The notes under the pieces were generated by a model, which saw only the letters and a program-made list of their open reading frames with translations, was not told the DNA's origin and made no database searches. A stretch of 64,000 nucleotides of DNA from Paramacrobiotus metropolitanus (lineage: Eukaryota > Tardigrada > Eutardigrada > Parachela > Macrobiotidae), in contig NW_026570226.1 of the NCBI RefSeq assembly GCF_019649055.1, positions 1,364,001 to 1,428,000 of the forward strand, in the 5' to 3' direction. Of the stretch, positions 1-64,000 are shown one piece after another. How positions within the stretch are numbered: the stretch's first letter is position 1; each line of letters begins with the position of its first letter. Position numbers and translations under genes: made by a program.

Positions 1-304
1 TAAACAATAAATTACAAACACGCATTTATGATGACAAAACACCACATATACTGATTGCATATATATATGCATTTCACCAAGAATAAATCGTTTACAAGGG
101 TCAAATTAAAAATCCAGCACATTTTCCTAATTCAACGTATTGTCTCCACGGCCCAAGGCAGTCCATCCCAAATTGTACGTCAAGTCTGTTCGTGCTTATC
201 ACAGGTTATGAGACTGCTGAAATGCATCAAGGCGTACGTGGAAGGAATGTGAAAATTATATCGCAGATACAGAATCCAGAGTAGAATTTCTGCTCGTTTG
301 GCCA

Positions 305-3300
305 TCATTCCTCAACTGGAGGGTCTTTGCGTGATAGTAGCCAATAAGTTGTCATGAGACCTTTACCCTATAAAAGTAAAATTATGTATTCCGGAACTTC
401 CATTGACATAATTAATACGGTGTCGTGCTGCTGCGCGACGCGCCTCTACCAGGTCAGAGACTCGGGTACGGAGTAGTCATACCTTTACGTTAACTTCACC
501 GCGTGTCTCCAGCGTAAAGCCGGGAAACTTTCCTAGTATGTCTTTGGTTGCCTGCGTGGTTTGTATGCGCATTGCTAATAACAAAAAGAGATTAGAAACC
601 ATTTTTTATTCGGCATAATCGCAGTCTAGGGATCTGAATATCCAGGACAGCGCTCATTTGTCAGCTGATTAAACTTGGTACTGACAATTTACTCGGTTAT
701 TGCTTGGTTATTGTTGTTTATTGCTGTATATTGCCCGGATTGTTTCAGACCGTTTCTAGCATTACACCGAAGCCTTATAACTATGTTAAGGTATGGTAAC
801 ATACGTTCTCCAGTTGATTCCATTCTGGAAGCTGTGTTTATGGAATCGCCAAACCTGAAAACCATGAAAACAAGATAGTTTGAAACGAAGTCTACGGTTT
901 TAAAGTGTTTGTCATGATCATGAGTTGCTCGATCTGGGACTTACAAACAATATCGCGGAGCTTTTAAGCCGATAATTCCGGCAACGCATGATCCTGTGAA
1001 TTTAACTTCCTTTTAAATATAGTTCACAAACTAACTTACATCTGCACGGCATTAAATTTTTGCTAAACCCGGTAGTACTTATGCTGAAGACATTTATAAT
1101 TATAAATCAAGCAGTATAAAGCAAGCAAGCAAGCGTTTATAAAACAAGCAGTGAAGCACGGTGCTGCACTTGCTGGTACTGAGAGCACAATACAGACCGC
1201 TCATTTTGGACAGTTTCTTTATTTTGCGATTCAGACTGCAGCTGCTCGTACTCGGAGCAGCCTGGGCATTTAAATAGGTAAAGAAACAGGTAAAAATAAA
1301 TGAACTGAAACACATCCAACACACCACTACTCGACCGTGGACCTTGGCCACTTTACTAACCGGAGTGCATTCCGCTGCGTATCCTTATATGCTCAGACGG
1401 TTTTTGTGGTATCTTAAAGTCCGGTATTTTTGCTAATATTTCCCTGGCAATTGTTGCTACTTCTTTGGCGTGGTTAATGCCATTTCTTATCGGCAACCCA
1501 CTAGCCACCTGCAATATTAATTTTTGCCAAATCTACCAGATACAGATTATTCAAACCAGTCAGTCACTGGGGCCCGTAGCCCGCATGTGCTTTTTAAAAT
1601 ATTTTCTTAACTCTGAAATAAATGAAAGTCCCTAAAATACTGTTGTTACTCAAACTAGAACTGTAGTGAGTACTTTGCTCGCAGCGCGATTCATTTGACC
1701 TTAGTCCCCTTACCATGTACGCATCACCTTTAACAAAAGATGCAAAACGGGTAAATTTTCACTTGAATCAAATAAGGTGAAAGATAATCGTTTACCAATG
1801 GTTTCCACTTTATAAGCATCATATTTCTCAACAATTTCGTCAAATTGTGTATAAAGGTCATTCAGAAGCGAAATGACATCCATGGGGGTGCAGGAAGCCG
1901 CAATTGTAGTGAAGCCAACAATATCGCTAAAGTAGACTGTCACCGTTTCAAAAAACTCTGGAAGAACTGTTTCCCCTTTCATCAGACTTAACGCCACCGC
2001 TCTACGAAATTCAAAAAGAACTAATATTGGCCACTTTTTAGGGTGAAAATTAACTTGAAAACTAACTTGGGTAACATCTGGCCAAGTAATTCTTCACTGC
2101 GCAACTTCTCTTCCATGAACTGCTGTGTTTTATAAGCAACTTGCTCTTCCAAATCTAATGCATATTTTTCCATCCTTTTGAGGAGATGGTCAACAAGGTT
2201 ATTTCCAGCAAAACCGCTAATCTTTCGCACCGTTTCGGCGATCTTCTGGAAGGTGGGTCGACTGACGGGAAATTCCGACCAACAGTTCTCCATCAAGGAA
2301 AATAGATCAGGCGAACAGGCAGCTCGTGGTACAGGAGGACGAATGGGCGGAGTCGTGCCACTCGCAATCTACAATTGGTTACTTTTGTCAACGAATGAAA
2401 GCACTGCAATAAAAACCAGTGACGCGCGCTTACGTCTAATAACAACTCAAAAGTTTGGTCCGTCAGTTGGGATGTATTTCCTGGCGACTCGTACGGTTCG
2501 GACCGCAAAATAATCTGCTGCAGAATAATGGAAAAACTATACACATCTCCTTTCTGGGTGCCTCGGACTGGCATTGGCATTTTGAGCAATTCCGGCGCGC
2601 GCCACAATAATGCTGTATAATCGCGTTCCGTTCTTTCTTTTTCTAGGGGAGCTACGTCTTTTGGATCTTGGAGTTTAGTTATTCCGTAATCGCAGATCCT
2701 GACTGACATTCGCCCATCAATCAGACAACTTAACGAGGTGAGGTAACCATGCGAATGTATGGGCGTGGCGTGTAAACAAAACATTCCCTGCAGCAAAAAA
2801 TAATCGGTGCCTTTAGCCACTGCCCAGTCTTCAGTTCCTAGGCTTTCTGGACATACTTCCACAATGTCGCTAATGAGGGAGTACTTGAAAGACCAGTCCA
2901 TTGTAAGAGATTTTTGACTAATAAGGTCATCCAAGCAACCTTTCTGGCAGAATTCGGCCATAATGTAAACTACCCAGTTAACTTCGTCCAAACACAGTCC
3001 GATAAAGCGTTGTAAATTGGAATGCCTAATTGCCTGGATCTGTAAACAACAGAAAAATGAAATAGCTCAAACTTCGTAACTGACCAAAACTGAAACTGAA
3101 CGACAATTTCGCTCTTCCGAACTTTAGCTTCTCATAAGGAGCAATGCATGCTTTCATCAGTTACAGTATACACAAAAACAGAAACATGTACTTTAAAAGT
3201 GAACACAACAGAGATATCGGTACAATCATAGATACCTGATTCATCTGTGCAATGATGTCAGGAGTCGGGCGAAAGGTTTTTTCGGGAACGACTTTTATGC

Positions 3301-6300
3301 CGATGGTTGTGGTCTGCAGCATAGCTGCCTTCCACGGCGAAACTGATTTGAGATACGAAGATCTTGTTACTTTAACGCTCTGTAAATCAAATACTGATGT
3401 TAAAAATCATTCCACTCTGGCAGCAGGTAAGCGGAAAACTCATCTTAATACACTGTGTAAAGGTCATTCATAACAAGGAAAAATCCAAAATACAGCAAAG
3501 TATACAGACTGCGATCACCGAAAAAAAGACGTGGTGCTGCCGTAAAAGATTACTGTGCACTTGCTTTATTCTGTGAGTACTGATAAAGGTTACTATTTAT
3601 TTTTTAGCAGAATAAATAATAAAAAAAATTAACTGCAGTAAACATAACAACTGCTGCGGCAGTGCATATATCATATGGACTATCACGTCCAGTACCGCTT
3701 GACTTGACAACAACCGGCTTTGCCCGTATAGCGATGGAATTTTATCCATGATATCTATTTCGTGCAGGCGATATCGCCACCAGTTTGGTTGAAGCGCCAC
3801 TTTATTTTTCCTGTAAGCAAAACAATAAATAAATTACCGTAATATATATACTGAAATTAATAATGTACCTTAGGCAGCTGAAGAAAGCAAAATATGGTAT
3901 TGCATGACATTTACTTTTGCGAAAACTATGTCTTACCCAGAATGCCTACATTCCTTACTTACATCAGAAAGTAGTATCCAAAACCGGCAATTCCTCCTCC
4001 GGCTAAAAACAGTATTACCACTACACTCACAACGGTAATCAGGACAACATCTGTGGATTCTGTAAAAGAGTTAAATGTCGCGATAAAAATATTAGTGCTT
4101 TAATTTAATTTTAATTTCTAAAGCATTTAACTGTATATCGTACAATTGGCATTATGGTTTTATGAACATTAAACGGCGTGCATATTCTCTAGAATATAAA
4201 AATGGGGAACACGTAGCTTAAATTTCCGTGTTTGTTAATTACTTTTTTCGGAAAACTACCTTTCTACCTAAATTCTACCTTTTTTCGGAAAACATTGCTG
4301 ATAATTTAAAGGCAAGAAAGAAACTAACTAAAAAGCTCTTTTCATATCCGTTGATTTGCTCCATTTATTCATTGGAAGATAAGCTTTAATTGGGTTAATC
4401 ACATTAACATAGGTTAAAAGCAAAATTACGCAGTTCATCATTTCAACACATAATACACTTCGTCCAGTCTCTTACCGATACAAAACGTTTCCTGAACACA
4501 AGCAGCGTTACCTCGCATTAAAGCAACACTGATTCTCTGCTTCAGAAACTGACTTGTGAGTGGACCGTTTCTCCTGTGTCCTCTCAAAAAGCGTCTCACC
4601 GAGTGTAGACATCTTACATTACGATTCTTTACCCCACACACCCATTGCTTCAAAAACCAAAGCAGAGAAATTAAAATTATCGCGTAAATATCCGTGCTTA
4701 TGGTTTTTCTTCGCCTCCGCCATGGTGGCGGCAGCGCCGGCTTCCTGGGATGTTTTGGCGATGTAGCTGGTGGCCGTGGTATCCGTGCAGGTGACATCCC
4801 ACACCCAGGATTTTCCTTGGCTGAAGGGAACTGAGGTCATGCCATCCGGTCTTTTCTGGGTATCGCGGTAAAGGCCTGGTGGCTCGAGAACGGAAGGGAT
4901 ACTGGCTGACCCACAGGCGCGATGAATCACATCTCTGATTTCATTATGACGGGAAATTTTCGCTTTCAGACGCTTCATTGGAATGCTTTTAATGTGTTAC
5001 TTCAATCACATTTTTAATAATTTACGCAAGTGTGTGTGGAAAGTGCAATATTACAGTTCTCTTGGCTTCCAGCGCTATAAACACTGCGTGATGTCAAATC
5101 AATAGATCAGGCGTCGGTAATTGTTTTAGATGATTAAATTTTTAGTAATGTCAATACGATGTCAAACGGTAAAGTGTGCGCGCGAGCTGCCCATGCGCAA
5201 TCCACTTGGGGCAGCCTTATGATTACTATTCAAAATTTTTCCCAGTTGGAAGTTGGGAGTTGGGAATATAATGCATTACTATATCAGTTGCATTGAAAAA
5301 AGTGGAACTTTTTCACAGACAAAGCAACGAGATTTGTCAAGTTTTTTTTTCAGCAAAGACACGCGTCACCGACATCTCATGGTGATGACCACACCATTGG
5401 TCGACACCATAACTAAGACAATGTACACCACACTAACCTCGTGCGCACTCCAAGCCTGAATATCCACATCTTGGCGTATCAGGAGGAAAAACTCCATTTG
5501 ATGCTCCCGGCCATATAGAAGGCAGTAAAAATTCTTCCTGTCCAGTATCCGGATCGATTCTAAGGAAAGGCTGCAGCAGTAATTGGGCAAACATTAAAAG
5601 TTGGCAATAACGACACTGAATCGTTAGAAACTGTGTCAAAGATTAAAATTCTAGAAATAAGTCTTACCTCATGCGAATTTGCGGCTTCATTGTATATTTT
5701 CATGTCGAACAAAACTTTCCGATCTCCCCGTACTGAGATATTGATGACTGTATTCAGCGGCGTAACTACAGTAGTATTCTTAAGCTGACTCAGCAAATTG
5801 CTTGTATCCAGAAAGGTTATATTCGCATCATACAGTCGTCTGACTGCGGTACAGAACAAGATAATGGCATCGTAATATCCCATGACGATCTGATCAATCT
5901 GGGAAACAGTTATGGTTTATTCTCATCACAGTAAAAGCAAACAGCCCTAGAGTAGAATGTACCTGATCGTAAATCCCGTACTTGTAGCCGTACTTTTCCA
6001 GAGCCAGCTCTTTAACGTCTTCAGAAAATTCTTTGAAACTATCGCCTTGGGATGTTCTTGCAATCGACAGCAAGACCAGCGATCTGAAGGAAAATTTTGC
6101 AATCTGCAAGTTAATAACTGCACTTAAAATACGCAACTTAGAACTTCTTGCTTTCGTATTGGAAATGCTCTGGTTGTGTTTTTCTTTTCTAGGCAAAACT
6201 TTGTAGCATTGTTGCACACATTTAATTGGAACCATGAAAGGAAATTTTAATGTTAAATAAGAATTCGTTAGAGTATTGTCAGAAATGACCCTACCATGTC

Positions 6301-8688
6301 GTATTTATCTCCCCGTTCCCAATCGAAATGACCTAGTACAAATGTACAACAGACATGTAACTGAATTAGGTGCACCCTTTCAAAACATTTTTTTTCTCCT
6401 TTCGGCTTATCTATATTTCGAATCACCCACCTTATATCTTATTACATATTTCACTTAATAAGTGCTAACCAGGTATCTCCTAATTTTGTATAATTACTTT
6501 CGTTTAATTACGTTTTCTTCAGTTAATTAACCGCAGTTTTACACGCTGTTTTTCTAGCATTTTTTGCATTATCGCCGTAAAATGAGCTCATTCACTTACC
6601 CCAGCTGTTACTGATGAATAATTCAATTCCCATATAAATCTGCATGTTGAAAAATTGATAACGACCAACTTTTTTAAAGACGAAAGATGGTTTTCCATTA
6701 AAAGTTTGTTATTTCATATGAAATAGCTATCGTGCTTACATAATGTCCATTTGTCATACCTAGAACAACAAATAATAGAAAATGCACGCACAATCTGTAG
6801 CAATGCATTTTACATTGACCAAGCAAATCTAAATTTTCATCGACGAATAGTGCTACTTGTTTGGCTTACCAAGGCGATTGGCTATTATCTGAAAAAAATC
6901 AGACAACCGGTATAATTACGAAAAGCTTTGTGAATTTCTGACCGTGAGTAATTGCCCCTTTAGTTAAGGTCTACTTAATCATCATTCATACACAAAGTAT
7001 TTTAATCCTTTTCAGCGCATCACTACTCTAGTAGCTGTACAGCACACCTTTGCGCCGCCGATTTTGTGTGCACGTTGCCATTTAGATATGTATTTATCGA
7101 TTTATAATATTGCACAGCCGAAAGAACAACTATTCTGCAGTAGGAAGGGCCTTTTCCTTGAACCCGAAAACGTTTACAGACATACCGAAGCACTTGAGAT
7201 AAGTTAATACTTGATATAAATACCCAGAAAAACTAATTATACGAAGGGACATCAACTTACCAACGTTCTCCTCACAATGGTCGAGTTGGCTAATATAATT
7301 ATGGCTATAAAGCATGCGACAAAAGATACAAACGATTGAAACAAATGCATTTTAGCAAAAACAAAAAAGCTTTCACTTGGACATCACTCACCGCGAGCAG
7401 AAGTATTGGCGTCACGCAGCAGGTTTTCAATTTGAGCATCCATTGAAGTATTATATGATGACACACGGGATACATATGCACTACGGAACTGATTGAATAG
7501 ATCAATTCGTGCCGCCCGTAAGTAGTAAATATAGTTATCACTGAGCTCCAAATAAAATGCATCATCTTTGTTCACGATAAGGTATGTATGGGTATAGTTA
7601 AACAGGTCCAGAAATTTTGCAAAGGCAGTGGCTATGGCCGTGGCTGTGTATGTGGTCCGTACAAGATATCGAAATTCCGGTCTTCCCATTCCAGTGCGAA
7701 CACTAAGACCGGACCCAGGAACGGGTATATGCACCCTTTTCTCGAACTCTGCGGCTTTATAAATATCAAAAGTGGCTTCAGTGCACCCTAAAATAAATGC
7801 ACTAAAGCGTAAAAAACATTATCTTCATAGTCAAAGTCGACAGTGAATCAGAATACCAGAATTTAAATTGTTCTTTATGTACGAGAGAAAATGTAAGATG
7901 AAACTAGACGTATTACAGACTTAAAGCTCAACTGTCCTTTTTGTTATGTAATTTGGCGCAGTGCTTTTTTGTCTTTGTGTTATTGCCGATTAAACGCGAA
8001 ATTCAAAGCGGTTAATTAATTTTTAATGGGCACTTACGGTACAAGAAGTATATTTTTAATGTATAAATTTTAACTATCAAGTAGTGTGCCACCGTCTGCG
8101 ACTTTTGTTAATAATTGAGTGGCAAATGCAAATAAAGAAGTGCATATTTCAGTGCATTTACGAATACGTTAATATTATACCGGTGCAAACAAAAAGCGTA
8201 CGAAATAATTTTTAATCGTCATTGTTTTGCTGTGCCACGTCCTGACCCTAAGCGTATATGAGCTGTGTATTGTTCAAATTTATTATTAATACACTTTTAC
8301 CTGGTCCAATGTATACATCGCATGTGACCCCTTCCACAACCCATTCCAAAAATCGGCTTAACGCTGTATTTTTTGGAGTGCAGACACCGCTGCTGCTCTT
8401 ATGCAGCCGTACGAGATGGAGATCTTTTGGCAAAATGAATTTGTTAGCATGCTGAACGGCAATATCCAAAGCTGCAGCAATTCGGTTGTAATCCACGATA
8501 GAATCCCGGCTGCCAGCCTCAATTATAGTGCACACTGTGATATTGTTTTGCGGCTGTAAGGAGGAATTATTATAAACACCACAATTTCCTCTTTCCATTC
8601 CATAAACACATCCATAATCACAACGTAAATGCAGGAGATTTATCATGGCAAAAAGTATTTTCCAAATTATACTGATATTTAGCTGCAT
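305..8688 (-). CDS. Receptor-type guanylate cyclase, copy 1 (23 exons, 1088 aa)
   Basis: Single-pass membrane receptor predicted to make cGMP from GTP on ligand binding. Exons, 5' to 3' on the minus strand: 8688-8301, 7787-7392, 7304-7261, 6888-6870, 6759-6740, 6639-6600, 6332-6295, 6103-5963, 5898-5668, 5570-5438, 4059-3963, 3810-3696, 3379-3236, 3039-2857, 2787-2434, 2368-2067, 2001-1796, 1727-1714, 1508-1361, 993-945, 854-805, 574-483, 367-305. They sum to 3267 nt with phases matching at each junction. Exon 1 gives a hydrophobic leader and the start of an ANF-receptor-like ectodomain (CDVYIGPG). The 4059-3963 exon is the transmembrane helix. The kinase-homology domain keeps CDYG (DFG equivalent) but has no HRD Asp. 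A coiled coil ([11 protein letters not shown]) precedes a cyclase domain with [24 protein letters not shown] and INTASRMES, so metal-binding Asps, the guanine-selecting Glu and Cys, and the catalytic Asn/Arg are all present. The ligand is unknown. Confidence 0.93.
4438..4978 (-). pseudogene. Retrotransposon C-terminal fragment in an intron of cyclase copy 1
   Basis: Inside the 1.38-kb intron between the last ectodomain exon and the transmembrane exon lies an open stretch from 4978 down to 4619. It encodes a motif-rich segment ([33 protein letters not shown]) that I recognise from the C-terminal region of non-LTR retrotransposon polyproteins common in invertebrate genomes. The frame breaks near 4619, and the expected continuation ([15 protein letters not shown]) reappears in a different frame, ending at 4438. 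No reverse transcriptase core was seen nearby. This is a degraded 3' fragment on the same strand as the host gene. The family assignment is from memory of related proteins; a protein search would settle it. Confidence 0.7.
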
Positions 8689-10846
8689 GGCGCTTCCAAA
8701 TCGAAAATGTATTATTTTCGGCGACGTTGAATGGATGAACGCAATCTATCAACCATGTACGGTAAATGCAGCACAAAGGCACGTGAAAACAGCGATTATG
8801 TTTAAATATTAATCAATTACCAAAGATATATGGCATTTTGTCTTACGGATACTTTGTTGGTAAGCCACGGAAGGGAGATGCATATAAAGCTCATCGACCG
8901 ACCGGTTACAAACTGTGCCTGCTGTTTTCACTTACGCAGTGACATTTTATTACACGCGATGACGTTCGTTCACGAATTGGCCTTGGAGATCAACAATCCT
9001 CGTCGACCAGTAGAAAACTGAAATAAAGGGAATTTAGTCCATAACTTAAAGTGCATCGAATTTACGTACCTCGATAGTCGCAGACAATTTGACGCAAAAA
9101 TTATAGATTATCCATAATTTCATGGAAAGCTAAAGCTGGTATGCATGCGCAATTAAAAGTACTCGTATCGTGCACTTTACGGAATTCCACCATTGCATTT
9201 GGCTGGACGTTATGATTACAAACCGGCATATCACTTACAGTTAAGTAATTGCTTTTGCCATTGATGACTCTCTTGAAGAGCTTTTGCTTGTTCAGTTAAC
9301 AATTAATGCCTTTATTAATATAATCCATCATTTTACATGTGAATGGATTTTATGAGCTGGGGAAATTGATTATCAGATTTTTTATATGTGCGGGAGGGGT
9401 TGATCAAGGTTTCTCCTGAATTCAGTGTTTTTACCTTGCTACACTTTTTGTTCATAGATAAATATAACGCAAGACAGGAAAGCGTGGGAGAACGAGACAC
9501 TGTGCACGACACTTGATTGAAATATATGTTATTATGTAGAACAATCAGGAAATCTATAAAGGCCGGACGGCATTTTTTAGCACTGCTGCATCATATCAAG
9601 CACATCCGGAATCACAGGTAGAGCAAAAATCAAAGTATCATAAGCGAAAAACTTGCTGCAGTCTTTCAGCAAAAAGTGGGAATAAAATACACTTCATTTG
9701 AAAAAGAAAGTGTTTGCACATGTATGTATAAGGGAATGCCGTGATCGTAATCGGAAATCCAATCATAATCAAGTTAGCCTTTTGACTGATGGACGTATAG
9801 TTTGGCCCAATTGGCAGAAACCGAAACCAATTGTAACCTTTAGCCAGGTCGCACTCATCGCGAAATTATAATGCAGGGAAATACAGGAGTACACATTACA
9901 AGCCGACATAAATCGTAAAGCATGACACATGACTGGATATATCTAACAAAGGAAAGCCTTAAACATATCTCCGATAATTTTTCTATAGGAACGTGCGCGA
10001 ATTAAAGTGGACGTTGAGAACCAGATACCTCGCGGCTCAATTGAGACACCTAGAGAAGTGTTTTGTAGGAGTGTGATTTTAGAGGAGATCATCATACCAG
10101 CTTCCGTGACGAGTAGAACATGCGTTGAAAATCCATGTTACGTAACCCCATGCTGCTGCGCCTTGGTAAATCAGGTGCATCAGCGATTAATTTCTTGTCC
10201 GACCCGACCATAAAGCACAAAGGCGTGGGATATAAGGTCACGCTTTGAGAGAACCAAATTATCATAATTGATACCGTGCCTTTACGTGCAATAGCGGATT
10301 CCAACATGACAGTAAAACAGAAAAAACTCTAATTTACCGATTGTGAGAGTATGTTCCGAAAATGGTCAACTCCGTATTAACGATAATATAAACACGAAAA
10401 AATTAGATGTACTATAGTAACAAGTTAACAACCGCCTGGATCCTTCAGTATGAAAAGAGTTTCCAGTTCACCGAAAGAATGTTATTATTAACACACAAAA
10501 CGGTCAAATCGGTGCGCCTCGATACCGAATTCTGTAATCAGTACGTTAAAAATTGCTAACGTAAACATTTAGACCATTTACTTTGAACAATATAATATTA
10601 CTCGTATTATGCACATAATCTGCATTGTACTAGGCCATGGGACATGATGTCATCATTCGGTCATAACAGTATAAATTATAATGGTGTAGATCCAGTTCAA
10701 AGTAATTGGATTAGACCGTAAAACGTTTTGCTAAAATTTTAGTGCGGATAGCCCAGAACAGAAAAATCAAAGTATAACATTTAACACATAAAAATCTGGA
10801 ACATCAGTTGCGTCACATAATAAATAAAAAGTGCACATAATAACCG
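8689..10846. other. Intergenic region between cyclase copies 1 and 2
   Basis: This 2.2-kb AT-rich stretch lies upstream of copy 1 and downstream of copy 2. I find no exon-like ORF with splice sites, no RNA gene and no recognisable repeat. It should hold the copy 1 promoter and the copy 2 3' UTR. Confidence 0.6.
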
Positions 10847-13800
10847 TCATTTATCAACGAGATCATTGCGTGATAGCAGCCAGTAGGTCGTCATGAGGCC
10901 TTTTCCCTAAAAGATATTTTTTTTGTTATTATCTTTAAAAGTTCTAAGCTGGCTTGTCAAGCCATTGATGGAAGTAATAATGGGATAATCCATGCTTTAC
11001 TACCGTAGTGTGAGCATTTACCGATTAATTATTATGTACATACCTTGACTTCAATCTGACCTCGCATCTCCAGCATAAAGCCCGAAAAATTGGTCAGTAC
11101 ATCTTTGGTTGCCTGACTTGTTTGAATTCTCATGGCTAGTTGGAATATCAAATTACAAAGCGTTAATCTCTAATCCCCAAATGCTGTATGTAAAAATTAA
11201 CGTAACGGTATGCAGCGTGTAGATTACTATCTGTACAAACAATAACTACAAAGTATTTCATAGTTTTATGATGACCTACGTTCGCCAGTCGATTCCATTC
11301 GGGATGCGGTATTTATTGAATCACCAAACCTACAACATTCCGCACCACAAACATTCCATAGTAGGCTTTTTGCTAGGGTAGAGCTTGCAAATTTCGGGCT
11401 TGTATTCTGGTCGTTACAGCCAGTACACTACATAGTACATACTAGTCTTTTAAAGCAAACTAAATGGCACAACTGACACATCAGATTGAGTTTTATTCCC
11501 TTACAGGCAGTATCGCGGAGCTTTTAACCCAATAATCCCAGCTACGCATGAACCTAAAAATAATTCGCTGTCGATAGTTTTACACGATCTTAAAAATGTT
11601 ACTCTAAAGTTAAAGTAACCTTCGCTTTAATTTTGCGTGCTTAATACATTGCAGCTGCAATGCATACAGATATATTATAATAAGTTCGTCCTAACCAGAA
11701 TGCATTCCGCTACGAATCTTTAAATGCTCTGCCGGCTTTTGCGGAATTTTTATTTCAGGTATTTTTGACAGGATCTCCAGAGCTATTGTGGCGACCTCCT
11801 TGGCATGGATTGTCCCGTTTCTTATGGGTAATCCGCTTGCTACCTTTATTAATAGAAAGGTATAACCTATGAATACTTAAACATGCTACAAGTTTAAGCA
11901 GATTAGGCCAAAGAGGAAAAACTGTCCGGAGGGACGCAGATCATCATTATTGTGGTACAATGTATGCTTTTCTTCCAAAATTCGTATGTTTAGTGTTTAC
12001 CATGTAAGCGTCGCCTATAACAGAAAACAAGATACAATATTGTTACAAAATGAATTCAGATTTCTATGATTTTATAATTTTACCAATTGTTTCCACTTTA
12101 TACGCGTCATGCGTCTCTACAATTTCGTCAAAATGTGTGTAGAGGTCATTGAGAAGGGATATAACATCCATGGGGGTACCGGAAGCAGCGATGTTGGTAA
12201 AACCAACGATATCGCTGAAGTACACGGTGACCATTTCAAAGAATTCCGGATGTACCGATTCTCCTTTTACTAAGCTCAACGCCACAGCTCTACAGTAGAA
12301 CATCCAAGCACTTAAGCATCTGTTTTTATCGACAACTGCAAACATATAAAAAGGTTTTACTTTGGTAACATTTGACTGAGCAATTCTTCGCTGCGCAACT
12401 TTTCCTCCATAAACTGCTGCGTTTTATACGCAACTTGCTCCTCCAAATCCGATGCGTACTTCTCCATGCGCTTGAGCAAATGATCAACCAGATTCCCACC
12501 AGCATAACCGCTTAAGCGTCGCACCGTGTCCTTAATTTTTTGGAATGTCGGTCGATTGACGGGAAATTCCGACCAACAGTTTTCCATCAGGACAAATAAA
12601 TCAGCTGAACAGGCGGCACGCGGCACAGGTGGGCGAATAGGTGGAGACGTTCCGCTGGCAATCTATTAATTAACGCAAAAGCTGTCAATATCAGGGCTGA
12701 TCAAAATTAATCATCAGATGTAAGTATAACAGTACTAGTAGCTAAATTATATGGAAATGGCTGTAGGCACTCCCTTTCAAAAATGGAAAATATCTATTTG
12801 TTATAACGCTATCCGCTCATATTTTCTTGACCTTATGAAATTTTGGAAATATTTTCGCACTTCATTAAGCCAATTAAGAAAGTGAAACTCTAACGCTGCC
12901 CAAAAAGCTAAAACATACTGGACGTGGCTATAGTATCACCTGTGCTTAAACTTCATTATCAGTACTTCTATGTGAAGAAAATGGCTGAAAAATTGTCAAA
13001 AATATCGTTGCGCCGTGTATCACAAACATCGCGTCGAAGAAAAGTTGCTTTGCAACAAGGTGCCTATAGTCCGCGGAAAACGGGATGCAAGCATAAATAA
13101 TCGAAAAGGAGTGCCAGTAGTAAACGGGGGTGAAAGGGGCGCCTACAGTAACACCCAAATCATATTACGAATACAATAAGGCATTCTTACGTCACATAAC
13201 AATTCAAAAGTTGTGTCAGTCAGCTGCGCTGCATTGCCTGGCGATTCATAAGGACCAGTGCGTAAAATTATCTGTTGGAGGATAATCGAAAAGCTGTACA
13301 CGTCTCCTTTCTAAAATAAATTTAAACCATTCTTGTTTTAATATTAATGCTACTCAGATCTTACAGTTGAATACATTTACTTGAGTGCCGCGTACGGGCA
13401 TCGGTAATTTGAGCAATTCCGGCGCACGCCAAAGCAGAACAGTGTAATCCCGCTCTTTTTGCTCGTTTCCTAGAGGAGCTGCATCTTTTGGGTCTTGCAG
13501 TCTGGTTACACCATAATCGCAAATCTTAACAGACAGGCGTCCATCAATCAAGCAATTCAGAGATGTCAGGTAGCCGTGCGACTGAATCGGGGAACCGTGA
13601 AGACAAGACATTCCCTAACCCAGTGACCTTTTAGTACTCCGCTGGACTTGTATCCGCTGCACTACCCTACACAGTTACACTTACTTCGGCAATATCGCTA
13701 ACGAGAGAATACTTAAACGACCAATCCATCACCAGGGATTTTTGATCCAAGAGGTCATCCAAGCAGCCCTTCTGGCAGAATTCCGCCATAATGTACACCA

Positions 13801-16800
13801 CCCAGTTAATTTCGTCCAAGCATAAGCCGATAAATCGTTGTAAGTTTGAATTCCGGATCGGCTGTACCTGTTATGTTCTTTTCATCTTATAAAACAACGA
13901 GCAAGAAACTTAGTGCAACTGCAGTGCATTACATATGACTGATATGAGCACGAAGCAAATGCAGCACGCAGAAAATGAAGGTCAACAACGTGAAAATCCC
14001 ATATACCATTAGTGAACTTTTTCGTCACCTCTGATTAACCCTATCGGTATTGTTTTGGCAAGACCCCTTTAAAGTAATGTTTTAGCGCAGTTCTTACCTG
14101 ATTCATTTGTGCAATTATATCTGGAGTAGGCCGAAATGTCTTGTCTGGAACTGCTTTTATACCAATGGTTGTGCCTTGTAATATAGCGGCCCTCCATGGG
14201 GAAACTGAGTTGAAGTACGAGGACTTCGTAAGCTTGGAGCCCTGACGGAAAGGATTTATTAGTCCTGTTTTCATTATGACAGGCACTGAACAGCGATGTC
14301 TTCCGCGTAACCGGTAAAGCCGAGTAAACAGGGTAAAACATAAGAATGTGATTATGTTAGTGTATTAGCTGCTTTATGCATTAAAATATGTTATCGGATC
14401 AGGGATATCAAGGAAAACGTTAAGAATTACGAAGTGAATGATTGTGAATGAAAAGATAGTGGCCGGGATGAAAGGTAGTGCAAATGGTTGTGGATGAGTG
14501 TGAAAGGTTGTCTACTCCCGGTTTTACCTACCACAGACACTCATAAGTATGACGCGGCCAACTAAAGCTCTTCTGGGCGTACATGTTACAGTGCTGCTGT
14601 TTGTTAACTGTTATCAGTTTCGACCCTTTAACAGTTTTAACAGAAAACGCGACGAACTTGTGAAAAATATTCATAAAAATTAGAAGCTGTTAGTTAAAAT
14701 TAGTTAAAATAAAAATTAGTGAAATGAGTAAGATATTTATAAAAATTAATATAACTTACGTATAAATACGTGAATGATGGGATAAATTTCTCCTTCTTTT
14801 TTCGTTTGAAAGAACGTTGCCCTTTTAAAATTCATACTATCATGAAAGTTTTGTCATTTTATAATTCATATGGTCTGTTAAAGTGACGTCATTTTATAAT
14901 TCGATATTATTATACTGCATATTATTATTACTTACCATATACCATTCGATATTATTACTACTTATCGATATTTCGATATTATTATTACTTACCATTCGAT
15001 ATTATTATACTGCATATTATTATTATACTGCATATTATTATTATTCGATATTATTACTTACCGCTATGCTTGACGCTAGCCGACTTTGTCCGTTATTCAG
15101 AGAAGGAACTCGATCAACTAAATCTATTTCGTTTAAGCGATATCGCCACCAGTTGGGCTTTAAAGATCCTTTGTTTTTTCTAGAACAAGCGATGGTTTAC
15201 ACAGTAATACATTATACCAACTTAATTAGTATCAGCAAACTTGTATTATTACATTTTAGTACATATTGTAGGACACGTGCTTACGTTACAAACACATATG
15301 CCACTCCAGCCATTCCTCCTCCCACCGCTAACAGCACAACTATGCTTACGACCGTTATAAGGACGATGTTTGGAGGTTCTGCAATATATTAATGTGTAGT
15401 CGGTTGTTTCGGGACAAAACCTAACGTTCACGATGTGCATACGTAAAATGATAATGCGTTGATTAACATTTGACATCATCGAGTATTTAAAATGCAAAGC
15501 TTGGAGTCTAGAGCGGAAACGGTGCACCGTTATGCGTTTAAATTATGTTCCATAATGCCTGTTTAATGGGATAAATATTCAACGCAACAAACGCGCACTG
15601 CAAAATTAATAGGAGCGCTCATAAAATATGTTAAAGTTAATGTGAAGAACAGCTGCAACAAAGTTTGAATGTGGGTACAGTGCGCAGAGTTCGTATTCGC
15701 AGACCTTTCACACAATCGAGGCCCAGGTAACCACAACGCGGCACATCAGGTGGAAAGAAACCACCCGATGTTCCCGGCCACACAGGAGAAATTAAAGCTT
15801 CTTCTTGTCCGGTATCGGGATCGATTCGAAGAAACGGCTGTAGGTGTGCGCAAAATAAATTATACATGTATGTGTACAGAGTCTGTAAGAGTTAAAATGG
15901 ACTTTAAAAAGATATTAGTTCAAAAACATTCACGACTTTTTTCTTATTAAGTATGTACTTTTTTATTCGAAATAAATTAATACTTTTAATATACTTTTTT
16001 ATTCGAAATAAATTAATTTTAGAATAAGTTGTTTATGCTTAAGATTAAGCTACACTGAATTCCATACACATCGTAAAAGGATACTTGCGTTATGAGAATT
16101 TTGTGCTTCATTGAATATTCGCATGTCAAACATGACTTTTCTGTCTCCCCTGGCGGAAATATTAAAGACTGAATGCAAAGGTGTGACAATAGTGGTGTTT
16201 TTTAATTGTCCCAACAAATTTTCGCTATCCAGAACCGTTAAATTGGCATCATAAAGGCGTCTGATGGCGGTGCTAAAGAGCACAATGGCATCGTAATATC
16301 CCATTACGATGGGGTCAACCTACAATAAAAGCTGTTAGCATGCAATCCAGTCTACTAATCACCAGTTTGAACGGGACACAACAATAAAGCCATACTTGAT
16401 CAAAAACACCGTATTGATATCCATATTTCTCCAGTGCCAAATCTTGCACGGCTTCTGAGAATTCTTTGAAACTGTCACCTTGATAGGTTTTCGCAATAGA
16501 CAGTAAGATAAGAGATTTGAACGAAAATCTTGCAATCTGTTGAATAAAAACTAATTAACTTCCTTGTTTGTATACCTCTATGCATATCTGTATTCACTGA
16601 TCATTTTAAATGTGATAGTTATGCTGACCGAATCAAATTTGTCTCCTCGTTCCCAGGTAAACCGCCCTAAGTAAAGAGTCAGATGGTTTTCATATTCTAG
16701 CGTCGATGTTGTTATTTACAATTTACGTACACACACATGCTTAAACTTAAATAAAAATAAATTTTAATCCCACACTTGTTGCATACCCCAACTACTACTG

Positions 16801-18658
16801 GAGAACAGTTCGACTCCGATATAAAGCTACAAGAAGCAGGCCGTGCAAACAAATGAAGGTTTGATAATATTATGGCATCCGCGGAAAATTCTTACAAATT
16901 GCCCGTCAGTCATTCCTGTAAGATAATCGGCATATTAATTGTTTATTTTTTATAGAGCTTTTGACTTTAAATCAGCGAGTGGTTAGTTACCATTTTAGAA
17001 AATTCATAGACAATTTTGGTAGCCACTTTGTCACTTACCGAGGTTGTTTGCCGCTATCTACATACATAAAAAATTAATGCAATATAATATTAGTTTGTAC
17101 CGATTTACGATTGTACGAATATGTACGTCAATCTTTTTGCACGATACCATTTAGGTAGCACACCTTTGATGGTCGTATGATGTTGCGCATCTGCATTTTG
17201 TTTATTTCTGCGCGATGCTGCGCATCTGCATTTTGTTTATTTCTGCGCTAAACCTTATCATTAGAACCTCGGTTAACATACCGCGACCTACCAAAGCTCG
17301 TCTCACAATAGTAGCATTGGCAAGGATAACTATTACTGTGAAGAAGAAACACCGATGTAACCTGATACAAGCGTAATTACGATGTATTTAACTCACCCCG
17401 TGCAGATGTATTGGCGTCACGCAAGACATTATCCAGTTGTGTGGCTATGGAAGCGTTTCCGGTGGAAATCCGGGAAATATAAGAACTGCTAAACTGATTA
17501 TACAAATCAATCCGGGTGGCTCGTAAATAAAAAATAAAATTATCGCTTAACTCCAGATAAAACGGATCATCCTTATTAACGATAAGGTAGGTATGGGTGT
17601 AATTAAACAAATCCAGAAATCTAACAATAGCATTGCCGGTTGAAGTAGCGGTATATGTCGTGCGGATCAGATATCGGAAGTCAGATCGTGGCAGTCCAGT
17701 CCGGGCACTTAATCCAGGGCCGGGTACGGCAATGTGGATTTTCTTCTGAAATTCCGCTGCTTTGTAAATATCGAGAACGGCTTCCGTGCATCCTTGTCAA
17801 AACAAAACAATTGTTGTAAACAACAAAACTCATCTACGAAGACAATTCCATATTTCTGGACTTCAAAAAGCATAATTTATTATTTCCGGGTTTACAAGAC
17901 AGACTGCGCTACATAGCTTTCATTTGTCATACAGAAAACTAAAATAAATAGTTTACTTAATTCCAATACAATTACGTTATGATCATAATCATAGGCACGT
18001 TAACGTTCATCACAATTTAATATGCGTATCGCACTGTCAAACTTTGCAGATGCGCTTGTAAGTTGATCCATAAATAATGACTGACTTCCATTACATTTTT
18101 TATACAGTTTTTGCTAATAAGTAGTTGCCAAGCTTGAGACGTACGAGTATATCTGTACGTTGTCAGAAGCCGTTTTTCTGGTACTTTGGGAAGGGTTGCA
18201 CTGACATAAAGTACCCGTTAAACAAAAACGACAAAATGTTTTTTGCACTGACCCGGTCCAATATATACATCGCACACGACACCTTCCATAATCCATTCTA
18301 GAAACTGATTCAAAGCCGTATTTTTTGGAGCGCATGTCCCGCTGCTGCTTTTATGCAAGCGCACCATATGAAAACCGTTTGGCAAAATTAGCTTATTAGC
18401 GTGCTTCACAGCAATATCCAGTGCGGCAGCGATTCTGTCATAGTCGATGATAGAATTCCGGTTTCCAGCTTCGATAATTGTACAGACTGTTATATTATTC
18501 TGCGGCCGTGTTGATATAACATTTGACACCTCACACTTCCGAACGTCCCAGGCATACGTAGCGCAATTTCGTGATCCAAAATGAGCAAAAAATAAAGAAG
18601 CAGTGCACAGTTTAATTGCAATATTAACCTTCGCCGCGCACGACGTGATGTGCCGCAT
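10847..18658 (-). CDS. Receptor-type guanylate cyclase, copy 2
   Basis: Close paralogue of copy 1 with the same domain order. Key exons: leader and ectodomain start 18658-18253; about 17796-17397; small exons near 17330-17291, 17063-17039, 16916-16897 and 16830-16790; about 16535-16395; about 16318-16089; about 15840-15690; transmembrane exon about 15387-15285; kinase-homology exons near 15170-15064, 14240-14104, 13868-13690, 13617-13380 and 13313-13185; coiled-coil exon about 12660-12365; cyclase exons near 12293-12084, 12014-12001 (microexon GDAYM), 11845-11700, 11560-11515, 11330-11283, 11133-11043 and 10906-10847. Catalytic signatures [23 protein letters not shown] and INTASRMES are intact, so an active cyclase is expected. 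The ectodomain exon ending at 16089 appears to use a GC donor (GCAAGT). The last exon encodes [15 protein letters not shown] followed by TGA at 10847. Coordinates marked 'about' were not phase-checked. Confidence 0.9.
14886..15063. repeat. ATT-rich imperfect tandem repeat in an intron of copy 2
   Basis: Imperfect reiteration of blocks such as CGATATTATTA, CTGCATATTATTATTA and TACTTACCAT. The array directly abuts the kinase-homology exon ending near 15064. On the transcribed strand the blocks repeatedly recreate a GTAAGTAATAATA donor-like sequence downstream of the real donor. Confidence 0.85.
15957..16017. repeat. Short tandem duplication, period 36 bp
   Basis: A segment reading CTTTTTTATTCGAAATAAAT occurs twice, 36 bp apart, in the intron between two ectodomain exons of copy 2. 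AT-rich, with no coding content. Confidence 0.75.
17184..17253. repeat. Tandem duplication, period 35 bp
   Basis: Two adjacent copies of a 35-bp unit beginning TGCGCATCTGCATTTTG, in an intron between two small ectodomain exons of copy 2. The copies are nearly identical, so this looks like a recent local duplication. Confidence 0.85.
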
Positions 18659-20071
18659 TCTGTTACAGCAAGGCTGTCTCTAGACGAATACACTGGGCCT
18701 ATAATCCTGAAGAGACCTTCTCATCACTTACTGCGTACCGCGCGAAAATGGATATTTGGAGTTCAATCAGCTGCAATAAAAGCGTTAATTCGATTAACTG
18801 AAGCTGTATTCCATTTGCGCTTGCATAATGACGTGGATTCATGCATTTGTTAGTCATTCACCAGTATCATTAAAAAAAGGTCCACGGTATAACAGTATTA
18901 CCGGTACGACAAGGTGTGTATGTGTAATTTTATCGACTGACGGGAAGTGTTTCCAGTTACTTCTCACCAACGACCCTACTGCACGCTTTTGTACCAACCA
19001 GGGATCAATTACGCGAACACAAAAGAGCCATCACGTTCGTCATGATTGCCAACGCCAGGTAAATTGCGCTTGCATATTACCCCCATCATCTTCCGAAGTA
19101 ACTGTCATGGTTTTCGGAAAACTACCTTCAGTATTAAGAATGAACTGACTAGTATTAACGATAAGATAAAATAAAGCAACCATATCGAAACCAGAGCACT
19201 CTTATTTTTAAAGGTCATGTAACCAGGTTTTTGGAGGCAACCGCTAAAATCTCAGTGAGGCAGTTGTTTTATTTATGTGCTATTACCGGTACGATGATGT
19301 CAACAATAAACTGCAGCTAACTTTTCTCGCTTTCGGAATACCGCGAAAAGTACTTTGTACTGTATTCGTAGTAATCGTAAAACATGCACGCAGTCGCCAC
19401 GTTGAAATGCTGCATGTTGCCTTAATTAACCTCATCCTTAATTATTAGGTACTAGTACGTTCCACTAGAACCGTGCTGTACGTATGATTGCATCACTTTA
19501 ATTGCTGTTTGCAAGGTCTTTCGTTCTATTCAATAGCTCACGAAATGTGAAAATACAAAATCTTGATTGTTTCCGTCACGTACAGCAGCTGCTTCGTTCA
19601 GAATCTTTCTTTAACGCCCTTCTCTTCCAGTGCACACTACATGCTACTAAATACGAAGTACAAACCAGTCCCGCCAGAACTGTTCTTTTAAGCTAGCACG
19701 GTAGCACCTAGTCTAAAGGTGCGAGCTAAAATTAAACTTAAATACTTGTTAGCGCAAAAATTACGACTTTATTGTTATTGAAATAAATACAATGATTGCA
19801 TAACCATTCCATTCCAATTAAAGCGAGTGATCTTATATCGGCAGAAAGGTCTTACATAGTTACAGGTAGAAGCATTACATGAACATAGTTACAGGTAGAA
19901 GCATTACGAGTACAGTACTTCATATATTATTGCTTTATTCACACAGTTTTTAGGCGCATCGACTTGAAAAAAGATCTCCGTGAACATCTTTTGCATGCCG
20001 CTAACCTTAAGCAGCGTTAAAAAAAGAGCTAACTGCTCAGTAGTCGAATTTATGTCGGGATATGCCAAAGG
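18659..20071. other. Intergenic region between cyclase copies 2 and 3
   Basis: About 1.4 kb with no supported gene. Short ORFs here (for example 18828-19148 and 19502-19696) lack family resemblance or splice-supported continuation. It holds the presumptive copy 2 promoter. Around 19860-19910 a short segment (TAGTTACAGGTAGAAGCATTA) occurs twice. Confidence 0.6.
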
Positions 20072-23000
20072 CTATGGTGTAGGAGCAATCTCAGGCTGAG
20101 CAGACATGAGCCAGTAAGTTGTCATGAGTCCTTTTCCCTGCAAAAAATGCTTGAATTTAAGTCGCGTTACTTAACACATGACATATGGAAGTTTTTTTGA
20201 AAATTTTCTACTTTACATAGTTAACAGAAACTGAGTAAAAATAAACTCTTTCTGTGTTAAAACTCCTGCTGACTGGTGAATAAGACTAGACCAAAGGAGC
20301 GGCTTTCCTGGGTGACCAAATCGCCTAATTTTTAAAATTTATGTTTCGCAATTTTTATTATTCGAAGCGTTTTGTAGCAGCAGAGTAAATGCAATGTCCT
20401 ACCTTTATTTCAACCTGACCACGAATTTCTAGTCTGAACTCGGGGGATCCAAACAAAAGATCTTTGGTAGGCTGTGTTGTCTGTATTTTCATAGCTAAAC
20501 AAATTAATAAAGGGATACACTTCAACTAAAATTATTTATTACACTAATGCGCACTATAAACATATTTTGCTTTGAGGATGACGTCCATAAAAGTATTATC
20601 ATTGTCTTACGCTCTCCTGTCGATTCCATTCGGGAGGCTGTGTTAATAGAGTCCCCAAACCTGTAAAAGCACTGCTCAACAGCAATACTCATTTGTACAA
20701 TGTAAGTAATAAAAAATTAACAGTTTTATTCTGCATCATAACGGTGCACGTTCCGTTTTATGCTCATTGCAATCTTACAAACAATATCGCGGACAGTTTT
20801 ATTCTGCATCATAACGGTGCACGTTGCGTTTTATGCTCATTGCAATCTTACAAACAATATCGCGGAGCTTTAAGGCCAATAATGCCGGCAACGCATGAAC
20901 CTGCAACGTTAACGTTTCCAAAATGTATTAATTCGATATACATAATATTACGTTAATGTAACAGTATGAGTAAAATGTGAAATAAATTTAACAAAGAAAG
21001 TTAATGACGAAAATAAATTTAGCAAAGGCTCGTGCCAACGAAAAAAAAACTGAAGTTCCCGACAAAATTGTTTTGTTGCCAGTATATTAAATTTCAAATG
21101 GTTTGGTTAAATTTTGCTCTATAAAGTTAAGTTTACCTGAGTGCATTCCGCTCCGTATTCTGAGATGTTCAGATGGCTTTTGAGGAATTTTGATTTCTTC
21201 AATTCTGCGCAGTATCTCTATAGCAATGGCAGCCACTTCTTTGACATGAACAGTTCCGTTCCTTATGGGGAGTCCACTGGCTACCTGATGAAAGGTCAAT
21301 AGACTATGCCCAACTTGGCAACACAAAACTCTATCAAATAACCAGATAAATTCGATGAATTCCTTTCGAAGAATTTCCTTACCATATATGCATCACCTGT
21401 AAAAAATCACTACTACTGTTAACGTTTAAATAATCAGTATTACTGTTTTGGTTCACAGTAATTATATCTATTTTACTATGTAGTACTGTTAGACAATTTC
21501 TTTTCATTTACCAATTGTTTCCACTTTATAAGCATCGTGCTTTTCAACGATTTCGTCAAAGTGTGTGTAAAGGTCATTGAGTAGCGATATAACATCCATG
21601 GGCGTACCGGAAGCGGCGATGTTCGTAAAACCAACAATATCGCTAAAGTACACTGTTACCATCTCGAAAAATTCTGGATGTACCGATTCTCCCCTCACCA
21701 GACTAAGTGCGACTGCTCTGTGGTATTAAAATACAAACATCCAATATAAAACAAAAAATAAATGGCAGGTTTCGTTTCACGTACTTCGGTAGCATTTGAC
21801 CCAGAAGCTCTTCACTGCGTAGTTTTTCGTCCATAAACTGTTGCGTCTTGTAAGCCACTTGTTCTTCCAAATCGGATGCATATTTTTCCATGCGTTTCAG
21901 CAGATGATCAACCAGATTTCCCCCCGTAAAACCACTAATCCTTCGTATAGTTTCTTTGATTTTTTGGAACGTGGGTCGATTAATAGCAAATTCTGACCAG
22001 CAGTTCTCCATGAGAGCAAAAAGGTCAGCAGAACATGAAGCTCGAGGAACAGGTGGACGAATAGGCGGAGACGTGCATCGAGCTATCTGAAAGTACAATT
22101 AATAACCGTACCGCTAAACTTACCGCAGGCTACATGTAACAGGTGCTTTCCGATTAACCTCGGTTAAAAGCTCGAATGGTGCGTCGGTTAACTGAACGGT
22201 GTTTCCGGGAGATTCATAGGGACCGCAGCGCAAAATGATCTGCTGGAGAATAATGGCAAAACTGTACACGTCACCTTTCTATAAGAAAAACATGCCGCAT
22301 GCTCATATGATTTCTATCTCGTAACAATATTTACCGTAGTTTTAGTGATTAATCTTGAATGGATTATTCATTATTCTAGAATTACTTAAGTCTTTTGTTT
22401 CAGTTAATGGCTTTGGTAAGTTTTGATCAGACCGGATTCCTTCTGTTTCCAACCTGTGTTCCTCGAATGGGCATTTGCAGCTTAAGCAATTCAGGAGCCC
22501 TCCAAAATAACACACTATAATCTCGATCCTTCTGCTCCGCTCCCAGTGGAGCAACTTCTTTTGGGTCGTGTAATTTGGTTATACCGTAGTCCGCGACCTT
22601 TACCGACAACCGGCCATCGATTAAGCAGCTTAATGATGCCAGGTAACCGTGAGACTGGACTGGTGTGGCGTGCAGACAAAACATTCCCTAGTAAGAAATG
22701 ACCTTTTGGAGTTTCTACATCCATCAGCAAGTAGGCATGCCAGCCAACCCCTTATCAAACATTACTTCAGCAATGTCGCTAATCAAAGAATACTTGAATG
22801 ACCAGTCCATTTGCAAAGATCTTTGATCTAAAAGGTCATCCAAGCAGCCTTTTTGACAAAATTCGGCCATGATGTATACAACCCAGTTGATTTCATCCAG
22901 ACACAACCCGATAAAACGTTGTAAATTAGAATGTCTTATTGGCTGAATCTAAAACAATTCTTTCAAAATTGATTTGCACACTACGACTACAATAATTGTT

Positions 23001-26000
23001 ACTTAGGTATTATAAACCTATCAGTTCGTGCCTGATTCATTTGAGCAATAATATCAGGAGTAGGACGAAAGGTCTTATCTGCCACATCTTTGATACCAAT
23101 CGTTTGTCCTTGTAGTATGGCGCCTCTCCAAGCGGAGACAGAGTTGAAATAGGATGATTTTGTTATTTTAGAACCCTAAAAAGACCAGTTTTTACCATTA
23201 TTTTACAAGACATTGCATACGGTTTTGTGGTGTTAACACCTGCTAATTGATATGTTTCACATACTTGCGTTCCTGACATCATTTTGCTTTGTCCGTTGTT
23301 AACCGATGGTGCTCGGTCCAGTAAATCCAATTCGTGCACGCGATATCGCCACCAGTTTGGTTGCAGCACACCGCGGTTCTTCCTTTTAATGGAAAAATTA
23401 AATTGTCACTTGCCGCTGCTGCAACTTGCCGTTGTAACTTTACATGGTATAAAAAGTATAACTCACACAAGGAAATAATAAACCAATCCACCGATCGCTC
23501 CTCCACCCAACAGCAACACAAATATACTGACGATAGCAATGAGGGTCACATTTGGCGGCTCTGTATAATAAAATATGGATACACAAAAATGTTCGCATTA
23601 TGAAATTGTGACATAGGAACACTCGGTACGCTCATTTCTACAGGAGTCATCAGCAACTTCGTGTCTTTAACGTTGAATTCAAAATAAACGATTTTTGACA
23701 AACTAAATACAATGAACTTTACAATGAACACGTTTACCGATAACGCATCCTAAGCCAGTAAAGCCACATCTTGGCACATCTGGCGGAAATGCTCCATCCG
23801 TAGCTGGGGGCCAAAACGGTTTACCTATCGTCTCGATTTTGTTGCTGTCTGGATCCACTCTCAAAAATGGCTACATTATTATTTGGTTGCATTAGAACAG
23901 GTCTATTAAACTATTTGTGTTGTAGTTGTACTTTAAAACAGTAGTTAAACATGTTAACTTGCGCCACAAATTGCAAAGCGTAAAAAATTAATTCCATCTT
24001 CTAGTTACTAATAAATATTTTTGGCCCGAATAAATGCCTCGGCTCTGTATTTGCTACAATGAGAAATTAAGAAGATCACACATACGGTATAACACAATAT
24101 GAAGCAGCACGTACATTATGAGAATTTTGCGCTTCATTGAAAAATTTGACATCGTACAGGACTCTTCTGTCGCCGGAAGAAGAGATATTGATCACCGATT
24201 GCAGAGGAGTCACTACAGATGTATTTTTCATCCAGTTCAGCTGGTTTGTCACGTTAAAGATAGGCAGGTTTGCGTCGTAAAGCTGCTTGATGACAGTGCT
24301 AAATAAAATCACGGCATCATAATACCCCATCACGACCGGATCAACCTAAAAACGTTCAGAGATGGTGTAAGTATAATACATCACATACACCTCCAAAAAT
24401 TAAAACGTTTTATGGAAAACAGGAGTATATTGCTAAATTACTTGGTCAAAAATTCCGTAGCGGTAATTATATTTTTTCAGCGCAAGCTTTCGCACTGCTT
24501 GCTCAAAGTCCTCGAAGCTGTCTCCTTGGTATGTTCTCGCAATGGATATCAGAACAAGAGATTTAAATGCGTTCTTCACAATCTACAACAAAACTAAAAA
24601 TTATTTCAAGTTTTCTTAATTATGCTTAATTTAAAAAATATATAGATTCGGCACATGCATGCAGTCTACTGTATTTTAATTAACTTTATTCATACTTACC
24701 GGATCATATTCATCACCGCGTTCCCACGAAAACCGCCCTATAAACGGAAAAAAGATCTCATGCATTTTAGTGTAGGCATTAGACAAATAAAATTAATACC
24801 CCAAGATTTGCTGATGAACAGTTCAGCTCCAAAATAAACCTGAAATTTTAGATAAAATAACTTTTGTAATTTTTGCGGTAGAAGATTTGCGTGTAATGGT
24901 CGATGTAACAGAAACTGTTAAAACACCCATTTTACATATACTCACGTACTGTCCGTTTACCATTCCTAAATTGCGAACAGAAAATACATTAATGCTGAAC
25001 TGAAGTAAATAAAATTAAAAGCAAAAGCAAATCAAACTAATGTAACATCTTACCTAAACTGCTGGCTATTATCTAAAAAATGTCGCCGGTTAATATGACG
25101 CACATTAGTTGCTAACTTACTAAATTATAACGCGATTTTACCAAGATTTTTCTGACAGTATCCGCATTGACCAGCGTAACGATTACTGCAAAGTAAGAGG
25201 TAAACTAACCCCAGAAATTATACAGCTGAAGCATTGACGTATAATTTAAGAAACGTTTCCTTTGTACCTCGTGCGGAATCGTTGGCAGCTTTTAGGTTGT
25301 CTTTTATCTGAGAATCGAGCGACGTATTTCCGGAAATACTGCGAGAAATATACGACGAACTCATCTGGTTATATAGCTCTATGCGTTGTCCGCGGAGGAA
25401 ATAGAGAAAATTGTCGCCCAGTTCCGTATAGAAGGTATCGTCTTTGTCGATTATAAGATACGCATGGCTGTAATTGAAGGTATCCATGAATCGGACAATT
25501 GTTCTGCCGATAGAATTGGCAATATATGTAGTGCGAATAAGATACGGGAAGTCCGTCCGTGGAAGTCCAGTGCGAGCAGTTATACCAGGACCCGGTACGC
25601 CCATAACGATTCTTTCCTGATACTCTATCGCTTTATAAATATCCAGAAGTGCTTCGGTGCAGCCTATTAAAAATCAGGCAAACCTGCTATACGTATATAC
25701 ATACAAGCCCAGCGCGGATGAATATTGGCCGATGACTATTTAAAAATAAGTAATACCAAGGATGTAAGTATTGCTTTGCGGTCGCTTACAAACTGGCAAA
25801 ATATTAATAAACCCGTACGTATGTTTAGTACTTAATATTATCTATATTATGATACCACTTTACATAAGTTAATCGAAACACGGACTGTCTACTTGTACTG
25901 TACATACAGTACATAACTTGCAATGATGACTAACGTGATGATGACTAACTTGTTAAGTTACATGAATTTTTTACTTTGTATTGTACTCGTACTTATTGTT

Positions 26001-27343
26001 AAGTAGCAGCTCAGATATTTCTACTGTTCTGGGTCAAGTTGTGTTAGAACAGTGTGCATTTCTTATCGCGTCCATGGTAACAAGCTTATGATTGACCACT
26101 GGACCTAGACAAATGATTTTGGCAAAAAGTTAACTATCTTGGATCCACCGCTACAACTAGAGAATTTTGATGTACTTTAAAGCAACAAAATTGGTGAAGT
26201 AGAAGCCGAGATCCTTTGCCTCAAAGAAGAGGGACCGAAGTCCTGGCACAGATAATCAGTATTCATATAACAACAACAAAACTACGTTTTCTGTTCTGAT
26301 CATAATAATTAAATAATTAGATAATATAATAATTAATATAATTTGACTGCGAAGTATTTACAACATTGTCTATACTCTATAATGATTCTCTTTTGTTTTT
26401 TTCCTTCCATAGGACTGATAGGAGTACTTCCTACTTTAGATAGTCAGTGCGGCCCTGTGCGGGTGTTGCAGATAGTACGCACTGTATAATACTATGCTGC
26501 TTGTACAATAAGTTTTCGTTGGTCATGCAAATACACATCCACGAATTTAGAGATATTGCTATATTTGTAAGTCAAATACATAAAAAAAATTTCAAATTCA
26601 AATTATGCAATTTATTAACAAATAATACCCATAATTTTGATGCAGTCATAATCATCATTAATACTTTCTTACAAATGTGGTAAATAATTTTCTTACAAAT
26701 GTGGTACTGCAATTTTGTGGTAAATACACCTTGTAATGCGTAAAAAAAGCATGTTTGATCTATAAATAATCAGGAATTTCTGACAAATGAGATTACGCCA
26801 TTAAAGTAAACAGTGCGAATGAGTACGCAAATTGCGCGGACGGTTTGCGTTTTACGTAAATGTACTAATAAACTTCAGTACTTAATTCTTCGAAAATTTT
26901 AGTGCAGCCGACCACTTGCCTGGACCAATGTAAACATCACAAGCGATCCCTTCGGCATACCATTCAAAATATCTTCGCAGCGCGGCTGTTTTTGGTGCAC
27001 AGTAGCCGTAGTTATTCTTATGCAGTCGGACGATATGAAATCCTTCGGGCATGATAAGTTCGTTGGCATGCTGGACCGCGATATCCAGGGCGGCGGCGAT
27101 CCGGTTGTAATCAACAATAAAATTTGGATTTCCCGCTTCCAGTATGGTGCAGATAGTGATATTAACCGGAAGATTGGCAGACGACGAGCAGATCTTGCTT
27201 GATGCTACACATTGTGCGTCTGGCCAACAGCGGATGCGGTTAAAAATGATACAAGAAACAACAAGGAACAACTTGGATATTAATGCAAAATGCATCATAT
27301 CTATATTACTTGTACATGTACTCTGTAGCTTGCCTAGCCGCAA
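20072..27343 (-). CDS. Receptor-type guanylate cyclase, copy 3
   Basis: Third paralogue. The first exon is 27343-26920; a second in-frame Met at 27298 gives a better signal peptide ([16 protein letters not shown]) and may be the true start. That exon ends at a GC donor (GCAAGT). Later landmarks: ectodomain exons about 25661-25268, 24550-24455, 24345-24116 and 23870-23747; transmembrane exon about 23562-23469 ([20 protein letters not shown]); kinase-homology exons near 23365-23275, 23170-23030, 22950-22770, 22687-22455 and 22278-22165; coiled-coil exon about 22087-21785; cyclase exons near 21715-21513, 21396-21383 (microexon), 21285-21138, 20902-20855, 20660-20612 and 20492-20403; last exon 20137-20072 with stop TAG. 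The kinase-homology domain has ADYG where copies 1 and 2 have CDYG. Cyclase residues [18 protein letters not shown] and INTASRMES are intact. Most exon ends here are approximate. Confidence 0.9.
20720..20865. repeat. 73-bp tandem duplication spanning a splice donor of copy 3
   Basis: Two adjacent 73-bp units (20720-20792 and 20793-20865) differ at about one base. Each contains, on the minus strand, the end of the exon encoding PRYC followed by its GTAAG donor. The gene therefore has the genuine donor plus an exact decoy 73 bp further into the intron. Confidence 0.9.
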
Positions 27344-28968
27344 CGAGATCGCTCTAGAGATTTATGATGCATCCCTTGCATCCAGTGTTTCAACGACATA
27401 AAGTTTAGAGGTATGCCGTGATATTAATCACAAGTTATAGCAGCACAACTGTACTTTTTGTATGCGTGTACAAAGCCGGAAGCAGTAAATGAGATAAAAC
27501 TTTTTCATAAAATCCTTCATAAAAATTACACAAACACTATTTACACTAAACTTTGAGACATCAGAAATATGTATTCAAAAATAAAAATCCCGGGCATGAA
27601 AAAGGAAAAATCCCAGTGCGTGGAGCTGTATCGGCAAATAAAAGTTGATGGTAATTGTGCCTCGTTAGAGAATGTACAGTATTATGGCACGAATGCTCCA
27701 ACTGCCCCCTTGAACAGGATTGTAATTAGACGATCGGGATAATCTTGCCGGGAGCGTGCTGCATATTCCACTGGCACCATGCGCGCTCGTCTTTCTGCGT
27801 TACACTCAGCACATAATACACAGAAACCTACAATGCCATTAACACATGCGGAAGGTTGAAAGAGATTACTGGAATAGCAAAAACGTCACGGGATGAACAG
27901 CAGGAAATTTGCAGCACAATTAGCAACGGATCTGTATTAAAGTAACCATCTTTTACAGAACTGTGAGCGAAGAAGCGGCTCACGTAAAGCGACAAAATCT
28001 TTCAAAGGATTTCAACGTATTGCGCCGTGTTGCAGTGGTACTGCCTACGCGGATCTAACGACGTAGGTTCGATTCCCCCATCGGCGCCTTTTTCAGTCGT
28101 TTCTCGGTTTCCCTCGGATTGCGCCCTGCTTAGAGAACCTTATACGCGGTCATTTCGCATGTCCATGCTCACCAACACCAAAACTATTTCCACAACGTGT
28201 GTATGCGTGTATTATTGGTACGTCGAAGCCAGCCATAAGTACAATACATAACGAACCATTGGAACCAGGAAACTTCTGAACACTCATGTTATTTCCTTAA
28301 TTTTGTTTTCAGGAACATTTCTGCACTTGTAGGTTTTAAACTAAATAAATACTGTGCATAACAATGTGCGCCACTGTTTGTCACCTTTAGCAAATCCCAC
28401 AATTTCAATCGCATGTTTCATTTCGTTTCGCATACTTGTCTTAAGCGGTATGATATTGTGGCAGCTTATTCTTGTTGTAAATTAATGTTAACAGAATCCT
28501 TCTTTTGCAATCACGTACGTTCGGGAAAAGGGACAATTGCTGCAAATATCGGAACGTGATGAAGTGACCTTCCTCTAGAGCACACGGTAAATAACAGAAA
28601 TTTCCGCATGCCACAACATCCACTCAAACACTGTACACAGCCCCTTGGTTAAGATTTATTACAAAATGCAGCTGCGCAAACTGGAAAGGCTCGAAAAAAG
28701 GATAAATGACCACCTTCATAAAAATAAAGTTGATGATTGTGATTTGTTCTCGTTAGGATGCGCCACACTTTTTAATACAGAAAACATTGCGACCAATTTG
28801 TTTTATTACTTTGCTATGTTTCAGCACGAGGAACACTTTTTCCAACGAGCCAGAAAGTCACCATCAAGCCTTTATCCTAGAAACAGGAAAGTTAAATATG
28901 TACTAGCTGCTACTTGCGAAAACACAGCTCTCGAGTCTCGAGCATGTACGAGCTACCGCCGGGATCAA
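27344..28968. other. Intergenic region between cyclase copies 3 and 4
   Basis: About 1.6 kb. Apart from the tRNA-like element at 28022 I see no supported gene. A plus-strand ORF at 28645-28977 (helical LRKLERLEKRIND start) has no recognised family and is not annotated. The expected final exon of copy 4 should lie here but was not found. Confidence 0.5.
28022..28088 (+). ncRNA. tRNA-like Pol III element (degenerate tRNA or SINE head)
   Basis: The 67-nt segment starts GCGCCG and ends CGGCGCC, forming a six-pair acceptor-like stem. It contains a box A-like GTTGCAGTGGTA, a clear box B GGTTCGATTCC, and a T run (CCTTTTTC) immediately after, the usual Pol III terminator. It is shorter than a normal tRNA, the T stem pairs poorly and no clean seven-base anticodon loop forms. 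A functional tRNA is therefore doubtful; a tRNA pseudogene or SINE head fits better. Confidence 0.45.
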
Positions 28969-31900
28969 CTACGGTAATTCTCTGTTACTCGTAGGTGACT
29001 TTTGTATATGCACCACATTACGTATAACGTAAGTATTACAGCCTCGTATGCATACCTTTAAAAGCGTTTCTCCTCTTAGAATTATTTCAAACTCCGCATC
29101 AAGTAGATTCTTTGTCTCCAGCGTTATGTGAATACGCATAGCTGAAATATCCATATTACAGTGAATAAAACTAACAGCAGTGTTGCAACCCAACCGAATT
29201 ACTCACGTTCACCGGACGATTCCATCCGAGACGCTATTAACACCGTATCGCCGAACCTGTGATTAGCAAAAAAAATTTTGTCTATTATTAAGCGTAGTCG
29301 GACGGAAATTTGGCTCAGACTTTTATAGGACGAGTACATACAACTTACAAGCAATATCGCGGCATTTTTTGTCCCATAACACCTGCCACGCATGACCCTT
29401 CCCACAGAAAAATTCATTGGTTATGCACTGTCCAGAGCATATACAGTTTGATTAAAACTAAAAAAACCCAGCTAAATTTAGCCGTTTACAGCAAACCCAG
29501 TATTTGTAAGTTCAGGCAAATCGGAATAACAACGGAAAATAAATTTGCATTTACCTAACTCACTTTCCCATCTTTTGACCTTATACGATCTTATACGTAG
29601 TACAGAGTACAGACTTTATTTCTTACACTACGGATTCAAAATAATTTTCTAACAATAAGCTTCGTTAACAGACCTGAATGCAGTCCTACTCGAATTTGCA
29701 GCTTCTTATGAGGAAGATGTTTGATTTTGAACGTCGATATATTGTTTACGATGTCCATGGCCACCATAGCAATCTGTCCAGCATGCTTTTCACCATTACG
29801 CTCCGGTAATCCACTAACAATCTGAAAACGCCCAAAAAATACTAAATTCATGTTGTTTTTTCGTGGTGCAACTAGATTTTACGGTGTAATGCATACAAAA
29901 CTTCAGCAGTTGTAAGCGATAATCGAGCAGCCAAAATTGCAAGCGTCAGTTTTTATTTGTATTAATGTGTAGAAATTCTAAAAATTAGAACATGGGCATT
30001 ACCATATAGGCATCCCCAATGGTTTCCACTTTATAAGCATCATAATTTAGTAGAACTGAATCAAAAAGTGTGTATAATCCGTTTAACAGGTTAACCACAT
30101 CCATTGCGCTTCCCTGCGCGGAGATAGTTGTAAATCCCACGATATCACTGAAGAAAATTGTTACCATATCAAAATATTCTGGCTCCACAATTTCGCCTTT
30201 CGTTAATGCTGCCGCCACTGACCTAATACAAAAACATTTTATCCTTACATTTACTCAAAATTACGCTATTAACTATGGTATGGACATGTATATGAAATTA
30301 AGTAGTTAGTAGGAGCAAATTTCAATTCCGTACTTTGGAAGCAGCTGACAGAGCAATTCCTCTGTTTTTTCCTTTTCGGTCAGAAATTGCTGCGTCTGTT
30401 GCGCCACTTTGGATTCCAGACTATTGGCATAATTTTCCATTTCCTTTATGAGGTGATCAATGATGTTTTCTCCCATATTACCAGCGGTTATCTTAACACT
30501 TTCGCGTAATTTGGAAAAAGTTGGACGATCACTTGGATATTCTGCCCAACAACGATGTAGCAAGGCTAGCAAATCTCCAGGGCATGCTGACGGCGGAATG
30601 ATAGGCCGGAAAGGTGGAGTACAACCGTCTTTTATCTTCATAATTGACAAGCGTTATTACTAGTCTGTACATGCTTATTATTAGGTACATAACTGTTCAT
30701 CCCCTGTGTTAAATATTTCATTTAATAAGTAATACTCGTATCCAACCTTCAAAACAATGTCTTTCGCAGATATCAGCCAGGAAAGCTGCGCTAACGATTT
30801 CGGATTACTCTGCTCCTCCTGATTATCGTCTCCGGGCGGTTCAAAAGGAGCCGTTTGTAAAATAATTTGCGACATAATGATTGCAAAGCTGTAAATATCC
30901 CCTGCAATTAAAATTTCACATATTATAAAGTACTATATCCTATGATCCTTTAGCCATCTGATTTTATGGCATTTGAACGGTTTTTGCACCAAAGGAATTA
31001 TAGTCTGTCACGTTATGCGCTTTTTTAACCCGAAAAAACATTAATTTTTATTTAACTTCTACATAAATATTGATGTGGCGCATATTTCTTATCACTATAA
31101 TATAATAAAGCGTGATATGACTGGCTCACTACTACTTTAGTGCTTAGAGTTAGGTAGCGTCCAAAAAATTACTTAATAAAGTTACCTTTCTTTTCCGTTC
31201 GCGTGCAACATAATAAAATAACAGTGTTAAAAAGAAAATCCCCATTGCAGAGAAAAAAAGTTTGTGGAAACCGGCAGATTCTGACCTGCGTTCCATATTT
31301 TGGCATAGGTTCCCTTAACAATTCTGGAGCTCGCCACAGCAACTGTTTGAAGTTTCTCGTTGTTTCTGATTCCTCCGGAGGTGAATACTCCCAAAATTCA
31401 TGCAAAAGACTAAGTCCATAATCCGTAACTCTGACTACAAAACGGCTGTCCACTAAGCATGAAAGGGCACCCAAAAAGCCGTGTGATTCCAGAAAAGAGA
31501 CATGGAGAAAGGTCATTCCCTAAAATTGTATGCGTACCTATATGCATTTTTTCAAAAAATAAATGACCTGCCTATATCTGTATGTTATACCTCACAGATG
31601 TCTTTCATAAGCGAATATTTGAACGACCAGTCCAACTTCAATGATTCACTCTCCAGAACATCCTCTAAAGTGCCACGCGAGCAGAACTCCCCACAGCGGT
31701 ACACGCACCAGTTGCGCTCATCAACAACGATTCCAACAAATCTATGGAGGTTGGTGTGCCGTAGAGGTTCAACCTAACAAAACCCAGGAAATTACCTTTA
31801 TTGTATGGAACTGCGGAAAGTGTGATTTGTAACAAGATACCAAATTCATTTGTTTGATCAGGTCCTTGGTGACATGAAACTGCTTCTCTGGAAGCGCGGT

Positions 31901-34900
31901 AGCACTTATATCGTTGTTTTTATATGTCAACATGATAAATGTGCTGAAGGCTGATTTCTGGCCTTCGGTTTCACTGTCGGAGAGATCTCCCTGGAATCCG
32001 GAAGAATTAACTATACTCAAACGAGTATAAAAGCAAACGATACACTTTATAATAATACAGTTTTGAGCTAGGTAGAAATACTTAAAAAGCAATACTTAAA
32101 ACGTTAAAAGAAAAACCAACCCTAGGTTTTCTTGTCACAGTGTCATCTATGTACCGTATTTCCGATTAACATTAAAATATAATGTAAGCTGTAAAGAAGC
32201 AATACAAATACAAACTAATAATAAGTACCTTACCATGGATCGTTCACTGCGCCGAAGACTGGAGTAACTTTTTCCACGACTGGCAATGACTACATCCGAC
32301 TCACTGATTCTCCACCAAAGAGGGTCAATTTCGTGGTGGCGCCTTCTGTAACACGACCACAGTATAATCGCTGATATTTAAAAATCTGATTTTATACGGG
32401 ACTACCCGGGTAGGGGCATGCGAACACCGAAAAGTTTTTCCCTTATGTCGGTCGCCCTGCAGAAAATGATACCTGTAGAGCACTGCAGCAGAAACCCCGG
32501 TTATCAATACCAGAAGACACAGAACTAATGCCGCAACGTTTCCAGGAACGGAAAGTGGAGCAACTAGATTCAATAAAAGAAAGTGATCAGTCAGAGCCTA
32601 TCGTCTAGCTACTGTCGCCTGTTTCGAACTCCTAAATTCGTTTTTACCGGCTCTGCATAATTCTCCATTGAATCCACAGCGGGGTTGGTTGGGAGGTAGT
32701 CGACACGTGTACGACTGACCATCTGGACAAATCCAGTTAATTGGCGATAACACACGCACTCTCCCATATTCTATCTTGACTGCAAGCTGTGTAAAAAACA
32801 GGATGTGTCTCTACCGTCGCAACTGTAGTCTGTCGTACAATTTCCTGTGATTAAGTTATGTAAACAACGTTCATACTTTGAAAACTTCCTCGTCCAGATC
32901 AAATGACTTTATAGCATAGAGAACCCTTCGATCGCCGTAGAAGTTCATGGTGATATTTTCTCCATACGGTGTTGTATACGTAACATTCTTCATTTTAGAC
33001 AAAAGCAGATGAGTTTGCGTATAGTTCCCACCTTGACTGTACACGGATCGCACGGCATGTGCATATAAAATAAAAGCATCGTAGTAACTCGTCGCTATCG
33101 GATCAACCTGCAATAAAACTCAAAATAATACATTTGTCAACAGCGCAAACGCAGTACATAACGAGTAATTCGGTATTTAAATTGAACGCATAACTCCAAG
33201 CTTTAACTTACGTTTTCGAACGGGCGGTATGCATACTGGTTCAAAGATTTAGACGTTTTCCTGACAACTCTTTCGAATTCGGCTGCATTATGGTCGTTTG
33301 ATTCGTAAAGCGAGAATATGACCAACGATTTGTACGCTTCTTTGGCGATCTGGTTAAAAAATTTAAGCCATTCAATAGGGACAATCAAATGACAACGATG
33401 CAAAATTAAGCCGTATACGGTGATTGACACTTGTTGTTATAGAGGTAAGTAGGTACTAAGAGGTAAGAGTTGGTTATAGAGGTAAGTAAGCATTTAAATA
33501 TGCCACATGGAGTTTTACTAAAACTCACTCGATCGAATTGATCGTCAAGATCAAAACGAAATGTGCCCCAAACTTCACTTTGATACAGTTCAATGGCAAT
33601 ATAGACCTAATGCAATAATATAAACAATGTCAGGAATTTTATGTAATTAGAATACGAATGGGCTCATTATCATTGCTCTCATTGCAACTATCATTGGGAA
33701 TTATCATTGCTCTCATTGCAACAACTTACGTGCTCTCCCAGGATCATGTTCAACTGTGCCGCAACGATCTGGTTAAGCCAAAACATTGTATTAAACTGAC
33801 GCTGTTAACCGTGCATACTGTACCTTGGCGCCTCATGCTTTGCGCCAACACCGATGTTGTGCTGCTTACCAGACAATCTCGAGTGAATTTTGCGGCACCA
33901 AAAAGAAGAATCACTGCCAAGTACAAAAACAAAAGATTTTAATTCGATAAGTATTTCTGGTAGTATTTGATAAAGAAAAATACTGCATTAAGAAATCCAT
34001 CTTGTAAAACAACAATTTTAAAAAAATCTTTTGTCAGGTTGAATAACCAAACGTTTTCATGACAAACCTTCAATCTCATACAGAAAGTAAACCATAATAA
34101 TTATTATACTGAAGAAACAAGTCACGACAGATACTGTCAAAATATCGCCACTTTAGTGACATTACGTTGTTTATATTTCTGGGACGATGCTATCGTGAAT
34201 TTTGAACACCTGCTATTTTCCCATAATTTAACCTGCAGTGGAGCACCGAGTTCACAAGGGTGAACAACATACACATGTACCTCTGGTGCTATGGTTGGCG
34301 TTTATCAGAGCCTGCCGGCAAGTGGATCGGTAACTTTCGTCTTCTGCATCCGCTCTCATAAATTCCCAAACAGACCGAATCTGTCCGCTGGTAAATCCTC
34401 GCAAATAAACCCGTAGTTTCTCGCCCAACGTCCCATAAAAGATACTGGCCGTATCCACGAACACCGCAATATCGGTGTAGTTTTGATATTGGTACAGCAG
34501 CGTAACGATAATGCTGCAGATATCCGGCAGGGTGAAGGATGTACGTATTAAATACGGCAGATCTTTCCGCTCCGCACCTAGTGCATCCACGATATTCGGA
34601 GCCGGACAGGCAATCAACGGAACATTCTGGTCGGCAGCGATAGCATAAATATCCGCGGCCGCATCATCACATCCTAAAAAATTAAAGCGGAAATTAACCT
34701 ATTCTTGCACGTGCAACAATTAAGAAAGCCGATCGATCATAAAATTTTAACTACTTACAATTTTTACTTAAATTTTTTACCATTTTAAAACGCTTATCAA
34801 ACAAGAGTTTTATTCAGTTTTTGTTAATTAATATTTTTCATACCTGGACCGATATAAACATCGCAAGTGATATTGGCTACATACAGTTCCATGATGCTTT

Positions 34901-35318
34901 TGAAAGCATCATTGCGTGCGGAGCAAGTCGACCCGGCTTTTCGGTAGTGCAGCTGGAGCTTGATCCCGGGTGGTAATATTCCATTGTTGGCTTCGTTGAT
35001 TCCCACATGAACCGCCGCACGGATTTTCTCAAAGTTCACAATGTTGTCTGTGCCGTCGGATTCCACAATGGAACACACATGAATGGTAATATTCTCCGAT
35101 TTACTAATTCGGATGCGTGAGTTACTCCGGCTGCTCACAGGTGTAACCACTTGGGCACCGGAAGCGGAGGTTAAGCCGCTTTTATTGAACAAGGTGGCGA
35201 TGAGCAGTTGTCCTGTGGTCAGTGTGATAAGCAAAAGTGCATGCAGCATTCTGTTGTGCGGTAACTGGAACTGGATGGGTTTGCATAATAGCGAAATGTG
35301 GAACCATTCAAGGATCAC
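28969..35318 (-). CDS. Divergent receptor-type guanylate cyclase, copy 4 (possibly inactive)
   Basis: Same domain order as copies 1-3 but much diverged. The first exon runs about 35318-34848; an internal Met at 35249 ([20 protein letters not shown]) is a better signal-peptide start. Then ectodomain exons about 34672-34272, 33915-33870, 33775-33729, 33609-33530, 33350-33208, 33107-32881 and 32788-32650; membrane helix about 32565-32480; kinase-homology exons within 32330-30750, including LLWRAPELL; coiled coil about 30640-30332; cyclase exons about 30222-30003, 29820-29680, 29400-29345, 29262-29211 and 29155-29060. Metal-binding motifs FSDIVGFT and VETIGDAYM remain, but the motif that is INTASRMES in copies 1-3 reads VLIASRMES, losing the conserved Asn. 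No last exon like [10 protein letters not shown] was found; reading through gives a stop at 28969. Several introns present in copies 1-3 are absent. Exon ends are approximate. Confidence 0.82.
33666..33722. repeat. Short direct repeat, period 34 bp, in a copy 4 intron
   Basis: A 23-bp unit beginning ATTATCATTGCTCTCATTGC occurs at 33666 and 33700, within the roughly 120-bp intron between two ectodomain exons of copy 4. Confidence 0.75.
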
Positions 35319-36229
35319 TCGTCACCTGCTTGTTGTAATGATCGAACAACATCCAGTTCGTTTTCAGCCGAAAAGTTAAAATAGGTAGCATGGTCAGAAA
35401 TCGTCAGTATTGTTGTTCTGGTGTGCTTAGGCTTACCGCTTAGGCTTACCGGTTAGCTAACATTAAGTCAAAGTGCATTCGCCAGCACAGGCTGCATAGC
35501 TGTGAATATCAATGACAAATGAACAGTTCCAAATACACCTTTGCAAAAGTCGCTCTAACCATAAGTAGTACCTGGGTATTAGTTTCCCTTAAACAAACAA
35601 CTACGTTTGGAGTAACGTCTGGTTCAGTTCTGCAAATCATACAATCCGCGCTAGTGCCGCGTACGAAGGAAGTAAGTACCAATGATTCCGGCGATGCTTT
35701 TGGAGAAGCGCCATGGATTTCATCTTGCAAATGGTTCAATAAAATTTGGAATCCTCATCTTTGCGTAAACCATAAAACAAAAAATCAATTAAATAAGTAT
35801 TATAAGACTTTGTAGCTGTATTTATATAAATTGCGAAACGTTTTCAACTCGTTTGGTCAGTTTGGCCCCCATCCATCCTGCTGCTTCTGCGTAAAAAAGC
35901 AGTCTTCCACGGATACCGGTATTCATTACAACGACGGCAAACGATTTATGATAATAATATACGGAAGTATACTCGTACTTCACAATACTTTGCAAATTTA
36001 GTAAACCCCATCCAGTAATAACTGCAAATAATTTATCGATTCGTTATGGTACATACATATTACAGTTTGCGCAGTACTCGTGGTTTGCATACACAGTTTG
36101 CCATAAACCAGAAACTGTAGTTTTCTGCAGTTCCTGAAAAGTCAAAATTAAGGAAAAGTTATAAATGAGAAATAAATTAAACACATGCGGTTGTATAAGG
36201 ATCAGGCATGCAAGATCATTTATCTGCAG
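35319..36229. other. Intergenic region between copy 4 and the 237-aa gene
   Basis: About 0.9 kb with overlapping ORFs on both strands around 35509-35815, neither recognised nor splice-supported. It presumably holds the copy 4 promoter and the 3' UTR of the minus-strand gene at 36230. Confidence 0.5.
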
Positions 36230-37450
36230 CTATATTTGCTCGTTTAAGGGATTTCTGCCCATTTCCGGTCCAGAGTTAGCGCTGTTAACATCCAGTTGGC
36301 GCTGGCCATCGTCAGTGCTCTCCTGCTGCCGATCGTTACGATCCACCTCCACCGTTGCCCGAACTTCACCGACTTCCGGTCGCTCTTGGTGACGAGCTTG
36401 TTCAATGACTGGATTAATATTACTCGGATCAGCTGGGACGTTCTTAGTAATTTTATCCAAAATATCTTGCTCCTTCTGGTCCAGTTCGGCCTCTTTTTCC
36501 ATATGCTTAATTTCGACAGATTCCCCCGGTTTAACTTCGGGGACGGTTTTCGGGTCGGGAAATCCGATTTCTTTAGGACTTCCAATATCTATTTCCTTTT
36601 TCTCCCCTTGGTAATGTCCCGGTTGGACTTCTGGTGGACCCTTTGTCCCTGTTAGAGCAAAAATTAATTATTCTGTGGAACTGGTAACCCGAGCGCATGA
36701 GTAGGTAGTAAGGTTACTATTGTCGCCGACATACGTTAAATTACGTTTTATGACGATTTACCCGTTTATTTCACAATAAGCACACCAACTATTCTCACAC
36801 GAGTCAAATATCTATGGTTTAATTAGTATTTCTACAATCTACGAACGGGACTGTTTTTTGGGAAAGAAACGAAATTTACTGAAATATACAGATATTCCAA
36901 CATTTCCAGCTAATATTTCTACAATATAAATTCAGCCCTTGTGTTGAATAAACAAATAAATCAAAATATAATCACACCGAGAAACGTTAAAAATCGCACA
37001 CGACGATAAAAATCGCACTGACACACGACAAAATGCGCTTACAGCGCCCGCTTACCTGGCAGTTCCACTTCTCGTGGGGTGTTAACCTGGAATTCCTTCG
37101 GAACTTTTGGTGTGATTTCTGGAATTTTGGATGCTTCAGCCAACCCTTCGCCAGCTGCATGGCTAGCATCAGCGACACCCGCTTCCATCACAGTCCTGGA
37201 AACCATACCCACACTTTCCGTTGACTGCATTGTCAAGCCACTTTCCTCCACGGCCGTCGTGCGTATCATACGCACGGCTGTGGAAAGAACATTCTCGCCC
37301 TCTTCGGCTAAAAGGGTCCTACAACATTGTGGCTACTATCTCTTCGTAGTTCCCAATCAGTGCATTTATGTACTACGGATCAACATTTCTCAGATCGCTA
37401 CCAGCTTTGAAGACTTACTTGGCTACCACGGTGGCTGCTCGAAGTGCCAT
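36230..37450 (-). CDS. Hydrophilic, cysteine-free 237-aa protein with mitochondrial-like N-terminus
   Basis: Three exons, 37450-37419, 37318-37056 and 36648-36230, join in frame at consensus splice sites (714 nt including stop), so this is a real gene rather than a chance ORF. The N-terminus MALRAATVVAK is basic, lacks acids and looks like a mitochondrial presequence. Residues about 12-75 are Ala/Glu/Thr-rich and predicted helical (SRTVMEAGVADASHAAGEG). The rest is rich in Pro, Glu, Lys, Asp and Gln (PEVKPGESVEIKHMEKEAEL), with no Cys or Trp and very few aromatic residues, as in intrinsically disordered proteins. I do not recognise the family. The composition and leader resemble LEA-type or mitochondrial abundant heat-soluble proteins of tardigrades, a hypothesis only. 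The neighbours are unrelated genes. Confidence 0.75.
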
Positions 37451-39374
37451 AGCACAGAAATAGTGATCACGATTTGGGATTTTGGAGTAAGTCTAACTTC
37501 AACTGCACTGTCGAAGATATTTTGTGGAATCAGTACGCACTCAGCAACGTGGAATAAAAGTTCAGCAGATCAGTTGTAGCACTGCGACACGACAAATATC
37601 CCGTATAATCAATAATGCTGTGTTTTTATTAAAAACTTCACAAGGTAACAAAATGCTGGAGAAGTAAAGACCAAGTAAAAGTTTAGTAAGCTGGAACCAA
37701 CTGCAGTGAAAGCAATGTACAAATATTCTCTAAACACAACGCAACACTGTCGAAATGATCATCTATTATCAGTAAAGCTCGAATACAACTAGTTTTCCGA
37801 ATAAGAATACGAGAACATTATAATCAGAAAAAACATTTAAGCAATAAGTTTATTCGCGGTATCGGTCTTTAATACCACAAAACAGGCAGATACAAACAAT
37901 AACAACGGAACAGCTGATGTCAATGGCAGGATTTGTGGGAAATTCCTGCAGCGTTGGTACTGTACTTTACAAGGGAACTTTCGTAGGGGGTGTTCAGTGT
38001 TCACCACTTTTGTTTCGCAGTTTTTGCTGTCGTGTCACGAGCGTTACCAATGAAATCGGCACGCCTTCAGTTTTAATTTATGACTATGGTAGTCTGTAAC
38101 GCGTCATCTTATTAAATTTATAGAAACTGATCATTCTATAGATGCTAGTACTTCGTACGTATTCTTTTTTTTAAAAATGTAATGATTCTAATGCCTATTT
38201 ATTCTGCTGGATTTCTCAAACGGAATGCCAATACATGTCGCACCTTCAGGAATGCTTATAAACATTTTATTGACGCAGTACAACATTAATAATAATTATA
38301 GGGATACATTACAGCTCAAAAGTACTGATGTTAGTCCAAATCAGCGGAAGCATACACATAATACCATATTAATATCATCGTTGTTTTCTTGGATGCATAC
38401 GACTATGAGTACTGTTTCGATTATGTTATTCCATTTTGAATGTAAGGAAAAATAATTAAAATTATACAAAATTTGTTTCACTTAAATGTGGAAGAAAAAC
38501 AAAACCTTCGTGCCGGTGGACGATAGTAATAATTAACAGCTTAACCGGTAAAGATGTTAGAGCGCTGGTAAGCTCCTCCACAAACAGACCAGAATCGTTA
38601 CCACAAGATTGCGGATGACGATTTTAGCCGTCGACTTTGGCGTTTAGCAGGCTAACAATGACTGACAGTATCCTTGTTTTTTATTGGCGGGAAAGGATGT
38701 ATAACTCGATCAGGATGACTATTGGGCAGAAGGGTTATATGCCCTATTAACTACGAGAATACACATTAGTGCCCATACAACTTCGTAGTCATCACGTTTA
38801 TGCCGTACTTCTCCAAATTATGTCTCTGGACTCTGATATAGGTACTGTACTGCAATACAGTAAGTATTGTAAGTGCCATAGTCCATGCGAGTAAAAGTAC
38901 CATGTAATGTGCAAACTGTATGTACAATACTACGTACTCACAGTCAGCGCAGTGCAATCACCAGACGGCTTTATTATCAACTATTTTCCCTGGATGAGCT
39001 GGATCCGGACTTCCGCCCGGTCGTGAATTTTTGTGCGCGCTATATCATATTCCCGCATATTAGCTAATTTTTGAAATATTTACTGCTATATTACGTTACA
39101 GCTTATTATGTGATACAGGTAGTATCCATCCATTTCTCGAAAGTACCTCTACTACTTCGTATAGATATTTACATATATGTGACTTGCTCCTGGTGCTTCG
39201 AAGCATTGAAAATTTGACCTTCTATATTTCATATCTTTAAACCAGTAAAGCAACGTATACTAAAGTGCTAATTTTATACATCTTCACAATAAGATCGTAT
39301 TCGGCTATGCTGTACACATCGATGTAAATACAGCACTTCCTGTTCCTGTGCATGCGGAATAACTCGTTACAAAA
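37451..39374. other. Intergenic region upstream of two divergent genes
   Basis: About 1.9 kb between the divergently transcribed 237-aa gene and the SLC5 gene, so it probably contains both promoters. Short ORFs (for example 37917-38099 and 38766-38957) have no recognised homology. No RNA gene or repeat was seen. Confidence 0.6.
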
Positions 39375-42300
39375 ATGACCTCCATGCATCAACACATTCG
39401 GGGTTCACTTTTACACTGGACGGATGTTGTTGTTATTACCGGCTATTTCGTGTTGGTTCTGGCTGTCGGGATTTGGGTACGTACAAAACAAAAGTAAATT
39501 AAACAGAAACAGGCACGCGCAAAATTCTTCTGGTTTGGATTACAGGTATAAACTCCACTAACATGGCATTATGTATCATTTATTACGAGTCGATCATTAT
39601 CAAGTATTACGAGTCTGTTGCAGCGCGTTCGAGCTGAACAAGTTGCGTCCGGTCACATTGAACAAATACAAAGGAAATCCATAACATTAGGAAAACGGGT
39701 TTATGGGCACTTTGTTTTCGTAGTCCTCTCGGCAAACGGTCAGATCTGGATCCATATCCAATTATTTCCTGGCCGGAAGGAGTATGAACTTTGTACTGGT
39801 GAGCTTGAAAACAATTTCGCTGTAGCAAGTGGAAGTAAACTGACACGTTTTCACAGTTCCGAAACAGCATTAACCGCTGCGATGTATTCCGAAACAGTTG
39901 CAATGACAATGTTGTATCCTTAATGACAATGTTGTTTAATGCTGTATCCTTAGCTTGATCGCGTTTCAAAATGCAGGTGGGAACTTCTCTTTTTGCCTCT
40001 AACATTGGATCTGGTCACTTCATAGGACTCGGTATTGCCTGCTATTTTACCGTACAATTCTCTGGATCAGAATTTAAAAAATAAGATACTGGTGCTTGAT
40101 AAAATTGACGTTTAACTGAGAGGCTTTCTAGCTGGGAGCGGCGCTGCTACGGGAATCGGGATAGCGGCCTTTGAGCTTAATGTAAGCACCTTCGCAGTCC
40201 TTCCGTGAGTCTGCTGGTTGCACCTAATATTCATGACCCGCACCGACTGTGTAACCTTCGTTGTTCTGTGGTTGCGTGCATGTGACCTTTGTCATATGGG
40301 ATAGCCACACGCCCATCTGGCATGCTGTCTCAATTTCAGGCTGTTTTTATAACATTACTCCTGGGATGGATTTTTGTGCCGGTCTACATTGCTGCGGGGG
40401 TATGCGGTGCTTTTCGCAGGGAATTTTGCGTGATAACTCTAGATCACATCGGGCGGAAAATCTGTTCATTCACAGATTTACACGATGCCAGAGTATTTGC
40501 AAAAGCGTTACGGTGGTCAACGGATTCGGATATACTTATCGCTTCTCACGCTCTTCCTCTATGTATTTACGAAGATCTCGGTACAGTAAATGAACTAAGG
40601 ATCATCTTATTTTAAATCAGCACTTACTGTGCTGATTCAAAATAATCATTTGTGCACTCTCTTATAATTATGATTACATTAGTTGCATAACTTCATCTCG
40701 GCATAAATCCATATGGCTGTCTATTCATATTGTACAATTGTATAATACTGTAGCAAGAATAAGCATAGGGAATCGAATCACGGTATTTGTATTGTACATG
40801 TACGGCTTGTGAACGCAAAATTTCAAAATAAGTACTTGATATCATAATATCCGAATATGACCCGGAGAAAAAAGATTACAGTTTGGAACATAACAGTTAT
40901 TATTAGCCAACTACTGCACAAAAACATCTGTTTGCAAACTGCGTGCTAGACGGAATCTACATTTTCCAGGCTGATTTATTTGCGGGAGCCATTTTTATTG
41001 AACAGTCGCTACAGTGGGATTTATACTTGAGTGCAGCCGTTCTGCTGTTCATTGCGGCATTTTTTACGATAACAGGTGTGTAATGACGGGTTTTTTTTAA
41101 AGCATTTCGTCCTGTTTGTACTTCTTGTGCACATTGTGACAACACGAACTTATTTATTGAGAAGAACGTCCGGTTTCAGAATTTTCTGATATCAAGAACA
41201 TGAATTGCGTTGGTCGTTTCAGGTGGTTTAAGTGCGGTAATATGGACGGATTTTGTGCAGTGTGTTATTAGTAAGAAAGAGTCGGAATTTATTATTGTTA
41301 TTTAAAGATCCCGTATTTGGCGCGAATTAAACTTAACCTTTTTTCCCACTTACACTTATAGTGTTGGCTGGAGCTATGTCACTTTTAGTCGTTGTAATGG
41401 TAAAAGTCGGCGGCTACCAATCTCTGATCTCTCAGTTCCCTCTGGTTAAGCCCACGGAAATCTGGCCTAACCGAACTGAGTGTACGCACGTTCCCAAAAA
41501 TTTCCTGCATTTATTACGGGATGCACAGGATACTGAACTGCCGTGGCCAGGAATAGTATTTGGACTGTCTATATCATCCATTTGGTAAATTACCGAAATT
41601 GTCTAAGATATTGTCGAATGACACTATGTAGGCTAGTTGCATGTGAACGTATGAATTCCGAAATTTATTACCCAACAGTTGTTGCTTTAAATAAATTTGT
41701 TAATTTTATAACGCGGGGCCATATGGGCGCCACGCGTATCCTCTACAGCGAACAGCGTGAACCCGGATGAGGCTTTATTGCCGAATCTAATGCGCACCGT
41801 GGCGCAGCAACACCAAAACTAATGAGGAAGGATCCTGCAGCCAGTGCAACTGTGCTGCAGGTCCGTCAAAACAGCGCAGCAATGTGCGGGGGGGAAATCC
41901 CCAGAAACAGCGAATAGCTACTCAGGAGGGCGGGGCGTCCCGCCCTTACACCCCTTTTGCAGGCATCGCTACGTCCTCGGAGCGAAATCTCCCAGGATTC
42001 GGAGGATCCGCACCCCCCCGCCGGTTCGGCTCATGTTGGGTTCCGGGTCAGTTCGGTCCGGTTCGGGCGGTTAATCCGGTCGGCTCGGTTCCAGTTTGGT
42101 CGGCTCAAATCCGGTTCGGCTCAGGTTGGGTTCCGGGTCAGGTCGGCTCCGGTTCGGTCCGAGTCAACCGTCTGGGTCAACGCACTGTCGCGCCAGATCC
42201 AGGGTCCAACCCGGAAACGGGTGAATTCCGTAGTTTCTTCCAGCAAAGGAAAGGTCACGTTCTGGGGAAATTTGGGCAGGGTTTGGGGTCTATGTGGCCC

Positions 42301-45300
42301 GTGACCCTGCAAAAAAACAAAGCACGCAAATCCGCGGTGAAATCCACTGCTCCGTCCGGGGGGATGTCGCCGTCCCAGGAAGTTCGGGCAGTGTTTTGGT
42401 GGGGAATTCTTCGGCGTGGTGCTGGTGGTCGATCCGTGCCGTTGGGATCGGAGTTGGTGCTGCTGTTGGCGGTGTATCCGTTATGGTTTCCCGCTGGTCC
42501 GGGTCGCGTTCGCCGTCGGCATCGCAGGAGGCAATTCTCGCTCCACGGCATCGCAGGAGGTGTTTCTCGCTCCGCGGCATCTCCGTCCAGTTTGGGAGGC
42601 ATGTCGTCGCGGGGAGGCGTCCATCTCCGTCAGTTGGGAGAGGAATCCGTCACGTTCCGCGAGAATGGGGGGGCGTTTGTAGCTCCACACCCAGGGGTTA
42701 AATTGGCTCAAATAATCAGAGGAGCCGTGCGCGCGGGCAGCGTGCACGGCCTGGCTCGTAACCAACGATCTGCTACCATATAACGCGGGGCCATATGGGC
42801 GCCACGCGTATCCTCTACAGCGAACAGCGTGAACCCGGATGAGGCTTTATTGCCGAATCTAATGCGCACCGTGGCGCAGCAACACCAAAACTAATGAGGA
42901 AGGATCCTGCAGCCAGTGCAACTGTGCTGCAGGTCCGTCAAAACAGCGCAGCAATGTGCGGGGGGGGGGAAATCCCCAGAAACAGCGAATAGCTACTCAG
43001 GAGGGCGGGGCGTCCCGCCCTTACAATTTCATTTTTCCGTCTTTCCGCTAAATAATTCCAACTGACTTGGTACAATTAAACATGTTTCTGTTTCATAAAT
43101 AGGTATTGGTGTTCCGATCAAGTTATTGTCCAGCGTGTTTTAGCCAGCAAAAACTTTTCTCACGCCAAAGCGTCATGTGTAGTCGCCGGCTATCTAAAAC
43201 TGCTGCCCATGTTTTTCATGGTATTCCCAGGAATGGCGGCACGGGTGCTCTTTCCAGGTGAGCAATAACGTACTGATAACATCAATAAATTATTCTGTCC
43301 AAAAAATTAAAAAAATCTCAGTACCACTATCATTGCTCATCACTATACCGGAATTTTTAAACCGCTAATCATGTTCTTTTCTACAGACGAAGTAGCTTGC
43401 GTAAATCCTGACGTCTGCGAACGCGTGTGCGGATCCAGATTAGGATGCACCAATATAGCCTATCCAAAGATCGTATTGGAGCTGATGCCGCAAGGTAGCT
43501 TTGCTCGCATTTCGTTCCACAATTCCACAGCTCCACGTAAATCGCTTTTTAAATGCAGGTTTAAGAGGATTAATGCTAGCGGTTATGATGGCGGCATTGA
43601 TGAGCTCTTTAACCTCCATTTTTAACAGCAGCTCCACCATATTCACAATCGATATATGGAAAAGTTGCCGCCAGACGGCTTCGGAAACCGAGTTGGTTAT
43701 CGTTGGAAGGCAAGCAGTAGTATTACGTAGATACACATTCATAAACGAAATATTATAACAACTTTAAGTGGACGTAGAAGTGATTCTCTTTGTATATTGT
43801 AGACGTTTCTAGCAAATTCAAATACTGCATAAAATTAATAATTAATATATTAGACCTTGTGTGTGCTTGCAGAATAGTAACCGGAGTCATGATTTTGGTG
43901 TCCTTTCTGTGGGTATGGTCAGTTAAATTGTGCAAACATTTGAGTTCGTTGCGGCATACATAAATCATATTTCCTATGGTGGTTAAAGTTTTTACCTGTC
44001 TATCGAGTTTTTCATCAGGTGCCAATCATAAAAGCCACACAAGGATCTCAGCTCATGCACTATATTCAATCCATCACTTCCTACTTGGCGCCTCCGATTG
44101 CCGCGGTATACTTCCTTGGCGTATTTACCACAAGAATCAACGAGAAAGTAATTATAAATACCTGAAAATAGGCTCAAAAAGCTAATATCCCAATTCTTGT
44201 GGCAGGGGGCATTCTGGGGTTTGATAGTTGGACTCATGTTAGGAATTGTTCGTTTTATTTTGGAATTTTTCGTATATCCGAGCGTGCCATGTGGGGAAAT
44301 TGACCGGCGTCCGAGCATAATTAAAGATATCCATTATCTGCATTTTGGATTAATTTTGTTTCTGTTGTGCGTTTGCGTTATTGTTTCGGTCAGTCTTCTC
44401 ACAGAATCGCCGGACCAAAGACCGGTACGTACGTATGTATAAAAAAGAAGTAACATGCCATGCATCACGTTGCTCAATGGTCAGTAGTGTATCGCATGAA
44501 TCAGGTTTTTGTCAAACTGCACAAAATGTACATGGCAGAATAAAAAGTTTCTTATAAAACTATAGTATACATTTAGGCAGCGTTCAAATATTACGTAACG
44601 GCCATGGGTGGGGGGGTGGTCTAACAAAAGTGTTACGCTTTGTTACATGGGGTAGGGGGTCCAAAAATTTTTGTTAAGTGCGGGCCGACACCCCATAAAA
44701 AAATTTTAAAAAATAATATATTTTAATTACATTTTTATAGGGGGTGGTCGGACTTTTCGTTACGTATGCAGCTGGGGGGTCGAAAATTTTGTTATGTGGT
44801 GTTACAAGGGGTGGGGGGTGGTCGAAAATCACGAAAAATTGCGTTACGTAATATTTGAACGCTGCCTTACTGTTTTCATCTTATTCGATCATGGGTTGTA
44901 CAGTTGTACTACAAAGTCTACAATTATTACATCAATTTTTACGTATAATGTAGCCGCTCTTTGAAGACTATCGGGAATCGGAAGCAATAATTCCGTTCTG
45001 TTGTGATATGTATCAGATTTCGCTTCCGGACTAGACAGTTGGCGCGTTAATTACATATTTTATTTCCAATACCCGAAAATCAGCTGATCTGATTTCGTAA
45101 TTTAGCTCGCCCGTGTGACGTTCATGACCCGGCACAACCCCGTCAGTAAGCGTTATGAGGCGGACGATATGGACCCCAATCCACACGATAAAACTGACAT
45201 GGATATGCTGGAAACACAAGGTAGAGGTAACATCCTCAACGGAGTATACGTCCTTGTAAACAATCCAGGAAAATAATAATTTATTCGTCTACTCTGCAAT

Positions 45301-45711
45301 TCATTTTGTCAACCACCTGACTATCTGCTGTCCGTAAAAGTTAGCCTCGGGTTGTCTATCACTCTGAGTTAACGAGGAGTTAACGGCGCAAACATGTGCT
45401 TATTAATTCTGCATACAGTAGTTGAACCGAAGACCTGGATCCAAAAATGTGGTAGCATTTGCTGCATTACGGAACCGAGTCCAACGACTCTTTCAGAAGC
45501 GGAAATACAAGAACAAGAACAGCGAATGGTTTCTTTAAACGAGAATATTATCATGAAGCGAGCTTCAACAGTTGCGGCATTGTTTCTCATGGCAAGCAGA
45601 TTAAACAAATTATTAAACGTATTTTCTTTAGTGAACACTCAAAATTTATTCTAGGGTTTGTATGCTTTATTCCAGGTCATTGGAATCTTCTGCTTCGGAT
45701 TTTTCGCTTAA
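39375..45711 (+). CDS. Sodium-solute symporter, SLC5/SGLT-like (18 exons, 649 aa)
   Basis: Plasma-membrane Na+-coupled transporter of the SGLT branch of SLC5; sugar, inositol or a related solute is likely but not determined. Exons: 39375-39476, 39724-39798, 39977-40031, 40132-40181, 40340-40399, 40476-40580, 40970-41075, 41223-41270, 41362-41584, 43103-43257, 43387-43494, 43559-43709, 43873-43912, 44019-44147, 44206-44424, 45106-45220, 45419-45591, 45676-45711. Phases agree throughout (1950 nt). Family signatures in order: [132 protein letters not shown], and a hydrophobic C-terminus ending GFFA. The length matches the usual roughly 660 aa. Exons ending at 43709 and 45591 have GC donors. Intron 9 holds a direct-repeat element and intron 15 a MITE, but coding is uninterrupted. 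Confidence 0.95.
41707..41949. repeat. Left direct terminal repeat (243 bp)
   Basis: Differs from the right copy only by 7 rather than 10 G in a homopolymer run, as far as I can read. It ends in a GC palindrome GGGCGGG-GCGT-CCCGCCC followed by TTAC. Confidence 0.88.
42779..43024. repeat. Right direct terminal repeat (246 bp)
   Basis: Same sequence as the left repeat apart from three extra G in the homopolymer run. The near identity implies a recent insertion or recent homogenisation. Confidence 0.88.
44576..44866. mobile_element. 291-bp MITE with 25-bp terminal inverted repeats
   Basis: Starts GGCAGCGTTCAAATATTACG and ends with its exact reverse complement; the inverted repeat extends at least 25 bp. 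It is flanked by the 3-bp direct repeat TTA (44573-44575 and 44867-44869). A TWA target duplication is typical of PIF/Harbinger elements, so this is probably a Harbinger-derived MITE. The interior is rich in G runs (GGGGGTGGTC) and encodes nothing. It sits in intron 15 of the SLC5 gene. Confidence 0.88.
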
Positions 45712-45770
45712 TTTGCACAACACTTGCATTACTATACGAAAATATCTGCATATTCTTTTTTTATCCAGAT

Positions 45771-48528
45771 CTATTCTTCATAGTTATTACGCTTAAGTTT
45801 TAGGCGTGACATTATATGCTTAAAAAACCAAGGCACTTCGCAGTTAATAAACAAATTATCACCATCAAGAAATTCCGGTAACGTCACCGAACTGGCATGG
45901 AGGAAGAGCGGAAGTGTCCGGACCTTAGCTTGACGAATTTTCAGCTTTGTCAGTGTATCTTTCGATAACTTCTGTTAGGAAAAGAGTATTTAGTTATTTA
46001 GTACACCGGCTTCATGCTTACACATATCTGTACATACCTGTGGAGCGAGCTTAGCAAAATGGGAATATTTGTGGCTGAAAAAAAGTCAATGCAATTACGG
46101 ATTTAAAAATTCCAGAAAAAAACGTGGCGACTTACTCTCCCAATATCGGGCATCCTAACGCGTGTGACATATGAACGCGAATCTGATGCTGAACACCTGA
46201 ATAAAAGCAGGGCTTTTATTATATCAATATTCACAGTTGTTAATGTGTCTCATTATTGAAGGCACTCAAAAGGGTTCTGTAAAATTGTGGTTTGAAATCA
46301 GATGCAACAACCTTCGAATCGATATGCGTTGTCTTACCCGTCTGAGGCCGGATTTCCACTAAGGCACAATGTCCAGAAGCACCAACGACTTCATATTCCG
46401 TTATAGCTTCTGCTCCCCTGGCAGAAGATTTGTTCATCACTAAACGGGATTCATCCGTTCTCACCGGCCTCAAAACTCTCTGCCAATGCAACCAAACAGT
46501 AGTTAACGTAAACTGTAAGTGTGCGACCGTGCAATCGGAGAAAGATTTCCATTCATTATGGACAAAAATTAAGGTATCACCGACAGATGCATTGTACGAG
46601 TAGGTAGAGCAGTTACACCGAATACAACCATATGGATAGAAAAGTATGAAAATGTAGAATCTCTTTTATGAGACATACCCTGTTAACACCAGTCGCTCGC
46701 GAATCTCCTATAGGAATATTGATAACTCCTAAAAATGACACAGCAAAAACTTATAAAGTGATTTTTAACACAAGTGAATTTTTTCCATACCTTCCAAAGG
46801 TTGTGGGACGGTTTTAGTTATCGCAATATACTGTTTCTTGATCTGTCTGCGCAAGAACATGTTGTGCAGGATCGTAGCCATCTTTTCGTTCCTACAAACC
46901 CACAAAATTACGAACTGATGACGAAAACACCAATGCCAAATCACCATACCATACCATACCTTGCTAAAAGCAGCACGCCCGTTGTTTCTTTATCAATGCG
47001 ATGCACAAGATGCAGTTTCGTTCTTCCCATCGGATCCAGTGCATCAGCTAATTCCGGGAGATATCTGGCCACATTGTGGTGTATCGACGGGCCACCATGG
47101 ACGGGCAGCCCATAAGGCTTATTGATAGCGACAATGTCATCTGTAAGAATAGTTCTGTTCTAATAACATTATCATTCGGTAATTGTGCATTAAACCACGG
47201 AACATACATGCACAGCTGCATATACATATATCCACGGAAAACAACACCACAAGTCTCTGCATACAAATTTTGGGAGATGCCATAAAATTGCGAACAGGCT
47301 CACTTACTTTCGTCGTATATCACACATTTCTTCAAAAGGTGCACTACGTCATCTGCGGTAAACCTGTTCCAGTCCGGAACCAAATGCCTGTATATCCGAA
47401 ACCCCTTTGAATCAATATCTGTTCGCTTATCTGCATCTCTGACGCGGTCTCTAGGGGAGATGGGCTTTGAATCGGATTCGGAATGATCGTTTTCATCCGT
47501 TTCTTTGTCAGGGCTTTTGGATTCATGGTCCGTGCGAGGAGCAGATCGCAACTTTCTTGCAATGTCGGATGCCGTTTTCGGTTTATCGTCCTTAGGGTTG
47601 TCGGCGTCGGTTGTTTCTTGTTTGCGCCCGGTTTGTTGAAGAAAACTATCCATGTTTACCGAGCCAGACTTTTTGAAATTAGGTCTAGGGCTGTGCGGCT
47701 TCCGCTCTTCAAAATTTTCCGCACTTCTCCTAATTGTAAGGCAATTGATGCAATGACTGTTAATCAACTGCGTTCAGTCGTTCATTTGATAAACATTTTT
47801 TAGCAATTTGGAATGATAAATCCATTTTCATAATATATTTCTGTCTGCAGAATTACACTTCAAGGAAACAGATCAGATGTACCGCAGTCCGAAATTCGTA
47901 CGTGCCTAAACGCACTTATCGTCTCGAATACTAGACAAAATGAATTTTCAATTCAACCGGTAATATCAGATTTACCTTAATTTTATAACACAATATCAGA
48001 ATGTTACAAGCGAGTGTACAATACTTCGGTTCCCTTTACATAGGTAAGTGAATGACACATGTCGTGACTGCAAATCTCGAGAAAAAACTTGATATTTCAA
48101 TATTCGGTCTTTAAATATGATAAAATAACCCGAAAATCATTTTTTCAACCGCGGCATCCTGAAATTATTTGCGAGCATTACCTTGTAAATTCCTGAGGAT
48201 TAGGCTGAGAAAATCGCTGAGAAAATCGGTTACTGCCAACAGAATTCATTCGATGTTTGCCTGTATCTTCGGGGCGGGAGGAATTCCAACCTTTCTCTCG
48301 CCACTTTTCTTGCTCTTTTCGTGCTTTATCATAATCACGTTTTTCCGGTTCCAAATTCCCTGGCGCGGTTACGGTCCGGAGGCACCGCACCTGCTTGCTC
48401 CGGGTACACCGCGCATCGTCAACACATACTTCACGCCGGTGAAGATAATTCCGCGCATCATGAAAAATAGTCCGTCGTGGAATTCCTGGAGTTCGAGAGT
48501 GCCCCACAAGAAATCGTGTAAACTGCAC
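45771..48528 (-). CDS. RPUSD4: Mitochondrial RNA pseudouridine synthase, RPUSD4-like (513 aa)
   Basis: RluA-type pseudouridine synthase, converting uridine to pseudouridine in RNA, probably in mitochondria. Exons: 48528-48182, 47729-47308, 47140-46960, 46891-46791, 46728-46679, 46479-46338, 46196-46136, 46074-46038, 45971-45771, phase-consistent (1542 nt). The N-terminus (MQFTRFLVGHSRTPGIPRR) is basic and suits mitochondrial import. A long low-complexity charged segment (roughly residues 115-235) precedes the catalytic domain: NDIVAINKPYGLPVHGG, HLVHRIDKETTGVLLLAR with the catalytic Asp of the HRxD motif, and a C-terminal VQHQIRVHMSHALGCPILGD/HKYS. It is longer than the human protein because of the disordered insert. 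Convergent with the SLC5 gene; the stop codons lie 59 bp apart. RPUSD3 or another RluA paralogue is less likely. Confidence 0.88.
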
Positions 48529-49599
48529 AACAGCAGCACATACCGTTCTTGACGAGCCTGGATAAAATCAAGCGCATTCAGTTACGTATTTTGCTAAGAA
48601 TTTTAACTGCCCTGGACAACCAGCACCAAAGGGCTATTTACAGTACTTGTATATCAAGCAAAAAAAACGTAGTACTAGTAACTAGTATCACATTTTTGTA
48701 CGAGTACAAAGCAAACCAGAAGTTCCAGAGCCAGGAACAAAAGTATACATCGAATGAAATCAAGTTGTCAGTAATGAGTAATGTCATGAAAGATTAAGAA
48801 TTTTATGACTTATGGTCACTTACCGAATAATGAATCCGGTTCACGGAGTACAACTTGACGAAGCATCATAATTTATAGGAAGAAAAAACCGCAAACGCCA
48901 GTTCAGATAGTCAATAGCCAAGACCTCGAAGCGTTTGGGTTTTCTGGATTGTCGATTGTAAGCGAAAACTCTAGAGCTGGAAGTCACCACTTGATTCATG
49001 GGCAGACGATGAAGGTAAAAAACGAATACTACGTTGCGGATTCTTCAGAAATAAAACGATTTCGATTTCAACTATAAATTTTTAATTTTTGAGCTTTGGA
49101 AGTCAGAAAGTGCAACAGTAAAAACTGAAAAGAATAATTTTTGCGAGTACAATACAATACGTACTTCTATGTATTACTAATTTGTACATTTGTACCGCAT
49201 ACACAACAATTAACGATAAAATTAATTTTGCCGTACCAGCATTTATGTCATCCGCCGGAGACGAAGACTACGTACTTACGTTCCCAGTGCCGACCTGAAA
49301 AAAGCAGAAGTGAAAAAGTACGTACTGTAGCAAGTCTAAACATCAACAAAAAGTGGTTGTGATTTCAGATTTCTGATTTTAATTTTAAATTGTGGTTTGG
49401 CATTGTTCTTTGCAATTTATTCTTATGATTAATTTGCAGTTCTTGAGAACCTTGATTTAGCCTTGAGTTTTGTCTTCCAGTTTGTCACTACTGTGTTGTA
49501 TTTGGGTGGACCCATAGCGCTTATTGCACGTTCTGATGGACTCGTTTTCACACTGACTTCCATTCGAATTGTGATCAAAAGTTGACAAACAAAAATAAA
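48529..49599. other. Divergent intergenic region, RPUSD4-like / MED6
   Basis: 1.07 kb between divergently transcribed genes, probably a shared promoter region. AT-rich with small TGTAC/AGTAC motifs. No gene supported. Confidence 0.6.
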
Positions 49600-51053
49600 A
49601 TGGCCAAATCTGTTAGTCCTGCTTCGGCCGTGTCTTTGTCAGAAAAAGGTACTTTACGTTTTTTACTCCGACTAGAAAGTACTGTTTGAGTTTATTTTGA
49701 AATTAGATGCCAAGACACTTTCTATCAATTGGACGGATTCTGCTTGGGTTCCCCATCTCTCGGCCGCTAATGTCATGGACTACTTTGCGCAAATGTCTAA
49801 CCCGTTCTACGATCCTCTCTGCAACAACGAGCAGATTCGGATGCAGCGGTTGGGGCTAGAAAATCTTAAGTGAGAGGAATAAGTGAAATAAGGTTATGGA
49901 GTGACTGAGAAAAAGTTTCGCATCTATACGCGTACTCGTGCTCTTTTAATGCAGTCGTTATCGTTGACTATGAGTCTATGAGGATCAACTCTTGTTTTAG
50001 CAACTCCACCGGCTACCTGGTATTAGTGCTCGCGGCCGTAAATAAAATAGAAAGTTGATCTTCCGGGTATCTGATTTTATCTTATCCACGAGCGAATGCA
50101 TCTGCTGTTCTGTTGTTAGGAATATGGTGGGAACCGAGTTCGTATTGGCTTACTCTCAGGAGCCAATTTTGTACATCATTAAAAAACAAGAAAGAAAGTC
50201 TCCCGTTGAAGGTACGAGCCAGATTATTACTTACACAGCAGATAGACACATCTGCTTTGTATGAATTTTTCCGGTCGATTATCGGCCACGGTTTCGATTA
50301 CTATCTAATACAGCAATATTTTTAAATACAGTTGATGTCGCCGTATGCTGTGAAACACAATTCTGTTTGGCGAAATGCTGTAATGCTTTTTATTTACAAT
50401 TTACTGCGTTGTGTGGTGCTGGGCTTATTTATTTTTGATTTGTTTAGTTTTTGTTTATTTATTTGATTTATGAGAAATCCGTGCTTAGGTCATATTGATT
50501 GAGTTCAGTCTTTCACAGCGATGTTTTGTATCTCATATCTATATTAGTGTTTTAAAATTTTCTAGTGCACCCCATTGCCGTATACTACATTCTGGCCGGT
50601 ACCGTTTATCAAGCCCCCGACCTTTGGTCCGTTGTCAATTCGCGATTGCTCAACACCGCGCATTATCTTCACACAGCAGCCGCTGAAATGAGCAACTTCG
50701 TGCGCTACCATCCGTCCAGCGGTTATTACTGGGATATCCGACATCCGGGCAGTGATTCCACGCGGCATCCCGACAGAATCTCTTTCGTGCCCATTGATCC
50801 CACTCGGAAGACTGCGGAAGAGTCGGGTACGGTGTTTCAGAGAAAGAATGTGGACGGTTTGCTCGGTGCCTTGTCCCAGAAGTTTCCACCTAAACCCATG
50901 CCGAATACGCCGCATCCCTATGGCCCACGATTACCACGGGAGCCGGTGCAGCCGGGTAATCCCGCTGGCGCAGTGGAAGCTGTTCCCGCTATTGATCAGA
51001 AGACTGATAATTTAGCAAAAGATTCATCTGATCAAGCGAAATCTTTGAAATAG
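49600..51053 (+). CDS. MED6: Mediator complex subunit 6 (263 aa)
   Basis: Head-module subunit of Mediator, linking transcription factors to RNA polymerase II in the nucleus. Exons 49600-49648, 49707-49869, 50120-50211 and 50566-51053, phase-consistent (792 nt). Signatures: LSINWTDSAWVPHL and MDYFAQMSNPFYD in exon 2, then MVGTEFVLAYSQEPILYIIKK in exons 2-3, and HPIAVYYILAGTVYQAPDL, SRLLNTAHYL and RYHPSSGYYWD in exon 4, followed by FQRKNVDGLL and QKFPPKP. The C-terminal tail after residue about 200 is Pro-rich and divergent, as is usual in this family. Length is near the family norm of about 250 aa. Confidence 0.95.
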
Positions 51054-51762
51054 TGATATCATGCCGGGCTTGATCTCTCAAATATAATGTTTCCGTGAAG
51101 TGGCTGTTGTAAATAAATTAACGCTCTTTTCGGATCCGCTAGCTGATGCTGATTGCCAGCTCACGTCAGTTTACTTTGGTTTTCTACTATCTTATACAGT
51201 AGATATGTTTGACTGGAATTTCTGTTGATTTTGAATCGCATCGTGCAGTGATGTTTACTAATTTGTATGAAGCTGTTTGGAAGAATTAATGGTGAAAAAT
51301 ATGTTGAAATGACATAATTTCATTTTATGATTTGTCTGTATTTTTACGATTGTGTTTTGTCCAGATCCTGGATGTACAAATGTCCGTCTGGACTCCAGAC
51401 GATCGAATGAATGGTCGTTTTTGGCCATTGAAAGCCACTAAATGAACAGCGCATACTTACTTGTTACACGTGCCGCATCGCGCTTTGGCGTAATCATTCC
51501 CATCAGCAGTGCAGTGAAGCACAATGCCAGTGGCAGTTAGCCATGTGTGTGTATTCACTGCGTTTTCTGACGATGCGATTCATCGTGCATTTGTGATTTG
51601 TCGTAATATTTCGTCACTGACTCATTTCCCATCTTTGTCAAACTTTAAGGTGAGGTACTGAGCAATTTGAAAAAAATTCCGATGATTTAATCCGGTAGAT
51701 TTTCCAAACGCTGTTATTTGATCGCTTAATGATCATTGCCTGGATCTGGGAGGCTGGGAATA
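51054..51762. other. MED6-Rac intergenic region
   Basis: 0.7 kb holding the MED6 3' UTR (AATAAA-like signal near 51111) and the presumptive Rac promoter and 5' UTR. Nothing else seen. Confidence 0.6.
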
Positions 51763-53365
<1,603 letters not shown>

Positions 53366-54307
53366 CCGTTCCAATAGGGAATTTCTAGAATTTTCCTCCG
53401 TTTTTGTTATTGTAGTTGTGGTTACTAATCTTGCGATGTTGTATTGTGCATTTTAAGGTCATGGCTTAATCGAGTAGGTTTGGTGCGGTTTGGTTTCCTT
53501 TCTGGGATTGGATCAATTTTTTCTTCCGCCTTGATCGGCTTTAGTGCCATGACTCGCCGGTCTTGGACTTGTGGCGATTACTTTGAATTTTCGGGAATCT
53601 TTTTTTAAATGCTATTCTGAAAATTGATACACTGTGCTATGCCGAACCTGTTTGAGGCCGATTGCTTGTCAGCTAAGATGTACCGTAACACAGAAAATTT
53701 TTGAAACCTTCCCTACAAATTTATTTTGACGCAAAAATTTCGTATACGATAGCTGATCAGCCGCACCCGGACACTTGATCTGCCTATTGGGTATAAAGCA
53801 CAAAACCAGAGAAAATACCAGCAATTAAATAACCGAAAATTTTTCTGACATAACTACACATTTCGCAATAGACGGTGCAGAAAGTGGGAATAGTGCAGTA
53901 ATACTCATAGAGAATTCCGGAAATTCTGCAATTAAATTTATTACTGTGCAGTGTGCACCAGCAGTAATTGATTAATTAATTGCACCAGCAGCACCAAGTG
54001 ATTAATCAAGTACTTTCAGCTACATCTTTCTACACGTTACTTATTTCATTTATTCCATGAAATACCGCATACTTTGCAATGCATAGCGTTTTAATTTCCA
54101 ACAGCAAGTGTATCTTTCAACCGATACGCTAGTAAACAGCAAACATTATTCTCAATGCATCCGCGAAATAAGCCAAAAAGCATCTTAATCCTATACATAA
54201 CAATGACTAACCGCAAAACTGGTGCTATAAAACAGCCAAACCTTTTTGGTATGTATCAAAAAGAAACGAAACATAAAGAGTTGTCATACATTCGGTCAGA
54301 CAAGATT
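53366..54307. other. Rac-HSP90 convergent intergenic region
   Basis: 0.94 kb between two convergent genes, expected to hold both 3' UTRs. No gene, RNA or mobile element supported. Confidence 0.6.
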
Positions 54308-57304
54308 TTAATCAACTTCCTCCATCTTTCCGGCCTCGTCGTCTCCTTCCAGAGGCGGCACGTCATCCATGTTGACAGCTTCATTAGCGGCATCGCCAGC
54401 GCCCTCCTGTTCATCGATACCTAACCCCAGCTTGATCATGCGATAAATACGACCGGCGTGAGTCTGCGGATCTTCCAGCGAGAAGCCCGAGCTCAGCAAA
54501 GACGTTTCGTACAAAAGCACAACGAGATCCTTCACAGACTTGTCATTCTTGTCCTGATCAGCCTTCTGGCGCAATGAGTCGATGATAGGATGGTCGGGGT
54601 TGATTTCAAGGTGTTTCTTGGCTGCCATGTATCCCATCGTTGAAGTATCGCGCAGAGCCTGAGCTTTCATGATGCGCTCCATATTGGCCGACCAACCATA
54701 CTGACTTGTAACGATACAGCAAGGCGTAGAGACCAAACGGTTGCTGACAGTCACCTTCTCAACTTTTTTATCCAGGATATCCTTCATCACCTGCCAAAGC
54801 GCAAAAACTCGGTAAAAAAACAGAGAGAGCAAAATGAAACGCCGTTAACCAAGACATTTTGGACAAACTATTTTGAAAATGTCGAACTTAATTAACATTG
54901 TAAAACTTTAAAGCAAATCGCAAATTACTCAAATTTTACTCTACTGTACCTTGCACAATCCTTCGAACTTGGCTTTTGCCTCCTCGAATGTCTTCTTTTC
55001 ATCCTCATCACCCGGAAGTTCCAAACCCTCCTTAGTGACCGCTACCAAAGTCTTTCCGTCGATTTCCTTCAGCTGCTGGACGGCATACTCGTCAATAGGA
55101 TCTGTCATGTATATCACCTCCAAGCCGCGTTTTCGCAGGCGTTCGACGAAGGGAGAACCAGCCACTACTTCCTTGTTCTCGCCGGTAATGTAATAAATGG
55201 CCTTCTGGTTCTCCTTCATGCGGCTAATGTAGTCCTTGAAGGAAACCATCTCGTCACCGCTGGCAGATGTGTAGTAACGGAGGAAGTCAGCCAGTTTCTT
55301 TCGGTTGGTATGATCTTCATGAATACCCAATTTGATGTTCTTGGCAAACTGATCGTAAAACTTCTTATACTGATCTTTATCCTCTGCCACTTCATCGAAC
55401 AACTCGAGGGCCTTCTTCACCAAATTCTTACGAATAACTTTGAGAATCTTGTTCTGCTGAAGCATTTCACGAGAGATATTCAGAGGGAGATCTTCGCTGT
55501 CCACAACACCCTAAAAAAATCAAAATCTTAAAGCGATCGCCGCAAACTAGACTGCAGCAAGATTATTATCGTGGTACAAAGAAATTACAGAAAAAAACAA
55601 ACCAACGAACCTTAATGAAGTTGAGATAGTCGGGGATGATTTCTTCGCAGTTCTCCATGATGAAAACGCGGCGCACATACAACTTGATGTTGTTCTTCTG
55701 CTTCTTGTTCTCGAAAAGATCAAATGGAGCACGACGAGGAATGAACAACAGGGCACGGAATTCCAGCTGGCCTTCCACGGAGAAGTGCTTCACGGCCAGA
55801 TGATCCTCCCAGTCATTGGTAAGGCTCTTATAGAATTCTGCATACTCTTCTGTGCTGATGTCCTCGGGATTACGAGTCCACAGAGGCTTAGTCTTGTTCA
55901 GCTGCTCATCCTCGTGGTACTTTTCCTTAATGGTCTTTTTCTTCTTCTTTTTGTCTTTACCTTCCTCGTCATCCTCAACGTCTTCGACTTTGGGCTCATC
56001 GTCATCTTTCTTTTCTTCGCCCTCCTTCTTCTCTTCTTCCTTCTTTTCGCCTACATACCAATCAAAGGTGATTATTAACAGTATGCACTATTAACAGTAT
56101 GCAGTTAAATAAGTGTTTAAAACATGAGAATTTTAAGTATTCCTGCAACTTAATAACCGGTAAAAAAGATAGCACATCTTTTTAAATACGATTCTGCAGT
56201 ATGCTTAGCATATTAACGAAAGATTACAATAATGGGAACTTTCAAAACTTTTGAATTTAGAACATGCAAGTACCTTCCGCCTCTGGTTCTTCCTCCAGCT
56301 CCTTGTCGCGTTCTTTCTCGACCACAAGGTAAATTGGGTACCCGATGAACTGGCTGTGCTTCTTGATCACGTCTTTCAGCTTCTTCTCCTCCAGATAATC
56401 AATTTGGTCTTCCTTCAGGTAGAGCGTAATTTCCGTTCCACGGCCCAGCGGCTCGCCGTTGTCCGTACGCACTGTGAAAGACCCACCGGCACTGCTTTCC
56501 CAAATGTAGCCTTCATCGTCGTTGTTCTTGCTGCGGACCACTACCTTATCGGCAACCAGGTAGGCAGAGTAGAAACCCACACCGAACTGACCAATCATGG
56601 AAATATCAGCACCGGCCTGCAGGGCTTCCATGAAGGCTTTCGTCCCGGACTTGGCGATGGTACCCAAGTTGTTGACCAAATCAGCCTTAGTCATGCCGAT
56701 ACCGGTATCCCGGATGGTGAGCGTCTTCTCATTCTTGTTGGGCGTAATTTTGATCATCAACTCTTGCCCGCTTTCCAGCTGCTTGGGATCGGTAAGGCTG
56801 AGGTAACGAATCTTGTCCAAGGCATCGGAAGCGTTCGAAATCAATTCACGCAGAAAGATCTCTTTGTTGCTGTAGAAGGTGTTGATGATCAAACTCATCA
56901 ACTGCAAGAAAACAACGTCATCTTAGTATTTTACCTAATCACGTTCGTTATGGTGAATAACTAACAAAGTTTGAAGTTTAAACTGCATGAATTATAAAAA
57001 AACCAATAAAATAATACGCAAATCATAATAATTTCGAACTTCCAAGTTATCAATACGCCGGTACTACATTTTTATGCGCTTTTATGACATCAAGTGACAA
57101 ATATCATTTATTTCAATAGGAAATAGGGTTTTATTTGATTGTAAGGTTTAAAAAACCACCGAAATCGGAATTGTCAAGCGAACACCGAAGCAGTTAGACA
57201 TAGAATTCTGATTTCTCTATAAAAATTAATAAAATCCATACCTGGGCGATTTCCGCCTGAAACGCGAAGGTTTCCGCTGGTCCTTGTTGTTCTTGCTCTG
57301 GCAT
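54308..57304 (-). CDS. HSP90: Cytosolic HSP90 chaperone (724 aa)
   Basis: ATP-dependent chaperone for kinases, receptors and other clients, in the cytosol. Exons 57304-57242, 56901-56274, 56050-55611, 55510-54950 and 54790-54308, phase-consistent (2175 nt). The N-terminal ATPase domain includes [37 protein letters not shown] and [19 protein letters not shown] charged Glu/Lys linker follows (about 56050-55930), then the middle domain ([32 protein letters not shown]) and C-terminal dimerisation domain ([14 protein letters not shown]). The protein ends MEEVD, the TPR co-chaperone docking motif that marks the cytosolic form. The length matches the family. Divergent from HSC70; heat-shock-like elements lie in the shared upstream region. 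Confidence 0.97.
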
Positions 57305-57440
57305 TTTCGGTATGGCTTGGAACTTCAATTAAAAAGCTGCAGAAATGAAGCTACAAACGTTGGGAAGTTCACTCAAAGCTCACCGCAACTCAGAAACTAA
57401 AAATTTCAGAAAGCGACGACCCGGCAACTGCACTGACGAA

Positions 57441-57449
57441 TTTATAAAT
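57441..57449 (-). promoter_or_regulatory. Candidate TATA box of HSP90
   Basis: TTTATAAAT lies about 137 bp upstream of the HSP90 start codon, downstream (in the direction of HSP90 transcription) of the HSE-like repeat at 57524-57541. The motif is short and near-palindromic; function is inferred from position. Confidence 0.45.
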
Positions 57450-57523
57450 CTGTGGCAACTGCGAAGCGGGACTCGTTGTCAGATCGCCGATAACCACACC
57501 TACTTTGATCGATCATCGAACTC

Positions 57524-57541
57524 GACTGTTCTAGATCTTTC
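57524..57541. promoter_or_regulatory. Imperfect heat-shock element (four 5-bp units)
   Basis: GAC-tg-TTC-ta-GAT-ct-TTC follows the alternating nGAAn/nTTCn pattern with two imperfect units. It lies about 80 bp upstream of the candidate HSP90 TATA box, a typical position for HSF1 binding. Confidence 0.5.
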
Positions 57542-57830
57542 CATGGTACTTGCGTCTTGTACTGCTGTTTCCGGTTACCAATTCCAATATTTCAGCATGA
57601 GACGGCCGTAGCATGCGATAAAATTTTAAATTTGAATGGTTCAACTCATGGCCGTTTGGCTTCCTATACGATACATATCGGTTCGGGTTTTTAATCGTTT
57701 ATCGTACTGTATCTGGGTGCAACACAAGTAGCTCGAGCACGGCTTAACCGCTTCAGAGCCGAACGGCTTCTGACCGACATTCGGTGTAAATGGATTTACT
57801 GCACTGCGGAATGGAATTCCAAATACGCCT

Positions 57831-57845
57831 TTTCTGGAACTTTCT
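57831..57845. promoter_or_regulatory. Perfect three-unit heat-shock element
   Basis: TTTCTGGAACTTTCT matches nTTCnnGAAnnTTCn exactly. It lies between the divergent HSP90 and HSC70 genes and could serve both. No other perfect three-unit element was noticed in the region. Confidence 0.6.
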
Positions 57846-58515
57846 ACAGCATCGCTCAGAGACCCGATACTTGGTAACGAAGCGGGAGCGCTGCACGCAC
57901 GGTGCGATTCGGCTTTTTAATAAGTCTCGGTCATTTCCCTAATTTTCGCATTTGAAGGTTTTCGAGAGTTCGTAAGGCAGTAATTCGGGAGTTTTACTTT
58001 TGACCTTGAAGTTTCCAGTTGTTTCAACTTTCAACTCCAAATCAAAAGGTAAGAGCTTGCGAAGCTACTTTTTCAAGATGCTTAACGTAGAAAATTTGCA
58101 CGTATGTGCTTGATTTTCGCGGTGGTTGCGGAATTTTCCATTTTGTAATTTGTGCCGTACTTTGCTCAGTCTAGAGTAGTTCTGGATTTCGTCCGTGTAA
58201 TTTGACTTTGACCAAACTTATATTTTGTTCTTTTAATTTTAGGCTTGTTTGTTAATATCAGCATCGGTACCCTTTCGATAATAAATTTGAAGTAAATTAT
58301 TTTTTGACAAGACAGGAATCCTAAAGACCTGAACTTCGTGGTTGTTGAATATTTCCGGCGTTTCGCCGTAGTGTTCTTTTGTAGCTTTTAACTTTGTCGA
58401 ATTTTAGTTAAGAACTAGGTGTATGATTGTATCAAATTTTTTTACGCGTATTTTCTTGGTATCAAATATCAGAGGATTCAAACTGATTCAGTGCGTTGGT
58501 TTTGTGTAGTACGAA

Positions 58516-61375
58516 ATGGCTAAAGCTCCAGCAATTGGTATTGATTTGGGAACGACGTACAGCTGCGTTGGTGTCTTTCAGGTACTTGGTTGCTTTCATT
58601 TATAGTGCCAAAATTAAATTATGTTGATTACATAATTTTGATGATTATTATCGATTTAGCATGGAAAAGTGGAAATTATCGCTAACGATCAAGGTAACAG
58701 GACAACACCCAGCTATGTTGCCTTCACCGACACCGAACGGTTGATTGGAGATGCCGCTAAGGTAGGAAACTACGAATTAAAAGTGCTTTTGAAAATCGCT
58801 GAAACAAATGATAAGGAATTATTGGTGGTAGCAATTTTTCTGGATTAATAATATTGTTTTGTTGATAATCTGCAGAATCAAGTGGCCATGAACCCTATTA
58901 ACACCGTATTCGACGCGAAACGTTTGATTGGACGTCGTTTTGATGACTCCAGTGTTCAGAGTGATATGAAGCACTGGCCTTTCAAAGTCATCAACGATGC
59001 CACCAAGCCGAAGATTCAGGTGGAATACAAGGGAGAAACCAAAACGTTCTTCCCGGAAGAGATTTCATCCATGGTTCTTACCAAGATGAAGGAGACTGCA
59101 GAAGCGTACTTGGGCAAGACCGTAACGAATGCAGTCGTTACAGTGCCGGCCTATTTTAACGACTCTCAGCGCCAGGCGACCAAAGATGCCGGGGTGATCG
59201 CGGGATTAAATGTTCTCCGTATCATCAACGAGCCTACAGCCGCAGCTATCGCTTATGGATTAGATCAGAAGGTAATTCAACTACTGTAGCGAATTGAGTT
59301 GTATTCATTTGAGGACATAATTCATTCGGGAGTAGCTTGAAAACATTTTTGTTTGAAATTACAGGTTGGAGGAGAACGCAATGTACTGATTTTTGATCTC
59401 GGTGGTGGTACTTTCGATGTGTCCATTCTGACTATCGAAGATGGTATCTTCGAAGTAAAATCGACAGCCGGCGACACCCATTTGGGCGGTGAAGATTTCG
59501 ACAATCGGATGGTAAATCACTTTGTCCAGGAATTCAAACGCAAGCACAAGAAGGACATATCCGACAACGCCCGTGCTTTACGTCGTCTGCGAACTGCTTG
59601 TGAACGCGCGAAGCGCACGCTTTCGTCCAGCACTCAGGCCAGGTAAATTTTTTTGTTTTCTGAAGTGTTGTGAAAGAATATCAGTTTGTTTTGCTGGTAG
59701 TGTGGAAATCGATTCGCTATATGACGGTATCGACTTCTACACGAGCATCACCCGTGCCCGCTTCGAAGAGTTGAATGCTGATTTATTCCGAAGCACTCTG
59801 GACCCTGTGGAGAAGGCTCTGAAGGATGCTAAGATGGATAAGAATCAGATCCACGATATCGTCTTGGTTGGTGGCTCTACTCGAATTCCCAAAGTCCAGA
59901 AGCTTCTGCAGGTATTTACTTCGGTTTTTTTACCGCTTAATGCTTACAGTAGTTCACTTGGTTTACTACATATGTAATTGTATTGCTTTCAAGATTTTGT
60001 AATTTAAAAATGTACTTTCATAGTATTTCTGTAAACGTAAGAAATTTGCTTATTTAGGACTGTTTCAACGGAAAAGACTTGAACAAATCCATCAATCCCG
60101 ATGAGGCCGTTGCCTACGGTGCAGCTGTTCAGGCCGCCATTCTTTCTGGCGACAAATCTGAAGCCGTACAGGATCTGCTGTTGCTGGATGTGGCCCCTCT
60201 GTCTTTGGGCATTGAAACTGCTGGCGGTGTGATGACATCGCTTATTAAGCGCAATACTACCATTCCCACCAAGCAGACCCAGACATTCACAACGTATTCG
60301 GACAACCAGCCGGGTGTACTCATTCAGGTCTACGAGGGCGAACGCGCTATGACCAAGGATAACGTGAGTTGCTTTAATATTGAAATTTTGATTGAAATGT
60401 GTTACGTTGCGTTAAAGTGAGTTGTTAATTTGATATTTTTATTGCAGAATCTATTGGGTAAATTTGAACTGACCGGCATCCCTCCAGCGCCGCGTGGTGT
60501 TCCTCAAATCGAAGTCACTTTCGATGTGGATGCCAACGGTATTCTGAACGTATCCGCTGTGGACAAGAGTACTGGAAAAGAGAACAAGATCACCATTACC
60601 AACGACAAGGGTCGTCTCACCAAAGAACAGATCGAGCGCATGGTTAACGAGGCGGAGAAGTACCGCGATGAGGATGAGAAGCAGCGGGACCGTATTTCTG
60701 CTCGCAACGCCCTGGAAAGCTACTGCTTCAGTATAAAACAGACCTTGGAGGATGAAAAGCTGAAGGATAAGATTGATGCAGGCGATCGCACTACGATCAT
60801 GGGCAAAATCGAAGAAGCGCAAAAGTGGATGGACGCCAACACGGTAAGCAAACAATTTGCGTCGACTATTATCATAATATCTATATATCGTAAAAGAATA
60901 ATAACATTACTGTTCTGTTTACTGTAATTATGGATAATAGTTGATTGTGTTTTTATAAATTGTTACGGTATAAATAGTACTGGTCGGTTCATTGATCCGG
61001 AAATTTCTACAACATTTGTTAATTTTTGTTTAGCTGGCGGAAAAAGAAGAGTTCGTGTTTTTATAAATTGTTACGGTATAAATAGTACTGGTCGGTTCAT
61101 TGATCCGGAAATTTCTACAACATTTGTTAATTTTTGTTTAGCTGGCGGAAAAAGAAGAGTTCGAGCATAAACAAAAAGAACTCGAGAAGGTGTTTAACCC
61201 CATCATTTCCAAAGTGTACCAAGCAGCGGGAGGTGCTGGTGGCGCTCCCCCCGGCGGCCCTGGTGGATTCCCGGGCGGCGGTTTCCCTGGAGGTTTCCCC
61301 GGAGCTGGCGGCGCTGCTCCTGGTGGTGGTCATGGAGGCAGTGGCGGTGGGCCAACCATTGAAGAGGTTGATTAA
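58516..61375 (+). CDS. HSC70: Cytosolic HSC70/HSP70 chaperone (662 aa)
   Basis: ATP-dependent chaperone. Exons 58516-58581, 58660-58761, 58876-59271, 59365-59642, 59701-59911, 60058-60363, 60448-60843 and 61142-61375 total 1989 nt in frame. HSP70 signatures: [24 protein letters not shown] and [17 protein letters not shown]; linker [17 protein letters not shown]; substrate domain [20 protein letters not shown]. After a Gly/Pro-rich GGFP-type tail the protein ends GPTIEEVD, the EEVD motif of cytosolic members. Seven introns make it look like a cognate (HSC70) rather than an intronless stress-induced HSP70, although an upstream HSE is present. Intron 7 contains a duplicated acceptor (60947-61162). 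Confidence 0.97.
60947..61162. repeat. 108-bp tandem duplication spanning the last HSC70 splice acceptor
   Basis: Two apparently identical 108-bp units, 60947-61054 and 61055-61162. Each contains the intron 3' end, the TTTAG acceptor and the first 21 bases of the last exon (encoding LAEKEEF). Using the upstream acceptor (exon starting 61034) gives [10 protein letters not shown] and then an in-frame TAA, so only the downstream acceptor gives a full protein. Confidence 0.92.
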
Positions 61376-61908
61376 ATCGGGTTTTTTATCTGTTTCTTTT
61401 TAATTAATCTTCAGTCGTCGTTCTTGTACACTGCGAAATTCGTGTTTAAAGAGAGGCAGTACATTTGTGAAATACGGCAGTAGTTTGTGAAATATGTAGC
61501 TTTCCGTGTCATACGTATTTCATGAATGTACTATGATTAGTGAACTCCATCAATGCGTAATTATTTATAAGTCAGTTTTCTCGGGATTTTTCTGTTGTGG
61601 CATGTTTGGATCGGATCCTTGACAATAGAACCGCTGCGTTTGTCGTTGTTAATTTAAGTTGCGCGCGTTTATGATATGAGAAATAAAGGATGCCGGTTCG
61701 TGTTTATTGGCTCGACGATAGAATCGTTGAATAAATTAAGTACTGTAGTACAGTAATAAAATCGTTCTATGCTCAATTGCTCATTGTGAGTCATGACCCG
61801 TCAACATTAATTATGTATTCGCGAAGCATTTGAAAGCCTGATTTTGAGAGGTGCAATCTTTCCAAAAAAATCAATTTAGATAAAATGCGTTTACTGTAAA
61901 AGCAGTTT
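61376..61908. other. Convergent intergenic region after HSC70
   Basis: About 0.5 kb with HSC70 3' UTR sequence and AATAAA signals near 61681 and 61730. No gene supported. Confidence 0.65.
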
Positions 61909-63865
61909 CTATAAGGTCGTGTTTTCGACATGAGCCGATCCTAGTTCAGAATGCGGAGAGGGTGTTAATGTATTTCGAGACGGAGTATCCTCCGCTATGC
62001 TGGGCGCCGAAGAAGAGGTTTCCGCTAAATGCAGAATAGATCCCTGGGTGAGACTGTCGGCATCCACCGCCAGATCCATTGTGCTTTCCTGCCATTCATA
62101 ATTGACATCACAGGAACTGGGTAAGGTTGCCCGTTTCGCCGGTAAACTGACATCGTAGAACGGATAGCCGGATAAATGGGGCCAGGGTGGTGGGGCGGCA
62201 AAGTGGCCATTCTGATAATAAGACACTTTCGGCATCGCATAAATATGTGCCGGCGACGACGGATGATGGGTGGATGCGGAGGTGGAGATACATGTCACGG
62301 TGGCCTGCAGCTTCTTCATGCGTATCCAGCAGCATATGAAGATGATTGCGCAAATCAGTGTAATGGCCAGTGCAACAGCCAGCACCAGTAGACCGATGGA
62401 TAAGCTGTCCAGTTTGTAATTTGGCGACGTATTTGGATCGGGAATACAGGATATTATCTTTGAAATATTGTATCTTTCATATGACAGCTGCAACAGTGAA
62501 TTCCCGGTGGGCTGTAGAAGTGCCAGAATTTCCTGTCCCGGTAGCACAAAGCCAGGTGGCATAACAACATAGAAGCATAGTTCCGCCCTGGAACATAACA
62601 ACCAGATTGGTACAGTAAGTACGAGGCCAAAGTCATCAGGATCTAGAGTTACTGGCAAGGAAAACTTAAAGTTTACCAGTTAATTCTTAGTTCCAAGTTA
62701 TTTAATTTTTTAAATTGGATCATACTCACCATCAGTAGTAAGTAGTTGAAAGTTATTGGTTTAACAGCTAATTTGCAAATTGCGCTGCAGTTACTTTACA
62801 GTAACTGTTACCGTTCATCGGATGCAATTAACGCTTCGATGACTGTGCTTTCTCAGAGTTTCTCAGCACTGTAATTCTGGGCTTCCATACGTGTATTTGT
62901 TTAAGGCACTGCATAATGATATATCAAAATTTTTACTCTTACTGATTCATATCGACCACTCCATCCGTAATTGTATAACGAACTTTCTCCGCAATAAAGT
63001 TCACCTTCTGGCCGTTGTACAGGATTGTGCTCTCAAGAGAATGTAAGATATCCGCTTTATAGTTCTCTAATATTTGCACATTTTGCTTAGCCACAACTTT
63101 CAAAGCGCTATTTTTGTCCACGATAAATACCTGAAAAAACGAATGCATGACTGGCACTGTATAGATGTACGTAAAATTAGTTAATGTTGAGAAAGTTGTT
63201 GTACTTTTAGTTCATCAACGGTTTCGATTCCGCTATCTGGTCCCAGCAATGAGTACTTCTTTATTTTGATCTTGAAGAATCCTCGGTTATACTGACTAAG
63301 ACTTTCCTGGGATCGCAAAGTTAGTTGCTGATTGTCCAGGAAAAACGCCAAGGACGGCTGGGCATAAGTTGTCCGCGATTGATAATACAAAGAGGTCATC
63401 GAGAAATTTGTACCGGCTGGAAACAAACGGGATAGACTAACCACCGATGAGTTTATCGGAAGGTCATAGGTGACAGGTATCAGAAGATCTTCCGGGGGTG
63501 GTCCGCCGAGCTCTGTCGAACCTACAATATAGAGAAGTGTTTAGCTAATCAAGAATTTTTGGGACAACTGTTGCAATATAAGTTCTATTTTCTCGCATTC
63601 GAAAAGGCACTTGTATTTTAGTATGACATGTGGTTGCAATTCAAAAGGTATAATTGTTACGTCCTCTGTCAGTAAACAACAAGAACTGCTACTAAATCAT
63701 TGAGTTTTCCCGGTAGCTTGAAACATGAAAAATTATTACGATTACCTATACATATTCGGTTCACCTATATCAAGAAATATTTTCCAAGTTGTTTTATGAC
63801 TTACCGAAGCAACCGCAGATGATGACAGAAATAAACACAGTAACAATTTTCGATCCCGTCTCCAT
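61909..63865 (-). CDS. Type I single-pass membrane protein, family not recognised (455 aa)
   Basis: Exons 63865-63805, 63521-63205, 63130-62943, 62784-62726 and 62651-61909 join in frame (1368 nt). The small fourth exon (donor GTATG) is the least certain. Exon 1 encodes a signal peptide (METGSKIVTVFISVIICGC). The ectodomain of about 270 residues has beta-rich, domain-like sequence (VVSLSRLFPAGTNFSMTSLY, AKQNVQILENYKADILHS), some N-glycosylation motifs (NSS, NFS, NIS) and few cysteines. The membrane helix near residues 305-327 is SIGLLVLAVALAITLICAII, followed by CCWIRMKK and a roughly 120-residue cytoplasmic tail rich in Ser, Thr, Pro and His. A sarcoglycan- or cadherin-like adhesion protein crossed my mind from the layout, but no motif proves it. 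A receptor or adhesion role is inference. Confidence 0.7.
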
Positions 63866-64000
63866 AACTAAATTAATTATCGTGAACTAACTAGAAGTAA
63901 CCCAGGTAGAACAAGTAAATAAATTTTAAAAATTGGTGCACCGGTTATACAACCAGAGAAATATATTCGATTGTATTAATTAATTTTACAATTGTATCTT

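Follow-up and report, generated by a model that had tools for sequence, protein, structure and literature searches.

A spliced gene for a hydrophilic, largely disordered 237-residue protein of the tardigrade Paramacrobiotus metropolitanus, probably the MAHS gene of this species

The 64,000-nt stretch of DNA analysed here (the window; positions 1364001–1428000 of contig 6 in the 169.8-Mb, 533-contig genome of Paramacrobiotus metropolitanus) carries a three-exon gene that is probably the single, already reported MAHS gene of this species, with MAHS represented in the comparison by its published description only. The original prediction of a mitochondrial, desiccation-type, hydrophilic and disordered protein is probably right about the kind of protein, being consistent with the composition of the 237-aa product and with the anhydrobiotic tardigrade host. 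Its second part, which presented the protein as a candidate new one without a place in a known family, most likely fails; 'new' is probably wrong because one MAHS protein of P. metropolitanus has already been published and the 237-aa protein fits the MAHS plan by description. The coordinates of the gene and of neighbouring features are listed in Table 1.

The three exons lie on the minus strand and join in frame to give a spliced product of 237 aa. Translation starts at the first in-frame ATG after an upstream stop, with 14 sense codons between them and the start context GCTATGG. Re-splicing gave 237 codons and near-consensus sequences at both donor sites, as expected from the initial claim that the frame closes over three exons with good splice sites. 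The gene model is well supported at the sequence level; the accompanying statement that the product 'is real' went beyond what such data support. To define the longest spliced frame in the region 36000–37700, we applied a fixed rule (ATG start, GT[AG]AG donor, [CT]AG acceptor, introns of 50–600 nt, at most two introns). The longest frame on the minus strand comprised 237 aa, the same length as the three-exon model, and was reached by none of 200 dinucleotide shuffles (mean 80 aa, maximum 146 aa). Under the same rule, the plus strand yielded a spliced frame of 191 aa, likewise longer than those of all 200 shuffles.

Codon composition was scored over exons 2 and 3 and intron 2 with a measure that was trained on 1466 codons, own-genome LEA-like frames among them, and that leans on amino-acid make-up. 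The modelled frames were the best of six in exon 2 (+0.197) and exon 3 (+0.159), all six antisense frames of these exons were negative (-0.09 to -0.28), and intron 2 contained stops and scored below zero in all six frames. When only synonymous codon choice was scored, the modelled frames were not singled out, another minus-strand frame (with stops) being higher in each exon. Within 700 nt downstream, variant poly(A) hexamers were present but none of the canonical forms (AATAAA or ATTAAA). An open frame of 185 aa on the plus strand (37022–37579) lies opposite exons 1 and 2 and the intron between them. Its codon score over exon 2 is negative, so that it probably results from the coding strand as a by-product. 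An exon-by-exon search of the genome at E up to 10 returned self-matches only and thus one copy. This single-copy result is weak and a paralogue may have been missed, because the search was conducted exon by exon and the published assembly has a BUSCO completeness of 72.9% (PMC11191345).

Table 1. Location of the 237-aa gene, of segments of its product and of neighbouring features (positions within the window).
Feature	Position	Strand	Remarks
Exon 1	37419..37450	minus	32 nt; ATG, first 10 codons and 2 nt
Intron 1	37319..37418	minus	100 nt, GT-AG; AA|GTAAGT...TTGTAG|G
Exon 2	37056..37318	minus	263 nt; remainder of Ala/Glu/Val-rich N-terminal part, up to first base of codon 99
Intron 2	36649..37055	minus	407 nt, GT-AG; AG|GTAAGC...CTAACAG|G
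Exon 3	36230..36648	minus	419 nt including stop TAG; Pro/Glu/Lys/Gln-rich hydrophilic C-terminal part
Acid-free leader, exon 2 portion	37306..37318	minus	last part of codon 11 through residue 15 (remainder in exon 1); possibly a short helix for mitochondrial targeting
Residues 14–31	37258..37311	minus	18-residue window of highest helical moment in the protein (muH 0.61)
Residues 150–167	36443..36496	minus	18-residue predicted helix, top model confidence (block pLDDT 75–76); candidate for the 18-mer MAHS motif
ANF-receptor matches	7387–7818, 17380–17796, 25221–25673	minus	Pfam, just below cut-off
Kinase-like match	2296–3066	minus	Pfam, above cut-off
Kinase-like matches	21706–22098, 30309–30653, 31172–31519	minus	Pfam, just below cut-off
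Cyclase match	12067–12423	minus	Pfam, above cut-off
Sodium:solute symporter exon	43311–43622	plus	Pfam, above cut-off; ordinary conserved gene, other side of 237-aa gene
Mediator subunit MED6 exon	50556–51050	plus	Pfam, above cut-off; ordinary conserved gene, other side of 237-aa gene

The translated protein (25.8 kDa, pI 4.7) contains no Cys or Trp and is rich in Glu (32 residues), Pro (19), Lys (15) and Gln (13), matching the composition initially described. Its GRAVY value is -0.73 as a whole and -0.93 for residues 37–237. The N-terminus is basic and acid-free, as had been noted, but the acid-free stretch extends over 15 residues instead of the 11 quoted; it carries R4 and K11 (net charge +2) and is followed by EEGE at positions 16–19. 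Among 20,000 same-letter shuffles, 3.4% had an N-terminus without acidic and with at least two basic residues in positions 2–15. Being seven residues apart, R4 and K11 would lie on one helix face, and the muH of residues 2–14 (0.51) is attained by 2.9% of same-letter shuffles. The putative mitochondrial leader is short and only moderately convincing, and mitochondrial import of the protein appears plausible.

The disorder anticipated for the remainder was borne out by FoldIndex, whose windows were positive up to residues 51–101 and negative from 61–111 to the C-terminal end. The predicted plan comprises about 80 less-disordered N-terminal residues, followed by about 150 disordered ones. A weak AlphaFold2 model, generated from the single sequence with no alignment (mean pLDDT 54), contained helices alone (residues 2–16, 20–37, 47–57, 150–167 and 173–185, the first at low confidence) and no strands. 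The helical moment of residues 14–31 was reached in 0.06% of shuffles of these letters and by the best window in 6% of 500 whole-protein shuffles, the latter being the fairer control because the segment had been chosen as the best window. The predicted helix 150–167 is located at 63–70% of the protein length; its muH of 0.378 (8.6% of shuffles) and that of residues 153–170 (0.489; 1.2%) are modestly above those of shuffled sequences.

CAHS, SAHS, MAHS and LEAM are all listed for P. metropolitanus (PMC9224920), and the number of MAHS genes is given as one, both for Paramacrobiotus (PMC10799326) and for P. metropolitanus, with exons of 0.1–0.4 kb and introns of 0.1–1.2 kb (PMC13006486). In the description by Tanaka et al. 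(PMC4326354), MAHS is unique to tardigrades, targeted to mitochondria, heat-soluble and hydrophilic, lacks a LEA motif and has a conserved, partly helical and potentially amphipathic middle region. According to PMC7640644, about 100 more ordered N-terminal residues are followed by about 150 disordered C-terminal ones, and an 18-mer amphipathic-helix motif is present. The Ramazzottius protein is characterized by a GRAVY of -0.77 in its mature form, a 'long' targeting peptide and seven predicted strand regions (PMC4326354); it is reported to be heat-soluble, to localize to mitochondria in human cells and to improve the osmotic tolerance of these cells (PMC4326354). Expression of MAHS in human stem cells is described as improving their survival under stress and as linked to lower ATP.

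By description, the 237-aa protein resembles MAHS in its tardigrade origin, the one copy found, size class, hydrophilicity (-0.73 as a whole or -0.93 for residues 37–237, as against -0.77) and lack of a known domain. A more ordered, helix-prone N-terminal part and a long disordered C-terminal part are shared as well, FoldIndex changing sign between windows 51–101 and 61–111. The predicted helix 150–167 has the length of the 18-mer motif and is a candidate for it. Both introns and exons 2 and 3 have sizes in or near the published ranges, whereas exon 1 is below the reported 0.10-kb minimum. Further differences concern the leader, which is acid-free for 15 residues and acidic from residue 16, in contrast to the 'long' targeting peptide of Ramazzottius MAHS, and the seven strand regions predicted for that protein, as compared to none in the weak model obtained here. 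In addition, the helix of MAHS is placed in the middle, whereas the candidate here lies somewhat further towards the C-terminus and the most amphipathic window is found at residues 14–31 instead. According to PMC5531438, the MAHS annotation was wrong in both of the species studied, the gene having been fused with a neighbouring one; an open frame on the same strand (34827..35321), which lies within 1 kb on the 3' side of the stop codon of the 237-aa gene, is compatible with this history, but the correspondence is weak. CAHS and SAHS are likewise heat-soluble protectants of the same animals, as proposed for the 237-aa protein, but are described differently, CAHS as cytosolic with motifs of its own and SAHS as secreted with an FABP-like fold (PMC7640644). 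A lipocalin/FABP search of the genome for SAHS gave three matches, the best of which matches ordinary FABPs among the best 60 of 246 rows. A DM-domain search gave five matches, two of them on contig 5 at 2.135 and 2.163 Mb and hence within the part of scaffold 5 (1.96–2.37 Mb) to which PMC11191345 assigns DMRT paralogs of P. metropolitanus.

Like MAHS, the 237-aa protein lacked a LEA motif and any match outside tardigrades in the collections searched (Pfam, NCBIfam, PDB and GTDB). Pfam returned no match at E up to 10, NCBIfam a single chance row with 13.3 bits (E 0.081), where the cut-off is 230, and PDB no match by sequence or by fold, so that an unrelated folded family, which had been named as evidence against the prediction, did not emerge. 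In GTDB genomes, 114 stretches fitted a pattern and none was confirmed by tblastn. The missing matches in Pfam, PDB and GTDB are as expected if the family is restricted to tardigrades. Six peptides of the protein had no occurrence in any of 5.39 million papers searched, and Rfam gave no match on the whole window at gathering scores.

For comparison with LEA proteins, the control set consisted of five separate LEA-like open frames from this genome, located at LEA_4 matches (six rows, two of them in one frame), none of which exceeds the LEA_4 family cut-off. The number of 11-mers with a score of 7 or more out of 9 was 3, 14, 6, 13 and 5 in these frames (shuffle means 0.4–1.8); all five exceeded their own shuffles, at most 0.7% of 300 shuffles matching each of them. 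In the 237-aa protein a single 11-mer reaches this score; the shuffle mean is 0.62, and 46% of the shuffled sequences do as well. With the 11-mer count at shuffle level, the protein is unlike a group 3 LEA protein. It was unmatched by LEA_4 (PF02987) at E up to 10, and phmmer gave E values of 0.11 or worse against the five frames. Membership in group 3 was rejected on the grounds of the profile and 11-mer results, and the likeness to LEA proteins seen initially did not hold. Two of the control frames (L007 and L008 of L004–L008) have a hydrophobic, signal-peptide-like stretch before the repeats and possibly encode secreted LEA proteins.

Several other readings of the locus were weighed. The broad plan of the protein could be common to many unrelated hydrophilic proteins. 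Its likeness to MAHS was judged by description, which, together with the short leader and a model without strands, leaves some room for a different protein that has yet to be described, likewise disordered, mitochondrial and single-copy, of the ATPM1 sort or a second MAHS-like one, with the true MAHS gene elsewhere in the genome. MAHS is not the sole tardigrade-unique mitochondrial protein, since two of six such Ramazzottius candidates tested were mitochondrial according to PMC4326354. ATPM1 (LC002823) is both tardigrade-unique and mitochondrial, as proposed for the 237-aa protein, although this likeness, too, was judged by description. We nevertheless regard a separate protein as unlikely. 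The protein shows the specific MAHS plan (helical N-terminal part, disordered C-terminal part, internal 18-residue helix and no LEA repeats), and ATPM1 is described as not heat-soluble (PMC4326354), whereas the composition observed here suggests heat solubility. Less probable still is a cytosolic or nuclear, Hero-like disordered shielding protein that has no mitochondrial role and acquired its short leader by chance. Strong predicted disorder, a pI of 4.7 and acidic residues from position 16 would suit such a protein, and a start of this kind does arise at the shuffle frequency given above; the shared helix face of R4 and K11, the amphipathicity of residues 2–14 and, at low confidence, the N-terminal AlphaFold2 helix argue against it.

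The two remaining readings are far more remote. LEAM, the mitochondrial group 3 LEA protein listed for P. metropolitanus (PMC9224920), would account for a hydrophilic, helix-prone and mitochondrial product (RvLEAM and group 3 LEA proteins share the first two properties, LEAM itself the third), but the lack of a profile match and of 11-mer repeats above shuffles, as well as the phmmer result, already contradict this identity, which we consider highly improbable. It is equally hard to believe that the locus holds no gene, either because the spliced frame arose by chance or because the true product is encoded on the plus strand. The 185-aa and 191-aa antisense frames, the uninformative synonymous score and the lack of a nearby canonical poly(A) hexamer speak for this view; the near-consensus donors and the negative codon scores of all antisense frames in exons 2 and 3 oppose it, and a chance frame was rejected given that no shuffle was as long as the modelled one.

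If the protein is indeed MAHS, a basic amphipathic N-terminal helix would direct its import into mitochondria, where the very hydrophilic, Pro/Glu/Lys-rich remainder would stay disordered and soluble in the matrix. Upon water loss, amphipathic segments may turn helical and coat proteins and inner membranes, which would protect them from aggregation, fusion and phase change. The MAHS identity, the import and the shielding step are all inferred. As MAHS, the locus would provide a gene model for a Paramacrobiotus member of the family, together with a map of its leader, N-terminal helices, disordered body and 18-residue helix, and comparison with Ramazzottius MAHS would reveal the segments kept under selection. 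Otherwise, it would add one further mitochondrial protectant; as a separate protein it would stand beside MAHS and LEAM, so that this tardigrade would have no fewer than three unrelated proteins protecting its mitochondria during drying.

The surroundings of the gene were scanned with Pfam, using 40 of the 82 frames of at least 100 aa in the window. Repeated receptor-guanylyl-cyclase-like pieces on the minus strand (2296–31519) suggest that membrane guanylyl cyclases are arrayed in tandem next to the 237-aa gene; of the eight matches, six fall slightly short of the Pfam cut-off. A 330-codon open frame on the plus strand (41791–42780), in G+C-rich surroundings (50% at 42001–44000), remained unmatched in Pfam at E up to 0.01. 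HSP70 matches were found in plus-strand frames between 58852 and 60924, the last of these frames being closest to cytosolic HSP70 chains of PDB. Just 3' of the HSP70 exon, a segment of 108 nt is present as a perfect 2.0-copy tandem duplication (60947–61163).
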